64,000 nt of DNA, taken from assembly GCA_016935315.1 (NCBI GenBank), contig JAFGRD010000111.1, positions 1-64,000 on the forward strand, given 5' to 3'. Below the pieces are notes generated by a model, which ran no database searches, was not told the DNA's origin, and saw only the letters and a program-made list of their open reading frames with translations. Below, in pieces: positions 1 through 64,000 of this stretch. The translations under genes were made by a program, and so were the position numbers. How positions within the stretch are numbered: position 1 is the stretch's first letter; every line of letters starts with the position of its first letter. This DNA comes from Pirellulales bacterium. Its GTDB lineage: Bacteria; Planctomycetota; Planctomycetia; Pirellulales; Thermoguttaceae.

Positions 1-2
1 CG

Positions 3-167
3 TCATCCCAACTCCTCCCAGGGTTGAATCGCAAACAACCCCAGGATAACCCCCGCGTCAAGAATGCGCTTCGCCGGACGGTTACGTTCAAACAGGGTTC
101 CTGCGCCCCCGGTTGAAGCTGCACTGGACACTCGTTTCTTCTTGGGCTGATTGGCACTCATTGCCAT
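3..167 (-). CDS. small hypothetical protein, 54 aa
   Basis: I do not recognise this product. The frame starts at an ATG preceded by a purine-rich AGGGGA only a few bases upstream. It encodes a basic, Lys/Arg-rich N-terminus (QPKKKRV near residue 7) and a short hydrophobic stretch (VILGLFAI) near the C-terminus. Its TGA overlaps an ATG in the arrangement ATGA at positions 6-3, so a second leftward gene may begin there and run off the window. That coupled overlap and the codon composition are the only support. It could still be a chance frame next to the insertion sequence. Confidence 0.35.
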   Translation of the reverse strand: MAMSANQPKKKRVSSAASTGGAGTLFERNRPAKRILDAGVILGLFAIQPWEELG

Positions 168-337
168 GTCCCCTGTAGTTATGTGTGACTGTCCTCCGAA
201 CTCCCGTCAGAGGTTCTCACCGTGTGAACAACCGTTCGATGACACTGACGGTAATCTGTCGGTTACCGCAATGCGAGTCGATAGAACCGATGCCAGTATA
301 CCGCGATTCTACGACGCCGTGATTGTGCTTCAGATCT

Positions 338-1666
338 TCTGTAAACGACAGCGTTGCTAGCTGATGGCTACTAGCGCTGTGGCGTGGAACTCGGGTTGAA
401 AGAGGCGGGCCAAACTTGGTTTCCTTTGTCGGTTGTTTACTCGATCGAGCAAGGAGACCCACGAATGACCCATCCCCCACAGTTTACTGGATGCCGCGAA
501 GCGATCCAACTGCTCGCTGAGCACGGATTCGACGGCCTGGCCGCAGCGTTGGAACTGCTGCTGAACGAGGTGATGAGGCTGGAGCGTAGCGAGGTGCTGC
601 AGGCGGCCCCTTACGAGCGAACCGATCGGCGTCAGGGATACGCCAACGGGTTCAAAGGCAAGACCGTGCACAGTCGCGTCGGCGATTTGCACCTGAAGGT
701 CCCCCAGACACGCGACGTCGACTTCTATCCTCAGGCACTCGAGCGCGGCGTGCGCAGCGAACGGGCCCTGACCGCCGCGTTGGCCGAGATGTACGTCTGC
801 GGCGTCTCGACTCGCAAGGTCTCGCGGATCGTCGAGGAGTTGTGCGGCCACCAGGTGTCGAGTTCCACGGTGAGCCGACTGACGGCACAGCTCGATGAGG
901 AGCTGGAGCGTTGGCGTCAGCGGCCGCTAGGCGAGATCCCGTACCTGATATTCGACGCCCGCTACGAGCACGTTCGTCATCAGGGGACGGTGGTCGACGT
1001 GGCGCTCATCGGCATCACGCCGGAAGGCCATCGCACGGTGCTGGGCGTGAGCGTTTCCGACAGCGAGGCCGAAGTCCATTGGCGAGAGTTCTTCAAGGGG
1101 CTTTTGGCACGGGGTCTGCATGGCTTCCGCTACATCGTCAGCGACGACCATGCGGGACTGGAAAAGGCACGGACCGCCTGTTTCGCGGGCGTGCCCTGGC
1201 AGCGTTGCCAGTTCCACCTGATGAAGAACGCGATGGCCTACCTGCCCAACGAAGCCATGCAGGACGAAGTGACCGCGGAGTTGCGCAACATCTTCGATGC
1301 GCCGGACCGCGCCGAAGCCGACCGCCGCCTGGCCAGCGCCGTCCGCAAGTACGCCGAGACCGCCCCCAAGCTGGCCGACTGGATGGAGCGCAACGTCCCC
1401 GAGTCGTTGACGGTCTTCTGTTTGCCGGCTCGTCATCGCGTCCGCATGCGAACGAGCAACATGCTGGAACGTCTCAACCGTGAAATCAAACGCCGCACCC
1501 GCGTGGTGAGCATCTTCCCCAACGACGCCGCCCTGCTACGCCTGGCCAGCGCCGTGCTGATGGAAGTCGACGAAGACTGGATGTCCGGACGAAAGTACCT
1601 TACCATGGAAACCAACTGAGCACCCAGGAAACCAAGTCCCCCAAAGACAATCCGGGGTTTTACAGA
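338..1666 (+). mobile_element. IS256-family insertion sequence (ends approximate)
   Basis: The element is defined by its intact IS256-type transposase. Flanking the gene are inverted copies of the 12-mer acttggtttcct, at 414-425 and, as aggaaaccaagt, at 1626-1637. Farther out, tctgtaaa at 338-345 faces tttacaga at 1659-1666, which resembles the GTAAA-type ends of this family. The region between the outer 8-mers and inner 12-mers matches poorly. I see no 8-9 bp target duplication outside the outer pair (tcagatct against cgaagtga), so the exact ends are uncertain and one flank may be rearranged. Confidence 0.5.
465..1619 (+). CDS. IS256-family transposase (mutator-like DDE)
   Basis: This is a 384-aa transposase that cuts and joins DNA through an RNase H-like DDE core. 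The ATG at 465 follows AAGGAG at 451-456; an upstream in-frame ATG at 384 lacks such a site. Family marks include the first acidic segment YLIFDARYEHVR, the second SDDHAGL, the CQFHLMKNA motif between them, and the C-terminal TSNMLERLNREIKRRTR block that holds the catalytic Glu. Length and C-terminus look complete with no frameshift, so the copy may be active. It is the only full transposase in the window. Confidence 0.95.
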   Translation: MTHPPQFTGCREAIQLLAEHGFDGLAAALELLLNEVMRLERSEVLQAAPYERTDRRQGYANGFKGKTVHSRVGDLHLKVPQTRDVDFYPQALERGVRSERALTAALAEMYVCGVSTRKVSRIVEELCGHQVSSSTVSRLTAQLDEELERWRQRPLGEIPYLIFDARYEHVRHQGTVVDVALIGITPEGHRTVLGVSVSDSEAEVHWREFFKGLLARGLHGFRYIVSDDHAGLEKARTACFAGVPWQRCQFHLMKNAMAYLPNEAMQDEVTAELRNIFDAPDRAEADRRLASAVRKYAETAPKLADWMERNVPESLTVFCLPARHRVRMRTSNMLERLNREIKRRTRVVSIFPNDAALLRLASAVLMEVDEDWMSGRKYLTMETN

Positions 1667-1713
1667 CGAAGTGAAGCACTACCGACGCCGTCGCCCCCTG
1701 AACACAACGAAAC

Positions 1714-1750
1714 GCACTCTGCTGACTCAGCGGTCGCGTCAGCAGAGTGC
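1714..1750. repeat. 13-bp perfect inverted repeat (hairpin)
   Basis: gcactctgctgac (1714-1726) and gtcagcagagtgc (1738-1750) pair perfectly around an 11-nt loop. It lies about 50 bp past the likely right end of the insertion sequence. No T-run follows on either strand, so an intrinsic terminator is doubtful. It could be an element remnant or a recombination/REP-type hairpin. Confidence 0.5.
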
Positions 1751-1850
1751 TATTCCCAGTGAAGCTATAGCGCAGGTGAGGCGTTCCAACAAGAGACGGC
1801 GTTTCAGAAAGAGATGCTTCAGCCGAGAAGCAGCGAACTGAAGACCCGGC

Positions 1851-2033
1851 TCACTGGGCGATCCGCAGATCGCCGGCAACCGGGAACTCAATGGGGCCCT
1901 CGTAATCGTCCGGCAATGCAGCAAGGGAGCGGTGGATCTTCTCGGCCGAGCCGAGTCCGACTTCGGCAGCGAACTCTGCGACACGCCAGACAGATCGCAG
2001 CAGTGCCCGATCGTGAGAGAACAGAAATCGACT
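1851..2033 (-). pseudogene. C-terminal gene remnant, unrecognised
   Basis: A 60-codon leftward open frame reads like real protein (for example HDRALLRSVWRVAEF, then EGPIEFPVAGDLRIAQ and a TGA) with the codon usage of its neighbours. However, a TGA sits immediately upstream of the first codon and there is no usable start codon with a ribosome site. I read it as the surviving 3' part of a gene, perhaps broken when the nearby insertion sequence arrived. The rest of the 1667-2174 interval shows no gene apart from the hairpin at 1714-1750. A chance frame in GC-rich DNA is the alternative. Confidence 0.3.
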
Positions 2034-2174
2034 TCACAGACTGAAAGGACGGCCAACAACCACATTCAGCATATTGTCACTGGCGCGCCAAATGCTGATG
2101 TGACACGTTCGCCATTCGGCAACTGGTCGCTGAGGACCCGATAAGCAGTGGCAGAGGTGTTCGCCGGCCAGTGG

Positions 2175-2870
2175 CTAGCGCAGGAGCTCTCGGCCCCAGT
2201 CGTCGTGGATCGTGCCGCTGGGGGCGTCGCCGGGCGGGTCGGGCGGGGCGGTGGCCTCGCGGCGAATTCGCCGGGCCCGCTTGCGGAGATAAAGGCCCAA
2301 GAACCACGGCGTGGACATGATCAGCCAAAGCACCATCAGCATGAGCACGTGCGGCCGGCCCGGCTCGTTCTGGATGACCAGCGACGCGCAGAGGATCGCG
2401 AACATCAGCGACCAGAGGCCGCCCGGCAACGCCAGCAGCAGGCCGAAAAGCGACAACACCCGACCGCGCCGCAAGCGGGCGTGCCGCTGTTGCGCTTCGG
2501 CCATCTCGGCCGCCCGGGCTTCGGCCGCCTGTCGGGCAGCCGTCGCCTCCTCCTCGCTGAAGCGGTGGCGGCAATAGCGGCAGATGCGGGCTTCGAGCTT
2601 GATCAGCTCGGCACACTCGGGACAGGTTTTCGTGCCGGCCTGGTAGTGCGACATGGACGCGTGGTTGTCGCCCTCGAAGCCTTCCTGGCCGCAGAGATTG
2701 CACCGCGTCACGCCCGCCCCCCGGCCCAGCGGAAGCACCGGCACGAAGAAGAGCGTGAACCAGTCGCGGCGGCGCTCGAGCGAGTGGAAGGTCTCCTTGC
2801 CACAGGTCGGGCACGAGCGGAGGTCTTGTCCGCACTGTCGCGTGGAGGTGACAAAGCCGCAAATGTTCAT
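2175..2870 (-). CDS. double zinc-ribbon membrane protein
   Basis: A 231-aa protein with three Cys pairs. CPTCG near residue 24 and CNLCG near residue 58 look like one split zinc ribbon. CPECAELIKLEARICRYCRHRF (about residues 83-104) matches the UPF0547/zinc-ribbon pattern found at the ends of many membrane proteins. A short charged Ala/Glu/Arg helix follows, then two hydrophobic segments (about residues 118-152 and 160-190) predicted to span the membrane, and a basic cytoplasmic tail. The ATG at 2870 (MNICGFV) is preferred over the upstream GTG at 2984, because the extra N-terminus is low-complexity; neither start has a strong ribosome site. No specific function can be assigned. Confidence 0.8.
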   Translation of the reverse strand: MNICGFVTSTRQCGQDLRSCPTCGKETFHSLERRRDWFTLFFVPVLPLGRGAGVTRCNLCGQEGFEGDNHASMSHYQAGTKTCPECAELIKLEARICRYCRHRFSEEEATAARQAAEARAAEMAEAQQRHARLRRGRVLSLFGLLLALPGGLWSLMFAILCASLVIQNEPGRPHVLMLMVLWLIMSTPWFLGLYLRKRARRIRREATAPPDPPGDAPSGTIHDDWGRELLR

Positions 2871-3122
2871 GGGGTCTGACAACCGCTGATCCACGGGCCC
2901 GAAACACGGGCGGTCCGCCGCGGCGCCGCCACCGACTCCGATCCCGCACTGGTCAGGATACCAGAACCGGCTGCCTGATTCCACGCGGATCGAGCCGGCC
3001 CACCTGCCCGGGACCTCTTGCAGGAAAGACGGCCGTTTGGAAGACTATGGACTGTCGCACGGCGAATCCGAGCGCGCAGGCGTCGAGAGGAGCCGACCCC
3101 AAACCCCTCTACGTCGTCCGGT

Positions 3123-3140
3123 CTCCCCGCGAGCGGGGAG
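3123..3140. repeat. REP-like palindrome ctccccgc-ga-gcggggag
   Basis: An 8-bp perfect stem with a 2-nt centre lies in the otherwise featureless interval 2871-3175. Short palindromes of this type are commonly dispersed in planctomycete intergenic DNA. It lies just upstream of the methyltransferase and has no T-run. Confidence 0.4.
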
Positions 3141-3175
3141 AGCGTTGGGTAATTCGTCTTGTTGGGAGAGATGTC

Positions 3176-4186
3176 TTGAAGAGCCAAACACCCGACCGGC
3201 AGCAGATCCTCGACATGGCCGCCGGCTTCCAAGAGGCCTGTGTGATTGGAGCGGCCGCCGAGCTGGACCTGTTTTCGATCCTGGGCGGCGGGTCGCTCTC
3301 GGCCGGCGAGCTGGCCGACCGGCTGGGGGCCGACGCCCGGGCAACGGCCATGCTGTTGGACGCCGTGGCCGCGTTGCGGTTGCTGGAGAAACGGCAGGGG
3401 CAATACCGCGTGCCGGCCGACCTGCTGCCGCTTCTGACGGAGGCCAGCCCGCAAAGCATCCTGCCGATGTTGTGGCACCGGATCAACATCCTGCGGGGCT
3501 GGTCGCAACTGGCTCGGGTGGTCAAGACCGGGGCTCCCGGCCCGCGTCCGGCGAGCATCCGGGGGGCCGAGGCCGACCGCCAGGCCTTCATCGGGGCAAT
3601 GCACACGGTGTCCGGACCGGGAGCCGATGAGCTGGTCGCGCGGCTGGGCCCGCCGCGGTTTGCGCACTTGCTGGACGTGGGCGGGGCGTCGGGTACGTGG
3701 ACGCTGGCGTTTCTGCGGGCGGTGGCCGGCGCCCGGGCGACCATCTTCGACTTGCCCGACGCGATCGACCAGGCACGGGACCGCATTGCCGGCGGCGAGC
3801 AGGCCGACCGGATCGCGCTGGTGGTCGGCGACTTCTACGCCGACGCCTTGCCCGACGGGGCCGATTTCGCCTGGGTCAGCGCCATCGTCCATCAACACTC
3901 GCGGCAGCACAATCGGGAGCTGTTCGCCAAGGTCCACGCGGCGCTGCAGCCGGGCGGACGGATCGCGATTCGCGACGCGGTGATGGCCCCATCGCGCACG
4001 GCGCCGGTGTTCGGGGCGATGTTCGCGATCAACATGCTGACCAACACGGACAGCGGCGGCACGTTCACTTTCGACGAGTTGGCCGAGGATCTTCGTGCCG
4101 CCGGGTTCGTCGAGCCGGTCCTGCCGATCGAGGACGAGGCCATGAACTCGGTCGTGATGGCCACGAAGCCGGCGGAGAGTCATTGA
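3176..4186 (+). CDS. SAM-dependent methyltransferase (O-methyltransferase type)
   Basis: A 336-aa class I methyltransferase with the two-domain build of acetylserotonin/hydroxyneurosporene O-methyltransferases. The N-terminal winged-helix dimerisation domain (about 1-95) reads QEACVIGAAAELDLFSIL and LADRLGADARATAMLLDAVAAL. The C-terminal Rossmann domain carries the SAM-binding motif LLDVGGASGTW near residue 165 and ends GFVEPVLPIEDEAMNSVV. I chose the TTG at 3176 because GGGAGAG sits five bases upstream; an in-frame ATG at 3215 would drop 13 residues. It is followed closely by a TIM-barrel epimerase gene. The substrate is not evident; no carotenoid or polyketide genes are nearby. Confidence 0.85.
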   Translation: MKSQTPDRQQILDMAAGFQEACVIGAAAELDLFSILGGGSLSAGELADRLGADARATAMLLDAVAALRLLEKRQGQYRVPADLLPLLTEASPQSILPMLWHRINILRGWSQLARVVKTGAPGPRPASIRGAEADRQAFIGAMHTVSGPGADELVARLGPPRFAHLLDVGGASGTWTLAFLRAVAGARATIFDLPDAIDQARDRIAGGEQADRIALVVGDFYADALPDGADFAWVSAIVHQHSRQHNRELFAKVHAALQPGGRIAIRDAVMAPSRTAPVFGAMFAINMLTNTDSGGTFTFDELAEDLRAAGFVEPVLPIEDEAMNSVVMATKPAESH

Positions 4187-4203
4187 CGTCGGCACGGGGA
4201 AGC

Positions 4204-5124
4204 ATGAAGGCCCACCCACGCGAGGATGCCATGAACGCTCACGACGATATCCGCATCGGCACGCTGGTCCAGGCGGAACACGGTGCGGCCGAGTACATCC
4301 GGCAGATCATCCCGCACGGGTTCGAGAGCTTCGAGTTGACGTTTCTGCGCCACGTGGGCGAAACGGACCTGGCGGCCTTGGCGGCGGAGGTCCGCGGCGT
4401 GCTGGAGGCCTCGGGCGATATGGCCGCCATCAGCGCGCTGGGCATCTACGGCAACCCGCTGACCGACGAGCAGACGGCCGGCGATTGGGCCCGGCTGATC
4501 GACGTGGCCGGGTCGTTCGGCTGCACGCTGGTGTGCGGCTTCACCGGGCGGGTGCCCGACCGGCCCGTGCCCGAGTCGCTGCCGCGGTTCAAGGAAGTGT
4601 TCCGGCCGCTGGCGCGGCGGGCGGAGGACCGGGGCGTGCGGCTGGCGTTTGAGAACTGCGACATGCACGGCACCTGGGAATCGGGCGACTGGAACATCGC
4701 CCACTGTCCGGCCGCGTGGGAGATGATCTTCCACGAAGTGCCGAGCGACGCATTGGGGCTGGAGTGGGAGCCGTGCCACCAGATGGTCAGCCTGATCGAG
4801 CCGCTGCCGCAGCTCCGCCGTTGGATCGACAAGGTGTTTCACGTGCACGGCAAGGACGCTACGGTGCTCTGGGACGTGATCCGCGGCCGGGGCATCCGCG
4901 GCGGCGAGCCGTACGTGTTTCACCGCACCCCGGGCTTCGGCGACACGAACTGGACCGACGTGATCAGCGTCTTGCGGCAAGGCGGCTACCGCGGCTCGAT
5001 CGACATCGAGGGCTGGCACGACCCGGTCTATCGCGGCGAGCTGGAGATGACCGGCCAGGTCCGGGCACTTCAGTATCTGAAGCAATGTCGCGGCGGCCCG
5101 TTCGTGGCGAATCCGACGGTGTAG
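4204..5124 (+). CDS. sugar phosphate isomerase/epimerase (AP endonuclease 2 fold)
   Basis: A 306-aa TIM-barrel protein of the xylose-isomerase-like superfamily, which covers sugar and inosose epimerases and isomerases using a divalent metal. Recognisable elements are IIPHGFESFELTF (strand 1), FENCDMHGTWESGDWNIAHC (metal-binding Glu), LGLEWEPCHQM, VFHVHGKD (metal-site His) and IDIEGWHDPVY near the C-terminus. The ATG at 4204 follows GGGGAAG; a second ATG at 4231 also has a GAGGA site and may be the true start. The gene starts 17 bp after the methyltransferase, so the two are probably co-transcribed. The substrate is unknown. Confidence 0.85.
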   Translation: MKAHPREDAMNAHDDIRIGTLVQAEHGAAEYIRQIIPHGFESFELTFLRHVGETDLAALAAEVRGVLEASGDMAAISALGIYGNPLTDEQTAGDWARLIDVAGSFGCTLVCGFTGRVPDRPVPESLPRFKEVFRPLARRAEDRGVRLAFENCDMHGTWESGDWNIAHCPAAWEMIFHEVPSDALGLEWEPCHQMVSLIEPLPQLRRWIDKVFHVHGKDATVLWDVIRGRGIRGGEPYVFHRTPGFGDTNWTDVISVLRQGGYRGSIDIEGWHDPVYRGELEMTGQVRALQYLKQCRGGPFVANPTV

Positions 5125-5172
5125 CAGACGGTGTAGCAGCGGGGCGATATTTCGGCCCTTCGGACCGTTGGC

Positions 5173-8100
5173 TCATGGCTCCGTTGGCGGCGGCGGCCCC
5201 TTGTCGAATTCGGCGGCCACCTCGGCCGGTTTGAGGGCCCGGCGATGGATCGTCGCGCCGCCGATCCGTCCGCTGACCTGATACTGCGGCGACTGGCTGG
5301 AGTATTGTCCGACGACCAGCGGCCCGGGCCAGGGGGCGGGGTTCGGCTGGGCGTCGACCTCGGCCACCGGCTTGCCGTCCTGGTAGAGGCACGCCCGTCT
5401 GCCGTTGAAGGTGCCGACCAGATGGACCCAGCGTCCCACGGCGGGGCTGCCGCCGTCGCAACTGACGCCGCCGAGATGCCACCGCCAACCGCCGGCGAAA
5501 CGTTGCAGGAACCAGCCGGTCTGGTTGAAGGCCCCGCAACTGAGAATCACCGGCATGGTGCTTTCCCTGTCGATCCGCACCCAACAGGCGACCGAGATCG
5601 CCCGGCCGAGGTCGTACTCCGGCAGATGCTCGAAGGTGGCGAACCCGGCAGCACCGAGCTGGAGCGCGCCGCCGGCGACGGCGGCCCCGGCGTGCAGTCG
5701 TCCGGCAGCACTGCGGCCTTCGCGCAGCTCGGCCGCCGGCGGCTGCTGGAAACGGGCCACGAAGACCGGCTCGCGGATCTCGGGCAAGGCGGCCGCCTCG
5801 ACGGTCTCGGACAGCGGGCCGCGCCGGCCGCGGCGGTCCACCGCCCCAACCGCATAGGAGTACGTCGTGCCGGGCTGCGCATCCGGATCGGCATAGTGCA
5901 AAGACCTCAATGGCTCGGCGTTGAGCCGGACTTGCTCGACGTCGCCGGGACCGTGGCGGAAGACGTCGTAGCGGAGGCCGGCCGCCTCGACGCCGTCCCA
6001 GGTCAGGGCGACTTCGCCGGAGAGCGGTCGCGCGTCGAGGTTCAGCGGCGCCGCCGGCGGCGGCATCGTGGGCACTTCCAGCGGCGCAAACACCGGCCGG
6101 CTGCGCCGCGTGCCCGAGGTGACCACCAGGGCATAGTGCTGGGTGCCCTCGGGCGCCAGCGGGTCGACGAACCGCCCCGCCGTGGTCAGGCCGATTCGCG
6201 TTGCGTCACCGGGTGTGAAGTCGGGCTGCGCGGCGCGGTGCAGCTCGAATTGCAGACCGATCACTTCGGCCGTCCGCTGCCACCGCAGCTCCACGGCGCC
6301 GTCGGGACGCACCGCGGCGGCGAGCTTGGGCGGGGAGTCGGGCACGGGCATGGGAACCTGTAGCCGACACTCGCCCGGCACCACCTCCGCACCCGGCATG
6401 TCCACCCGGGGCCTGGCCAGGGCCTCGCCCCGGGCCTGGCGAATGATCGCCAGCATCTGCTGGTAGTGGGGGTCGTCGGTGGAGGCGAAGACGACGTGCT
6501 CTTCGCCGCCGGCGTCCCACGGCGGCTGCCGGCTTTCGTAGAGCACGTCGGGCGGTTGCACGCTCTGATCGACCAGCGGATAGCCGCTCCGCGCCTTGCG
6601 CTTGCGGCAGAAGCCCACTCCCAGGCCGCCGTCGCTCTTGGCCATGGGCGCCCGCAGAATCCGGCTGAACTCGGGCGTTTGCAGATTGACCCAGTCGTTG
6701 CCGATGTGGCCGGCGGCGTGACACTCGGTGCAGCCGGCCGCCTGCATGGCCACGGCCAACGGGCCGCGGGTGGCCAGGATGGCGTCGCAGGTGGCGTGCG
6801 GCGTGTAGTCCCAAGTGCCGTAGTAATTGCTGTTGGTGTCCATCCAGGCCAGGACCAGGTCGCGCTCGTGGCGGGCCATTTCCGGGTGGCGCTGGATAAG
6901 AACCTCGGCCAGCGGGGCCGCCCCGGAACCGATTCCCCGGGGCTGCAGCAGCTCCGACGTGTGGACGCTGGCGTTGTTGCAGTTGAGGAACCCGACCAGG
7001 CGATGCTTGATCAGCGTCTCGTAGCCGATGTTAAAGGCCCAGGTCCACCCGCCCGAATAATCGAGCCCCTTGCCGATGCCTTCCTTGCCGCCGTGACAGC
7101 GGACGCAGTACTTGTCGAGCACCGGCTGGACGTGGGTGGGGTAATCGATGTATCCGCTGCCCCACGATTCCGGCTCGGGCCGGGCGGGGCGTTGGAGCAT
7201 GGCCAGCGGCAGAGCCCCCGGCCGCAGCGGGGCGGCCAGCTTGTTTTCGTGGCAACCGATGCAGGAGCGGGTGGCGCCGGCGGCGGCCTGGACAAACGTC
7301 CGCATCCGCTGGATCTCGCGGCCCTCGGCATCCAGGGCCTCGAAATACACGGCCCGGCCCGGCGGCACCTCGAAATAGGCCGAGCCGTCTTCGTGGACGG
7401 GCACGGTGCCGAGGAAGTTCTTGACGATATAGGCCCCTTGCCAACTGATGAGGAAGGCCTGGTTCCACCAGCGGCCTCCCGGCGGAATGCCACTGGTGCG
7501 AGCCGTTTCCTCGACCACCCGCAGCCGCTTGATCGTGCCGCGCTCGACTCCTTCCAGCCCCTGGTAAACATCGACCACCAGGAACGCGCCCGGCTGGTTC
7601 TCCGTGGTCCGCGGGCTGACCACGGCCGGCTTGGCGCGGGGACGGACCAGCATGGGGGCGAAGCATGAGATCCGCGGATCGGCCCAGAGTAGCTCGCGGT
7701 GTCCGAAGCGATCGGCCAGCTCGATGATCCCGTGGTCGGCGATGGCGTTGTTGCTCAGAAGCACATCGTCTTCGGAAAGCGGCCAGGGGTCGCATGGCCC
7801 GACCTGGAGCCCCTGGTCCATGCGGACGGGATACTCCGGCGTGAAATTGACGACCGGATCGAGGTTGTTCTTTCCCTGCCGCGCGTCGATCGTGGCGATC
7901 GCCCCGACGGCCTGGCCGTTGTGGGGCGTGAGCGAGGCCACCACGCGAGCGGAGCCCGGCACCGGCCGGGCATCGAGCAGGGCCGTCGGCCGCGCCAGGT
8001 TGTTGGCGAACAGCGCTTCTTCCATCCGCCCGTCGGGCGAGATGGTCCAGAGGCTCTGCATGTAGAGGGCCGTCTTGTCGACGTATTCCCAGCGGCCATA

Positions 8101-9717
8101 GAGAATGCGTCCGTCGGGCATCACGGCCGGGTCGAATTCGGTGACGTTGTTGTACGAGATGCTGTGGATATCGCTGCCGTCGGCGTTCATCACGTGCAGC
8201 GTATCGACGCCCGAATTGAAGCACGGCACCAGCGCCCGGGGCCGCGTCGAGGTGAAGACGATCCGCCCGTCGGGCAGATAGGCGGGCGTGATGTCGTGGT
8301 GTTTTTCGCTGGCGGTCAGCCGCCGCAGCCCCCGGCCGTCGATGCCGATCTCGTAGAGACTCGTCGTCGCGGCGGCGTCCGGCTTGTAGGCAAACAGCAC
8401 GCGGTCGGCGTCCCAGGAGACGTCCGGGTCGCGATAGACGCCCCCGCCCAGGGTCTCGTTGGTCGTCGGATCGATCAGCGGGCGGAGCTTCGCGTCGGGC
8501 CCGGGATCGGACGGCTCGTCGAGCAGATAGACGCCGCCGCCGGGATGCCAGGTATAGTAGTCGTCGTAGATGTGGCCGGCGAAGTAGGGATGCCGCTGGG
8601 TCAGCAGCAGCGGGGCGTCGAGCATGCTCCGATGGGCGCGGGCCCGCGCCGCCCGCGCGCGGCAGTACAACGCCCGCCAGGCGTCCCGGTCTTGCGGCGA
8701 GGTCCGCTTCGCCTCGGCCTCCAACGCCGCGAGTGCCTCCGGCAACGGGGCGGCCGCCCGCCCGGTCGAGCCCAGAGCCGCGCTGCGCTGAGCGATTTGC
8801 CGGGCGGCGAACAGCTCGGCGGCCACCGATTCGACGTAGAAGAAACCCTCCGCCGCGAAGGTCTTGCCCTCGGCCTGCGTCTGCCAGGCGTAGGCATAAA
8901 CCGACGGGTCTTCCGCTTGTGTCAGCTTGATTGTGCCGACGGTCGGCGTCTTGCCTTTTTCGATGACTTCCGTAGCGAGCTCGATCTGCTCGGTGCTTGG
9001 CGAGCGGATCGTCAGCCGCACCGCCGCCTCGGACGGAACCAGCCGCACGCTGATCGGGGCCAGCCACAGCGGAGACCGGCCGCGGCCGATGTTGCCGGCG
9101 GCCAGTCGATCGAGGCCCAGGTCGGCCGCGCCGGGCGGCAGCTTGCCGTCGATGCGGCGGAGCGCTTCGACGGCAAACGACAGCGTTAGTTCACCCTCAT
9201 AGGGCAAGGCCAGCTCGACGACCTTGCCGCGGCCGTGAAACGCCTGCTGCCCGATCGTCCACAACTCGCCGGCGGGCGTCAGGGCACCCAGTCCGGCCAA
9301 GTCGCGCGGCGACTCGACGGCCAGGTAAACGTGCTGCTGGTCGCGGCAGGCGCTGAGCTGGAGCATCAAGGGACCGGCGCCCCAGGCATCGAAGATCGGC
9401 CCGACCGGCAGCCGCGTGGCGCATTGCCAGGCCTGTTCGTCGAGCCGGCCGTCGGCGGTGATCGGTCCGGTTGCCAGCGGCAGCGGGACGGTGGCCGAGC
9501 CGGCCGGCACCGTCATGCCGGGCCATTGGGCGACCTGGCCCGTCCGCGCCTTGCCGAGGGCGAACGCCAGGCTGCGGATCTCGTCCTGCCACCAGTAGGC
9601 GGCCTGCCGCGGCGTCGGCTCGGCCCCTGCGGCGATCGCGTGGCACGCCAGCAACACACCGGCGATCCCGGCCACGAGCGCGGTTCCGGGGGCGGGGAAT
9701 CTCGTGGTCCTGGTCAT
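5173..9717 (-). CDS. giant exported multihaem protein, hydrazine synthase alpha-like middle domain
   Basis: A 1514-aa secreted protein. It starts at an ATG with GAGGAG upstream and a Sec-type signal peptide ending near GAEPTPRQ. In order: a family-9-like carbohydrate-binding segment (ITADGRLDEQAWQ), a propeller-like region with TolB/PD40-type repeats (VSWDADRVLFAYKPDAAATTSLYEIG and similar), then the HZS-alpha-like middle region. Three c-type haem motifs follow: CIGCH (codons at 7249-7263), CVRCH (7093-7107) and CTECH (6718-6732). After these come two fibronectin-III-like domains and a C-terminal LamG/concanavalin-like domain ending in GGATIHRRALKPAEVA. Hydrazine synthase itself is an anammox enzyme, but this architecture is widespread in non-anammox planctomycetes, where its role is unknown. 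Periplasmic electron transfer coupled to carbohydrate oxidation is an inference. The gene lies 110 bp downstream of the aldehyde dehydrogenase. Confidence 0.8.
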   Translation of the reverse strand: MTRTTRFPAPGTALVAGIAGVLLACHAIAAGAEPTPRQAAYWWQDEIRSLAFALGKARTGQVAQWPGMTVPAGSATVPLPLATGPITADGRLDEQAWQCATRLPVGPIFDAWGAGPLMLQLSACRDQQHVYLAVESPRDLAGLGALTPAGELWTIGQQAFHGRGKVVELALPYEGELTLSFAVEALRRIDGKLPPGAADLGLDRLAAGNIGRGRSPLWLAPISVRLVPSEAAVRLTIRSPSTEQIELATEVIEKGKTPTVGTIKLTQAEDPSVYAYAWQTQAEGKTFAAEGFFYVESVAAELFAARQIAQRSAALGSTGRAAAPLPEALAALEAEAKRTSPQDRDAWRALYCRARAARARAHRSMLDAPLLLTQRHPYFAGHIYDDYYTWHPGGGVYLLDEPSDPGPDAKLRPLIDPTTNETLGGGVYRDPDVSWDADRVLFAYKPDAAATTSLYEIGIDGRGLRRLTASEKHHDITPAYLPDGRIVFTSTRPRALVPCFNSGVDTLHVMNADGSDIHSISYNNVTEFDPAVMPDGRILYGRWEYVDKTALYMQSLWTISPDGRMEEALFANNLARPTALLDARPVPGSARVVASLTPHNGQAVGAIATIDARQGKNNLDPVVNFTPEYPVRMDQGLQVGPCDPWPLSEDDVLLSNNAIADHGIIELADRFGHRELLWADPRISCFAPMLVRPRAKPAVVSPRTTENQPGAFLVVDVYQGLEGVERGTIKRLRVVEETARTSGIPPGGRWWNQAFLISWQGAYIVKNFLGTVPVHEDGSAYFEVPPGRAVYFEALDAEGREIQRMRTFVQAAAGATRSCIGCHENKLAAPLRPGALPLAMLQRPARPEPESWGSGYIDYPTHVQPVLDKYCVRCHGGKEGIGKGLDYSGGWTWAFNIGYETLIKHRLVGFLNCNNASVHTSELLQPRGIGSGAAPLAEVLIQRHPEMARHERDLVLAWMDTNSNYYGTWDYTPHATCDAILATRGPLAVAMQAAGCTECHAAGHIGNDWVNLQTPEFSRILRAPMAKSDGGLGVGFCRKRKARSGYPLVDQSVQPPDVLYESRQPPWDAGGEEHVVFASTDDPHYQQMLAIIRQARGEALARPRVDMPGAEVVPGECRLQVPMPVPDSPPKLAAAVRPDGAVELRWQRTAEVIGLQFELHRAAQPDFTPGDATRIGLTTAGRFVDPLAPEGTQHYALVVTSGTRRSRPVFAPLEVPTMPPPAAPLNLDARPLSGEVALTWDGVEAAGLRYDVFRHGPGDVEQVRLNAEPLRSLHYADPDAQPGTTYSYAVGAVDRRGRRGPLSETVEAAALPEIREPVFVARFQQPPAAELREGRSAAGRLHAGAAVAGGALQLGAAGFATFEHLPEYDLGRAISVACWVRIDRESTMPVILSCGAFNQTGWFLQRFAGGWRWHLGGVSCDGGSPAVGRWVHLVGTFNGRRACLYQDGKPVAEVDAQPNPAPWPGPLVVGQYSSQSPQYQVSGRIGGATIHRRALKPAEVAAEFDKGPPPPTEP

Positions 9718-9827
9718 GAGGTCTCCTCGGGAAAGGCGTGTGCCGGCGTATATTCTGGCTGGCGTGCAACGCCCACCAGCGTACGCCTCATTATCGCACG
9801 GTCGGGGCGCGCGATTCAAGTCGGCGG

Positions 9828-11303
9828 CTACGTCTCGGACCAATACCGTTCGGTGATGATCTTCTCTTCGGTAAAGAAGCGGATCGCCGCCTTGCCCTGA
9901 CCCTTCGTGTCGGCAAACAACGAGCTGCGCATGCCGCCGAACGGGAGCGAGGCCACCGGGGCGGGAATGCCCACGTTGACGCCGATCATGCCGGCCGCGG
10001 TTCGGAGCTTGAACTGCCGGGCGTAGTGGCCGTTTTGCGTGTAGATCGACGCCCCGTTGCCGTACGGGTGGTTGTTGATGATCGCGATCGCCTCGTCGAG
10101 CGACTCGGCCTTGAGAATCACCACGACCGGGCCGAAGATTTCCGTCTGGTGGATTTTCATGCCGGGCTGCACGTCGGTGAAGACGGTGGGGCCGAGGAAG
10201 TGGCCCTGCCGGCAGCCGGGCACGACCAACTCGCGGCCGTCCAACGCCAGCGTGGCCCCTTCGTCAATGCCCGCTTGGATCATCTCGAGTATGAACTGCT
10301 TCGACCGGGCGGAAATCACCGGGCCCATTACCATCGGCTCGTCGGCCACGGCCGGGTCGAGCGGGTCGGCCACCGGCACGCGCCGCGACGCCTCGACGAA
10401 CCGTTTGCAGACCTCGTGATAGGTCGCCTCGCCCACGCCCACAATGGCCGACGAGGCCATGCAGCGCTGGCCGGCGCAGCCGTAGCAGGAGGTGATCATA
10501 TTGCGGATCACTTCGTCCATCTTGGCGTCGGGCATGGCGACCAGGTGGTTCTTGGCGCTGCCGAGGGCCTGGAACCGCTTGTTGGTCTCGGCGCAGCGAG
10601 CGGCCACGATGCGGCAGACGCGCGACGTGCCCACGAAGGAAATCCCTCGCAGATCGGGGTGCTCGAGCAAACGCTCCGCCGCTCGGCGGTCACCGTGGAC
10701 CAGGTTGAACACGCCCGGCGGGAAGCCGGCTTCGTGGATCAGCCCCGACACGCGGTGCACGCTCAAGGGGACCTGCTCCGAGGGCTTCACCACGTAGGTG
10801 TTGCCGGCGGCCAGGGCATAGGGGAAAAACCAGAAGGGGACCATCAGCGGGAAGTTGAACGGGGCGATCATGCCGAAGGGGCCGATGGGCAGGCGGAGCA
10901 CCTCGCCGTCGATGCCCGCCGCCGCGCCGATCAGCTTGTCGCCTTGTTGCAGGACGGACATACCGCAGGCCACCTCGGTGTTTTCCAGGGCCCGTTTGAC
11001 CTCGGCCCGGGAATCGGCCAGCGATTTGCCATTCTCCTCGGTGATCTGCCGCGTGAGCACCTCCGCGTTCGCCCGCAACAGCTCGGCGAAGCGAAACAGC
11101 AGCTCACAGCGCCCGGAGACCGGCGTGTCGCTCCACCGCGGAAACGCGTCCCGGGCCGCCGCCAGGGCGCGATCGGTCTCGGCCGCGGTGGACAGCGGCA
11201 CCCGGGCAAGGATCTCGCCGGTGGCGGGGTTCTCCACGTCCAGCGCGCCGTGGCTGTCGGCGTCGGTCCATTGGCCGGCGATGTAGTTCTTCAAGGGGTC
11301 CAT
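9828..11303 (-). CDS. mmsA: methylmalonate-semialdehyde dehydrogenase (CoA-acylating) family
   Basis: A 491-aa aldehyde dehydrogenase. The ATG at 11303 has GAGGAAG upstream. Features include the N-terminal YIAGQWTDADSHGALDVENPATGE, the NAD-binding GISFVGTSRVCR, and the catalytic Cys in GCAGQRCM (about residue 281). LGSAKNH replaces the usual general-base Glu motif, which is diagnostic of the CoA-dependent MmsA/IolA branch. The family converts methylmalonate or malonate semialdehyde to propionyl- or acetyl-CoA in valine or myo-inositol catabolism. No valine or inositol operon is present here, so the physiological substrate is open. The neighbouring sugar epimerases make an inositol-like route plausible but unproven. 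Confidence 0.88.
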   Translation of the reverse strand: MDPLKNYIAGQWTDADSHGALDVENPATGEILARVPLSTAAETDRALAAARDAFPRWSDTPVSGRCELLFRFAELLRANAEVLTRQITEENGKSLADSRAEVKRALENTEVACGMSVLQQGDKLIGAAAGIDGEVLRLPIGPFGMIAPFNFPLMVPFWFFPYALAAGNTYVVKPSEQVPLSVHRVSGLIHEAGFPPGVFNLVHGDRRAAERLLEHPDLRGISFVGTSRVCRIVAARCAETNKRFQALGSAKNHLVAMPDAKMDEVIRNMITSCYGCAGQRCMASSAIVGVGEATYHEVCKRFVEASRRVPVADPLDPAVADEPMVMGPVISARSKQFILEMIQAGIDEGATLALDGRELVVPGCRQGHFLGPTVFTDVQPGMKIHQTEIFGPVVVILKAESLDEAIAIINNHPYGNGASIYTQNGHYARQFKLRTAAGMIGVNVGIPAPVASLPFGGMRSSLFADTKGQGKAAIRFFTEEKIITERYWSET

Positions 11304-11342
11304 CCGCTTCCTCTCATGGCTGTAGAATTCGTAAGCATTGTG

Positions 11343-11409
11343 GCTGAATTCACGGGAATTCAGCCTGCCGTGCCCCACAGAAATCTCAGGTCTGAAGTCG
11401 CGCGACTTC
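11343..11409. repeat. compound palindromic intergenic element
   Basis: Two perfect palindromes sit together: gctgaattc-acgg-gaattcagc (11343-11364) and the 16-bp gaagtcgcgcgacttc (11394-11409). They are joined by a spacer containing gtgccccacagaaatctcagg. The element lies between the UbiA gene stop and the aldehyde dehydrogenase start, both leftward. The gaagtc-cgactt core recurs in degenerate form near 59740-59770 and 16765-16785. A dispersed REP/MITE-like element is likely, and an RNA hairpin affecting the downstream mmsA message is possible. Confidence 0.6.
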
Positions 11410-11460
11410 GGCTACCATTTGACTCAAACGTTGCCATTTCCTCGGCCCTGCCCTTGCCCG

Positions 11461-12414
11461 TCACGTCGAGCGGATCCACTGCCCCAGCACGACCGCCGGC
11501 GCCAGCAACAACAGGATTGCCACTGCCCAGGAGGTGCCGCGAACCGCGTAACAGGCGGCCGCATCGAGGACGACCAGCGAGAGGATACAGAGTTTCACGG
11601 CCGTTTGCACTCGGGCAGGGACCGGATTGAGCACCGCGCGCAAGCACCGCCAGCCGATCAGCACGCCCAGAAACAGCATCATCAGGCGCCATCGCTCGGG
11701 TTGCTGCTTAAGCACGGGCACCAGCCGATCGGCGGCGTGGTCGGGAAGCCGGGCCAGCAGGGCAATGCCCGACAGCAGCACGCCGGTGGCCAGGGCAAGC
11801 TGCAAGCGACCGCCGGGGCAGACTTCGTTCCGCGCGAACCAGGTCACTCCCGTGATGTAGATGCCGACGGCGCCGGCGACCAGCCAGTGCTGGCTTTGCC
11901 AGGGGCTGCCCGCGACGCTCATGCCCAACAACACATTGAACATCCGGCAGGCGCCCATCGCCGGCGGCCCTAGCAGGGTCCGCTTCAGCCAGACGTCGTA
12001 GAGCAGGATGCATGCGGCCAGCGCCCCGGCCGCCACGGCCGGACGGAAATCGCCCGCCAGCCAGGCGGCCGGCAGCGCGATCGCCACGCCGGCGGTCAGC
12101 AGCGCGGTGCCCAACCGCCGTGCAAACTGGCGGGAAAGACGCCCCGAGGGCAGCGGTCGATCGGGGCGCTCGGCCAGGTCGCGCTGGTAGTCGAACAGGT
12201 CGTTGAGTACCACGCCCGAAGCGTACAGCAAGGTCGAGGCGACCACCAGCAGTCCCAGCATGCAGGCGTCGGCCGCCCCGGCGATCGCCCGGACGAACAG
12301 CACGCCCATCAGCACGTCGGCCACGGCCGTGAACAGGTTGGGCAGCCGCACCAGCTCGAGGCTGGCCCACCACCGGCGGCTGGGGTCGGGGCTCGTGTCG
12401 GCCGGGCTACTCAC
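11461..12414 (-). CDS. UbiA-family prenyltransferase
   Basis: A 317-aa integral membrane prenyltransferase with about eight hydrophobic helices. The first Asp-rich motif is the textbook NDLFDYQRD (NDxxDxxxD), which binds prenyl-diphosphate through Mg. The second-loop equivalent is near LLYDVWLKRTLLGP. The family transfers polyprenyl groups to aromatic or other acceptors (quinones, haem O, chlorophyll). Its start overlaps the end of the upstream URO-D gene by 8 bp, indicating one operon. The N-terminal LELVRLPNLFTAVADVLMG resembles the EboC-like branch of bacterial UbiA proteins, but the other ebo genes are absent, so the acceptor cannot be named. Confidence 0.88.
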   Translation of the reverse strand: MSSPADTSPDPSRRWWASLELVRLPNLFTAVADVLMGVLFVRAIAGAADACMLGLLVVASTLLYASGVVLNDLFDYQRDLAERPDRPLPSGRLSRQFARRLGTALLTAGVAIALPAAWLAGDFRPAVAAGALAACILLYDVWLKRTLLGPPAMGACRMFNVLLGMSVAGSPWQSQHWLVAGAVGIYITGVTWFARNEVCPGGRLQLALATGVLLSGIALLARLPDHAADRLVPVLKQQPERWRLMMLFLGVLIGWRCLRAVLNPVPARVQTAVKLCILSLVVLDAAACYAVRGTSWAVAILLLLAPAVVLGQWIRST

Positions 12415-13612
12415 GCGTCTGTTTCCAGAATTCGTCGCGCATCGCGAGGATATTTTCCGGTGGAACGTCGTACTGGATGTTGTGGACCTGCGTGAAGATC
12501 AGTGAGGCGTCGGGTCCGTACTCCCGCAGCCGCCGCCGGACGTCGGCCCGCACGACTTCCGGGTCCGAAGCGTTCAGGGCGTGTTGCGTATCGACGCCGC
12601 CGCCCCAGAAGGCGATGTCCTTGCCGTACTCCCGCACCAGGTCGGCCGGGTTCATGCGGGCCGCGCTCACCTGGACCGGATTCAGGGCGTCGATCCCCAT
12701 CTCGATCAACGACGGCACGAAGGCCGAGACGGCCCCGCAGGAGTGCATGACGACTTTCTTGCCGGCCGCTTTCATCCTGCCGACCGCCTCGGAGATGTAG
12801 GGGAAGATCATCTCGCGATAGACGGCCGGCGAGATCATGCTGGTCTTCTGCGTGCCCAGGTCGTCGGTCAGAAAGATGACGTCGAACCACTGGCCGAAGG
12901 CGGCCAGGAAGGCATCGATCCGGTCGAGGTAGACCTGGTGCAGCTTCGCCAACAGGGCATGGGCAAGGTCCTTGTTGGCGATCAGGTCCATCAGGAAGTT
13001 CTCATAGCCCCGCATCAGCATGCCGGTCTGGAGGTAGTGCATGCGCCACATGCCGGCCACGGCCCGATCGGTCGACTCGTATTGCTTCCGCGCCCGCTCG
13101 GCCAGCACGCCCAGCGGTTCGTCGTACACGGTCGAGTAGTCCCAGCGCTCGAACAGGGCGTCGAAGCGGTCCAACTCGGCGGCCGAGGTCACCTCGCCCA
13201 GCGGGGCGCCGACCGGATCGTGGTAATAGGCGTCGGCCGCCCGCCTGGCGTAAACCACGCCTTGGGCGTTGCGCACCACGGAGGAGCCGTCGGGGAGGTC
13301 TTCGACCAGGAACGCCTCGGGCACGATCAGCTCGACGCCGAAGGGCGTTTGCCAGGTTTTGGTCCGCTGCGAGCCGAACCAGAGGACCTCGACGTCGGTG
13401 CCCAGCGCGTCCATCATCTCGGCGTCGGTCTGGGCCACCAGTTGGATCAGGCACCCGCAGCGGATCGGCCCGTCGCCGAGCCCCATCCGCTCCCGGAGCC
13501 GCTGGTAGGCGATCACGTGGATGCTCGAGCAGTCGGTCCCGCCGATATCCAGGGGGATGCAATCGGCCGGCTGGCGGTTGAGCGTGGCCAGGACGCGCTC
13601 GCGACCGGTCAT
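12407..13612 (-). CDS. uroporphyrinogen decarboxylase-family protein
   Basis: A 401-aa URO-D-fold protein starting at an ATG with GAGGAG upstream. Typical segments are MTGRERVLATLNRQPADCIPLDIG at the N-terminus, the central FFLTDDLG-like DVIFLTDDLGTQKTSMISP, the HSCGAVSAFVPSLIEMG block, and the end VHNIQYDVPPENILAM. True HemE is shorter and begins with a conserved arginine motif (RQAGRY) that is missing here. The protein therefore belongs to the MtaA/MtbA-like or uncharacterised URO-D group, whose known members move methyl groups between corrinoids and thiols. It overlaps the UbiA gene and sits 84 bp after a sugar isomerase gene. Confidence 0.82.
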   Translation of the reverse strand: MTGRERVLATLNRQPADCIPLDIGGTDCSSIHVIAYQRLRERMGLGDGPIRCGCLIQLVAQTDAEMMDALGTDVEVLWFGSQRTKTWQTPFGVELIVPEAFLVEDLPDGSSVVRNAQGVVYARRAADAYYHDPVGAPLGEVTSAAELDRFDALFERWDYSTVYDEPLGVLAERARKQYESTDRAVAGMWRMHYLQTGMLMRGYENFLMDLIANKDLAHALLAKLHQVYLDRIDAFLAAFGQWFDVIFLTDDLGTQKTSMISPAVYREMIFPYISEAVGRMKAAGKKVVMHSCGAVSAFVPSLIEMGIDALNPVQVSAARMNPADLVREYGKDIAFWGGGVDTQHALNASDPEVVRADVRRRLREYGPDASLIFTQVHNIQYDVPPENILAMRDEFWKQTRE

Positions 13613-13696
13613 GGATGTTCTCCTCGACGTTGGGGCGCTGACACCGGCCAGGGCGTGGGCTCTGTCGCTCGCGCCACGCTGCGCATCGACCCGTCC

Positions 13697-14542
13697 TCAA
13701 GACGGCGCATCGAGTTTCTGCAGAAACTGCCTGGCCTCTCGGCCCGCGTCGTCGGGGGAGTCGATATAGGGATACAACTCCACGGTCAGCCACCCATCAT
13801 AGCCGGTCTTGGCGATTTCGGCCAGGGTAGCCGGCAGATCGACCGCGCCGCGGCCGGGGATCAGGTGGGCGTGGCGGCGGTCGGCGGCGATGTCTTCGAT
13901 GTGGTAGTGCTTCGTGTGGGCGGCCATCGGCGCGACCCACTCCTGCGGGTCCTGGCCCATGCAGAAGGCATGCCCAACATCGAAGTTCAACCCCACCCAG
14001 GGCGAGTCGATCTGCCCGACGAATTCGAGGTACTGCTCGAAGGTCTCGATCATCAGGCCGGGCTCGGGCTCGATCAGCAGCAGCACTTCGAGCCGTTCGG
14101 CCAGTTCCACGCACGGCATCAGCTCGTCGTAGAAGACTTTGGCGGCCGCCCGCCACGATTGCCCGGCCCCCAGCGGCCCGCCCGGCTCGGTCTGGATCGA
14201 CGGGCCGCCCAGGTCCTTGGCCAACGCCAGCGCCCGCCTGGTGTGTTCGCGGCGGATCGCCCGGTAGTGCGGATCGGGCTCGATCCAGGACGGGTGCCAA
14301 TACGGCTGCCGCGGATCAGCCACGGCGTTCATCATAAAACCGTTGACGTTGGAGATCTCCAGGCCGTGCCGGTCCAGGCAATCGCGGATCGCCTGTTTCC
14401 TCTCGTCCAGCAGACCTGCCGGCCAGGCGTGCGGGACATCGGCCAGCAACTCCAGGGCCCCATAGCCCAAGGCGGCGATGCGGGCGATGGCTTCCTCGAT
14501 CGGGAATTGCAGATAGGCGTTGGAGCTGTAGGCCAGGTGCAT
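13697..14542 (-). CDS. sugar phosphate isomerase/epimerase (TIM barrel)
   Basis: A 281-aa xylose-isomerase-like TIM barrel, second of its kind in the window but only distantly similar to the 4204-5124 protein. Visible elements are MHLAYSSNAYLQFPIEEAIARIAALGYGALELL (strand 1), LLIEPEPGLMIET (metal Glu), GLNFDVGHAF, THKHYHIEDI-type His (TKHYHIED) and WLTVELYPYIDSP at the end. This resembles hydroxypyruvate isomerase and D-tagatose/D-psicose 3-epimerase relatives. The start at 14542 removes about 100 low-quality residues of the longer open frame. It heads a leftward gene run with the URO-D and UbiA genes. Confidence 0.85.
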   Translation of the reverse strand: MHLAYSSNAYLQFPIEEAIARIAALGYGALELLADVPHAWPAGLLDERKQAIRDCLDRHGLEISNVNGFMMNAVADPRQPYWHPSWIEPDPHYRAIRREHTRRALALAKDLGGPSIQTEPGGPLGAGQSWRAAAKVFYDELMPCVELAERLEVLLLIEPEPGLMIETFEQYLEFVGQIDSPWVGLNFDVGHAFCMGQDPQEWVAPMAAHTKHYHIEDIAADRRHAHLIPGRGAVDLPATLAEIAKTGYDGWLTVELYPYIDSPDDAGREARQFLQKLDAPS

Positions 14543-15044
14543 GGTGGGAACCGTTGGTGATCCGGGATGGTGCTGACGTGCGTCGGTGGCGGGCCTGCGA
14601 GGCCGTATTATCTCGCGACCATCCTGTCGATACAAGGCGAGGACCGACGGTCGGCGACGATAAATCCCTTGACGGCAACACTTTCGCGCGAAGTCGCGCA
14701 GGTGGCGACCGGGGTTGCCGGCTCGCGTGCGCCGCCGTTGCAGCCCGCCGGCTGGCCTATGGATGTCTGCATGGTGAATGATCCAGGCCGCCCCACGGGA
14801 GGCCGGACGAGTCGGGCTCCCGTGGGCCGCCCTCGCGCATTGAGTGTGCACGCGTCAATAACCCGACCTTTGGGATGGGCTGTCGGCTCCAGGCGGAGTG
14901 CAAGGGCGAGGCAGACGTCGAGAAGCGCTTGGCGCGCCCCACGGCCGCGGACCATAATGAGAGCACGATGCAGCGGCAGCACCGACAGGCCGGCGCCGTT
15001 TTCAGAACCACGGGACCAGTTGCTCAGCACGGGAGGATCGATCG
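14543..15044. other. 500-bp divergent intergenic region with no gene
   Basis: This interval separates the leftward isomerase gene from the rightward FucI-like gene and must hold their promoters, but I cannot point to a convincing -35/-10 pair. It contains the inverted gcgcgaagtcgcgc near 14692-14706 and the dispersed repeat at 14765-14856. The long open frames crossing it on both strands have no ribosome sites and are not credible. Confidence 0.5.
14765..14856. repeat. dispersed repeat, copy A (about 92 bp)
   Basis: Aligned by eye, this segment matches 50257-50350 over its full length, including shared blocks ccgg, tcgggctcccg, ccgcgcat-like cgcgcat and gtgca-acg. It contains an internal stem cccacgggag (14792-14801) / ctcccgtggg (14817-14826). 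Arm changes are partly compensatory in copy B, which suggests the hairpin matters. Confidence 0.6.
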
Positions 15045-16619
15045 ATGACTTTGGACCAAGTACGTTCGGGTTGTGCATGTTGTGGGGTGAGCCGGCGGCG
15101 GTTCCTGGCGGCGGGCTGTGCGACCTGTGCCGGCGCGGTGGGTTTGCTCGGCAGCCGGGTTTCGGCCCGGGCCGCCGACGATGCCCCGAAGACGCGGATC
15201 CGAATCATCTACTCGTTGCACGCCCCGAAGCAACCCGGCCCCGACTGGCCCAACGTCGGCTTCGACTTTCAGCCCGTCATGGATCGCATCCGGAGTGAGC
15301 TGGCCAAGCGGTGTCCGGACTTCGAGTTCGTTACCTCGATGGCCAACGGGCCGGAAGCGGCGGCCAAGATCCTCAGCGAAGACGCCTCGGCCGCGGTCGA
15401 CGGCTACCTGGTCTACCAGTTGAACTGCTGGAACAGGGTGGTGCAGACGATTGCGGCCACGGGCAAGCCGACACTCTACGCCGATTTCCAGTACGGCGGC
15501 AGCGGCGGGTTCCTGGTCTACACGGCCGGCTTCCTGCGCAACGCGACGCCGAACGTCGGCTTCGTGGCTTCCTCGAACATCGAAGACCTGGTCGCGGCCG
15601 TTAACTGCTTCAAGCTGCTGAAGAACGGCGGCACGGCGGCCGACTTCGCCGCGGCGACCGCCCGCGTTCGCGTCCAGCGGACCAAGGCCGCCGGCGACGG
15701 CGCGTGCAAGCCCGACGCGCTGGCCGCGCTGGATCCCCAGGAGTGTCTGGCCAAGATGAAGAAGTCGAAGATCCTGGCCGTCGGGGGCGGCTGGCCCGGC
15801 ATCGCCCCGGCGATTACCAGCGAGATGGGCATCGAGGTGCTCAACGTTCCTTTCGCCGAGGTCAACGCCGCCTGGGAAGCCGCGTCGAAGGAGGAGTCCA
15901 AGGCGATTGCCGACCGCTGGCAGCAGACGGCGGCGGTGATTCGCGACGTTTCGCGAGAAACGCTGGAGACTTCCGCGGCGATGTACCTCGGCCAGAAGGC
16001 CGTGCTGAAGCAGCACGGCGCCAATGCAATCACCATCAATTGCCTCGGCGGCTTCTACGGCGGACACATCCACGCCTATCCGTGCCTGGGCTTCCACGAA
16101 TTGCTCAACGAGGGGCTGGTGGGGGCGTGTGAATGCGACGTGCGCTCGACCGCCACCATGCTGACGATATCGGCGCTGACCGGCGGGCGGCCCGGCTACA
16201 TCTCTGACCCGGTGATCGACACCGCGTCGCGGCAGATCATCTACGCCCACTGCGTGGCGACGAACAAGCCGTTGGGACCGGAAGGTCCCGCCAATCCGTT
16301 CGAGATCCTCACCCACTCCGAAGACCGCCAAGGGGCCGCGGTCCGCTCGGTGCTTCCGCTGGGCTACATGACGACGTCGCTCGAGGTGGCGCCGGAGCGG
16401 AAACAGATCCTGATTCACCAGGGCAAGGCGGTGGACAACGTGGCCGACGATCGGGCCTGCCGCACGAAGCTGGCCGTCGAGCCCGTCGGCGATCTGGAAA
16501 AACTCTTCCGCGAGTGGGACCAGTGGGGCTGGCACCGGGTGACGTGCTACGGCGACCTGAAGGAGCCGGTCTTCGCCCTGGCCGACGCGCTGGGCTGGAA
16601 GGTACTGGAGGAAGCTTAA
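15045..16619 (+). CDS. Tat-exported L-fucose/arabinose isomerase-like protein
   Basis: A 524-aa protein with a twin-arginine leader (SRRRFLAAG near residue 16) preceded by a Cys-rich stretch (CACC) and followed by the AGAVGLLGSRVSARA hydrophobic part and cleavage region. The mature part resembles FucI/AraA-type isomerases. It has an N-terminal Rossmann-like region (DGYLVYQLNCWNRVVQTIAATGKPTLY) and a C-terminal block with NCLGG, YPCLGF, GGRPGYISDPVID, and RKQILIHQGKAVDN. Cytoplasmic FucI interconverts aldose and ketose sugars; export and a Tat leader argue for a cofactor-folded or metal-loaded periplasmic enzyme of unknown reaction. The gene at 16781-18367, facing it tail to tail, is a clear paralogue. 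Confidence 0.65.
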   Translation: MTLDQVRSGCACCGVSRRRFLAAGCATCAGAVGLLGSRVSARAADDAPKTRIRIIYSLHAPKQPGPDWPNVGFDFQPVMDRIRSELAKRCPDFEFVTSMANGPEAAAKILSEDASAAVDGYLVYQLNCWNRVVQTIAATGKPTLYADFQYGGSGGFLVYTAGFLRNATPNVGFVASSNIEDLVAAVNCFKLLKNGGTAADFAAATARVRVQRTKAAGDGACKPDALAALDPQECLAKMKKSKILAVGGGWPGIAPAITSEMGIEVLNVPFAEVNAAWEAASKEESKAIADRWQQTAAVIRDVSRETLETSAAMYLGQKAVLKQHGANAITINCLGGFYGGHIHAYPCLGFHELLNEGLVGACECDVRSTATMLTISALTGGRPGYISDPVIDTASRQIIYAHCVATNKPLGPEGPANPFEILTHSEDRQGAAVRSVLPLGYMTTSLEVAPERKQILIHQGKAVDNVADDRACRTKLAVEPVGDLEKLFREWDQWGWHRVTCYGDLKEPVFALADALGWKVLEEA

Positions 16620-16650
16620 GGACCCGCAAAAGAACAAGTTGGGCATTCTC

Positions 16651-16687
16651 ATGGCTGGAAGGGCGGCGCAGACGCCTTTCCAGCCAT
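16651..16687. terminator. bidirectional hairpin between convergent genes
   Basis: atggctggaagggcg (16651-16665) pairs with cgcctttccagccat (16673-16687) with one G-T type mismatch around a 7-nt loop. It lies between two convergent stop codons (16619 and 16781). No long T-run follows, but position and stem strength favour a transcription stop for both genes. Confidence 0.55.
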
Positions 16688-16780
16688 AACGCTTTGCTCT
16701 TTTGCGAGTCGCTTGCGCACTCCATGCGCGAGGGCGGGTGCCCGCAATCTGATGTCTTGCGACTTCCGCGACAAAACGCC

Positions 16781-18367
16781 TCAGACGGCCTCCTCGATGA
16801 CCTCCAGGCCCAGGGCCTTGCCGAATTCCGCCAGCGGCTGCTTCAGGTCGCCGTAGACGGTGACCCGGTGCCAGCCGAACCGGCTCCACTGCTGAAACAG
16901 CTTGCCGATGTCGCCGCACACCTCGCCGACGAGCTTCGTGCGGCAGCCGTGGTCGCTGTCGAGCGTTCCGACGGCCTTGGCCTGGTGGAGAATCATCTGC
17001 TTCCGCGCCACGTTGGTGCGAAACGAGGTGGTCATGTAGCCGGCCGGCAACAGCGACTCGGCACAGGCCCCGCGCGGGTCCCGGTTGTGCAGCGTGCGGA
17101 TCCGAAAACCGTTCGCCTGGCCTTGGGGGCCGAACGGCCGCGTCGTCGCCACACAGTGAGCGTAGACGACCTGGTTCTTCGATGTATCCAACGCCGGGTC
17201 GGAAACGTAACCGGGCCGGCCGGTGAGGATCCGGGCCATCAGCATGCTGAGCGTGTCGTCGGGCATGGCCTCGCACACGCCTTGCCCGCCGTCGTCGAGT
17301 ATCTGCATGAACCCCAGGCACGGATAGGCCGGGAGCTTGCCAGCGGCGAATCCCCCAAGACAGTTCATCGTCACGCTGTCGGTGCCGTGTTGTTCCATCA
17401 ACAGCTTGGTGGCCAGGTAGACGACGCCCGCCTTGTCGATGGCGTCAGGCTGCGGTTCCATCACGCGAGTGGCCCGGCGACGCCAGCGGCCGCCCCATTC
17501 GGCGGCCTCGTCGCGGTCGACCTTCTCGTAGAACGACGACAGTTCGTCGAAGTCGACGTAGCGCGCCCGGGCGCCCAGAAACTCCTCCTCCTGGCCCCCG
17601 CGGCCGCGGCCGACGATCAAGAACCGCGACCGCCGGAACCGCTCGACGCACCGACCGACGTCGGTCAGCGAAAGCCGGTCCTCGGTACACCGCATGTCTC
17701 CCCGGGCGGGGAACGTCTCGCGATACACCTGCTCGCATTGCCGGGCGAACGACGCGGGCGTGGCGCCGGGGGCGCGCACGGAGGCGAACTGCCCGGCAAC
17801 CGTCGCCAGGTCGCTTAGCCGCGTGGTCGAGACGGCGGCGGCGGGAATCTGGCGGTCGCACAGCTCGCTGTAGCGGGTCAGGAACGTGCCGCAGCCGCCG
17901 AGAAACTCGTCGGCCACCAGCAGCGGCTTGCCGAGCTGCCCGATCTGGATCACCGTCCCGCCCAGCCCCCAATCCAACGTGACGAGGTAGACGAGATAGC
18001 CGTCGACGTCGTCTTTCATCGCCAGGGCCTTCTGCGCGTCGGCCGGCTTCTCGACGCTTACGGGGATGAATTCGATTTCCGGACAGCCCTTGGCAAGCAG
18101 GGCCAGGATCTCGCGCTGGCGTCCGGCGGCGTCGAAGCCCGGATAGGGCCAGCTCTCCCGGACGGTCGTGTTGGCCAGAAAGACGGCCGCGACGCGGACC
18201 TTGCGGCGTGGGGTTTCGTCGGCCGCGGCGGCCGGCGACGACAGACCGCCAACGGTCGCCGTTGCCACCGCCGTTGTCACCGTGGTAGCCGAGGTTTGGA
18301 GAAAACGCCGCCGATCGACGGCATGACGGCAACCGTGGCAGCGAGCATCAGCGTGACATCGGCACAT
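16781..18367 (-). CDS. Tat-exported L-fucose/arabinose isomerase-like protein, paralogue
   Basis: A 528-aa paralogue of the 15045-16619 product. Both share NCLGGF, the PAYPCLGF/HAYPCLGF block, GRPGYxSDP, HCVATxxPxGPxG, GYMTTS and the C-terminal WHRVTxYGDLKxP. The ATG at 18367 has AAGGAG upstream. The N-terminus MCRCHADARCHGCRHAVDRRRFLQTSA joins a Cys/His-rich stretch directly to a twin-arginine motif; the leader ends near SSPAAAADE. The function is inferred only from the isomerase-like fold. It is divergent from the Gfo/Idh/MocA gene at 18552, with 184 bp between the two starts for a shared regulatory region. Confidence 0.65.
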   Translation of the reverse strand: MCRCHADARCHGCRHAVDRRRFLQTSATTVTTAVATATVGGLSSPAAAADETPRRKVRVAAVFLANTTVRESWPYPGFDAAGRQREILALLAKGCPEIEFIPVSVEKPADAQKALAMKDDVDGYLVYLVTLDWGLGGTVIQIGQLGKPLLVADEFLGGCGTFLTRYSELCDRQIPAAAVSTTRLSDLATVAGQFASVRAPGATPASFARQCEQVYRETFPARGDMRCTEDRLSLTDVGRCVERFRRSRFLIVGRGRGGQEEEFLGARARYVDFDELSSFYEKVDRDEAAEWGGRWRRRATRVMEPQPDAIDKAGVVYLATKLLMEQHGTDSVTMNCLGGFAAGKLPAYPCLGFMQILDDGGQGVCEAMPDDTLSMLMARILTGRPGYVSDPALDTSKNQVVYAHCVATTRPFGPQGQANGFRIRTLHNRDPRGACAESLLPAGYMTTSFRTNVARKQMILHQAKAVGTLDSDHGCRTKLVGEVCGDIGKLFQQWSRFGWHRVTVYGDLKQPLAEFGKALGLEVIEEAV

Positions 18368-18551
18368 CGCGTGTCTCCTTGTCTTGACCTGGTTCTTGGG
18401 TATTGTGTTCTCTGGTATGGTCTGCACCAGTCCGTGCCGTTTGACGCGGCACTACCCGACGGATATATATATGATACTCGCCGCGGCGCTGCGGGGCACC
18501 CTGCCCGCCGCGCGATGCCGGTCCCGCCGCCTACATGCCAGGAGAACCGCC

Positions 18552-19946
18552 ATGAGAAGCCGTGTTTCCCGCCGCCGCTTTCTGCGAGCTTCCGGCAGCC
18601 TGGCCGCCGGCCTGTCGGTGATCCCGGAAGGTCTGGCCTTCGGGGCGGTCGCCAACGAGAAGGTGAATATCGCGCTGGTCGGGTGTGGCGGGCGCGGGAA
18701 CTGGTTCGTCGGCGCGATTCCGCAAATCGGCGAGCGCCTCGTGGCCATGTGCGACGTGAACCGACAGCGAGCGGCCGAATCGTTCCGGAAGCTGCCCGAC
18801 GTGCCCAAGTTCCACGACTACCGAAAGATGCTCGCCGAGAAGGACAAGCAGATCGACGCGGTGATCGTAGCCGCGCCCGACCACATCCACGCGCCGTGCG
18901 GCGTGATGGCCATGAGGATGGGCAAACACCTCTATTGCGAAAAACCGCTGACCAACACGATCAACGAGGCCCGGGTGATGCGACGCACGGCGAAGGAGAC
19001 GGGCGTGGCGACGCAGATGGGCAACCAGGGCACGGCCACCGCCGCCTTCCGCGAACAGGTCGAGATCATTCAGTCGGGTGATCTGGGCGAGATCCGCGAG
19101 GTCTACGTCTGGAATACCAACGCCGGATCCGGCACTGTCCCGCTGCCCCAGGGGAGCATGCCCGTTCCGGAAACCCTGCAGTGGGACCTGTGGCTCGGCC
19201 CGCGGGCGTCGCGACCCTACCACAGCCGCTGGATGCAATGGCACGGCTGGCGCGAATTCGGCACGCAGCAATTGGGCAATTGGGCGATCCACACCGCCAA
19301 CATGCAGTTCATGGGGCTGAAACTCAACTCGCTCTGGTACGCCGATGCGGCGGCCGGATCGTCGCCGACGATCCGGATTCGCGCCGAAGTCTCGGAGACG
19401 GACCGCGAGTCGTTCCCGAAGTGGGAAATCATCCACTACGAGTTTCCCGCGCGGGGCTCGATGCCGCCGGTCACCGTCCACTGGCACGCCGGCATGCAAG
19501 GCCCCGGCTTCCGCGAAACCCTGGAACCGCTGTTGGGGCGGCGTCTGGTCGCCGGCGGCCCTGGTCCCTGGCTCGACTTCGCCGGTTGTCTGGTCGTGGG
19601 GACTCGCGGGAAGATCCACTCGACCGGCCACAATTCCACCTACACGTTGCTGCCAAAAGAGAAGCTCGCCGACTACAAGCTGCCCGCGCCGACGCTTCCT
19701 CGCCATGGGAGCCACGAAAGGGAGTGGCTGCAGGCCTGTCGCGGCGGGCCTGCCGCGATGTCCAACTTCGACTACGGCGCCGTCTTGACGGAGTTTGTAC
19801 TGCTGGGCAACGTCGCCACACAGTTCGATCGGTCGATCGAATACGATCCGATCGCGATGAAGTGTCTCGGCGACGACGAGGCCGACGCGGCGTTGCGACG
19901 CGATCACCGGGAGGGCTGGACGTTGCGAGGGGCAGCCCAAGAGTAA
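18552..19946 (+). CDS. Tat-exported Gfo/Idh/MocA oxidoreductase
   Basis: A 464-aa NAD(P)-dependent dehydrogenase of the glucose-fructose oxidoreductase family. The ATG has AGGAG at 18540-18544. A twin-arginine leader (VSRRRFLRASGSLAAG) precedes the Rossmann motif NIALVGCGGRGNWF. Further marks are DAVIVAAPDHIHAP, the cofactor/active-site EKPLTN, and the C-terminal Gfo/Idh-type sheet with IHTANMQFMGL. The family oxidises or epimerises sugars. Exported members with tightly bound cofactor, as in Zymomonas GFOR, motivate the Tat route. It is less similar to the four other family members here than 29599 and 59816 are to each other. Confidence 0.88.
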   Translation: MRSRVSRRRFLRASGSLAAGLSVIPEGLAFGAVANEKVNIALVGCGGRGNWFVGAIPQIGERLVAMCDVNRQRAAESFRKLPDVPKFHDYRKMLAEKDKQIDAVIVAAPDHIHAPCGVMAMRMGKHLYCEKPLTNTINEARVMRRTAKETGVATQMGNQGTATAAFREQVEIIQSGDLGEIREVYVWNTNAGSGTVPLPQGSMPVPETLQWDLWLGPRASRPYHSRWMQWHGWREFGTQQLGNWAIHTANMQFMGLKLNSLWYADAAAGSSPTIRIRAEVSETDRESFPKWEIIHYEFPARGSMPPVTVHWHAGMQGPGFRETLEPLLGRRLVAGGPGPWLDFAGCLVVGTRGKIHSTGHNSTYTLLPKEKLADYKLPAPTLPRHGSHEREWLQACRGGPAAMSNFDYGAVLTEFVLLGNVATQFDRSIEYDPIAMKCLGDDEADAALRRDHREGWTLRGAAQE

Positions 19947-20097
19947 CCCCCCGGTTGGCAACGTGAATTTGCCGTGCCGGCGGTGCGGTCCAACGCAACA
20001 ACCCACCTCGCGAAACCGGCCGGATGTCGGTAGAATATGGGTTTCCCGGGCCGTGCGGCTGCCGGGCTTCTGGCTGACGTCTTTTGGGGATGGACCC

Positions 20098-21180
20098 TTG
20101 GTGGCAACCGGCATCATCAATATCCCCCTGGCAGGGCAACGGTTGGCGCGTCCGCCCGGCCCCGGCACGGGCGAAGAGCCTCCGGCAGTGCTGTCCTATT
20201 TCGTCGCCGGGCCTGAAAACGCCCTGGTCGAGCTTGCCGTCCGATCGGTGCTCGACCATATCCCGGGTAAATACAACCCCCTGGTGTTGTGCGGGGCGGA
20301 AGGAACTGGCAAGTCCCATCTTGCCAGGGGCGTTGCTGGTTTCTGGGGAAAAAATACACCCCGAAAGAGCGTTGCATGCGTATCGGCCTCGGAGTTCGCC
20401 GTCGAGTTGACAGAAGCCCTTGAAACACATGCACTCGATGAGTTCCGCAGTCGATACCGGGGTGCCTCGCTGCTGGTTTTCGAGGACGCCGACCAATTGG
20501 CTGGGAACCTGCCTGCCCAGGAAGAGTTGATCCACACCATGGATGCGATCGTGGCCGCCGAGAGGCAACTTCTCGTGACCCTGAGGGCGGACGCAGGCCG
20601 CCTGGAGCAAATCCTGCCCTCGTTGCGGTCCCGTCTGGGCTGCGGCCTTTCGGTCGACATATGCCCCCCCGGAGTTGCCGCCCGCGCCGCAATCCTGCCG
20701 CAGCTTGCCAACTTTTACGGTGTCGCGCTGTCAAAGCCGGCCACGCGCACCCTGGCCGAGGGGCTGGCCGGCATCGTCCCCGAGTTGAATCGGGTCGTCG
20801 CCCAACTGGCCGCAGACGCCCGATTCGGCGAGCAGCCATTGGGGCCAGATGCGGCTCGCCGCCACCTCAACGGCCACAACACACCGCCGCGACCCGCCTT
20901 GCGCGAAATTGCTTCGGCCACAGCCAGGTACTTCTCGGTGCGACTCTCGGAGTTGCGAAGCCCGTCGCGAGCCAGAGCCGCGGTAACGGCCCGGGGGGTC
21001 GCGATGTATCTGGCCCGTCACCTGACCAAACAAAGCCTCCAACAGATCGGCCAATACTTTGCCGGTCGCGACCATACGACCGTCATGCACGGTTGTCGCC
21101 GCACGGAAAGCCTGCTGAAGACGGATCCTGCCATCCGCCTGGCAGTGCACCGCTTGCAGCAGAAGTGGCCGGCCACGTGA
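20098..21180 (+). CDS. dnaA: chromosomal replication initiator DnaA, short form
   Basis: A 360-aa initiator. Domain III (AAA+) has Walker A GAEGTGKS near residue 67 and Walker B LLVFEDAD in place of the usual LLIDDIQ-like sequence. Domain IV ends with the DnaA-box-binding signature GRDHTTVMHGCRR and RLQQKW. The N-terminal domain I/II is essentially missing: only about 40 residues precede the AAA+ core, against roughly 100-130 in most bacteria. I chose TTG 20098, seven bases after GGGGA; GTG 20101 is nearly as good, and an in-frame ATG at 19963 lacks a ribosome site. Upstream, TAGAAT at 20031-20036 could be a -10 box. dnaN and gyrB follow on the same strand. Confidence 0.93.
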   Translation: MVATGIINIPLAGQRLARPPGPGTGEEPPAVLSYFVAGPENALVELAVRSVLDHIPGKYNPLVLCGAEGTGKSHLARGVAGFWGKNTPRKSVACVSASEFAVELTEALETHALDEFRSRYRGASLLVFEDADQLAGNLPAQEELIHTMDAIVAAERQLLVTLRADAGRLEQILPSLRSRLGCGLSVDICPPGVAARAAILPQLANFYGVALSKPATRTLAEGLAGIVPELNRVVAQLAADARFGEQPLGPDAARRHLNGHNTPPRPALREIASATARYFSVRLSELRSPSRARAAVTARGVAMYLARHLTKQSLQQIGQYFAGRDHTTVMHGCRRTESLLKTDPAIRLAVHRLQQKWPAT

Positions 21181-21634
21181 CCGCCAAAAACCTGGCCAGG
21201 CTAAGTCTCACGACAAACGAGCAAGGGAAGTAGAAATGAAAGGAGACGCAGCGGAATCGCGTGGCAAAGGCAACGGCCGCGTGTGTCGATAGCCTGTCGA
21301 TAGGCTGTCGGCCGGCTTGAGTTTATCAACAGGCCTGCCCATGGCCGACGAAAAAACCGTTTAACAGACAAGCGGCCGCCCCGAGACGATCAGGATATCA
21401 ACACCCTGTCGACAGCCGAGGCGTTGAGACAACCCACGTTCCCGTGCCGAGTTACGATTTATTTGCTTCGACAATCGACGTTTTGCCGCGGGCTCTGATA
21501 CTGTTACTTGTTTAAGAGAGTTCTATAAGAAACTAAGAAGCCTATGGACTACCTGCGGTTCACGAGGTGGGCAAACAGGTGGCCTCCTTTTCTCAGAACA
21601 ACGTAGTAAGAACGTAGAAAGGCAGTGTCGATCG
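21181..21634. other. candidate chromosomal origin (oriC) between dnaA and dnaN
   Basis: This 454-bp gene-free interval is the AT-richest part of the region, especially 21450-21540 (gatttatttgcttcgac, ttaagagagttctataagaaac). It holds DnaA-box-like 9-mers: ttatcaaca at 21323-21331 (one change from TTATCCACA) and atatcaaca at 21395-21403. A cluster of the iteron tgtcgatag/ctgtcg occurs at 21284-21292, 21294-21303 and 21305-21310, plus ctgtcgacag near 21406. No perfect consensus box is present. Location in a dnaA-dnaN-gyrB cluster is the strongest argument, and the dnaN promoter must also lie here. Confidence 0.6.
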
Positions 21635-22756
21635 ATGAAACTCCAATGCGAGCGTGAAAAGCTCTTACACGCCTTCCAAACGGCTGCTAGCGTGGCTCCC
21701 GCCCGAAGCACCAAACCGATCCTGCAGAACGTCAAACTCGAAGCTACCGAGGCCGGCGCTACGGTGATGGGCACCGACCTGGAGATCAGCATCCGGATCG
21801 AAGTGCCCGGGTTCGAAATCTCGGCTCCCGGCACGATCGTGTTGCCGATATCCCGATTCAGCTCGATTTTGCGCGAGAGCAGCGACGCGAAGCTGAGTAT
21901 CCAAAGCGATGGACGGAGCATCACGGTCCGCGGCCAGCAAAGCGAGTTCCATTTTCCGTCGGAAAACCCGGATGAGTTTCCGACGGTACCAGTGTTCGAG
22001 GCGGAAAAGTACCACGAGTTGCCGGCGAGGTTCTTCCGCGAACTGGTGCGCCGTACGGTCTTTGCCACGGAAACCGAGAGTGGTCGCTATGCCTTGGGCG
22101 GCGTCTTGCTGGAGCTGACGGCCAAGGGAATCACGGGCGTGGCCACCGACGGGCGGCGGCTGGCCAGGCAGGAAGGTCCCGCCAAGTCGGTCGGTGGGCA
22201 CGAGACGGGCGACACCATGACGATTGTCCCGGTGCGAGCCATGCAACTGATCGAGCGGGCCCTGGCCGACAACGAGGGAGACATCCAACTGACCGCCGGC
22301 CCCAATGACGTGCGGATCAAGAGCGGCCGGGCCACGATCAACTCCCAATTGGTCGAGGGCCGCTACCCGAAGTGGCAAGACGTTTTCCCCCGCCGGGAAG
22401 ATATGATCAAAGTCGAACTGGCGGTGGGGCCTTTTCACGCGGCGGTGCGGCAGGCCGCAATCGTCACCAGTGCGGAACGGCGCGGCGTCGATTTCACGTT
22501 CGGCGAAGGCAAGGTCGTCCTGGCCGGCCACGGGGCGGAGATGGGGGAATCGCATGTCGAGATGCCGATAGCCTACGATGGAGAACCGGTCGCCATCACG
22601 CTGGATCCCCGATACGTAGCCGATTTTCTCCGCGTGTTGGATCCCGAACAGACTTTCACGATGGAGTTGCGTAGCGCGGAAAGCGCGGGGGTCTGCACGA
22701 CCGAAGACGGATATGGCTACGTGATCATGCCCCTGGCTCGCGACCAGAAGCCTTAG
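21635..22756 (+). CDS. dnaN: DNA polymerase III beta subunit (sliding clamp)
   Basis: A 373-aa clamp protein that rings DNA as a dimer and tethers DNA polymerase III. Start MKLQCEREKLLHAFQTAASVAPARSTKPIL is typical of the family, as are the three repeats, the domain-2 start (YHELPARFFRELVRRTVFATETESGRYALGG) and the C-terminal YGYVIMPLA that forms part of the protein-binding pocket. Length is normal. It lies downstream of dnaA across the candidate origin and 55 bp before the DUF721 gene, with which it is probably co-transcribed. Confidence 0.97.
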   Translation: MKLQCEREKLLHAFQTAASVAPARSTKPILQNVKLEATEAGATVMGTDLEISIRIEVPGFEISAPGTIVLPISRFSSILRESSDAKLSIQSDGRSITVRGQQSEFHFPSENPDEFPTVPVFEAEKYHELPARFFRELVRRTVFATETESGRYALGGVLLELTAKGITGVATDGRRLARQEGPAKSVGGHETGDTMTIVPVRAMQLIERALADNEGDIQLTAGPNDVRIKSGRATINSQLVEGRYPKWQDVFPRREDMIKVELAVGPFHAAVRQAAIVTSAERRGVDFTFGEGKVVLAGHGAEMGESHVEMPIAYDGEPVAITLDPRYVADFLRVLDPEQTFTMELRSAESAGVCTTEDGYGYVIMPLARDQKP

Positions 22757-22811
22757 GACTTACCAGCGCCCGGCTCGTAGCTTCGCGAGTCCGCAAGAGG
22801 AAGGGAACTTC

Positions 22812-25705
<2,894 letters not shown>

Positions 25706-25755
25706 CGCGAGTGTCCCCAGTCGCGGGTGTCCCGAGCATGGGCCCTGTTGTCGTC

Positions 25756-26265
25756 CTATTGGCACTCGTCGATAGTCTCTTGGATTGCCAGTTCGATCAA
25801 CTCGTGCCGCGAAAGCCGTTCGCGTGGTTCACGGAGAATCTCGCCCGAGACGACCTCGGGAAGGCCTGTCGCTACCGATGAAATGTCGTAAGACATAGGG
25901 AAGACAGCCGCCTCGTTCATTTTGAGGAAGTCGGCGAGGGCAGCAGGCCCACGTTGGTTCGCGCCAACATCATGATACCGCGACAAATCAAACGTCTGGC
26001 CGTCAGCACGAAATAGAGTAACTGTGAGAAAGTGCTCCGTGTGACGTTTGCTGCGCAGGGCGATGTTGCCCAAGATGGCAGGCACAGTCTGACCTGACGC
26101 GAGACGCAGATTGATGCCGACCAGCCGACGAGTGAGGTCGTTAACGGGAGTTCTGGAGACAGGGCGGACCCATGTCTCATCCCGCTCCTCCGTCTCGGGA
26201 AGAAACTCCCAGATGGAATGTTCGGAGATGTCGGCCCTGGTTAATTGCGAGACACGTCTCTTCAT
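25756..26265 (-). CDS. hypothetical protein, 169 aa
   Basis: I do not recognise this soluble, acidic-to-neutral protein (start MKRRVSQLTRADISEHSIWEFLPETEERDETWVRP). Its opening resembles small planctomycete and proteobacterial immunity-like proteins, but this is weak. The ATG at 26265 overlaps the TGA of the upstream frame in the arrangement ATGA (26265-26262), which suggests translational coupling. The longer open frame extending to 26478 lacks a start site and is not used. Convergent with gyrB, 50 bp from its stop. Confidence 0.65.
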   Translation of the reverse strand: MKRRVSQLTRADISEHSIWEFLPETEERDETWVRPVSRTPVNDLTRRLVGINLRLASGQTVPAILGNIALRSKRHTEHFLTVTLFRADGQTFDLSRYHDVGANQRGPAALADFLKMNEAAVFPMSYDISSVATGLPEVVSGEILREPRERLSRHELIELAIQETIDECQ

Positions 26266-26696
26266 TCTTCTGAGCCGAGTGTCAGTCTTGAGCGGCTTCC
26301 GAAGTCCAGCAGCCGAGTTGCCAGGACCGCGCCGACCTTTGCCGTTTAAGAGAGTTTGACGTCGACCAGCAGTCGGGTCTCTTCCGTAAACAGATTTCGC
26401 ACATGGCGGCCAACGCCCCGCTCGACGCGACGCACGGCCACCATTGCGTAGGTGGCGTACCGCATCGCGGCCAAACACGTCATTTCGTCGGAATCGGGAT
26501 CGGGCGGGCAGTCCCCAAGGTACTGCTCGACGGTGTTCTGGCCGTCATGATACACGTCGTAGACGCAATAGTCGATCAGCACGCAAGTCTCGTCTTCGGA
26601 GCCCAGACCGATATCCACAGCATCCTCCTTCCCAGCTCGGTGCGATGGTCGCGTCGCCATGGTACTATCAGCAGCCCCCCCAAGCGAATTGCCCAT
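26262..26696 (-). pseudogene. hypothetical gene interrupted by an in-frame TAA
   Basis: The intact 5' part (26696-26349, 116 codons from the first ATG; a second ATG sits 12 codons later) is acidic, with DETCVLIDYCVYDVYHDGQNTVEQYL and CPPDPDSDEM. A TAA at 26348-26346 stops it after LLVDVKLS. In the same frame another 27 sense codons follow (TAKVGAVLATRLLDFGSRS...) with protein-like composition, ending in a TGA that overlaps the next gene's ATG. The simplest reading is a recent nonsense mutation that removed the last 28 codons. A genuinely shorter protein cannot be excluded. I cannot name the family; the C-terminal ATRLLxFG pattern resembles a tail seen on some metal-binding accessory proteins. 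Confidence 0.55.
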
Positions 26697-26945
26697 GGAT
26701 TCCCACCCGGCGTGGGGTGATTGCCAAGCAGCCTCACACCTCCTCAGCCGGCCTCCAAAAACCGGCCAAAGTCGGCCGTTTGAAGCCAGGTAGTTTGGGG
26801 AAACAGGCGTGACTGTGCGTTGGGTAGGTGCTTTGACGAATTGATCGCGGCCGAGTTGCCGATATCTGGCCTAAGCACCCCATCTTGACGCCCGCGGTGT
26901 CTCGACACCTGCGGCGAACTCGGCACTTGCAGAAAGGAAGCACCC

Positions 26946-27110
26946 TTGAGAGACGGAACCTCCGACGCCCCGAAAGCCTTGCACGCCGACTTCCAGGCCC
27001 TTCAGAATGAATTGCAGCAGATCGCCACCAGGACCAAGAAATCGCCCGGGTCGGCCAGAGAAAGGCTGCGGAAGTTCCAGGGGCCGACAATCTTCATTCG
27101 CGGCAAGTAG
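26946..27110 (+). CDS. small basic hypothetical protein, 54 aa (TTG start)
   Basis: The frame starts at a TTG about 8 bp after AAAGGAAG and encodes an amphipathic, probably helical peptide (ALHADFQALQNELQQIATRTKK) followed by a basic tail ending FIRGK. Codon use is like the neighbours. Nothing overlaps it on the other strand, and it sits between two leftward genes. I do not recognise the family. The preceding stretch 26697-26945 shows no gene, only short inverted ccggcc/ggccgg motifs. Confidence 0.4.
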   Translation: MRDGTSDAPKALHADFQALQNELQQIATRTKKSPGSARERLRKFQGPTIFIRGK

Positions 27111-27134
27111 CCGTTTCCCCCGCGGCCAGCCCAT

Positions 27135-27686
27135 TCAGTTCAGCGACGGATCGTCCGGGACGTGCTTCAACTTGAGCATCTCCCGCAGCGCCGAGCCGCC
27201 CGCCCGCTTGGCCACCTGGTCCCAGAGGTCTTCGCCTTGGTAGAAGACCAGTTCGGTGGTGGCGGGCAAGGTAAGCCAGCCGCCCATTTCGAACTCTTTT
27301 TCGAGCTGTCCGGCCCCCCAGCCGGCGTTGCCGACGAAGAGCTTAAATGGCGGGGTGGCGTGATGGACCAGGTCGTCGAGCTTTTCTTTGCTGGCGGCCA
27401 GGTAGAGTTGCGGCAGGATCTCGCCCTCGGCCAGGAAGACGTCGGTATGAACTGCCAGCAAGGGCCCGGAGACGGGGCCGCCCAAATAGACGGGCTGCTC
27501 GCAGGGGCACTCTCCCTGGCCCAGTTCCTGCCATAATTCCTTGACCGTCTTGCAGGTAGGGCGGTTCAAGACGACTCCCAGGGCGCCCTCCGCGTTGTGC
27601 CGCAACAGCAAGGTGACGGTCTGGACGAAGTTGGGGTCCAGCAGTTGGGGGGATGCTATGAGCAAGTGTCCTTGGAACGAATCCAT
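27135..27686 (-). CDS. YqgE/AlgH family protein (UPF0301)
   Basis: A 183-aa single-domain protein of the YqgE/AlgH family. Diagnostic segments are FQGHLLIASPQLLDPNF at the N-terminus, ALGVVLNRPT, the YLGGPV block and FVGNAGWGAGQLEKEF. The family is widespread and soluble; AlgH was linked to alginate regulation in Pseudomonas, but its biochemical role is unresolved. The ATG at 27686 is chosen because the family starts at this MDSFQG-like motif; 25 upstream codons in the same frame are Arg/Pro-rich and unlike it. Confidence 0.92.
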   Translation of the reverse strand: MDSFQGHLLIASPQLLDPNFVQTVTLLLRHNAEGALGVVLNRPTCKTVKELWQELGQGECPCEQPVYLGGPVSGPLLAVHTDVFLAEGEILPQLYLAASKEKLDDLVHHATPPFKLFVGNAGWGAGQLEKEFEMGGWLTLPATTELVFYQGEDLWDQVAKRAGGSALREMLKLKHVPDDPSLN

Positions 27687-27763
27687 GGCTCGGCGTTCCT
27701 GGCGTGGGGGTCTGTCCCGGCCCGCCGGCGGCCGTCGGGCGTTTTCAGGGGCCCGTTTCACCC

Positions 27764-27792
27764 ATACTATCGGTTTGGGCGTCTCTGGGCAA
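27764..27792 (-). promoter_or_regulatory. possible sigma-70-type promoter for the YqgE gene
   Basis: On the minus strand TTGCCC (27792-27787) and TAGTAT (27769-27764) are separated by exactly 17 bp, each matching four of six consensus bases. This would start transcription about 70 nt before the YqgE ATG. It is the only feature I see in the 327-bp gene-free interval 27687-28013. Confidence 0.3.
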
Positions 27793-28013
27793 TGAAGGTG
27801 CGTGTGGCGTGGCTACGGCGAGGAGGCCGCGCGTCGCGGACAGTCCCGTTTTGCTTCACGCGGCGCTCCTCGCTGCACGGAATACGGGGCCGTTGCCAAC
27901 GCTTTCGGCCCTGGCGCACCGCAACGGGACACGTTTTGCCCCTCTTAACAGGTATGCGTTTTTTTCCGGCTCCCGTGGGGGAGGCCGATTCGAGCGGTTC
28001 CCCATCGCCGACG

Positions 28014-29318
28014 CTAGACGCCGGGGATACGGATGTCACCGTCTTTGAGCAGCTTGATCTCGCCGGTTTCGAAGTCCTCGGCGGTGGGCCTTAGCTGCAA
28101 GTTGTACACGGCGGGGTTCTTGGCGGGGTCGTCGAACATTTCTGCCCAGGTGATCCGCTTACCGCTGTAGGCCGATTCTCGTCCCAGGACGGCGGCCCCG
28201 GTGGCCCAGGCCACGTTGCGAGCCTCGTTGAGCTGCTGGCCTTTGACGATCGCATACAGCAGGTGGGCGTGCTCGGCCACGTAGGCATTGGGGTGATAGC
28301 CCGCATCGCCATAGGGGTCAGCGGCCTCCAGCTTGAAATCGCCCGGCTTGGACTTCTCGTACGTGAAATCTTCGCCGACCCAGTCCCAGCAGTCGGCGAC
28401 CTGGCGGCACATGCTGTGGACGTGCGCGCCGCCGGGGTATTCCAGATCAATGCTGAAAAAGTCGTACATATTGCCGGCCACGCGCCGCGCCCGGAAACCG
28501 AACCCGCCCGCGCTGATCGGGTGAGAATCGAGATACCAGTTGGCGATGTCGAGGTTGTGGACGTGCTGCTCGCAAATATGGTCGCCGGACATTTCGACCC
28601 AGATTTGCCAGGGGCCGACCAACTGGTCGGGGCCGGTCGGGTTGACGGGCGTGTTGGTGAAGATGCGGCCCATGTTCCAGGCGACGCGTCCGGCCATCAC
28701 ACGGCCGTAGGCGCCTTCCTTGATCTCCATCGCCTTGCGGTTGTAGCCTTCCGAATGGCGCCGCTGCGTGCCCGCGACCACGCAAAGCCCCTTCTGCTTG
28801 GCCAGCTCGCCGGCTTCGATGACGCGGCGCACGCCCGGCGGATCGACCGCCGAGGGCTTCTCGAAGAAGACGTGCTTGCCGGCCTTGATGGCGGCCTCGA
28901 AGTGCAGGGGTCGGAAGACCGGCGGCTGGGCCATCACCACGATGTCGGGTCCGACCTCCAATGCCTTCTTGTAGCAGTCGCCGCCGCTGAAGCAGCGCTC
29001 GGTAGGCACGCCGTAGCGTTTGCCGGCGCCTTCGGCCCTTCCCTGGAACCAGTCGGCGGTGGCAATGAACTCGACGTCGAGTTGCCAGCCAAGCTTGTCG
29101 TTGAGGTACTTGACCGCTTCGAGGTGGTTGGCCGCGGCGCCATTGCCCCGGCCGCCGCAGCCGATCAAGACCGCCTTGAAGCTGCGCTTCGTTTCTTGAG
29201 CCTGTACGGAGAAGACCGGCACGCTTGCCAGGGCCGCCCCCGCGGCGACCGCCGAGGTCTTCATGAAGTCGCGGCGGGAAGTGCCCGTCGCCTCGCCTGT
29301 TCTTTTCGGCTGCGCCAT
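28014..29318 (-). CDS. Tat-exported Gfo/Idh/MocA oxidoreductase
   Basis: A 434-aa member of the family. ATG 29318 has AGGAGG seven bases upstream. The leader TSRRDFMKTSAVAAGAALA carries the twin-arginine motif and ends near VQAQE. The Rossmann motif is AVLIGCGGRGNG; the EKP motif is VFFEKPSAVDP and the sugar-site helix HNLDIANW. The QAQETKRSFKAVLIG spacing and C-terminal KLLKDGDIRIPGV are typical of the planctomycete exported subgroup. It is divergent from the family member at 29599, with a 280-bp region between that probably regulates both. Confidence 0.87.
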   Translation of the reverse strand: MAQPKRTGEATGTSRRDFMKTSAVAAGAALASVPVFSVQAQETKRSFKAVLIGCGGRGNGAAANHLEAVKYLNDKLGWQLDVEFIATADWFQGRAEGAGKRYGVPTERCFSGGDCYKKALEVGPDIVVMAQPPVFRPLHFEAAIKAGKHVFFEKPSAVDPPGVRRVIEAGELAKQKGLCVVAGTQRRHSEGYNRKAMEIKEGAYGRVMAGRVAWNMGRIFTNTPVNPTGPDQLVGPWQIWVEMSGDHICEQHVHNLDIANWYLDSHPISAGGFGFRARRVAGNMYDFFSIDLEYPGGAHVHSMCRQVADCWDWVGEDFTYEKSKPGDFKLEAADPYGDAGYHPNAYVAEHAHLLYAIVKGQQLNEARNVAWATGAAVLGRESAYSGKRITWAEMFDDPAKNPAVYNLQLRPTAEDFETGEIKLLKDGDIRIPGV

Positions 29319-29598
29319 CGTGATCCTCCTGTCTACATCGGAAGTGGGATACTCGGAGTCGTCTTGCCTGCAACGGCTGCGGGCTCGATTGCCCCCCATT
29401 ATCGCGGCACGGCGGGCAGGATGCAAGCGAAGGAGCTCTCGGCCGGCGGAAGCGGCGGAGACCCTGGAGCCGTCGGCCGGACCGTTGACAACGGCTCTGC
29501 CGGCAAGGACAATAGGGGCCGTCCGCTGGCCGGCCTCGATCGTTCGCTCTGCAAACGTCCATACCTGACTTGTCCAAAACAACAGAAAGGGCTGCTCC

Positions 29599-30948
29599 AT
29601 GAACGCTCCCAAACACAGTCGCAAGTCTTCCACCTCGCGACGCGAGTTTCTCAGGCAATCCAGTGGAGCCCTGGCGGGCACGGCGCTGTTGGGTGCCTTG
29701 TCCGCACGGGCCTACGCGGGCGAAGACAACACGGTCAGGATCGCCCTGATCGGTTGCGGAGGGCGCGGGACCGGGGCCGCCGCCAATGCGCTTTCGACCC
29801 AAGGGCCTACCAAGCTGGTGGCCATGGCCGACGTGTTCAGCAGCCGGCTGGAGGGCAGCCTGAAGAATCTTTCCTCGCAATTCGAGAAACAGGTCGACGT
29901 TCCCCCCGAGCGACAGTTTCTGGGCATGGACGGCTACCGCAAGGCGATCGACGCGCTGGGCGAAGGTGGTGTGGCGCTGCTGACCACGCCGCCGGCCTTC
30001 CGGCCGATCCATCTGGAGTACGCCGTGGAGCAGGGCCGCAACGTGTTCATGGAGAAATCCTTCGCGGTCGACGCGCCGGGCATCCGCCGCGTGCTGAAAG
30101 CCGGGGAGGCGGCCGCGAAGAAGAACCTCAAAATCGCCGGCGGGTTGATGTCGCGCCACTACAAGCCGCTGGAGGAAGCCGTCGCGCGGATCCACGACGG
30201 AGCCATCGGCAACGTCATCACCTGCTGGGCCTACCGGGAGCACGGACCGGTGGGGTTCGCCCCCAAGCCGGCCGACGTCAGCGAGCTGGCCCACCAGATC
30301 CGCAACTACTCGTGCTTCACGTGGCTCAACGGCAGCTTCATTCTCGACTGGCTGATTCACAATCTGGACGTCTGCTGTTGGGTCAAGGACGCCTGGCCGA
30401 TTTCGGCCCAGGGCCAAGGCGGGCGCCAGGTCCGCACCGAGCCGGACCAGTTGTTCGACCACTACGCGGCCGAATACACGTTTCCCGACGGCACGCGTCT
30501 GTTCGCCCAAGGGCGGCACATTGCCAAGTGCTGGGGCTTCTTCGGCGACAAGATCCACGGCGCCACCGGGTCGGGCGTTCTCGGCGAAGGCATTCCCAGC
30601 CCCCGTCTCTACAAAGGCCACAACCAGACCAAGGAAAACCAGATCTGGGACTATCAGGGCCCGGGCTGCAACGCCTATCAGGTCGAGCACGACCTGCTGT
30701 TTGCGGCGATTCGCGAGGACCGACCCTACAACGAGACCGAACGCTGCGCCTACGCGGCGATGACGGGCATTCTGGGTCGGATGGCGGCCGAGTCGGGCAA
30801 AGAGATCACCTGGGAGGAGGCCATGGCCTCGAACGTCGTGCTGGCCCCGGGCCTGGACGACTGCACCATGGAAAGCGAGGCCCCGGTCAAGCCCGACGAG
30901 AACGGCCGCTATCCGGTCGCCATGCCGGGCATCACCGAGGTGCTATAG
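29599..30948 (+). CDS. Tat-exported Gfo/Idh/MocA oxidoreductase
   Basis: A 449-aa protein with the twin-arginine leader TSRREFLRQSSGALAG and a cleavage region near RAYAGED. Motifs are RIALIGCGGRGTGAAANAL (dinucleotide binding), LLTTPPAFRPIHLEYAV, the FMEKSFAVD active-site segment and IHNLDVCCW. Over its full length it closely matches the 59816-61171 product (shared blocks RKAIDAL, NAYQVEHDLLF, GRMAAxSG, NGRYPVAMPGI/GQYPVAMPGV). The two therefore arose by duplication, yet they sit 30 kb apart beside different neighbours. The gene ends before a strong hairpin. The sugar substrate is unknown. Confidence 0.88.
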   Translation: MNAPKHSRKSSTSRREFLRQSSGALAGTALLGALSARAYAGEDNTVRIALIGCGGRGTGAAANALSTQGPTKLVAMADVFSSRLEGSLKNLSSQFEKQVDVPPERQFLGMDGYRKAIDALGEGGVALLTTPPAFRPIHLEYAVEQGRNVFMEKSFAVDAPGIRRVLKAGEAAAKKNLKIAGGLMSRHYKPLEEAVARIHDGAIGNVITCWAYREHGPVGFAPKPADVSELAHQIRNYSCFTWLNGSFILDWLIHNLDVCCWVKDAWPISAQGQGGRQVRTEPDQLFDHYAAEYTFPDGTRLFAQGRHIAKCWGFFGDKIHGATGSGVLGEGIPSPRLYKGHNQTKENQIWDYQGPGCNAYQVEHDLLFAAIREDRPYNETERCAYAAMTGILGRMAAESGKEITWEEAMASNVVLAPGLDDCTMESEAPVKPDENGRYPVAMPGITEVL

Positions 30949-30982
30949 TGCGATAACGCCAGTCAGCGAGCGTTTCCGGATG

Positions 30983-31031
30983 GACGGGGACGGTCCCGGT
31001 TTTCGCGTCGCGAAAGGGGACCGTCCCCGTC
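30983..31031. terminator. long perfect hairpin followed by T-run
   Basis: gacggggacggtccc (30983-30997) pairs perfectly with gggaccgtccccgtc (31017-31031), and the loop carries a second stem tttcgcg/cgcgaaa. ggcttttt follows on the plus strand, so it can act as an intrinsic terminator for the 29599 gene. The ggacggtcccc motif also recurs as a dispersed element in many bacterial genomes. The remainder of the gap to 31291 shows no gene. Confidence 0.7.
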
Positions 31032-31291
31032 GGCTTTTTGGCCCCCCGGTCCGTTCCTCTGCCAGTCCTCGCAGGGTGTGCGACGCTGGGCCCTCGACCG
31101 CGCGCCGTCCCATCACCGCGGCCCAACAAGTCGCCGGCCATGGCCCACCTGTGAGGCAATGCCGTGCTGCTATCCTTGGTTGCTTTCGGAGCAGGGAAAG
31201 TTGACATACCTTCAGTAATGATTAGACTGAAGTTTGGCGATCTGCCAGGTTCCGCCGGGTCTCGTTGCCGGCTGCGGAGAAGGAGCATTCG

Positions 31292-34200
31292 ATGAAACCT
31301 CGCCGCCACGGTGGCCGGCTTGCTTGCAGGTGGAGTTCGAATCTCCCAGGCGAGAGAATCTTGCCGCCGAGGCGACGATTGACGCTGGAACCGCTGGAAG
31401 ACCGCCGGCTGCTCAGTGCCGGGCCGCTGCCGGAGATCCACGGGGCAAAGTGGCACGACTTCGACCGCGACGGCCGCTGGGACGACGGCGAGCCGGGCCT
31501 GCCGGGCTGGACGATCTACCTCGATCTGGACCGCAACGGCCGGTTCGACGAGGACGAGCCGGCCACCGTCACCGACGCCGACGGACGCTACGCCTTCACC
31601 GGGCTGGCCCCCGGGAGCTATACGGTGGCCGAGGTCTTCCGCGACGGCTGGCAGCAGACCTATCCCGGCGGGGGCGCCGTGCCGGCCGACAAATCGCAGC
31701 TTGCGAAACCCGGCACCACCGGTTCGACCGCACCGATCTACCTGACCTCGGCGTCGGTCGACGTCCCCGACCGTAAAGAGCTGTTGCCGAAGACGAACGC
31801 TTCGGGGCCGTTGATCGGGATGCAGGAGTTCCGGGCCGATCCTCGCTTTGCGGGCATCGACGGGAGCGGATGGGCCACGGTGATTATCGACACGGGCATG
31901 GCGCTGGACCACCCCGCCTTCGGACCCGACGACAACGGCGACGGCGTCGCCGACCGGATCGTCTACCAGTGGGACTTCGCCGAGAACGACGCCGACGCCG
32001 GCGACGTCCACGGCCACGGCTCGAACGTGGCGAGCATCGCGGCTTCGCAAGACGCGAGGTATCCGGGCATGGCCCCCGGCGCGAATATCATCGCGCTGAA
32101 GGTTTTCGACGATTCGGGCGAGGGCGAGTTCGCCGACGTGGAACGCGCGTTGCAGTGGGTGGTGGCCAACGCGGCGGCCTATCGGATCGCCAGCGTGAAC
32201 ATGTCGCTGGGCGACGACGAGAACCACGGCGGCCCCCAGACGCTCTACGGCATCGACGACGAACTGGCGGCCCTGGCGGCAATGAACGTGATCGTGGTGT
32301 CCGCGGCCGGCAACGATTTCTTTCCGCAGGGTAGCGTGTCCGGCGTGAGCTACCCGGCGGCCGACCCCCACAGCCTCGCGGTTGGAGCGGTCTACGATTC
32401 CGACATCGGCACGGCCAGCTATGCCAGCGGCGCGGAGGCCTTTTCGACGGGCGCCGACCGCATCGCGCCCTTCTCCCAGCGCCACCCGACGCTGACCAGT
32501 GTCTTCGCCCCTGGGGCATCGATCACCGGGGCATGGCTCGTGCCGGGCATCTACAGCGTCATGCACGGCACCAGCCAGGCATCGCCCCACGTGGCGGGGA
32601 TTGCCGTGCTGGCCCAGCAACTGGCCGTGCGGGAAATGGGACGGCCGTTGACGCCCGGCGAGTTCGCCGCCTTGTTGCGGCAAACGGGCGTGGTCGTTTT
32701 CGACGGCGACGACGAAGACGACAACGTGACGAACACAGGCTTGGACTTTCCCCGCGTCGACATGCCCTCGTTGGCCGAAGGGATCCTCGAGCTGGCCAGG
32801 CTGGGACTGACGCATACGGTCGAAGTCGACGACGGCGAGGTGGCCGGGGAAGTGAACTTCGGCAATCGCGACGCGTCGCTGCCGGCCGACGTGACCGGGC
32901 GCTGGATCTTCTACAACAACTCGAGCTTCGACGCCTACGGCCCGGGGCCGGGACCGAGCGACGACCGGGCCGTCGCCGACGACAAGCGGGCCTTGCTGCC
33001 CGGCGAAACGGCCACGTTTGCCAACTATACCAGCTACCCGCGCGGGATCAACGGCGTGATGGTCGACGTGGCCGGTCTGGCCGGCACGCCGACCGTCGCC
33101 GACTTTGTGTGGAAGGTAGGCAACGACGACGACCCCGACGGCTTTCGCGACGCCGCGCAACCGGTGAGCATCACCGTGCGACCCAACGCCGGATTGGACG
33201 GCTCGGATCGCGTGACGATGATTTGGGAGGACTACGCCGTCAGGGGGCAGTGGCTGCAGGTGACCGTGCTGCCCACCGAGCGGACGGGCCTGGCCGAGGC
33301 CGACGTCTTCTATTTCGGCAACGCCGCCGGGGAATCGGGCGACTCGGCGACCGACGCCCGGGTCAGCGCCACCGATTTGCTCCTGGCCCGCAACAATCCG
33401 CGAACCTTCCTCGACCCGGCGCCGGTCGGTTTTCCCTACGACTACAACCGCGACGGCCGGGTCAACGCCACCGACGTGCTGCTGGCGCGAAACAACGCGA
33501 CCCATTTTCTCGATGCACTGAAGCTGATCACGGCCCCGCCCTCGTCCCGAAAGCTCATCACGACGCCGGACCCTTCCCTGAAGCCGATCACGATTCCCGC
33601 CTGGGCCGAGAAGGCGATTGCCGCGAGCGGTCTCCCGCAGGCCAACGCGGCCGCAAGCCGCCGGATCGGCCCCGAACCGGCAGAAGAGGAGCCGATGGCT
33701 TACGCTCAGGGCGAGATCATCGTCAGGCTGAAGGAGACCGTCTCGCCGCAGGACCTGCGGAAACAGACGTACCGGCAGCGGAAGGCGAGCCACGCCGACA
33801 TTCTGTGCCGCTTGGAAGCACAATACGGGCTCTGCGGCGCCACGCCGGTGTTCGGCAGCCTGCACACACAAATGGCGGCGAAGAACCTGACGCTCGCCCA
33901 AGGGTACGCCGAGACGGAATCGCAACTCCCGGAGGAGAAGCAGCCGCCCGACGGCCGGCCAGTCGATCTGTTTCCGATCTACGTCGTCCGCACACCACAG
34001 GACGTGATGGCCGCCTGTGCCCTGCTCCGGCAAGATCCCGACGTCGCGTATGCCGAGCCCAACTACCTCCGCCAGACGTTCGACGCGGCCTTGCCGAACG
34101 ACTATTTCGTCAGCGACGGCGGCCAGTGGCGGCAGGGAAGCTGGGGGCAGGCGTACGCCGACATGTGGGGTTTGCAGCGAATCGAGGCCCCCGAGGCCTG

Positions 34201-37200
34201 GCAGGCGCTCTCCGGCTCGCCGCAAGACGCGGGAAGCGGCATCGTCGTGGCGGTGCTCGATACGGGCGTGTACTACTACCACGAAGACCTCCGGGACAGT
34301 CTCTGGATCAACGAGAGCACGCTGCCCGGCAAAAGCGAAATCCCGGAAAACGGCATCGACGACGACGGCAACGGCTACGTCGACGACTACATCGGCTACG
34401 ACTTCAGCGGCGACCAGTCGGTGCAGCATTCGGCCGACGTGCAGGCCGACGCCGATCCCATGGACCAAATCGGCCACGGGACGCACTGCGCGGGGACGAT
34501 TGCCGCGGCGGCCGACAACGCGGTCGGCATCGCGGGCGTGGCGCCGGGGGCCCGGATCATGGTCTTGAAGACCTTTCCCAACGCCTTCGACAGCGTCTCG
34601 GCCGAGGCGATCTACTACGCGGCCAACCAAGGGGCCGACGTGCTGAGCAACTCGTGGGGCGGCCCGGGCGAGAGCCACCTTCTGGCCGACGCATTCGACT
34701 ATGCTCACGATATGGGCTGCGTTTCGGTGGCGGCTGCCGGCAACGACGACTTCGACGCCCAGTATACGTCGCCGGCCAATCTCGACAGCGTGATTGCCGT
34801 AGCCGCGTCGACGCCGGACGACCGGAAGGCCGACTTCTCCAACTACGGACTGGCGGTGGACCTCTCGGCCCCCGGCGGCGGCTACGCCGATGAATTGGGA
34901 AGCGGAGCGACCGACCAGTACAACATCCTTTCGACCATGCCCGATGTCTCCACACTGGCGCTTCAGTATCCCGAGCTGAAGGTCTCCGACCAGCCGGACT
35001 ACTGGCGTCTGGGCGGGACGTCGATGGCATGTCCTCACGTGGCCGGGGCCGCGGCCGTGCTGATCAGCAGCGACGACGCCCTGAGGCAGAATCCCGACGA
35101 GGTCCGCGCGCGGCTGATGGCCGGCGCCGATCCGATCGACGCGGACAATCCGGGGCTCGAAGGCCGGCTGGGGACCGGGCGGGTGAACGTCGCGGGCGCG
35201 CTCCGGCAAACCGAGCCGGCGCCGCTGCTGCGCATCGTGGCGCTGCAGACCTCCGAGGTGGTCGTCGACCGGCCCGGCCCGGTCGTGGTCGGCGTGAGGA
35301 ACTTCTGGCAAGACACCTCGCAGGGCGTGACGGCGACGCTCGTCTCCGAGGACCCGCGGGCGGTGGTCGATCCGCTGCATGCCGTGGCCGACCTGGGCGA
35401 TCTCTCGCGGGGCGAAACGAAGACCAACGCCGCGGACCCTTTCCTCGTCCACTTCGACGAGTCCATCCCTTACGGCGACGTGATCCGCTTCCGCCTGGAA
35501 GTCGCCCACGGGGGCACGCCGGTCCAGCGGCTGCCGTTGACGATGACCGTCCCCTTCTTTAGCGATCGGTCGGCCGCGAGCCGGCTTCCGCTTGACGACG
35601 TTCTTCCGGTGTCCGCGGCCATGCAGGACTACGACGGAGACGGTTTCAGCGACGTCTACTACGGCGGCTACAGCAGCGGAGAGCTTTACCGAAATCGCGC
35701 GGACGGCTCCTTCGAGAACGTCACCGACGTCGCGGGCGTGGGCGGCATGGTCGACCCCAACCAGCAGCTCTTCTTCGACCTCGACAACGACGGCGATCAG
35801 GATCTGCTGGTCAACCACGGCAGCATGTACGCGCCGCGGAACAACCTGTTTTTGAACCGTGGCGACGGGACGTTCGACGATATCAGCGACCCCGGCGGCG
35901 TCCGGCTGGAGGACGCGTTCACGGTCAACCTGCTGGCGATCGACGCCAACGGGGACCGATGGACCGACGTCTACACGGGCGGCCATCTGCTGCTCGGCCA
36001 GGGCGATCGGACCTTTGTGGCGGTCGAGGCGGAGACGGTCGGACTGCCCCGCCTGCGCGGCGATTTCACCCGGCAAATCGTCTCGTTCGATTACGACAAC
36101 GACACCGATCTGGACCTGTTGATCCAGTGCAACCTGTACCGCAACAACGGCGACGGGACGTTTTCGCACATCGACGCGGCGCTGGAGATTGCGGGCCGTC
36201 ACGGCACGGCGGACCTCTACGGCGCCGCGGCCGGCGATTACGACAACGACGGGTATCTGGACCTGTTCCTCAGCGCGCTGAGCAGCGAAGACCCTCGCCG
36301 GCTCTACGGCGGGCTGCTGCGGAACAACGGCGACGGCACGTTTGCCGACGTGACGGACGCCGCCGGCGAGCTGGCCGAGGGCATTTACGCCCATTGGTGC
36401 GGAACCGATTTCTTCGACTACGACAACGACGGGGACCTGGACCTGTACGTGTCCAACCAGGGCGGGGTGACCACGGCGAATCAGCTCTACGAAAACCACG
36501 GCGACGGCACGTTCGGTCGCGTCACGGAGATCGCGTTTCCCGAGCAGGTTCGGCCCGGCTTGGGGGCCGCCTGCATCGGCGATTACAACGTCGACGGCGC
36601 CTTGGACATCTACGCCCCTTCGGGCAGAGGCTCCGGAGCGCTGCTGCAGAATCGCATCGGGCAGCAGAACCACTGGATCACGATCCGGCTGACCGGGACC
36701 ACCAGCGGCCGGGACGCCGTCGGGGCCAAGGTCTATCTGCGATCCGCCGGCCGCACACAGCTCCGCCAGGTACACACCTCGGCCGTGCAGACCCAACCGC
36801 TGCACTTCGGCCTGGGATCAGACGGGCTGATCGAGGAAATCGAGATCCACTGGCCCAGCGGCCTGGTTCAGACGCTCGACGGCGTCGAGGCCGACCGGTT
36901 GCTGGAAATCACCGAGCCGGCCGGCCATCTGCCCCGCATCGCGAGCATCCAGATCGAAGGGTCCCAAGCGACCGTGGGGCTGCCGGGCGACCTGGTCGTG
37001 ATCCGCGGCAGCAACTTCGGGGCTGCGCAGGCAGCCGTCCACGGGTCCGTGGAGTTCGCCGTTGGGCTCGTGGCGCATGTCACCTATTGGTCGAATACCG
37101 AGATTCGCTGTCTCGTGCCCGACAAAGTCGAGGAAGGCAACCTTCACGTTGTGACCGACGCTGGCAGAAGTCGGGGCGTCTGCTTCCGGCTGCTGACGAT

Positions 37201-40200
37201 CCCCGCCGCCCCCTCCGATCTGCGACTGGAGATCGTCGCCTCGGCCGGGATCCGGCTTCACTGGACCGACCGCGCCGACAATGAGGACGGCTTCGAGATC
37301 GAGCGGCGGATCGACGACGGCGAGTTCACGCGGATCGCCATGGTGGGCAGCGACGAGGTCTCCTTTCTCGATGCGGAGCCGGTTCCCGAGCATGTGAACG
37401 CCTACCGCGTGCGCGCGTGCAATCGGGCGGGCTGTTCCGCCGACACGACCGTCGCTTCGCTTTACGTGGATCGTCCGCCCGCCGCGCCGAGCGATCTCCG
37501 CGCCGTGTTCAACGGGCTTCACCTGGAGTTTGCCTGGAACGACCACGCGCACAACGAGCGCCGATTCGATCTGTATCAAAACGTGCAGGGCGATCCGGCG
37601 GGCGTTTGGTTGTGCGCCACCTTGGCCCCCAACCGCGAGACGTATGCCTACGCGTATCAGTCGTTGCTGCCCGGACGGACGTACGAGTACCGGATTGCGG
37701 CCGTCAACGATTTCGGCCAGTCCGAATTCTCCCCGACGATTGCCGTGACCATGCCGGAGCTGGCGCCGCCGAACGGCCTGGAGGCGCTCGCCGTCTCGTC
37801 GTCGGAGATCGCCCTGCGATGGGACTACGGCTCGTGGATCGGGCAAGGTTTTCTCGTCGAGATCAGCACCGACGGAGCCGTCTTCGCTTCGGGAGTCTCG
37901 GTGCCCTTTGCCCGCACGGCACACACGCTGGGCGGTCTCAACGCCGATGCGCAATACGTTTTCCGGATCAGCGCCTACTCGTACGGCGAGTCCTCGGGCT
38001 TCACCTATGCAGAGCCGGTGGTCACGTTGCCCAACTACGACTACAGCGTCGCCCTGGGGCAGCACCGGATCACCGACGACTGGTCGGGGGCGAGCTACCG
38101 GGGCAACGGCGACGGGCGGCTCGGCGCGGGCGAACGGGTCGAGCTCCGCGTCGAGCTGACCAACACGGGCTCCGCGCCCCTCGACAATCTGTCGGTCGAG
38201 CTGACTTTGGTCGACGGCCATGCCGCGGGCGTCGAAATCCTCCAGGGCGGCCCGATCACGTTTCCCGTCGGGTTGCTGCCCGGCGAAACGGGCTGCGGCC
38301 AGGAGAGTTTCGTGATCGAGGCCCCGCGCCAGGCCACGGACGCCTCGACCACGGCGATCCTGCTGGTGAACGTGTTCGTCGACGGACTCCCGGTGCGCCA
38401 CGAGCCGTTGCCGCTGTCGATCGCCGAGGCCGGCGCCGTCTCCGGTCCGAGCGATTTCCGGATCAGCGGAATCGACACCGACACGGGTTACCGCTCGCTG
38501 GGGCCCTGTCTGAGCATCGACGCCGGCGGCAACATCTATGCCCTCTGGCAAGGTTTTCAAGCTGGGCCCCACGGCGACATCTTCTTCAACCGGTCGCGCG
38601 ATCGGGGCGTCACCTGGAACCGGGTCGATCTGCGGCTCGATACGGGCGATCCCCTCGGGGCGTCCCATTCGAGCAGCCCTTGCATCGCCTCCGACTCTTC
38701 CGGCCACGTCTACGCCGTCTGGGAAGACGATCGCAACGACCGCCGTGACGGCAACGGCGACATCTACTGCAATGTTTCGCACGACTACGGAGCCACCTGG
38801 CAAGCAGAAGCCTTCCGGCTGGACCTGGGCGACTCCCCGGGCAGCACCCGCTCCTATTCGCCCAGCCTTTGCGCCGACGAAGACGGCCACGTGTACGTCG
38901 TCTGGGGTGATGACCGCAACGGAGAGAGCGACATTTACTTCAACTACTCCCACGACCACGGTACTACCTGGCTGGCGGAACCGATTCGGCTGGACACCGG
39001 CGACGCACCGGGCGCACACGATTCGTACTACCCCGTTCTGCAGTGCGACGCCCGGGGAAGCGTCTACGTGGCATGGTCGGATCGCCGAAACGCCGACGTC
39101 GAGCTCAACGCCGACATCTATTTCACCCACTCGCGCGATTACGGCGCTACCTGGCAGACGGAACCCGTCCGGCTGAACGTCGGCGCAGACCCCGGCACGT
39201 CCTGGTCGAGGTATCCCAGCCTCAGTTGCGACGACGAGGGGCACGTCTACGCGGCGTGGCAAGAATATCGCCACGACCCCACGCGGGCCTGCGCCGACGT
39301 CTACGGCAACTTCTCCGCCGATTACGGCGCCACCTGGCGGTCGGACGACGTGCGTCTGAACGCTGGCGACGCCCCGGGCGCGTCCGTCTCGCAGCACGTC
39401 CAGATCGGCTCGGACCGCATCGGACACGTCTACGTGCTCTGGAGCGACTCCCGCCACGGCAAGGGGGAGATCTACTTCAACGCCTCCGACGACTACGGCG
39501 CCACCTGGCCGACGGACGATGTGCGCATCAGCCACACCGACTCGCCCGGCAGCTACACTCTCTACTCTCCGACCCTCACTTGCGACGATCAGGGCAACGT
39601 CTACGTGGCGTGGCAGGATTACCGCAACGCCTTTGCCGACGGAGAGGCGGACGTCTATTTCAATCATTCGCCGGACTACGGCGCCACGTGGCCAAGTAGC
39701 GACGTCCGGCTCGACGCCACGGACGCCCCGGGAGAATCCGGCTCCTTTGCTCCCGTTTCGGTCTGCGACGGACGGGGCAGCGTCTACGTGGCCTGGACCG
39801 ACAACCGCAACGGACCGAACGGCATCTTTTTCGTGTCGGCCCTGCCCGACGAGTCGCCGCAACTCGACCCGATCGCGGACCAGGTCGTGCTGGCCGGCCG
39901 ACGGCTGGAGTTCGAGGTAACGGCCACCGACGCCAAGGGCATGCCGCTGGGACTCTTCGTCGATCTGCGGGAATTGCCCGAGGACCAGCAAGCACGCCTG
40001 GCAGACGCCCTGTTGTCCGAACCGGTCTTCGACGCGGCGACGGGCAAGACGACCAGCACGTTTCGCTGGCTGCCCGACGACTCGGCGGCCGGAACGTATG
40101 CGCCCGTGGCGGTCGTGGCCACCAATCCGGTCACGGGTCGTTGCTGGTATCAGGAAATCGCGATGACGGTCCTCGTCGACGAGCCGTCCGTCGTGGGCCG

Positions 40201-41014
40201 TTGGGTGTTTTACGGCTATTCGGCCTTCGACGGCCGCGACGCGGCCGCGGATGCGAGGGACGACGCGGCGCTGGCCACCGACAAGCGGGCGCTGTTGCCC
40301 GGCCAGACCGCCGGCTTCGCCAACTACACCAGCTACAGCCGCGGCATCAACGGGATCATGATCGACCTGGCCGGCCTGCCGGAGAACGCGTTGCCGGCGG
40401 CGTCCGATTTCCAGTTCCGCGTGGGCAACGACGAGAACCCGGCGAACTGGATCGCCGCGGCGAATCCGGCTGAAGTCGTTTTGCGCCCCGGGGCCGGCGT
40501 GGGCGGGTCCGACCGGGTGACGATCACCTGGCCGGATGGCGCGATTCGCGGCCAATGGCTGCAAGTGACCGTGCTCGGCACGGCCAACACGGGACTGGCC
40601 GAATCGGACGTATTCTACTTCGGCAACGCGGTGGCCGACGCGGGCAATTCGACGATCAACGCCAACGTCAACGTCGTCGACATGCTGTTGGCGCGAAACA
40701 ACTCGCGAACGTTCCTCGACCCCGCCGCCGTCGATTGCCCCTACGACTACAATCGCGATGCCCGCGTCAACGCCACCGACGTGCTCCTGGCGCGAAACAA
40801 CCAGACGCACTTTCTCAACGCCTTGAAGCTGATCACGGTACCCGGCGGTAAGGTTGCCCAAGGGGAGTCGGGGCCTGCCGGGGTCTCGCTCCCGAAACGG
40901 CCCGGTCGGTCCGCGTGGGAGTATGAGTTCGAGCCACGGGAGGCCCGGCAGCAGCGCGGCGGGCGGCAACGCCGTGCGGAAATTGACATGTGTGCGGAAT
41001 TTGTTATCTTGTAG
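31292..41014 (+). CDS. giant surface protein with two subtilisin domains, VCBS/UnbV, Fn3, Asp-box repeats and dockerins
   Basis: A 3240-aa secreted protein; ATG 31292 follows AAGGAG. Order of parts: export tag LEPLEDRRLLS (residues 32-42); SdrD-B-like domain (about 45-120); peptidase S8 domain 1 with Asp200, His242 (GHGSNVAS) and Ser428 (GTSQASP); discoidin-like segment; dockerin-like pair RVSATDLLLARNN / RVNATDVLLARNN (about 690-750); fervidolysin-type propeptide. Then S8 domain 2 with Asp990, His1062 (GHGTHCAG) and Ser1244 (GTSMACP); FG-GAP/VCBS repeats; ASPIC/UnbV domain; IPT/TIG; three Fn3 domains; eight Asp-box repeats (about 2390-2850); cadherin-like domain; a second copy of the segment-plus-dockerin; and a C-terminal SAWEYE motif. 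Both catalytic triads look intact. Its likely role is an extracellular or wall-anchored protease/adhesin. Fusion of two S8 domains in one chain is odd. Confidence 0.85.
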   Translation: MKPRRHGGRLACRWSSNLPGERILPPRRRLTLEPLEDRRLLSAGPLPEIHGAKWHDFDRDGRWDDGEPGLPGWTIYLDLDRNGRFDEDEPATVTDADGRYAFTGLAPGSYTVAEVFRDGWQQTYPGGGAVPADKSQLAKPGTTGSTAPIYLTSASVDVPDRKELLPKTNASGPLIGMQEFRADPRFAGIDGSGWATVIIDTGMALDHPAFGPDDNGDGVADRIVYQWDFAENDADAGDVHGHGSNVASIAASQDARYPGMAPGANIIALKVFDDSGEGEFADVERALQWVVANAAAYRIASVNMSLGDDENHGGPQTLYGIDDELAALAAMNVIVVSAAGNDFFPQGSVSGVSYPAADPHSLAVGAVYDSDIGTASYASGAEAFSTGADRIAPFSQRHPTLTSVFAPGASITGAWLVPGIYSVMHGTSQASPHVAGIAVLAQQLAVREMGRPLTPGEFAALLRQTGVVVFDGDDEDDNVTNTGLDFPRVDMPSLAEGILELARLGLTHTVEVDDGEVAGEVNFGNRDASLPADVTGRWIFYNNSSFDAYGPGPGPSDDRAVADDKRALLPGETATFANYTSYPRGINGVMVDVAGLAGTPTVADFVWKVGNDDDPDGFRDAAQPVSITVRPNAGLDGSDRVTMIWEDYAVRGQWLQVTVLPTERTGLAEADVFYFGNAAGESGDSATDARVSATDLLLARNNPRTFLDPAPVGFPYDYNRDGRVNATDVLLARNNATHFLDALKLITAPPSSRKLITTPDPSLKPITIPAWAEKAIAASGLPQANAAASRRIGPEPAEEEPMAYAQGEIIVRLKETVSPQDLRKQTYRQRKASHADILCRLEAQYGLCGATPVFGSLHTQMAAKNLTLAQGYAETESQLPEEKQPPDGRPVDLFPIYVVRTPQDVMAACALLRQDPDVAYAEPNYLRQTFDAALPNDYFVSDGGQWRQGSWGQAYADMWGLQRIEAPEAWQALSGSPQDAGSGIVVAVLDTGVYYYHEDLRDSLWINESTLPGKSEIPENGIDDDGNGYVDDYIGYDFSGDQSVQHSADVQADADPMDQIGHGTHCAGTIAAAADNAVGIAGVAPGARIMVLKTFPNAFDSVSAEAIYYAANQGADVLSNSWGGPGESHLLADAFDYAHDMGCVSVAAAGNDDFDAQYTSPANLDSVIAVAASTPDDRKADFSNYGLAVDLSAPGGGYADELGSGATDQYNILSTMPDVSTLALQYPELKVSDQPDYWRLGGTSMACPHVAGAAAVLISSDDALRQNPDEVRARLMAGADPIDADNPGLEGRLGTGRVNVAGALRQTEPAPLLRIVALQTSEVVVDRPGPVVVGVRNFWQDTSQGVTATLVSEDPRAVVDPLHAVADLGDLSRGETKTNAADPFLVHFDESIPYGDVIRFRLEVAHGGTPVQRLPLTMTVPFFSDRSAASRLPLDDVLPVSAAMQDYDGDGFSDVYYGGYSSGELYRNRADGSFENVTDVAGVGGMVDPNQQLFFDLDNDGDQDLLVNHGSMYAPRNNLFLNRGDGTFDDISDPGGVRLEDAFTVNLLAIDANGDRWTDVYTGGHLLLGQGDRTFVAVEAETVGLPRLRGDFTRQIVSFDYDNDTDLDLLIQCNLYRNNGDGTFSHIDAALEIAGRHGTADLYGAAAGDYDNDGYLDLFLSALSSEDPRRLYGGLLRNNGDGTFADVTDAAGELAEGIYAHWCGTDFFDYDNDGDLDLYVSNQGGVTTANQLYENHGDGTFGRVTEIAFPEQVRPGLGAACIGDYNVDGALDIYAPSGRGSGALLQNRIGQQNHWITIRLTGTTSGRDAVGAKVYLRSAGRTQLRQVHTSAVQTQPLHFGLGSDGLIEEIEIHWPSGLVQTLDGVEADRLLEITEPAGHLPRIASIQIEGSQATVGLPGDLVVIRGSNFGAAQAAVHGSVEFAVGLVAHVTYWSNTEIRCLVPDKVEEGNLHVVTDAGRSRGVCFRLLTIPAAPSDLRLEIVASAGIRLHWTDRADNEDGFEIERRIDDGEFTRIAMVGSDEVSFLDAEPVPEHVNAYRVRACNRAGCSADTTVASLYVDRPPAAPSDLRAVFNGLHLEFAWNDHAHNERRFDLYQNVQGDPAGVWLCATLAPNRETYAYAYQSLLPGRTYEYRIAAVNDFGQSEFSPTIAVTMPELAPPNGLEALAVSSSEIALRWDYGSWIGQGFLVEISTDGAVFASGVSVPFARTAHTLGGLNADAQYVFRISAYSYGESSGFTYAEPVVTLPNYDYSVALGQHRITDDWSGASYRGNGDGRLGAGERVELRVELTNTGSAPLDNLSVELTLVDGHAAGVEILQGGPITFPVGLLPGETGCGQESFVIEAPRQATDASTTAILLVNVFVDGLPVRHEPLPLSIAEAGAVSGPSDFRISGIDTDTGYRSLGPCLSIDAGGNIYALWQGFQAGPHGDIFFNRSRDRGVTWNRVDLRLDTGDPLGASHSSSPCIASDSSGHVYAVWEDDRNDRRDGNGDIYCNVSHDYGATWQAEAFRLDLGDSPGSTRSYSPSLCADEDGHVYVVWGDDRNGESDIYFNYSHDHGTTWLAEPIRLDTGDAPGAHDSYYPVLQCDARGSVYVAWSDRRNADVELNADIYFTHSRDYGATWQTEPVRLNVGADPGTSWSRYPSLSCDDEGHVYAAWQEYRHDPTRACADVYGNFSADYGATWRSDDVRLNAGDAPGASVSQHVQIGSDRIGHVYVLWSDSRHGKGEIYFNASDDYGATWPTDDVRISHTDSPGSYTLYSPTLTCDDQGNVYVAWQDYRNAFADGEADVYFNHSPDYGATWPSSDVRLDATDAPGESGSFAPVSVCDGRGSVYVAWTDNRNGPNGIFFVSALPDESPQLDPIADQVVLAGRRLEFEVTATDAKGMPLGLFVDLRELPEDQQARLADALLSEPVFDAATGKTTSTFRWLPDDSAAGTYAPVAVVATNPVTGRCWYQEIAMTVLVDEPSVVGRWVFYGYSAFDGRDAAADARDDAALATDKRALLPGQTAGFANYTSYSRGINGIMIDLAGLPENALPAASDFQFRVGNDENPANWIAAANPAEVVLRPGAGVGGSDRVTITWPDGAIRGQWLQVTVLGTANTGLAESDVFYFGNAVADAGNSTINANVNVVDMLLARNNSRTFLDPAAVDCPYDYNRDARVNATDVLLARNNQTHFLNALKLITVPGGKVAQGESGPAGVSLPKRPGRSAWEYEFEPREARQQRGGRQRRAEIDMCAEFVIL
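38452..39840 (+). repeat. tandem Asp-box (sialidase-like) protein repeats
   Basis: Within the giant protein, about eight units of 50-60 residues repeat the plan G-[HNS]-V-Y-[AV]-x-W-x-[DE]-x-R-N, then DIYFN-S-DYGATW, then RLD-GDxPG. Seven carry the Asp-box core DxGxTW seen in sialidases and other beta-propellers. Units differ at the DNA level, so the array is old rather than recently expanded. It likely folds as one eight-bladed propeller or as two partial ones. Confidence 0.75.
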
Positions 41015-41080
41015 GTTGTCTTTTCAAGTGTTCGGCGGGGTCCGTCGTTTCCGCAATCCATCACAGGCAGGAGCGCGATC

Positions 41081-44000
41081 ATGCGGCAATTCAGCCCGTT
41101 GTTGCTTCGTTGGGAGGCCCTCTCGCGTCATTGCCGGGCGGGAAGGAGCCGCGCGGAACGGCAGCACGCGAATCGGCGGATTCGCGGGCGGGCCACCCGA
41201 CTGGAAGCCCTGGAGCAACGGGCCCTGTTGAGTCTGGGCGGCGTCGAGTTGCCGTCGGCGGCCGAGGTGTTGCGTCTGAAAGGGCTCGGCATGACGCTGG
41301 GGCCGGCGGTCGAAGACCAGGGCCTGTGGGTCGACTTCAACGCGGCCGACGGCCTGGACCCGGACGCGGAGGCCGACTTCAAGCTGACCAAGGCTTCCGC
41401 CGAGAAGATCGTCGGGCAGGTTTCCATCCCCGGCGCATGGCTGGAAGCCGTGGCCTTGGGCGACCTGGAGTTTAGCCGGCTGACCGTGCCCGGGTGTGGA
41501 TACACCAATGTCATCGGCGCGCCGCGGTTGCCGGTGCTGCGGAGCGTCCTGGCCGTCGCCGACGGGGCCGAGGTCACCGCGAAGGTCACCGGCGAGGCGC
41601 GCATGCTGTCGCTGATCGATGTGGGCATGCCGTTGCCGCTGGCGCCCGTGCAAGCGCCCGTGCCCAAGTTGCCCGGCGCCCTGGAGGCGGCGCCGCTGGA
41701 CCTGGACCAGGCGGCTTACGCCACGGATCGGCTCGGGCCGGAAACCAGCGTGCGGGTGGTGGAAGCGGGCGAGCTGGCGGGCCAGCGGCTGGTGATGCTC
41801 GAAGTGACCCCGATCGCCTACAACCCCGTGGCGCAGGCGGTCGGCATCTACGACACGCTGACCGTCAACGTCAGCATTCGGGGCGGCGAGAAGGACAGCC
41901 CCGTGCTCTCGGCGAGAGAAGACGCCTGGTTGGCGGGCGCGGCCGTCAACCACCTGCCCGAGAAGAGCCAGACCAAGGCCGGCGGCCGGTTGCTGATCGT
42001 CGCTCACAGCGACTTCTACGGAGACCTCGACACGTTTGTCGACCACAAGGAAGCCTTGGGCTGGACGGTGGACCTGTGCGGCACGGCGACCGCCGGCACG
42101 ACGGCCACGGCCATCCGCAGCTACATTCAGAACCGCTACAACAACGTCGGCCTCCGGCCCGACGCCGTGCTGCTGGTGGGCGATACGGATCGCATCCCGG
42201 CCTTCACCGGATCGGGAACCGGGACGCCGGCGACCGATCTCTACTACGGCTGCATGGGCACGGGCGACGATTGGTATCCCGAGTTTTCCGTGGGGCGTTT
42301 CAGCGTGGCCAATGCCGCGCAGCTAGCCGACGTGGTCGCCAAGACGATCGACTACGAGTCGTCGACCTACGGATCCTGGACCAGCCAGGCGGCGTTCCTG
42401 GCGGGCAACGACCACTACTCGCTCACCGAAGGCACGCACAACTGGGTGATCGGCAATCACCTCAACGGCGCGGGCTACACCAGCGACCGGCTCTACGAGG
42501 TCACTTACTCGGCGACCACGCAGGACGTCCGCGACGCGCTGAACAACGGCCGGGCGTGGGCCGTCTATTCGGGACACGGCTCCACGCGGTCGTGGGCGGA
42601 CGGGCCGGCCTTCGAGCAGAACGACGTGCGGAATCTCACCAACGGCGACATGGCGCCCTTCGTCAGCAGTTTCGCCTGCGTCACCGGCAGTTACACGATC
42701 GCAGAGTGTTTCATGGAGACCTGGCTGCGGGAACCCAACGGCGGGGCCGTGGTGGCCGTCGGCTCCAGCGTGAACAGTTGGTGGACCGAGGACGACATCC
42801 TCGAACGGAAGCTCTTCGACGCCATCTACGACGACGGCTACGCGGCCCACGGCGACGCCTGGCTGCGAGCGAAAGAGCTTTATCGCGGGTATTTCGGGGT
42901 CTCTGCCGACACCCGACGCTACTTTGAAATGTACAACCTCTTCGGCGACCCCACCGTGGCGCTGGTGGGACTCCGCGACGACGGCTACGAACCGAACGAT
43001 TCGCTCGCCGATGCGTATGATCTCAGCAGCCGAGAGGGCACCTGGCTGAGCAGCGTCGGCGGCATGGGGATCCAGCGGGACGACGACTGGTACGGGATCA
43101 GTGTCGCCTCCGACGCGCTGCGCCTCGTGGCGGAAGTGACGTTCAACGACGCCGACGGCAACGTCGACCTGGCCTTGTACGACGACTCGGGGACCTTGCT
43201 GCAGTCGTCCACCTCGCTGACCGACAGCGAGCGGATCGACTATGCCGTGCCGTCGGCAGGAACCTATTATCTGAGGGTCTATCACGGCAACCGGGGAAAC
43301 CTTTACGACCTCCGGTGGGACGGTCTGCAGCCGCAGATCGATCTGTTCGGCGCGGCGTTCGACCTGCCGGGTTCCGAGCAGACGGCGGCCGGCAGCACTC
43401 TCGACGTCGCGTTCCAGATCGGCAACGGCGAAGCGGACCCCGCCGGTTCTTTCGACGTCGACTTCTACTTCAGCACCGACAACGTGATCGCCTCGACGGA
43501 TTACCACTTGGGGACGTACCGCGTGGACGGCTTGAGTGGCAACAGCGCGACCGGCACACTGACGAAGCGCCTTGCCTTGCCGCCGGTCGGCGAGCCGCTC
43601 TACCACGGCGACGCCTGGTACTACGTCGGAATGATCGTGGATGCCGGCCACGAGATCTCGGAGACGGACGAGGGCAACAACCGGAGCACCGGTTCCGGCC
43701 TCGACTGGGAGAACCGGTACGTTTTCGACGACGCCTACGAACAAAACGACGGCCGGACCACGGCGTTCGACCTCAGCGGCTTCGAGGCCACGTGGCTCAG
43801 CGCGATCGACGGACCGGGCGCCCAGACCGACGACGACTGGTATCGCATCGACGTCAGTCCGGACGGCGGGCGGGTGATCGTCGACCTAACCTTCGTGCAC
43901 GATGCCGGCAACCTCGACGTGGCGCTGTACGACACAAACGGCGGCCTGCTGGCGGTCTCGCAGTCCGCCACCGACAACGAGCACGTCGAGGCGGTCGTGT

Positions 44001-45070
44001 TTGCCGTCGCGCCTTACTATCTGAAGGTCTTCGGCGAGGGTGCCGGCAACCGCTACGACCTGCTCTGGGAAGACGTCGCCGCCGAGCCCCTTTGGTGGGA
44101 TCAGCTCGGCGACGGCTACTGGGGCGAGATCGACCTCTGGTCGGGGCGGTCGCGCTGGGTCGATTCGGCCGGCCAGGCGACCTCCCGCTCGCCCAGTGAT
44201 TCCTTTACCGACGCCGTCGTCAGGACCGACGTGGTGACGGTCGGCGCCGACCGCTTCGCGCGCGACCTGACGGTTGAAAGCGGGACGCTGACGATGGTGC
44301 CCGGGATGAGCCTCCACCTCGCAGGCGACGCCGCGATGCTCGAGCCTGCCGAGTACGCCCACCAGTTGGGCGCCGCGACCGGTGGTCTCGTCGATGTTGC
44401 CGGCCGCGCCGCGCTGGCCGGCCGCCTGAGCCTGGCTGCCCACCAGAAGCTGCACGCGGCGCCGGCCAGCCTGCCGCAGTGGTACGGCTACGAAACGCGA
44501 ACGGTTCTCCGCGCCGGCGGGGGTGTCGTCGGTGCCTTCGATCACGAGCCGTTCGTGGGGGAGCACCTCGGCCACGGTGTCTTCCTGGCCGACCAGGGGC
44601 CGCACGGCCGGGGCGTGACCTACACGGCCACCACCGTCGAGGTGGATCTGTTCCAGGCGGCGCCCGGCGACGCCAACGGCGACGGCGCGGTCAACGGCAA
44701 GGACATCCAAGCGATCCTGGCGGCCAACAAGTTCGGCACCGCGGCACGGGCCACCTGGCTCGAAGGCGATTTCACGGGCAACGGCGTGGTCGACGGCAAC
44801 GACATTCAGGCGATCTTGGCGGCCAATCTGTTTGGCACCGGCCCGTACATCGCGCCGATTCCAAAACCAGCCGACAAGAGCCTTGGCAGCCGCACGACCT
44901 CGCCGGGCATGGCACAAGCCCACGACGCCGTCTTCGCACAGGCAGCCCCGAGGACCCAACGCAGTTCGGCGTGGGTCTACGAGCCCCTGCAGACTCGCGC
45001 GACGAAACGGACCTCGCCGAGGAGCCCGCTGGTCGCCGCGGCCACGGACCGCTTGCTGGAAACGTGTTGA
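41081..45070 (+). CDS. gingipain-type (C25) cysteine peptidase with PPC and dockerin domains
   Basis: A 1329-aa exported protease; ATG 41081 follows CAGGAG. The N-terminus carries LEALEQRALLS, a variant of the planctomycete export tag. A propeptide-like region is followed by the C25 caspase-like domain: LLIVAHSDFYGDL, AVLLVGDTDRIPAF, catalytic His499 in YSGHGS and Cys533 in SSFACVTG. An Ig-like region, two pre-peptidase C-terminal (PPC) domains with EPNDSLADAYDL and EQNDGRTTAFDL starts, and a CARDB-like domain come next. The dockerin pair GDANGDGAVNGKDIQAILAAN / GDFTGNGVVDGNDIQAILAAN follows, then a tail with SAWVYEPL. Gingipain-like enzymes cleave after Arg or Lys; specificity cannot be read here. 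It starts 66 bp after the giant subtilisin-like gene, so the two may be co-expressed. Confidence 0.85.
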   Translation: MRQFSPLLLRWEALSRHCRAGRSRAERQHANRRIRGRATRLEALEQRALLSLGGVELPSAAEVLRLKGLGMTLGPAVEDQGLWVDFNAADGLDPDAEADFKLTKASAEKIVGQVSIPGAWLEAVALGDLEFSRLTVPGCGYTNVIGAPRLPVLRSVLAVADGAEVTAKVTGEARMLSLIDVGMPLPLAPVQAPVPKLPGALEAAPLDLDQAAYATDRLGPETSVRVVEAGELAGQRLVMLEVTPIAYNPVAQAVGIYDTLTVNVSIRGGEKDSPVLSAREDAWLAGAAVNHLPEKSQTKAGGRLLIVAHSDFYGDLDTFVDHKEALGWTVDLCGTATAGTTATAIRSYIQNRYNNVGLRPDAVLLVGDTDRIPAFTGSGTGTPATDLYYGCMGTGDDWYPEFSVGRFSVANAAQLADVVAKTIDYESSTYGSWTSQAAFLAGNDHYSLTEGTHNWVIGNHLNGAGYTSDRLYEVTYSATTQDVRDALNNGRAWAVYSGHGSTRSWADGPAFEQNDVRNLTNGDMAPFVSSFACVTGSYTIAECFMETWLREPNGGAVVAVGSSVNSWWTEDDILERKLFDAIYDDGYAAHGDAWLRAKELYRGYFGVSADTRRYFEMYNLFGDPTVALVGLRDDGYEPNDSLADAYDLSSREGTWLSSVGGMGIQRDDDWYGISVASDALRLVAEVTFNDADGNVDLALYDDSGTLLQSSTSLTDSERIDYAVPSAGTYYLRVYHGNRGNLYDLRWDGLQPQIDLFGAAFDLPGSEQTAAGSTLDVAFQIGNGEADPAGSFDVDFYFSTDNVIASTDYHLGTYRVDGLSGNSATGTLTKRLALPPVGEPLYHGDAWYYVGMIVDAGHEISETDEGNNRSTGSGLDWENRYVFDDAYEQNDGRTTAFDLSGFEATWLSAIDGPGAQTDDDWYRIDVSPDGGRVIVDLTFVHDAGNLDVALYDTNGGLLAVSQSATDNEHVEAVVFAVAPYYLKVFGEGAGNRYDLLWEDVAAEPLWWDQLGDGYWGEIDLWSGRSRWVDSAGQATSRSPSDSFTDAVVRTDVVTVGADRFARDLTVESGTLTMVPGMSLHLAGDAAMLEPAEYAHQLGAATGGLVDVAGRAALAGRLSLAAHQKLHAAPASLPQWYGYETRTVLRAGGGVVGAFDHEPFVGEHLGHGVFLADQGPHGRGVTYTATTVEVDLFQAAPGDANGDGAVNGKDIQAILAANKFGTAARATWLEGDFTGNGVVDGNDIQAILAANLFGTGPYIAPIPKPADKSLGSRTTSPGMAQAHDAVFAQAAPRTQRSSAWVYEPLQTRATKRTSPRSPLVAAATDRLLETC

Positions 45071-45168
45071 TTGGCTCGCGGACAGCTTGCTTGGCTCTCC
45101 GGTAACCAGATCCGGGGTACGCGGCCGACGGCAGCCGGGCGAGCCAACAGAAGGGGATCGCGCACACC

Positions 45169-46221
45169 ATGCAAACGACGACCCACAAGCGACGGGCGCT
45201 GATCCGCCGCCTGTTTCCCGAGGGCGTCCCCAAGCTCTGGTGTCCTCCGCTGACGCACTACGACGCCGAGGGGCACCTCGACCGGCGGCGAATCGCCGGG
45301 CACTGGCAAGGCATGGCGCCGTACGTGGGAGGGATGCTGATTCCCGGCTCCACGGGCGACGGCTGGGAAATGGACGCGGCGGAGCAACGCCGCCTGCTCG
45401 AGCTGACTCTGGAGGTCGCCTCCCCGCTGCGGATTCACGTGCTGGCGGGCGCCTTGCGCACCGACGCCGAAGAGGAGCGGAAGACGGTCGAGGAGACGCT
45501 GGGCTGGCTTCGCGGGCGCACGGGCATCGACGACACGATCGGTGCCCTGGCCGCCGCCGGGGTCTGTGGCTTTACGGTGTGCCCGCCCGCCGGTGCCGAT
45601 CGCTCGCAGCGAGAAATCCACGATCGGCTGGCGGCGATTCTCGACCTGGGCGCACCGACGGCGATCTACCAATTGCCCCAAGTCACGCAGAACGAAGCCG
45701 ATCCGCAGACCGTCGCCGAGCTGGCCGCCCGCTATCCGAATTTCTACCTCTTCAAAGACACCAGCGGCGCGGACCGCGTGGCCGCCTCGGGGCTCGATTT
45801 CGGCGGCGTCTATCTTGTCCGCGGTGCCGAAGGCAACTATGGCCGGTGGCTGCAATCCGCCGGCGGCCCCTATGCGGGCTTCCTGCTGAGCACGGCCAAC
45901 TGCTTCGCCCGGCAACTGCATCAGATGATCGAACACATCGAACAGGGCGACCTCGCGCGGGCACGCACGCTGATCGGTCGCGTGGAAGAGGTGGTCGCCA
46001 GGGTCTTCGACCTCGTGGCCGAGCTGCCCGACGGCAACGCCTTCACCAACGCCAACAAGGCCATCGACCACTTCCTGGCCCATGGCCCCGGGGCCGGCGA
46101 CGTCGCGCCACCCCGGTTGCACGCCGGCGGTCGGCTTCCGGGCGAAGTGATCGATGCCACGGGCCGCGCGCTGCACGAGAGCGGGCTGATGCCCGAGACC
46201 GGCTACCTCGCCGCGTGCTGA
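45169..46221 (+). CDS. dihydrodipicolinate synthase / N-acetylneuraminate lyase superfamily aldolase
   Basis: A 350-aa class I aldolase of the DapA/NanA superfamily. ATG 45169 follows AAGGGG. The substrate-binding loop is PGSTGDGWEM (GTTGE-like), the catalytic Tyr is Tyr167 in IYQLPQ, and the Schiff-base Lys is Lys196 in LFKDTSG. The protein is about 50 residues longer than typical DapA, with extensions at both ends. The divergence from GTTGE and its isolation from lysine genes argue against lysine biosynthesis. A sugar-acid or sialic-acid-like aldolase in catabolism is more likely (inference). It follows the two giant secreted proteins. Confidence 0.82.
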   Translation: MQTTTHKRRALIRRLFPEGVPKLWCPPLTHYDAEGHLDRRRIAGHWQGMAPYVGGMLIPGSTGDGWEMDAAEQRRLLELTLEVASPLRIHVLAGALRTDAEEERKTVEETLGWLRGRTGIDDTIGALAAAGVCGFTVCPPAGADRSQREIHDRLAAILDLGAPTAIYQLPQVTQNEADPQTVAELAARYPNFYLFKDTSGADRVAASGLDFGGVYLVRGAEGNYGRWLQSAGGPYAGFLLSTANCFARQLHQMIEHIEQGDLARARTLIGRVEEVVARVFDLVAELPDGNAFTNANKAIDHFLAHGPGAGDVAPPRLHAGGRLPGEVIDATGRALHESGLMPETGYLAAC

Positions 46222-46311
46222 AATGCCGCTGCAAAACGCATTCGCGGTCGCGTCGGCCGGTGCCGGCGAATCCGAAGGGGGCCCGCAGGGACTCTCAGGT
46301 GGTGTTCGAAA

Positions 46312-47430
46312 TCACTCCTTCCGCAACTCGTCGATCATTTTGCGGAGCTGCTCGATCTGTTCGTTCATCTGCTGCATCTGCTGCTGCATCTGATCTTCGG
46401 GCGACTTCTTGATTTGGACCTTGGGCGACTCCTTGACCGGGGCGTCCTGCTTGGGCAGCAAACGCTTCTCGATCCGCAGCCTTTGCTTCCGCAATCCGTC
46501 CAAATCAGGGATGAAATCGAACCCCGGCAGCCGATCCATGGGGCCGGCGGGGATCCGGCCCAGCATCCGCTCGATGTGGGGGCGGACGTCATCCGGAAGC
46601 TTGCCCAGATCGTCTTCGGTCAGTTCCCACCGCTCATCGCCCCGCTCGACCACGATTTTGGCCGGCTTGTCGCCCTGCTTGGTGATGTTGACGCTCATGT
46701 TGCCCGGCAGCGGCGGCTGGAGTTTGGCGCCGGGCGGCAGAATGGTGCCCGGGTGGAAGAACCGCAGGCGGAACGGCCCCTTGGTCATCCCGCCTGGCTG
46801 CATCCGCTCCAAGAGCTTCTGTATCTGTTCCGGACCGCCCTTGGGATCCACCGAACCACTGCCTTCCACGCGTACCTGCTCGGGGCGCTTGCCCGGCGTA
46901 ACCGTGACCTGCTGCGGCTTGCCGCCTCGAATGATCTCAAGCTGCAACTCCTTCTCGCCGGCCGACTCGACCGCGTCGATCAGGTTCTGGAGCTGTTTCA
47001 ATTCCGTCTCGCCAGCCTTCAGCAGGACGTCGTGCGGCTTCAGGCCGGCCGCGGCCGCCGGGCTCTCGGGCATGACCTCTTTGACGACCAGCCCTTGATC
47101 CTCGGGCAGACTCAGTTGGACGCGCAACGTGGCGTCGGCCGGATTGCACTGCAGCCCCACCCAATAGTCGCCCAGCTTGACCAGGGTCGGTGTGAACTCG
47201 CCGGCCTGGGCTCGCAACTCTGCGCCCGTTTTAGGGTCGAACAGAAACACTCCGTCGTCCGAATGCAGTTGCATCCGCACGGTCTTCTGCGGCTGGCCGG
47301 TCGAATCCACTTGCATCTCGACGCGCGCCGTCGCCTGGACCGTCCCGGACTCTTCCTGCGGCTCTTGTGCCGTGACGACCGTGGCCGAGCACAGCAGCGC
47401 AAGACCGCCAATCCAAACGCTTTTCGACAT
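46312..47430 (-). CDS. exported PDZ-domain protein of a sigma-factor operon
   Basis: A 372-aa protein with a Sec signal peptide (MSKSVWIGGLALLCSATVVTAQ). ATG 47430 has AAGGAG upstream. One PDZ domain lies near residues 100-190 (VGLQCN.., GLVVKEVMPESPAAAAGLKPHDVLL, QNLIDAVESAGEKELQLEIIRGGK). A Pro/Gly-rich part follows, then a charged region and a Gln/Met-rich coiled coil (QMQQQMQQMNEQIEQLRKMI) at the end. No protease triad is attached, so it is a binding or scaffolding protein. It is the third gene after an ECF sigma factor and its probable anti-sigma factor, and may sense misfolded or ligand peptides for that module. Confidence 0.75.
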   Translation of the reverse strand: MSKSVWIGGLALLCSATVVTAQEPQEESGTVQATARVEMQVDSTGQPQKTVRMQLHSDDGVFLFDPKTGAELRAQAGEFTPTLVKLGDYWVGLQCNPADATLRVQLSLPEDQGLVVKEVMPESPAAAAGLKPHDVLLKAGETELKQLQNLIDAVESAGEKELQLEIIRGGKPQQVTVTPGKRPEQVRVEGSGSVDPKGGPEQIQKLLERMQPGGMTKGPFRLRFFHPGTILPPGAKLQPPLPGNMSVNITKQGDKPAKIVVERGDERWELTEDDLGKLPDDVRPHIERMLGRIPAGPMDRLPGFDFIPDLDGLRKQRLRIEKRLLPKQDAPVKESPKVQIKKSPEDQMQQQMQQMNEQIEQLRKMIDELRKE

Positions 47431-47514
47431 GACCTTCTCCTTCACTCGGGAAACGGGGACAAAGTGATTTTCTTCCAGGGACTCGCAGAGCAACACGTTG
47501 GGCATCTGTGGGTC

Positions 47515-48258
47515 CTAGAGCGACGGGCGGCCCACGTACTGGACCTCATACTTATCGACCGGCACGACCAACTGCGAGCCGTCTTGCATCCGGTAGGGGA
47601 CCAGCTCGCGGCGGCGCTCGATCCGGTGACCGTTTTCGATGAACTGCTGCAGCACCTCCGGCGGCACGGGAGCGGGAAGGGCTTCCAGCCACTGCGAATC
47701 GATCCGGTCGCGCTGTCTGGCCGGCAACCGGAAGGCCTCCGAGTCGCCCAACGCCCCCCCGGGGGCGCCCAGCGTCACCACTTGCCACGGACTGGACGGC
47801 TCGTCGGCCGGCTGGCCGAGCGGGCTCGCGTCGCCCGGGCCCAGGGGCTGCTCCGTAACGGCTGGGCCTGCGGCCGTCGGGCCGCCGGCCACTTCCGTCG
47901 GCAACAGTCCGGCCGGTCCGGGCGACTGCCGGAACTTTTCCCACTGCAATCCCAGCAACAACGCCACCAGAAAGCTGGCCGCCATGGCCGCCAGCGTGGT
48001 GCCGCGACCGCCGAACCTCCAGCGCCGAACGAGCGGCTCGGCCGTCTGTCGCTTCGGCGACTCCTGCAGAATCGAACCGAATTCGTGCTTCCAGGCCTGG
48101 GCCTCCAGGAAGGCCAACGCGCAGCGCCGCCAGCCGCTCGGCTCGTCATCCAGGCCGGCCAGCAGCTCCCGCCGATCGGCCTCGCCCAACTCGCCGTCGA
48201 CCAACAGGTCGAAGCGACGGTCGTCGAGATTCGGCTTGGGTTGTTCAGTCGGATTCAT
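47515..48258 (-). CDS. probable anti-sigma factor (membrane-anchored)
   Basis: A 247-aa protein whose ATG overlaps the sigma-factor TGA as ATGA (48258-48255). The N-terminus DRRFDLLVDGELGEADRRELLAGLD resembles the zf-HC2/anti-sigma opening, without the classical HxxxCxxC zinc motif. One transmembrane helix (LAAMAASFLVALLLGL, about residues 91-106) separates it from a Pro/Gly-rich periplasmic part ending in VPYRMQDGSQLVVPVDKYEVQYVG. The topology (cytoplasmic N-terminus, periplasmic sensor) and gene order are standard for anti-sigma factors of ECF regulators. The partner sigma factor is the overlapping upstream gene. Confidence 0.75.
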   Translation of the reverse strand: MNPTEQPKPNLDDRRFDLLVDGELGEADRRELLAGLDDEPSGWRRCALAFLEAQAWKHEFGSILQESPKRQTAEPLVRRWRFGGRGTTLAAMAASFLVALLLGLQWEKFRQSPGPAGLLPTEVAGGPTAAGPAVTEQPLGPGDASPLGQPADEPSSPWQVVTLGAPGGALGDSEAFRLPARQRDRIDSQWLEALPAPVPPEVLQQFIENGHRIERRRELVPYRMQDGSQLVVPVDKYEVQYVGRPSL

Positions 48259-48914
48259 GTCGATGCCTCCACGACGTCCAAGGCCGCCAACTCGGTTCGC
48301 AGCCGCTTGCGGGCCCGATGCAGCCGGGCCTCCACGGCGCTGGGGCTGATTCCCAGGTGTTCGGCCAGATCGCGATAGCTCCAGTCTTCGGTGTACTTCA
48401 ACAACAGCATTTCGGCGTCGCGCCGGGGCAATCGGCGAATTGCCCGGCGAACCTGCCCCCGCCGCTCCTCGGCCAACAGCCAGGCCAGCGGATCCGCCTC
48501 GCGGGAGTCTTCCTCGCTGGGTTGGAAACGCCGGGCGTAGCGATCGGTCAGCTTCCTCCGCCGGCCCATCTTGCGGCGGTACAGCAACGACTGCGTCACC
48601 GCCAGCCGGTACAGCCACGGAGCCACCTTGCTCGGATCGCTCAGCGGTGATCGCTGCTGGACCGCCGCCAGCGACACCTCCTGCATCACCTCATCCACCG
48701 CTTGCGGCTCGCCCAACCGGGCACCCACCACGGTGCGCAGCCACCGATCGTGCTCGGCCAAAACGGCCGGCCAATCGATCTTGCCCGAGGCGGCGTCCCG
48801 GTCGGGCTCACGGCAAGAGTTGGGGGGTGTCATGGCCACAAGTATAGTTTCCGCACCGGGCTGGATCTTTCGCCGACGGGAAGAGAAATCGCCTCGGCGT
48901 GGCGAGGCACGCAT
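48255..48914 (-). CDS. RNA polymerase ECF-type sigma factor
   Basis: A 219-aa sigma-70 family regulator. Region 2 lies in DEVMQEVSLAAVQQRSPLSDPSKVAPWLYRLAVTQSLLYRRK; region 4 ends DAEMLLLKYTEDWSYRDLAEHLGISPSAVEARLHRARKRLRTEL with the helix-turn-helix. Planctomycete ECF groups often show this APWLYRLAV pattern. I chose ATG 48914 because GGGAGGAAGGGAA precedes it; ATG 48833 (MTPPNSC) would remove an Arg-rich 27-residue extension but has no ribosome site. It controls unknown genes and is likely autoregulated with the downstream anti-sigma and PDZ genes. Divergent from the BioF-like gene. Confidence 0.88.
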   Translation of the reverse strand: MRASPRRGDFSSRRRKIQPGAETILVAMTPPNSCREPDRDAASGKIDWPAVLAEHDRWLRTVVGARLGEPQAVDEVMQEVSLAAVQQRSPLSDPSKVAPWLYRLAVTQSLLYRRKMGRRRKLTDRYARRFQPSEEDSREADPLAWLLAEERRGQVRRAIRRLPRRDAEMLLLKYTEDWSYRDLAEHLGISPSAVEARLHRARKRLRTELAALDVVEAST

Positions 48915-49073
48915 TTCCCTTCCTCCCCGAAGTGATTATTCTCAAACCACTTGCGCCGGACAACGACCGTTGACGAACCGACGCCCGGAAACCTAAAATC
49001 GGTAACACTTCAGCTCCACGGTGGCTGAGGTCGCCAGAGTTCAGACTTGGGACACTTGATCGCCACGGCAACC

Positions 49074-50255
49074 ATGAGAAGCTCTACGCACCAACCGCTG
49101 GCTTGGATCGACGGCGAGCTGGCCGCTCTGGAGGAACAAGGCCTCCGCCGCCGGTTGGCGACCCGCATCGGCCGTCAAACGGCCCGCATCGTGCTGGACG
49201 GCCGCAAGCTGGTCAATTTCGGTTCGAACGACTATCTGGCCATCGCGGGCGATCCGCGCCTGGCGGCGGCGGCGATCGAGGCCGCGGGCCGCGAGGGCTG
49301 GGGCAGCGGCGCCAGCCCCCTGATTACCGGACACGTCAAGGGACACCGCCGGTTGGAGCGGCGGCTGGCCGAATTCGAGGGCACCGAGGCGGCGCTGCTG
49401 TTCTCTTCCGGATTTGCCGCTAACGCCGGAGCGATTGCCGCCCTGGCCGGCCCCGGCGACGTCGTCTTTGCCGATCGCAAGAACCACGCCAGCCTGCTGG
49501 ACGGTTGCCGGCTTTCGCGGGCCGACGTGCGGGTGTATCCGCACGGCGATTGGCGGCGGCTCGACGCGCTGATGACCCGGGCCGGCCGGTACCGCCGCCG
49601 GCTGATCGCCACCGACAGCCTCTTCAGCATGGACGGCGACCTGGCCCCGTTGGGTGAGTTGGCCGAGGTAGCCGAGCGCCACGACGCAATGCTGCTGGTC
49701 GACGAGGCGCACGCGACAGGCGTTTTCGGCCCCAACGGCCGAGGAGTGGCCGAGCTGCTCGGCGTGGAAGACTGCATCGACGTCCGCATCGGCACGCTGA
49801 GCAAGGCCTTGGGCTCAGCGGGTGGATTCGTCGTCGGCAGCCGGTCGCTGATCGAGTGGTTGATCAACCGCGCCCGGCCCTACGTCTTTTCGACCGCCAT
49901 GCCGGCGCCGGTGGCCGCCGCGGCCATGGCGGCCTTGGACATTGTCCGCGAAAGACCGAAACGCCGCCAGGGCCTGTTGGCCCGAGCCGAATGGCTGGCC
50001 AACGAACTGGTCGGCCGAGGCTGGAACATCGGCAACACGGCGAGCCAGATCATTCCGCTGATCGTGGGCGAGCCGGCCGAGGCAGTCGGGCTCGCGGTTG
50101 CCTTGCGCGAGCGAGGCATCCTCGTCCCGGCCATCCGCCCACCGACGGTTCCCGACGGCGAAGCCTCTCTACGCATCAGCCTCACGGCCGGCCATACCAA
50201 GCAGATGATTGCCGCGTTGCTCGAAGCGCTGGGCGAGTTGGGTCCCGTCCGTTGA
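49074..50255 (+). CDS. bioF: 8-amino-7-oxononanoate synthase-like PLP enzyme
   Basis: A 393-aa alpha-oxoamine synthase that condenses an acyl-CoA or acyl-ACP with an amino acid. Markers are the N-terminal VNFGSNDYLAIAGDP, the substrate loop GWGSGASPLITGH, FADRKNHASLLDG, the PLP-phosphate DEAHATG and the PLP lysine Lys244 in GTLSKALGSAGG. The conservation pattern and length suit BioF of biotin synthesis; 2-amino-3-ketobutyrate CoA ligase is an alternative. No other bio gene is in the window. ATG 49074 is taken; TTG 49047 and TTG 49056 in the same frame are possible. The gene is divergent from the ECF operon and ends at the dispersed repeat at 50257. Confidence 0.85.
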   Translation: MRSSTHQPLAWIDGELAALEEQGLRRRLATRIGRQTARIVLDGRKLVNFGSNDYLAIAGDPRLAAAAIEAAGREGWGSGASPLITGHVKGHRRLERRLAEFEGTEAALLFSSGFAANAGAIAALAGPGDVVFADRKNHASLLDGCRLSRADVRVYPHGDWRRLDALMTRAGRYRRRLIATDSLFSMDGDLAPLGELAEVAERHDAMLLVDEAHATGVFGPNGRGVAELLGVEDCIDVRIGTLSKALGSAGGFVVGSRSLIEWLINRARPYVFSTAMPAPVAAAAMAALDIVRERPKRRQGLLARAEWLANELVGRGWNIGNTASQIIPLIVGEPAEAVGLAVALRERGILVPAIRPPTVPDGEASLRISLTAGHTKQMIAALLEALGELGPVR

Positions 50256-50256
50256 T

Positions 50257-50350
50257 GCTTGCATCGCAAACAAACCAGGACGACCAACGGGGGGCCGGAC
50301 GCATCGGGCTCCCGCTGGTCGCCCCCGCGCATCGACTGTGCAAACGTCGC
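50257..50350. repeat. dispersed repeat, copy B (about 94 bp)
   Basis: This is the second copy of the element at 14765-14856. It begins two bases after the BioF-like stop codon. The inner stem is cgaccaacggg (50281-50291) against cccgctggtcg (50311-50321). Both copies share the ggccggacg-tcgggctcccg core. No protein is encoded in it despite open frames crossing it. Confidence 0.6.
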
Positions 50351-50394
50351 TAGCGGCTCGGCGGGCGGCGCCGAACGGACGGCTTGCCGCGAGA

Positions 50395-50754
50395 CTACTT
50401 CTTCACGCGGATCTGCTCGGATGCAGATTCTCCGCAGACGGTGAGGGTGACGATCGCCGTCGTCCACTTCCCGGAGAAGTCCCCAATGGCGTCCTTCGCG
50501 GCTTCCTTGCTGCATTGGGCCACGAGGTTGCCCAAAGAGTCGGCAAAGGTGTGGGCCGTGACCTCCTGGTCGTTGACTACCAGCGTGACGGGCAGACCGG
50601 GTTCAAAGTCGACGTCCGTGTGGACCGTAAGATTCCCACCGGGCGACGAAAGCACCAAGGTCGCGGGCGCCACCCGGATCTCGAGTGCCAGGGCGTTGCT
50701 GGCGGCAAACACGGCCACCGCGAGCAGGCAGAATACGACGCAGATCTTCCTCAT
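50395..50754 (-). CDS. small exported protein, 119 aa
   Basis: ATG 50754 follows CAGGAGG. A clear Sec signal peptide (MRKICVVFCLLAVAVFAASNALA) leads a mature part of about 96 residues, rich in beta-prone Val/Thr stretches (VTLVVNDQEVTAHTF, AIVTLTVCG). This is compatible with a small Ig-like or lectin-like secreted domain with two Cys. The C-terminus ends in the basic EQIRVKK. I do not recognise a family. The region between it and the exported flavodoxin (50755-50967) holds a short caatag/ctattg inverted repeat and no gene. Confidence 0.7.
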   Translation of the reverse strand: MRKICVVFCLLAVAVFAASNALALEIRVAPATLVLSSPGGNLTVHTDVDFEPGLPVTLVVNDQEVTAHTFADSLGNLVAQCSKEAAKDAIGDFSGKWTTAIVTLTVCGESASEQIRVKK

Positions 50755-50967
50755 GACATACACCTCCTGGCGAACGAAGCTTCGCAACAGCGGCCAGATC
50801 TCGGGGGCAGTCCACAACGGCCTCGCCCACCCGGTAGGCCTTCCTGAGCATATCTACCCGGCTTCCGAGGCGATCCTGCGCATACAATAGAGAAATAGGC
50901 TCCCTATTGTGGGGGGGCTTGGTTGGCGAGTGCTCGGCGCTGTTCGGCATTCGGCCCGGGTGAATTC

Positions 50968-51618
50968 TCACTCGGATCGCATCTTCGCGGCCAGCTTCGC
51001 CAGACGTTCTCCCAGGCGGGCGGCCGCGTCGAGCTCGGCGGCGCTAATGCCCGGGTCCAGCGGTCCGGTCATGGCGGCGGCGCCCGCCTCGGCCCAGATG
51101 TCTTCGCCTTCGGCGTCCTGATAGAGCGGTCCGGCGACGACCATGCGATTGTTGATCATGAACATCAGCAGGGAGATCACGGTGAATTCCTTGCCGCCGA
51201 CCTGGCCCGCGCCCGTGGTGAACGCGCCGCCCACCTTGTCGGTGAAGTTGACCTTCCACTTCCAGTTCCAGTCGTCGATGACGATCTTCATCTTGCCGGG
51301 AATGTTGCCGAAGTAGGTGGGACACCCCAGCGCAATCGCATCGGCCGACTGGAGGCTCTCCTTGGTCACTTCTTCCACGCGCTGGACCGTTGCCACCGCG
51401 TGCGGCACGCGCCCCACGCCCCGGGCCACCCCGCGGGCAAGTTGCTCCGTATTGCCGGTCCGCGAGTAGTAGGTAATCAGCACGCGGACCGTCGGAGGCT
51501 CGGAGGCTTTGGGCGGTGTTGTCCGGTCCTGCGCGGCGGCCGTGGCCAGACCGCAGGGAAGCAGCAGCAGAGCCAGCATCCATCGAAAGGCCCGTGTCGA
51601 TAAGGCATCGTGTGTCAT
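50968..51618 (-). CDS. exported flavodoxin / NAD(P)H-quinone oxidoreductase-like (WrbA-type) protein
   Basis: A 216-aa flavodoxin-fold protein; ATG 51618 follows GAGGAG. The FMN-binding phosphate loop is VLITYYSRTGNTEQLA, followed by the GCPTYFGNIPGKMK and FTTGAGQVGGKEFTV blocks typical of WrbA/FldA-like enzymes. Unusually it begins with a Sec-type signal peptide (FRWMLALLLLPCGLATAAAQD), so the FMN protein would act outside the cytoplasm. The Cys in the leader is not followed by a lipobox. Function is probably electron transfer or quinone reduction at the membrane (inference). Confidence 0.8.
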   Translation of the reverse strand: MTHDALSTRAFRWMLALLLLPCGLATAAAQDRTTPPKASEPPTVRVLITYYSRTGNTEQLARGVARGVGRVPHAVATVQRVEEVTKESLQSADAIALGCPTYFGNIPGKMKIVIDDWNWKWKVNFTDKVGGAFTTGAGQVGGKEFTVISLLMFMINNRMVVAGPLYQDAEGEDIWAEAGAAAMTGPLDPGISAAELDAAARLGERLAKLAAKMRSE

Positions 51619-51822
51619 GAGAGTTCTCCTCGGTCGGGGCAGTGGGAGGGACGGCCATCACGTATAGCGCGCTCGGGCACCCACTGTCAAGAGCCGACCC
51701 GCGGCGCCCGCTCGCCGCGGGGGCTATCCGCCGGTCCGGCCGGCCGATACAATGGGCGCCATGGCACGTGTTTCCGCACGGCTGAAGCACGGCGTTCCGC
51801 GCACCCGAAACCTGAGGCAATC

Positions 51823-52665
51823 ATGGTCCGCGATCTGAAAATCACCGTGTTGGCGGAGAACACCGCTCGGCGGGCCGATCTGCTGGCCGAGCACGGGCTG
51901 GCGTTCTGGATCGAGGCCGACGGGCACCGTATTCTGTTCGACACGGGCCAAGGCAAGGTGTTGCGCCACAACGCCGACTGCCTGCAAGTCCCGCTCGAGA
52001 CGGTCGAGTGTGTCGCGATCAGTCACGGCCATTTCGACCATACGGGCGGCTTGAAGGACGTGCTGGACGCCGGCGGCCAAATGGATCTCTACCTGCACCC
52101 GGCCGCGCTGGGAGAAAAGTACCACCAAGAGAAGTCGCCGCCGCACCGCAGCATCGGCATCGCCGACCTCGACGAGTCGGCGCTACGCCGGCGGACTCGG
52201 AATCTGGTGTGCACGGACCAGCCGGTGGAATTGACCGACGGGGTTCACCTGACCGGAGAGATCCCCCGTCGAAACGACTTCGAGGATACCGGCGGCCCGT
52301 TCTATCGCGATGCGTCGTGTACCGAGCCGGATCCACTGCTGGACGACCAGGCGCTCTACGTCGAGACGCCGGCCGGGCTGGTGGTGGTGCTCGGTTGCGC
52401 CCATGCGGGCGTGGTCAATACACTCGATCACGTCGCGCGGTTGACCGGCCGGCGGCAAGTCCACGCGGTGCTCGGCGGAATGCACCTGGTGCGGGCGGCC
52501 ATGCCCCGGTTGGATGCGACCGTCGCTGCGATGAAGCGATACAACGTGGAGAAGATCGGCACCGCACACTGCACGGGCATGCGGGCCTCGGTCTATCTTT
52601 GGTCCCAGTTGCCCGAGCAGTGCTTCGAGTGCCCGGTGGGATCGGTGTTTCACTGGCAGCTTTGA
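51823..52665 (+). CDS. metallo-beta-lactamase-fold hydrolase
   Basis: A 280-aa protein of the MBL fold, in the branch of the 7,8-dihydropterin-6-methyl-4-aminobenzene phosphate synthase-like enzymes of archaea and bacteria. The Zn-binding motif is SHGHFDHTGGL; the partner ligands are in VVVLGCAHAGVVNT and HAVLGGMHLV; the end is HCTGMRASVYLWSQ. The ATG at 51823 lies downstream of gagg with moderate spacing. It is divergent from the flavodoxin gene, and substrate cannot be assigned. Confidence 0.82.
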   Translation: MVRDLKITVLAENTARRADLLAEHGLAFWIEADGHRILFDTGQGKVLRHNADCLQVPLETVECVAISHGHFDHTGGLKDVLDAGGQMDLYLHPAALGEKYHQEKSPPHRSIGIADLDESALRRRTRNLVCTDQPVELTDGVHLTGEIPRRNDFEDTGGPFYRDASCTEPDPLLDDQALYVETPAGLVVVLGCAHAGVVNTLDHVARLTGRRQVHAVLGGMHLVRAAMPRLDATVAAMKRYNVEKIGTAHCTGMRASVYLWSQLPEQCFECPVGSVFHWQL

Positions 52666-52701
52666 TCGTTTTGCGTTTCGTTCGCCCCAGGAGTCTCGAA
52701 G

Positions 52702-52968
52702 ATGAAGATCCACTTTCGGATCGTATGGATAGGATTGGCGTGCTTCTGAACGGGGTGGCTGGCCTGCCTGGCCTATCAATGGCTGGCAAGCCGGTAGACG
52801 GCCAGTTGGCCGCACGTCTGGGTGCTCTATTGGTTCGACCGCAACGACACGCCGGTGCCGGATTTGAGGAACCGAACGGGCTTGTCGTTTGACAAGCTCG
52901 GAAATCGAGCTAGATTTAAGATGCGGTGCGGACCGCCTCATCTACGCCTGTCAAATGCTCTTCGCTAA
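52702..52968 (+). pseudogene. decayed small membrane-protein gene with two stops
   Basis: An ATG at 52702 with AGGAG upstream opens a frame reading MKIHFRIVWIGLACF, then TGA (52747-52749), TGWLACLAYQWLASR, then TAG (52795-52797), then WPHVWVLYWFDRNDTP and on to TAA at 52966-52968. The three pieces make one plausible membrane protein of about 85 residues with two hydrophobic segments. This indicates two nonsense mutations rather than chance. A UGA read as Trp would not explain the TAG. The parts cannot be assigned to a family. Confidence 0.5.
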
Positions 52969-53137
52969 CGGCACGGCCGCACTCGCGGAATGTGGGCATG
53001 ATAGACCGAGTGTTTTGCTCTCCGGTTGGCGCTGTTCTTGCCGGCGCCGGTTCTGTTTTGCGGGCCTACCTCGGGCGAAGGTCAGCCAATCTGCGCTCTT
53101 GCCGTGTTGTTTGCTAGAAGCTGGAAGGACATTACGT

Positions 53138-53371
53138 ATGCGCGAAGTCGCTCAACACTTCGGTCGTTTTTGGTGGTCGGTGCGGAAGCGGTGTCAGTCG
53201 GTCGTGGAGGCGTTTCGGTGTTGTCGGGAATGTGGAAGGAGGGTCGCGTTCTTCGAGGATATTTGTCCCGGGTGCGGCGCTGCCGAGCCCATCACGCTGC
53301 CCGTCTCACCGCCGCTGGTTATCTCGACCGTCGGAGCGCTGGCCGTGTTCATCTTGCTGGCCCTGACGTAG
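53138..53371 (+). CDS. small zinc-ribbon plus transmembrane protein, 77 aa
   Basis: ATG 53138 follows GGAAGG at moderate spacing. The N-terminus is basic (MREVAQHFGRFWWSVRKRC). A compact zinc ribbon CCRECGRRVAFFEDICPGCG (two Cys pairs) follows, then one hydrophobic helix (LVISTVGALAVFILLAL) to the end. This is the common bacterial plan of a cytoplasmic zinc ribbon on a single C-terminal anchor, and the function is unknown. Confidence 0.65.
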   Translation: MREVAQHFGRFWWSVRKRCQSVVEAFRCCRECGRRVAFFEDICPGCGAAEPITLPVSPPLVISTVGALAVFILLALT

Positions 53372-53598
53372 AAGGGATCCGGATTGCTGCGCGTCCTGCC
53401 TCTTCCATGTATACCCAACTTGTTCTTTCACGAGTCCTGAGCCGGACCGCCGCCGCGCGACGCGGCAAGAGGGGGACCGGCACGTCGAACGGTTCGCAGA
53501 GAACAGAACATGTCGTACCACACCGCGCTTCTTCCGCCGGATGGCCTCGCGAAAGGCTCGTCAGCCCGGCAAGATCGGCGTGTGTCGAAGGCCTGTCG

Positions 53599-53626
53599 CC
53601 CCGACCATCGTCGGGGCTGGTGTTTT
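53599..53626 (+). terminator. possible intrinsic terminator ccccgac-catc-gtcgggg
   Basis: A 7-bp perfect stem with a 4-nt loop (53599-53616) is followed by ctggtgttttt. It lies between the zinc-ribbon gene and the Flp pilin gene. The rest of the gap 53372-53766 has several open frames but no ribosome-site-supported gene; the GAGGA before the pilin ATG is at its end. Confidence 0.4.
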
Positions 53627-53766
53627 TCTCGAGTTCGGGAACCGGAGGGTGTGACGCAGGCCGACGCCGGTCGAGGTACCGGCGCAGCACCCGAAGGACC
53701 GCAACCCACGTGTGTTCCAGAACGGTCGTTGCTGGCGAGGACTAACACTGGAATTGAGGAACCCTT

Positions 53767-53943
53767 ATGATTTCGCTTGCTCAAAAAGTGCATCGTTTCC
53801 TCGCTTCCGAGGATGGGCCCACCGCAGTCGAGTATGCCGTTATGCTGGCCCTGATCGTCATGGTCTGCCTGGCGGCGATCAGTTCGATCGGCACACAGGC
53901 CAGCACGACGTTCAACAACGTGCAGGCCTCGCTGGCCAGCTAG
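53767..53943 (+). CDS. Flp/Fap-type IVb pilin subunit
   Basis: A 58-aa prepilin with a GAGGA ribosome site. It has the Flp hallmark: a short leader ending in Gly, then GPTAVEYAVMLALIVMVCLAAI with Glu at +5 and Tyr at +6 of the mature protein, and a short C-terminal tail (TQASTTFNNVQASLAS). Prepilin peptidase should cut after the Gly, and the mature 41-residue subunit would polymerise into thin tight-adherence pili. No tad/rcp/cpa assembly genes lie in this window. An efficient terminator follows directly, so this is a monocistronic unit. Confidence 0.9.
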   Translation: MISLAQKVHRFLASEDGPTAVEYAVMLALIVMVCLAAISSIGTQASTTFNNVQASLAS

Positions 53944-53976
53944 CCCGAACAGCGCGCCCTTCGCCGGCTCGCCTTG

Positions 53977-54008
53977 CCCGCGTCGAATCGTCGACGCGGG
54001 CTTTTTTT
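53977..54008 (+). terminator. intrinsic terminator after the Flp pilin gene
   Basis: cccgcgtcga (53977-53986) pairs perfectly with tcgacgcggg (53991-54000) around a 4-nt loop and runs into ctttttttg. This is a classical Rho-independent terminator, 34 bp after the pilin stop. Confidence 0.9.
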
Positions 54009-54153
54009 GTGCACTGAACCAAGTATCAGCATATCTGAGCCGGGCAGGACACCGGTCGGAGGCGGCCTTGTTGCATTTGGCGGTGGCCTCGATCAGAATA
54101 GTTGCTTCGAGATGCTATGGTTTCGCAGACACCCACCGGCTGAAAGGACTATC

Positions 54154-55398
54154 ATGGCAACACGCACGCGACGCTTCGAGTGGATCCAGCAGGGCCTCTA
54201 CGTCGGCGCCCTGCTGCTGGTCTTGGCTCCCGGCCCGGCGTACGCCGACGGCTCCGATTCGCAAGCCGACCTCCAGCCCGCCGATGTCGACCTGACGCTT
54301 CAGGGCGAGTTCGTCGGCACGGTCGAGCGCGCACCGTCGAAGTTTCGACAGATCGCCCTGCAAATCCGGGCGACCGGCGGCGGCACGTTCGAGGCGATCC
54401 AGTACCTCGACGGACTTCCCACCAGGCCCGCCCGACGCCGGCCGGCCGTCTCGCTGATCGGCAAGCGCCACGACGACTTCCTGGTCCTCTCCGGCGGTCC
54501 GTGGGCCGTGCTGGCACAGGCCGACCATTGTCTGCTGACCGACCGCAACGGCAAACGCGTGGGCCGGCTGGATCGCGTCCACCGCCAAAGCCCCACGCTG
54601 GGGGCCAGGCCGCCGAAGCACGCCGTCGTCCTCTTCGACGGTAGCGGCACCGACCAGTTCCTCCAGGCCCGCATGACCGAAGACGGCCTGTTGATGGAAG
54701 GCGCCGATCTGAAACCGATGTTCCAGGATTTCAATCTGCATCTGGAGTTCAAGCTCCCGCACATGCCGGCGGCAAGGGACCAGGGGCGGGCGAACAGCGG
54801 CGTCTATCTGCAAAGCCGCTATGAGGTCCAGGTGCTGGATTCGTTCGCCATGGAGCCGGTCAACAACGGCTGTGGGGGGCTATACCGGTTCCGGGCCCCG
54901 GATGTGAACATGTGCCTGCCGCCGCTGGTCTGGCAAACGTACGATATCATCTTCACGGCGCCCCGCTGGGCCGCCGACGGCGAGAAGCTGAAGAACGCAC
55001 GGATCACGGTGTGGCACAACGGCGTGAAGGTCCACAACGACGTCGAACTGCCCAACAAGACGGGCGCGGGCAAGCCCGAGGAGCCGACCTTGCTGCCCAT
55101 CCGCTTGCAGGATCACGGCAATCCGGTTCGCTTCCGAAACTTCTGGCTGATCGACCGGGGAGCCGGGCCGGTGGGTAGGTTCCCGATCATGGCCGACGCC
55201 CAGACCGACGAGCCTGCGGAACAGAAGGACCAGCAAACCGAAGAGAAAGCCGACAAGCCCGCGGAGGAGCATGGCGAGCAAGCCGAAGAGAAGGCCGACC
55301 AGCCCGCGGAGGAAAAGAGCGAGCAAGCCGAAGAGGAAGGCAGCCGGCAAGAACCGGTAACGGACGGTGAACCGACCGAGACCGAGGTCGACAGCTAG
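54154..55398 (+). CDS. DUF1080 (3-keto-disaccharide hydrolase-like) secreted protein
   Basis: A 414-aa exported protein; ATG 54154 follows GAAAGGA and is followed by a signal peptide ending in PAYADGS. A divergent N-terminal half precedes the DUF1080 core: AVVLFDGSGTDQF, FNLHLEFKLPHMPAARDQGRANSGVYLQSRYEVQVLDSF and FRNFWLIDRGAG. DUF1080 proteins include 3-keto-glycoside hydrolases and are a hallmark of planctomycete sugar-use loci, where Gfo/Idh/MocA enzymes make the 3-keto sugars. The last about 70 residues are a Glu/Lys-rich repeat (EEKADxPAEEx) of low complexity, perhaps a flexible surface tether. Its stop codon overlaps that of the convergent histidine kinase gene. Confidence 0.82.
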   Translation: MATRTRRFEWIQQGLYVGALLLVLAPGPAYADGSDSQADLQPADVDLTLQGEFVGTVERAPSKFRQIALQIRATGGGTFEAIQYLDGLPTRPARRRPAVSLIGKRHDDFLVLSGGPWAVLAQADHCLLTDRNGKRVGRLDRVHRQSPTLGARPPKHAVVLFDGSGTDQFLQARMTEDGLLMEGADLKPMFQDFNLHLEFKLPHMPAARDQGRANSGVYLQSRYEVQVLDSFAMEPVNNGCGGLYRFRAPDVNMCLPPLVWQTYDIIFTAPRWAADGEKLKNARITVWHNGVKVHNDVELPNKTGAGKPEEPTLLPIRLQDHGNPVRFRNFWLIDRGAGPVGRFPIMADAQTDEPAEQKDQQTEEKADKPAEEHGEQAEEKADQPAEEKSEQAEEEGSRQEPVTDGEPTETEVDS

Positions 55399-57380
55399 AC
55401 AGAGGGGCGCGAGGGGCCGGGCGTCGCGGGCTGGGCCGTCTTCTGCATGCACGGCAGGGCGAAACAGAAGGTCGAGCCTTTGCCCAACCCCTCCGATTCC
55501 ACCCAGATCCGTCCTCGGTGCACTTCGACAATCCGCTGCACCAGAGCCAGGCCGATCCCCGTTCCCTCGCTCTGTTTGTCCAACTGATTGAACAGACCGA
55601 AGATCTTCGCCTGGTCGTGTGGGTCGATGCCCACCCCATTGTCTCGCACACGACAGGTGACTTCCTCGTCGCCCCGGAGGGCGTCGATTTCGATCCGCGG
55701 CTCCGGTTGGTCACCCATGTACTTGACGGCGTTTTCGACGAGGTTCTGCAAGGCTTCGCGCAGCCGGACGCGATCGCCGTAGACCACGGGCAGGTCGGCG
55801 GAGACCTCCGTCTGCACGCGGTGTTCCCGCAGAGGTCCCTCGACCAACTCCAGGACCTCCTGCACGAGGTCCGCCAGGGCGATCTCCTCGGGCGGACTCA
55901 TCTGCCGCCCGACGCGGGACAGCTCGAGCAGATCGTGCAGCAATTCGGCCATCTTGTCGGCCGCGCCGCCGATGCGCGCCATGGCGTCGGCCACCTGTTC
56001 GGCCTTCCCCGCGGCGAGATCCTCTGCCAGGATGCCCAGATAGCCCTTGATCGTGATCAACGGGCTCTTCAGATCGTGGGAAACCGTGTACGTGAATCGC
56101 GCCAGCTCCGCGTTGCGGGCCTCCAGCTCGGACTGCGCTTTGGCCAGGTTCTCGGTCATTTGATGGAACGTTCGCGTCAGCACGTCGACCTCATCTCCGG
56201 CGGCGGCCTCCTCGAGCTCGGTGGTCTGGTTCGCCTTGGCGATCTCGGCGGCGGTCGCCGTGAGCCTGCCGATTCGCCCCGAGACGGACCGGGCAAAGAC
56301 CACCCCGCCGAAGACGGCAAGTGCCATCGCCACAAGCGATGCCAACAGCAGGGAGCGTTTCGCCCTGCGCACGTGCTGGAGCACTTCCTCGGCGTCGAAC
56401 TCCGCAATCAACATCCAGCCCAGGTCATACGTCTGCGGGTGTTTCGGCAGCGGCCGGAACCGGCTGAACACGGCCAAGGTCTCACGGCCGTCGTCGGTGA
56501 TCATGATGTGACCACTGTCCTTGCCGGAATCCATCGCCTGGGCAACGGCGTTGGCGGCAGAAAGGTCCTGGCCGAACTCAGGCAGTCTGAGGTCGCGTCC
56601 GCCCTTCTGGGGAAGGGCAGCCGGGCTGCTGAGTATGGCTCGGCCGTCCCGATCCACCAGATAGGCCCGGAAGCTCCGGTAGCGAGAACGCGTTTCCAGG
56701 TACTGCACGAGCCTGGCGACGTATTCGATATTCAGCACTCCCTTGACCGCGCCCGAGAAGTTGCCGTCGTCGTCGGTCAGCGCCACCGCAACGGCTATAG
56801 CAAGCGAGTCGGAACTGGCGTCGTACCGCACGTCGCCGAGTTGTTTTCCATCCGTTAGACAAGCCTGATACCACTTCTCGTCGTCCTGGATGTAATCGGT
56901 GGTTCTGCCCGACGCCCCGATAAGCGTGCCGTACCTGTTGGCGACAAGTATCTCCGTGAACAGGGCGTAGCCCTGCTCCTTACCGAGACGGTCCACGTGG
57001 CTCTTGAGTATTCCGGACAGCCCGTTGCCGAGAATCTCTTCGATCAGCGGGGTCTGCCTGCCCGCAATCCAGTCGCCTTCGGTGGATTCGCGGAGGGCCT
57101 CTCGCTGCTGCTTCGACATCCGGCTGAATTCCTCGTTGGACAGCTCGGCATAGCGAGACAGCGACGCAGCCTGGTCAAACCAGTGCAATGCTTCCAGCCG
57201 GTTGGTGATGTTCTCTCGAACCGTCTCCATGGCCAGGGCGATCTCGTCGTCGAGGTTGTCGCCGATCGCGTCCAGCGAAGCGTCTTGCAGCACGTCGAGT
57301 GAGAGATGCCCGGCCGCCCAGACCGCCACGCCGACCAGGAGAAAGCCCAGCGTCAGCTTCGTGCCGATCCTCAGACGCAT
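55395..57380 (-). CDS. sensor histidine kinase with dCache and HAMP domains
   Basis: A 661-aa membrane kinase; ATG 57380 follows GGAAGGG. TM1 is KLTLGFLLVGVAVWAAGHLS. The periplasmic dCache region includes WYQACLTDG, SLAIAVAVALTDDDGNFSGAVKGVLNIEYV and GWMLIAEF. TM2 is LLLASLVAMALAVFGGVVFA. HAMP (about 360-415) leads into the HisKA dimerisation helix with phospho-His435 in FTYTVSHDLKSPL. The HATPase has NLVENAVKY, DNGVGIDP and GTGIGLALVQRIVE. No response regulator is adjacent, so the target is unknown. It would detect a periplasmic small molecule. Confidence 0.9.
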   Translation of the reverse strand: MRLRIGTKLTLGFLLVGVAVWAAGHLSLDVLQDASLDAIGDNLDDEIALAMETVRENITNRLEALHWFDQAASLSRYAELSNEEFSRMSKQQREALRESTEGDWIAGRQTPLIEEILGNGLSGILKSHVDRLGKEQGYALFTEILVANRYGTLIGASGRTTDYIQDDEKWYQACLTDGKQLGDVRYDASSDSLAIAVAVALTDDDGNFSGAVKGVLNIEYVARLVQYLETRSRYRSFRAYLVDRDGRAILSSPAALPQKGGRDLRLPEFGQDLSAANAVAQAMDSGKDSGHIMITDDGRETLAVFSRFRPLPKHPQTYDLGWMLIAEFDAEEVLQHVRRAKRSLLLASLVAMALAVFGGVVFARSVSGRIGRLTATAAEIAKANQTTELEEAAAGDEVDVLTRTFHQMTENLAKAQSELEARNAELARFTYTVSHDLKSPLITIKGYLGILAEDLAAGKAEQVADAMARIGGAADKMAELLHDLLELSRVGRQMSPPEEIALADLVQEVLELVEGPLREHRVQTEVSADLPVVYGDRVRLREALQNLVENAVKYMGDQPEPRIEIDALRGDEEVTCRVRDNGVGIDPHDQAKIFGLFNQLDKQSEGTGIGLALVQRIVEVHRGRIWVESEGLGKGSTFCFALPCMQKTAQPATPGPSRPSV

Positions 57381-57563
57381 GGCAACCCTTCCGATTTGCC
57401 ACAATGGGAGCAAACAGAGGCACAGACAAGAATAGAACATTCGGGGGCCCTGCCGTCTAGTTGCCTCTTTGCGGCTTGGCGGCAATAATGGGGGGTGCAA
57501 CGAATCCCCTTGCGAATAGGCGTTGGAAGAAGAACGGACCGGAGAGCCGGGTGTAGTCACCTC

Positions 57564-58277
57564 ATGAATTCCGCCAACGACGGCGAAGTCTTTATCGAGA
57601 CGCGAAAACTCACGCGCCAATACCAGGTAGGGTCGGCCAAAGTGCAGGCCTTGGACGGGATCGATCTGAACGTGAGACGACGCGAGTTTCTGGCCGTCCT
57701 GGGTGTCAGCGGGTCCGGAAAATCGACCTTGCTGCACCTCCTGGGTGGGTTGGATACCCCAACCTCTGGAAGCGTTTGCGTGGACGGCCGGGACCTGGCC
57801 TCGCTAAACGCTTACCAGCGGACCCTCTATCGGCGGACGGGCGTCGGGTTCGTGTTCCAGTCGTACTACCTCGTACCCAGCTTGACCGCCGAGGAGAACA
57901 TCTCGCTGGCCCTGACCTTTCAAGGCACATTCGGCCAGCAGCGGCGGCGACAGGCGGCCGAGGCGATCCGCCGCGTCGGGCTGACCCACCGCGCCGGCCA
58001 CCGCCCCAGCCAACTCAGCGGCGGCGAACAACAGCGAGTCGCCCTGGCCCGGGCCATCGTCCACGCGCCCGCGCTGCTGCTGGCCGACGAGCCCACCGGC
58101 AACCTCGACGAGGCCACCGCCGCCGAAGTGATCGCCCTGTTGTCGCGAACGCACCGCGACCTGGGGACCACCGTGGTCATGGTCACGCACAACCGCGAGA
58201 TGGCCGCCCGGGTGGCCGATCGCATCGTCCGTTTGCGAGACGGCCGTCTGGTCGACGAGGAGGCCGCTGCGCCATGA
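57564..58277 (+). CDS. ABC transporter ATP-binding subunit (MacB/LolD type)
   Basis: A 237-aa ATPase with Walker A GVSGSGKST, Q-loop FVFQSYYLVPSLTAEENI, signature LSGGEQQRVALARA, Walker B ALLLADEPTGNLD and switch His in MVTHN. The FQxxxLxPxLTxxEN and LSGGExQR patterns are those of the MacB/LolD/FtsE group, which drives periplasmic-facing mechanotransmission rather than classical import. ATG 57564 has a weak ribosome site; GTG 57495 in the same frame would add 23 residues. Its TGA overlaps the permease ATG, so the two form an operon. Confidence 0.92.
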   Translation: MNSANDGEVFIETRKLTRQYQVGSAKVQALDGIDLNVRRREFLAVLGVSGSGKSTLLHLLGGLDTPTSGSVCVDGRDLASLNAYQRTLYRRTGVGFVFQSYYLVPSLTAEENISLALTFQGTFGQQRRRQAAEAIRRVGLTHRAGHRPSQLSGGEQQRVALARAIVHAPALLLADEPTGNLDEATAAEVIALLSRTHRDLGTTVVMVTHNREMAARVADRIVRLRDGRLVDEEAAAP

Positions 58278-59572
58278 GGATACTCAGGATCGTGCAACTG
58301 GCGTTGGAGGGTCTTCGCCGCACGCCGCTGCGCGTGGCCTTGACCTGGCTGGGAGTAACGATCGCCAGCGGCGCACTGGTCTCGATGGTCGCTTTCGCGC
58401 TGGGGATCCAGAGAAGTGCGGAAACGCCCTTTCGGGCGCTGGGCCTGGTCAACCATATCCAGGTAAAGCCCGAAGAGAAAGACGAGGGTAAAAACCCCGA
58501 TGCCGCGGTGCTCGACGACGACGCGCTGCGGCGGATCGAAGCCCTGCCCGGCGTCGTGGTGGCCTATCCCGATTTCCGCGTCAGCGATGTCAAATTGACC
58601 TGCGGCCAACAGACCAAGAAGGTCATGGCACTGGGCCTGCCACGGCAGATCTCGCTGTTCGAGATGGCCCAGGAAGCCGACCTGGTCGGCGATTATTTCA
58701 CCCCCGGCGAAGCCCCCGAGGCCATCCTCAGCAAGCGGCTGGCCGCAGAGCTCGGCTTCGAGTCGCCCGACGACGCGGTCGGGGCGAAGGTCGCCCTGGA
58801 GGCGTCCGGCTTGTCGCCCGAGCAGGAAGCGACCTTCGCCTTCCAGCGCAAACGGTTCACGGTGACCGTCGTGGGGATCTACAGCATTCCGCACCCCATG
58901 CCGGGGCCGATCAGCCGGGCCGTCCTGCTGCCGGTCGATCTGATGAAGCAAATCCCCGGTATCCGTCTCGCGCCGGCCCTGGAGCGCCTGAAAGCCGGCG
59001 GAAGCGCGACCGCCGCCGGCTACGAAAAAGCCACCGTCCGCGTGGAACACTACCGCGATCTGCAGCGCGTCGAAAAGGCCGTCAAGGAGATGGGATTCCG
59101 CACCCGCACGGTGCTGAGCCGGCTGGACAAGATGCGGGCGTTCTTCGTGTTCATCGACGTGCTGTTGGCCGCCGTGGGGACCGTCGCCCTGGTCGTGGCC
59201 GGGCTGGGGATCATCAACACGCTGCTGATGTCGGTGCTCGAACGTTACCAGGAAATCGGCATCTACAAGGCCATCGGCGCCTCCGACGGCGACCTGGCCG
59301 TGCTCTTCCTGACCGAGGCCGGCGTGATCGGTCTGCTGGGAGGACTGGGCGGGCTGGCCCTGGGGCGCTCCGTCTCCTGGCTGTTGGAGATCGGTGTGAA
59401 CACCTACGCCCGCAGCCAAGGCGTCGCCACCGATCTGCAAGTCTTCGCCTTCCCGCTCTGGTTGCTGGTCGCCGCCGTCGCGTTCTCCGCGGTCATCAGC
59501 GTGCTGGCCGGTGTCTATCCGGCGATCCGCGCGGCGCGGGTCGATCCGATCCGGGCGCTCCGGCGGGAATAG
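58274..59572 (+). CDS. ABC transporter permease (MacB/FtsX family)
   Basis: A 432-aa permease coupled by ATGA overlap to the ATPase. It has one N-terminal helix (TPLRVALTWLGVTIASGALVSMVAFALG), a large extracytoplasmic domain (about residues 45-290) and three C-terminal helices with the FtsX-type signature VALVVAGLGIINTLLMSVLERYQEIGIYKAIGA. The ending VDPIRALRRE is also typical. The periplasmic domain is longer than that of LolC, and no MacA adaptor is next to it. Likely role: lipoprotein or peptide export, substrate unknown. Confidence 0.9.
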   Translation: MRILRIVQLALEGLRRTPLRVALTWLGVTIASGALVSMVAFALGIQRSAETPFRALGLVNHIQVKPEEKDEGKNPDAAVLDDDALRRIEALPGVVVAYPDFRVSDVKLTCGQQTKKVMALGLPRQISLFEMAQEADLVGDYFTPGEAPEAILSKRLAAELGFESPDDAVGAKVALEASGLSPEQEATFAFQRKRFTVTVVGIYSIPHPMPGPISRAVLLPVDLMKQIPGIRLAPALERLKAGGSATAAGYEKATVRVEHYRDLQRVEKAVKEMGFRTRTVLSRLDKMRAFFVFIDVLLAAVGTVALVVAGLGIINTLLMSVLERYQEIGIYKAIGASDGDLAVLFLTEAGVIGLLGGLGGLALGRSVSWLLEIGVNTYARSQGVATDLQVFAFPLWLLVAAVAFSAVISVLAGVYPAIRAARVDPIRALRRE

Positions 59573-59815
59573 GGGCCCGGCAACGCGAGGGACTTGCGAA
59601 GCAAATGCCGGCGGAGCATAATGGGGACGCTTGGAACCGCGAATGGGAGACGTCGCCGAATCCGCGAGAATTTGGCCAGCAAGAACGCAGCTGGATTCGC
59701 AAGAATTCGGACGGCCGTGATGCTGAAGGGCCCCCAAGCGGAAGTCTTGCGACGACAGCTACCTTCGGACGGAAGTAGTACGAAGGTGTTCTGAAACCCA
59801 ACTCAGGTCCCTGCC

Positions 59816-61171
59816 ATGAACACTCGAGAGCAACACGACCCCCCCGTTTCGTCGCGGCGTGATTTCCTGAAGCGATCGGGCCAGGTCCTGGCCGGCACGG
59901 CGCTGGCCGGCGCCGTCGTGCCCCGATGCCACGCGGCCGAGGACAACACGATCAAAGTGGCGCTGATCGGCTGCGGCGGGCGGGGTACCGGCGCGGCCGC
60001 CAACGCCCTGTCGACCAGCGGCCCCACGAAGCTGTGGGCTATGGCCGACGCCTTCGACGATCGCCTGGACGCCAGCCTGAAGAACCTCTCGCCGCAGTTC
60101 GAGAAGCAGATTGACGTGCCGGAGGACCGCCGCTTCGTCGGGCTGGACGCCTACCGGAAGGCCATCGACGCGCTGGACCCCGGCGACGTCGTCTTGCTGG
60201 CCACGCCGCCGGCGTTCCGCCCGATCCACCTGGAATACGCCGTCGAGCGGGGACGCCACGTGTTCATGGAGAAGTCGTTTGCCGTCGACGCGCCGGGCGT
60301 ACGGCGCGTGCTCCGCGCCGGCGAGGCGGCCGGGCAAAAAAACCTGAAGATCGCCTCCGGCCTGATGTGGCGCCACGACAAGCCGCGAGAAGAAGTGATC
60401 CGCCGGCTGCACGACGGCGAGATCGGCGAGATCCATACGCTGCGCACGTACCGGATGCACGGGCCCGTCGGCTCGTTCCCCAAGCCGGCGGACATGAGCG
60501 AGCTGGCCTACCAGATCCGCAACTACTGCAACTTCACCTGGACCAATGCCAGCTTCTTCGTCGACTGGCTGATCCACAACATCGACGTCTGCTGCTGGGC
60601 GAAGGACGCCTGGCCGGTCGCCGCCCAAGGACACGGCGGCCGGCAAGTGCGGACGTCGCCCGACCAGATGTTCGACCACTACTGCGTGGAATACACGTTT
60701 GCCGACGGTGCCCACCTCTATGCCCAGGCACGCCACATGGACAAGTGCTGGGGCATCTTCAGCGACTTCGCCCACGGCGCCTGCGGCTCGGCCGTGATCA
60801 TGGAGAACCTGGGCGCGCCGAAGCCGCGGATCTACAAGAATCAGAACCAGATCGCGGCCAACGAGGTCTGGCGCTACGACGGCCCGCAGCCCAACGCCTA
60901 CCAGGTCGAACACGATCTGTTGTTTGACGCCATCCGCCAGGACACACCCTACAACGAGGCCCAACGGGCGGCCTACGCCGCGATGGCCTCGATTCTCGGG
61001 CGGATGGCGGCCTTCTCCGGCCAGATGGTTACCTGGGACGAAGCGATGGCCTCCGACCTCGAATTGGCCCCGGGGCTGGAGGACTACACTTGGGACTCCG
61101 AAGCGCCGGTCGTGCCGGACGAGGGGGGCCAATATCCGGTCGCCATGCCGGGCGTATCGAAGGCCTTTTGA
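59816..61171 (+). CDS. Tat-exported Gfo/Idh/MocA oxidoreductase
   Basis: A 451-aa protein with the twin-arginine leader SSRRDFLKRSGQVLAG and a cleavage region near RCHAAED. It carries the same landmark sequences as the 29599 product (IGCGGRGTGAAANALST, FMEKSFAVDAPG, NFTWTNASFFVDWLIHNIDVCCW, NAYQVEHDLLF), indicating recent or functionally constrained duplication. It is followed after 46 bp by another family member (61218), so the two are probably co-transcribed. The gap 59573-59815 before it contains a degenerate copy of the gaagtc-type intergenic palindrome and no gene. Confidence 0.88.
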   Translation: MNTREQHDPPVSSRRDFLKRSGQVLAGTALAGAVVPRCHAAEDNTIKVALIGCGGRGTGAAANALSTSGPTKLWAMADAFDDRLDASLKNLSPQFEKQIDVPEDRRFVGLDAYRKAIDALDPGDVVLLATPPAFRPIHLEYAVERGRHVFMEKSFAVDAPGVRRVLRAGEAAGQKNLKIASGLMWRHDKPREEVIRRLHDGEIGEIHTLRTYRMHGPVGSFPKPADMSELAYQIRNYCNFTWTNASFFVDWLIHNIDVCCWAKDAWPVAAQGHGGRQVRTSPDQMFDHYCVEYTFADGAHLYAQARHMDKCWGIFSDFAHGACGSAVIMENLGAPKPRIYKNQNQIAANEVWRYDGPQPNAYQVEHDLLFDAIRQDTPYNEAQRAAYAAMASILGRMAAFSGQMVTWDEAMASDLELAPGLEDYTWDSEAPVVPDEGGQYPVAMPGVSKAF

Positions 61172-61217
61172 CCCGAGCCAACTGAAACACGATTATTGTG
61201 AACCGAGGGAAAGAACC

Positions 61218-62492
61218 ATGACCAGCAAGAACCCCAATCGAACCGAACGCGAACCGAATCGCCGCGAGTTTCTGCGTACCGCCGGCGCGGCTGCCGGCCT
61301 GGCGGCGTATGCCGCGCCGCGAGTGACCGTTTTGGCCCAGGAAGCCCAGGGGGCCAACGAGCGGATCGGCGTCGGGTTCGTGGGGGTCGGCAGCCGCTGC
61401 CAGGCCCATATCGACATCGTCAACGCCCTGAAGCAGGAGAACCTGGCCGAGCCGGTGGCCGTCTGCGACGTTTACCGGCCGCGTCTGGAAGCCGCCGCGC
61501 AGAAGTGTGGCGGCGTGCAGACGTATCGTGCCCACGAGGAGCTGCTCGAGGACCCGAACGTCGACGTGGTTTGCATCGCCACGCCCGACCGCCATCATGC
61601 CCCGCAGGCGATCGACGCCGTGAAGGCCGGCAAGGACGTCTATTGCGAGAAGCCGCTGACGCACTGGTCGCAGTTCGAGCTGGCCAAGAAGCTCGAGGAG
61701 GCGGCCACGGCCGGCGGCCGGATCGTCCAGGTGGGCACGCAGTACATGGCCGACGAGAACTACGCCAAGGTGTCGAAGATGGTCAAGGACGGCGTGATCG
61801 GCAAGCCGGTCCATGCCCAACTCGGCTACTTCCGCCGCGGCGACTGGGGTGAACGCATGGAGATTCTCGACGCCCAGGCGAAACCGGGCCCCGATCTCGA
61901 TTGGAAGCGCTTTCTCGGCGACGCGCCCCAGGTGGATTACACGGTATCGCGTTTCTTCCAGTGGCGGCTTTACTGGGATTACGCCGGCGGCCCGGCCACC
62001 GACTTGCTGGTCCACACGTTCACGCCCGTCTTCTGCCTGTTGGAGCTGGACTATCCCGAGCGGGTGTTCGGCGGGGGCGGCGGCTTCCAGTACGACCGCG
62101 AAGTGCCCGACCAGTGCAACATCATCGCCGACTACAAGGACGGCCCCAGCGTGGTGATGATGAACTCGCTGTCGAACTACACGGGCATCGAGACCAAGAT
62201 TCGCGGCACCAACGGGATCATCATCCTGACCAACGCCGGAATCCGCATCGTGCCGATCGATCCGGCGACCAACAAGGAGACCGACGAGATCGTGCTGCAG
62301 TGGAATGGGATGGGCGACACGTCGAAGCTCTGGCGCAACCTGTTGGACTGCGTGAAGAGCCGCCAGCAGCCGTTCAGCCCCATCGCCGCGGCGGTCCGCG
62401 TCCAGGCGCCGTTAAGCGCCGGCATCATCGGCCACCGCGAGAACAAGGTCGTGCTGTTCGATGCAGAAACGGAGAAGCTGGTGCTCTCGTAG
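61218..62492 (+). CDS. Tat-exported Gfo/Idh/MocA oxidoreductase
   Basis: A 424-aa protein; ATG 61218 follows GAGGGAAAG. The leader PNRREFLRTAGAAAGLA has the twin-arginine motif and ends near VLAQE. Motifs: FVGVGSRCQAHI, VDVVCIATPDRHHAP, CEKPLTHW and the C-terminal GTNGIIILTNAGIRIVPID. The DRHHAP and CEKPL pattern is closer to the 18552 protein (DHIHAP, CEKPL) than to its direct neighbour, so this locus holds two different subgroups side by side. Substrate unknown. Confidence 0.88.
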   Translation: MTSKNPNRTEREPNRREFLRTAGAAAGLAAYAAPRVTVLAQEAQGANERIGVGFVGVGSRCQAHIDIVNALKQENLAEPVAVCDVYRPRLEAAAQKCGGVQTYRAHEELLEDPNVDVVCIATPDRHHAPQAIDAVKAGKDVYCEKPLTHWSQFELAKKLEEAATAGGRIVQVGTQYMADENYAKVSKMVKDGVIGKPVHAQLGYFRRGDWGERMEILDAQAKPGPDLDWKRFLGDAPQVDYTVSRFFQWRLYWDYAGGPATDLLVHTFTPVFCLLELDYPERVFGGGGGFQYDREVPDQCNIIADYKDGPSVVMMNSLSNYTGIETKIRGTNGIIILTNAGIRIVPIDPATNKETDEIVLQWNGMGDTSKLWRNLLDCVKSRQQPFSPIAAAVRVQAPLSAGIIGHRENKVVLFDAETEKLVLS

Positions 62493-62553
62493 CGCGGAGC
62501 CGCTGCGCGTCCTCGATCTCTCGCGTCGGCGCCGCTGGCGTCTTGACAAGCCT

Positions 62554-62937
62554 TCAGGGCAGCGGCAGCCAACGGGGCGTGCTCTTGGCTGGCAGGCGAT
62601 CCAGGCGATCGGTCCAATAGTCGGTCAATGCCGCGTGCACCGCCCTGCAGAGTTCGTCGCTGCTCTCGGGAGCGTCGACCGTGTCGGCCACCATCCGCGG
62701 GATGTCGATCTCGGTGTCTTCCATGGCCCAGCAGAAAAACGTCTTGCGACCCAGCCAGACGTGCGTCCTCTCGGACCAGAGTGCTTTGGAGGCGCTAGCG
62801 CAATGCGTGAAACGAAACAACGCATCGGCGGCCAGACGAACGGCGGCCTTGAAGGGCAATCGGCTGGCACGGTATCGAACGAACCGTTGACGAGCCGAGA
62901 GAGGGCTCGACAGCGGATAGATCCGCCGGGTGTTCAT
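62554..62937 (-). CDS. hypothetical protein, 127 aa
   Basis: ATG 62937 follows an AGGAGG ribosome site, good support for expression. The protein is basic at the N-terminus (NTRRIYPLSSPLSARQRFVRYRASRLPFKAAVR) and ends in a short acidic-to-neutral helix (DELCRAVHAALTDYWTDRLDRL). I see no membrane segment, Cys cluster or known motif. It lies convergent to the 61218 gene and upstream of nothing evident. Confidence 0.6.
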   Translation of the reverse strand: MNTRRIYPLSSPLSARQRFVRYRASRLPFKAAVRLAADALFRFTHCASASKALWSERTHVWLGRKTFFCWAMEDTEIDIPRMVADTVDAPESSDELCRAVHAALTDYWTDRLDRLPAKSTPRWLPLP

Positions 62938-63003
62938 GGTCAACTCCTCCTGCAACGGCGTCTGCGGCAACCGCGGGACAAGCGGGCCGCGGCTGGGAGT
63001 GCG

Positions 63004-63162
63004 TCAATACTCCGTGGCATCCGAGTTCTCGACGACGTCCGGCTCGGTGACTCGGTCCCCCTCTTCTTTTCTCCTCTGGCGGCGGGCCCTCTTCTCCTCG
63101 GCCTTTCGCTTCTTCTCCATCTCTCGGGACCGTTTCAGGTACGTGTTCTGATTTCTGGCCAC
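63004..63162 (-). CDS. small Lys/Arg/Glu-rich protein, 52 aa (GTG start)
   Basis: GTG 63162 follows AAAGGGA. The product starts MARNQNTYLKRSREMEKKRKAEEKRARRQRR and then turns acidic (EGDRVTEPDVVENSDATEY). This is the common small bacterial protein with an N-terminal NTYxKRxREMEKKRKAEEKR core of unknown function, often near cold-shock genes, as here (170 bp away, same strand). A nucleic-acid-binding or ribosome-associated role is an inference from charge. The longer frame that starts at 63288 lacks a ribosome site. Confidence 0.75.
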   Translation of the reverse strand: MARNQNTYLKRSREMEKKRKAEEKRARRQRRKEEGDRVTEPDVVENSDATEY

Positions 63163-63332
63163 GCGTTCCCTTTCTGACTGGGCTTCGGAAAAACGACGAG
63201 TCCGAAGCGAGTGAATGAGAACGGCTGCGTAGCAGGCGTGCTCGTTCATGTGCGCCGTCGTGCCAACGTAGCGTACTGAGGACGCCAAGCGTTTCGGCGT
63301 TGGCGCCCTCAGTAGCGCAATGGCCGGCGGAA

Positions 63333-63530
63333 CTAGGCGACGGTCACGGTCTCCGCGCGAGGCCCTTTCGGCCCGCGACCTTCCGTGTAGGTCACCGCTT
63401 GCCCTTCGCGAAGGGACTCAAACGGCGTGCCTTCGACCGAGGAATGGTGGAAGAATATCTCTCCCCGCTCACCCTCGATGAATCCAAAACCCCTCTCAGA
63501 CACCAATTTCTTGATCGTACCTTGTGCCAT
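63333..63530 (-). CDS. cold-shock domain protein (CspA family)
   Basis: A 65-aa OB-fold protein with both RNA-binding motifs in order: RNP1-like GFGFIEGERGE and RNP2-like EIFFHHSS, plus the C-terminal GRGPKGPRAETVTV. Such proteins bind single-stranded RNA and act as RNA chaperones. ATG 63530 has AAGGAG 11 bp upstream. RNP1 is KGFGFI-like with Arg replacing the first Lys, as in many planctomycete copies. The 360-bp leader upstream could be a cold-responsive 5' UTR. Confidence 0.93.
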   Translation of the reverse strand: MAQGTIKKLVSERGFGFIEGERGEIFFHHSSVEGTPFESLREGQAVTYTEGRGPKGPRAETVTVA

Positions 63531-63894
63531 ACTGACAACAACTCCTTGAAACAAAACGAGAAACATAAGTGGACCGGCGTGGCGCAGCCGCCGAATGCCT
63601 TGCGGAAATTTGGCACGAAGGTCACGCAGGCGGGGGCAAGCACGTCAACCGCGATCGAAGACACGCCTGCGGCAGTTCGCCGTGAAGCGACCTGGAGAGG
63701 AAGAATCTCGAAAGAAGCTGAAGGGGCCCTACTTCTACACGCCCCCACAACAGGTACTATAGCACTTGAACCTGCCTGGGGAAAGGGGGCTCGGCGGAAT
63801 ATTCTCCTTCGTGCCGGCCTGGTGCCCCTCGTGTGAGGATTGCCAGAGTGGGTTGTTCTGGGAAAGGCAGGTGGTTTGGGGGAGAAACGTTCCG
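63531..63894. other. 364-bp gene-free region upstream of the cold-shock gene
   Basis: Nothing coding is supported here. On the minus strand TATAGT at 63761-63756 may be a -10 box without a good -35 partner. A start there would give a leader of roughly 220 nt, a length typical of csp transcripts whose structure changes with temperature. The open frames crossing it are not credible. Confidence 0.4.
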
Positions 63895-64000
63895 TCAATT
63901 CCCCTCCGATGACTTCGCCTTCTGGCGCCGGTCCAGAATCTCCTCGATTTGATCCATCACCCGGTTCATCACGGCCATAGTGCGGTCGAACGGCGCGCTG
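63895..64000 (-). CDS. C-terminal part of a hypothetical protein, cut by the window end
   Basis: The last 34 codons of a leftward gene that begins beyond the window. The end is helical and charged (MNRVMDQIEEILDRRQKAKSSEGN) and closes with TGA. No family can be assigned from this piece. Confidence 0.55.
   Translation of the reverse strand, partial: SAPFDRTMAVMNRVMDQIEEILDRRQKAKSSEGN

What the first reader, a model, noticed from the sequence alone, without database searches (positions are those of the whole stretch)
31387..45069. Shared N-terminal LEPLExRxLLS and C-terminal SAWxYE tags on the two giant neighbours
Both 31292-41014 and 41081-45070 open with the export tag and both end with an [RS]SAWxYE segment followed by a basic tail. 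A matching pair of end tags suggests a dedicated secretion and sorting system with a C-terminal recognition signal.
Basis: partly seen in the sequence, partly recalled or inferred. Interest (0 to 1): 0.55.

Follow-up and report, generated by a model that had tools for sequence, protein, structure and literature searches.

The report
Two-ended tags on giant planctomycete proteins
Dozens of giant exported-type proteins in this planctomycete carry, besides a known signal near their start, an apparently undescribed 30-odd-residue signal at their very end, possibly an address label that gets them out of the cell.

Summary
W-x-Y-E lies exactly 32 residues from the C-terminus in both window proteins. 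In 1.52 Mb read of this 7.1 Mb planctomycete genome it lies 28-42 residues from the end in 39 of 79 3'-complete ORFs with the N-terminal LEPR motif, plus window ORF A, against 0 of 530 complete ORFs without it. The fuller signal is bipartite: A/D-W-L-Y-E-F/L, a variable linker, then A-V-D-x-L-L-A at the end. No NCBIfam model matches, and Pfam gives only single-member noise. It was found in 8 of 119 genomes of the family, with about 50 matches in each of two. All 27 proteins picked by their upstream cassette alone have the W, although the linker is unalignable. All 12 scanned ORFs with 3 or more RTX nonapeptides carry LEPR or the tail. The tail weakly matches the end-cap of a repeat whose nearest solved folds are RTX domains. 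Best reading: an uncleaved C-terminal export signal of type-I/RTX style on LEPR proteins. No transporter or peptidase was shown to track it. Both window tails are divergent members.

The parts
31292..41014 (+). ORF A: giant LEPR protein with two S8 subtilase domains, FG-GAP/UnbV_ASPIC, fn3, BNR, two copies of a beta-domain plus dockerin
31385..31417 (+). N-terminal LEPR / Planc_extracel motif LEPLEDRRLLS
   Evidence: PF07595 25.6 bits, cut-off 25.5; coordinates
32900..33499 (+). internal copy of the beta-domain plus dockerin cassette, without a recognised tail
   Evidence: motif coordinates
40181..40804 (+). C-terminal cassette of ORF A: about 150-aa beta-domain and dockerin, shared with paralogues
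40916..41011 (+). C-terminal tail of ORF A: WEYEFE ... AEIDMCAEF (divergent member)
   Evidence: not found by a profile built without it
41081..45070 (+). ORF B: LEPR protein with C25 (gingipain-family) peptidase, PPC, CARDB, dockerin-like repeats
41201..41233 (+). N-terminal LEPR-type motif LEALEQRALLS
   Evidence: not in the NF012209 and PF07595 genome hit lists
44687..44836 (+). dockerin-like pair of ORF B
   Evidence: PF00404 17.4 bits, cut-off 22.9
44918..44941 (+). AHDAVFAQ, an element like the HDAV/HDVV seen before the tail in several paralogues
   Evidence: judged by eye
44972..45067 (+). C-terminal tail of ORF B: WVYE ... AATDRLLE (divergent member)
   Evidence: one search hit comes from a profile that contains it; 3.7 bits when left out

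Best explanation
The C-terminal end is a bipartite signal of about 32 residues (W-h-Y-E-F/L, variable linker, A-V-D-x-L-L-A) carried by LEPR proteins of one planctomycete family. SHOWN: enrichment on LEPR proteins, near-fixed distance from the C-terminus, attachment to several upstream contexts, conservation of W and its neighbours across an unalignable linker, recurrence in other genera. INFERRED: it is an uncleaved C-terminal export signal that works like the C-terminal signal of RTX proteins in type I secretion. An exporter would engage the tail first and pull the giant, in part Ca-binding, protein out; the LEPR segment would leave last and may anchor or be trimmed at the surface. The signal may have arisen from the end-cap of an RTX-like solenoid repeat and spread by duplication of C-terminal cassettes.
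For: Enrichment 39/79 + ORF A vs 0/530. All 48 matches of a looser W motif in the last 65 residues of complete own-genome ORFs lie 30-40 residues from the end. 88 profile hits at E 0.01 (training rows included), 85 ending within 10 residues of the stop, no reversed decoy at that level. W followed by E, D or Q three residues on in 27/27 proteins chosen only by their upstream cassette, with linker identity 0.14. Terminal hDxhh in the last 20 residues also in 15/31 W-less LEPR proteins vs 4/530. In one group of four close paralogues, five printed pairs give tail pN/pS 0.014/0.40, 0.135/0.53, 0.129/0.30, 0.122/0.52, 0.142/0.41 with linkers at 0.35-0.39/0.34-0.77. No transmembrane segment in 76/76. 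LEPR starts seldom have a Sec-like hydrophobic core: 1% of 67 vs 21% of 524 other ORFs pass the threshold, though medians are alike. All 12 scanned ORFs (11 proteins) with 3 or more RTX nonapeptides are LEPR- or tail-bearing; 5/79 LEPR vs 0/573 others at a stricter pattern, among them a 12,346-aa LEPR protein with 54 that ends in the tail. A repeat domain directly before the tail in C30, G003 and G010 has CyaA RTX, serralysins and RsaA among its best solved matches (Z 7.5 at best); its end-cap aligns with the tail (hhalign E 3.8e-4, probability 36%). A Vibrio giant with LEPR-XLL start and RTX/serralysin end is described (PMC10868602, passages). HlyA's signal is a C-terminal stretch with an amphipathic helix (PMC8870123, passages); the tail is modelled as two short helices at low confidence.
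Against: LEPR proteins of eight relatives do without this tail, and 111 of 119 family genomes gave no tail match. TIGR01842 homologues are below cut-off in all genomes and do not separate tailed from untailed. Only a minority of tailed proteins have recognisable RTX repeats. In 7 of the 12 printed paralogue pairs the tail as a whole is not constrained (pN 0.47-0.61, pS 0.54-0.83; poor alignment or true divergence). Helix moments are only modestly above shuffles, and the second model shows strands, not helices, in the tail. Z 7.5 is within the range the tool calls common. No NCBIfam model matches; that the library holds type-I signal models is recalled, not checked. [quoted passage not shown] Both window tails are weak members.
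Confidence: 0.4

Rival explanations
1. The tail is a post-export docking or retention signal: LEPR proteins leave by whatever route other planctomycetes use, and in this family the tail then binds one surface receptor that holds them at the outer membrane or in a matrix.
For: LEPR proteins of eight relatives lack the tail; the tail is patchy and expanded in two genomes; it often follows a dockerin, a binding module.
Against: No receptor candidate found. Cohesins do not fit well: one match in the window's genome, inside a LEPR protein, and none in tailed G003, G004, G010, G259.
Confidence: 0.28
2. The tail is only the folded end-cap of a C-terminal domain (solenoid or dockerin) and has no recognition role.
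For: Register and profile similarity to the end-cap of the repeat domain.
Against: It also ends proteins without that repeat, after several kinds of upstream sequence judged by eye; an unalignable linker separates it from the dockerin (mean pairwise identity 0.14); no packing is predicted, the tail having pLDDT about 40-58.
Confidence: 0.15
3. Hitch-hiking: the tail is conserved only because the C-terminal cassettes were duplicated recently.
For: 27 proteins share beta-domain, dockerin and tail; in 7 of 12 printed pairs the tail as a whole is not constrained.
Against: The linkers of these 27 have drifted to 0.14 identity while W stands in 27/27; in one group of four close paralogues the tail is constrained and the linker is not; the tail also sits on other contexts and in other genera.
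Confidence: 0.07
4. A C-terminal anchor of the PEP-CTERM/exosortase or GlyGly-CTERM kind.
For: Exosortase genes are present in the window's genome and in 4 of 6 other tailed genomes.
Against: No hydrophobic segment in 76/76 tails, no NCBIfam match; exosortase also in 10 of 12 untailed genomes and not found in tailed G003 and G010, both incomplete.
Confidence: 0.02

Closest known systems
LEPR-XLL / Planc_extracel N-terminal export motif (NF012209, PF07595; RRLxxExLExRxLLA)
   Different: No C-terminal partner is mentioned in the section and passages read; the tail described here was found in only part of one family.
C-terminal secretion signal of RTX proteins (type I secretion)
   Same: Extreme C-terminus, no Sec-type start, giant substrates, RTX repeats in some of the proteins, RTX-like solenoid directly upstream in some.
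   Different: The tail has a recognisable consensus across unrelated substrates; no exporter was tied to it; no NCBIfam match.
PEP-CTERM / exosortase
   Same: Short C-terminal homology region shared by many different proteins of one genome.
   Different: No transmembrane helix; exosortase does not separate tailed from untailed genomes.
T9SS C-terminal domain
   Same: C-terminal sorting of exported proteins; ORF B's peptidase is of the C25 family and matches the PorU models weakly.
   Different: Tail is about 32 residues (the T9SS domain is about 80 residues, recalled; its NCBIfam model has 72 positions); no SprA match in 16 genomes, though no control rang either.

Membership tests
LEPR / Planc_extracel proteins | N-terminal LExLExRxLL motif | tested here: met
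   ORF A 25.6 bits vs cut-off 25.5. ORF B by consensus only; it is in neither genome hit list.
PEP-CTERM | hydrophobic transmembrane segment near the C-terminus | tested here: not met
   highest 19-residue hydropathy mean 1.13; 0 of 76 tails above 1.6; no NCBIfam match in 37 tails
PEP-CTERM | co-occurrence with exosortase | tested here: inconclusive
   5 of 7 tailed, 10 of 12 untailed genomes; the tailed ones without it, G003 and G010, are 89% and 68% complete
[quoted passage not shown]
   85 of 88 profile hits end within 10 residues of the stop
RTX type I secretion substrate | GGxGxDxhx nonapeptide repeats upstream of the signal | tested here: inconclusive
   3 or more copies in 5 of 79 LEPR proteins vs 0 of 573 others; ORF A and B are not in the list, so have fewer than 3
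RTX type I secretion substrate | amphipathic helix in the signal | tested here: inconclusive
   two helices at pLDDT 47-58 but strands; moments modestly above shuffles
RTX type I secretion substrate | dedicated ABC exporter, HlyD and TolC | tested here: inconclusive
   TIGR01842 homologues below cut-off in 18 of 19 genomes; their neighbourhoods could not be fetched; HlyD and TolC not searched
RTX beta-roll fold of the repeat before some tails | structural match to RTX domains | tested here: inconclusive
   CyaA RTX Z 7.5, rmsd 5.3, 191 aligned; Foldseek best E 0.03
T9SS cargo | T9SS C-terminal domain and SprA in the genome | tested here: inconclusive
   no NCBIfam match in tails; a Por_Secre_tail match in ORF B (24 bits, cut-off 23) lies inside the protein at residues 688-737, over the PPC domain; SprA_N 0 of 16 genomes but no control rang
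Cellulosome-type dockerin protein | dockerin with cohesin scaffold in the genome | tested here: inconclusive
   dockerin in ORF A 23.0 vs cut-off 22.9; a single cohesin match in the genome, in a LEPR protein

The most novel reading that the evidence does not exclude
LEPR at the start and the WhYE...AVDxLLA tail at the end are the two ends of one export route for giant planctomycete surface proteins, an RTX/type-I-like system whose C-terminal signal evolved from the end-cap of an RTX-like solenoid and became a portable password, lineage-specific and expanded to about 50 proteins in each of two genomes.
Probability: 0.3. Interest if true: 0.8.

Novelty: new variant of a known kind. Interest (0 to 1): 0.6.

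Why it matters
How planctomycetes export their giant LEPR proteins is, in the passages read, described only as a presumed novel N-terminal signal (PMC8567305). A second, C-terminal signal and the link to RTX repeats turn this into a testable question with a named candidate route, and give a profile that picks out about 50 presumed surface or secreted proteins in each of two genomes.

Tried and rejected
Basic tail as the shared feature: rejected, median net charge -2. Exosortase as partner: does not discriminate. Type I ABC as a tracking partner: not discriminating. Cohesin scaffold: poorly supported. T9SS: inconclusive, no control rang. Known family of the tail: none in NCBIfam, five Pfam families with one member each, none in PHROGs, one hit at E 0.66 among PDB sequences. 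The cassette model gave no PDB match at E 0.001, but its dockerin part was modelled poorly. The count wrongly placed ORF A among non-LEPR; corrected. In one search the eight 'non-LEPR' ORFs with the tag were six LEPR proteins missed by the regex and two cut at the 5' end. A first thought that G010 is a named Pirellulales MAG, from one equal contig length, was tested and dropped: the sequences differ.

Rows dropped or chosen: 9 of 88 LEPR ORFs cut at the 3' end; three LEPR hits judged spurious left out only; A1 holds 36 of the 48 tails plus ORF B, A2 35 of the 76 tails plus ORF B, chosen by me; 46 of 54 dockerin loci outside G015 were examined; only the 12 closest pairs were printed, and seven of them show no constraint over the whole tail.

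Literature: searches in an open-licence library listed no paper on this tail; subscription papers are not covered. Seen: PMC8567305 passages and section 19; PMC1569441, PMC10868602 and PMC8870123 passages; all others only as search listings.
Full report
What was claimed and what is there. Two neighbouring giant ORFs were said to share an N-terminal LEPLExRxLLS tag and a C-terminal [RS]SAWxYE tag. Both are present at the stated places, the N-terminal one of ORF B as LEALEQRALLS. ORF A carries two subtilase domains, FG-GAP/UnbV_ASPIC, fn3, BNR and dockerin; ORF B is a C25 peptidase with PPC, CARDB and a dockerin-like pair. The W of W-x-Y-E lies 32 residues from the end in both.

Genome-wide test. 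The window lies in a 7.10 Mb, 172-contig genome, 95% complete. NF012209 gives 52 and PF07595 62 matches at E up to 10. I fetched stretches around them, 1.52 Mb with the window (stitched), and read the ends. Of 88 LEPR ORFs, ORF B included and ORF A by oversight not, 79 are complete at the 3' end. W-x-Y-E stands 28-42 residues from the end in 39 of the 79, plus ORF A, in 0 of 530 complete non-LEPR ORFs, and in 5 of 12510 other ORFs, of which one is a chance case. An earlier, looser count gave 36/64 against 8/661, p 1.4e-35, the eight being missed LEPR proteins or cut ORFs.

The fuller signal. Aligning 37 tails, then 36 from five genera (W and a terminal D invariant), shows A/D-W-L-Y-E-F/L, a variable stretch, and A-V-D-x-L-L-A, often ending in Y-W-P in relatives. 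The terminal part also marks W-less LEPR proteins: 15/31 against 4/530 in the last 20 residues. Own-genome search with the first profile: 52 matches at E 0.01, the profile's own rows among them. Over the fetched ORFs the second profile gives 88 hits at E 0.01, and no reversed decoy reaches that. 55 have an intact 5' end and 49 of these carry LEPR by a loose pattern. The six others are two G015 ORFs, one apparently broken gene with a LEPR ORF upstream, two odd ORFs (one beside a CRISPR-like array) and a 101-aa ORF that is probably chance. The two window tails score poorly when left out of the profile.

Spread. In the family 8 of 119 genomes and 8 of 40 genera have a match at E 0.001: 46 in the window's genome, 49 in G015, 3 in G003, 2 in G010, 1 each in four others. 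In a draw of the order 4 of 296, all of this family; in a draw of the phylum only the window's genome of 392. In these scans only a part of the candidates per genome was scored (59, 23 and 17 at most), so counts are lower bounds. G015 is, by identical sequence, the MAG JABMRB01, labelled Candidatus Nealsonbacteria bin.20 and probably mislabelled; G021 of the same family is JARKPK01, a Thermoguttaceae MAG. Eighteen 3'-complete LEPR proteins, 17 from eight relatives without a tail match and one from G003, were read: one has a W-type end, and that is the repeat end-cap of G014. Dockerins of the same type elsewhere end the protein at once in 17 of 46 loci, and 8 of 46, all with planctomycete titles, show a terminal hDxhh motif; none has the W.

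Constraint. 27 proteins were chosen by their upstream beta-domain only. Their mean pairwise identity is 0.61 in that domain, 0.76 in the dockerin, 0.14 in the linker, 0.62 over WxYE and the next residue, 0.14 in the middle of the tail and 0.34 in its terminal part. W is present in 27/27, Y two further on in 23 and E three further on in 23. In one group of four close paralogues the tail shows few amino-acid changes for its synonymous ones, while the linker does not; in seven other printed pairs the tail as a whole is not constrained.

Origin. A repeat of about 47 residues, DS-x-GDD...GFYNRAKxFExVxAYAxAGGxDxAxLY, directly precedes the tail in C30:90557, G003 and G010; in untagged proteins it ends in a cap such as WFYGFEYVRA...AVDYLLRLDGNW. 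Cap and tail profiles align at E 3.8e-4, probability 36%, which is suggestive only. AlphaFold models the repeats confidently as a strand-rich array that I read as a solenoid, from only 8 sequences; the best solved matches are RTX domains (Foldseek E 0.03; VIA-align Z 7.5), within what the tool calls common.

RTX link. Canonical GGxGxDxh nonapeptides, three or more per protein, occur in 5 of 79 LEPR and 0 of 573 other ORFs. With a slightly wider pattern over 20,190 ORFs of the loci scanned, all 12 hits, pieces of 11 proteins, are LEPR or tail proteins, including the 12,346-aa LEPR protein that ends in the tail. The sample was drawn around LEPR and tail hits, so only their neighbours serve as control. 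Outside planctomycetes a Vibrio giant with LEPR-XLL start and RTX/serralysin end is on record (PMC10868602, passage).

Mechanism. The proteins mostly lack a Sec-type hydrophobic start, many are huge, some are RTX, and they share an end signal without a membrane segment. A type-I-like C-terminal export signal explains most of this; surface docking after export is the main rival, because relatives do without the tail. Neither is proven, and no partner gene was found among the few families tested (exporter neighbourhoods not readable).

Noticed in passing
window 31292-41014: ORF A looks like a fusion of two LEPR-type proteases: two S8 domains (catalytic motifs near 31880/32015/32567 and 34250/34475/35015) with an internal tail-less beta-domain plus dockerin cassette between them.
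   Followed up: partly
L144 (G000:C21, about 49.4 kb onward): A long CRISPR-like array runs up to and into a 195-aa ORF that ends in a dockerin piece and the tail; possibly a misjoin or a broken gene.
   Followed up: no
L057 (G000:C51:95416-101529): A LEPR-bearing ORF without tail is followed on the same strand by a tail-bearing ORF without LEPR, as if one gene were broken.
   Followed up: no
window 5176-10263 (-): 1696-aa ORF with matches to the middle domain of hydrazine synthase alpha, Laminin_G_3 and weaker PD40 and cytochrome-type models.
   Followed up: no
window 21428-25702: dnaN and gyrB side by side, so the two giant protease genes may lie near the replication origin.
   Followed up: no
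L060, L072, L073, L078, L081 (own-genome LEPR proteins without the W): A second end type, about R-R-x-P-x-A-x-E-I-D-x-L-L-A, ends several W-less LEPR proteins and resembles the terminal half of the tail.
   Followed up: partly
Genome contigs record JABMRB01 (G015): A MAG deposited as Candidatus Nealsonbacteria bin.20 that the genome search places in the window's planctomycete family.
   Followed up: partly
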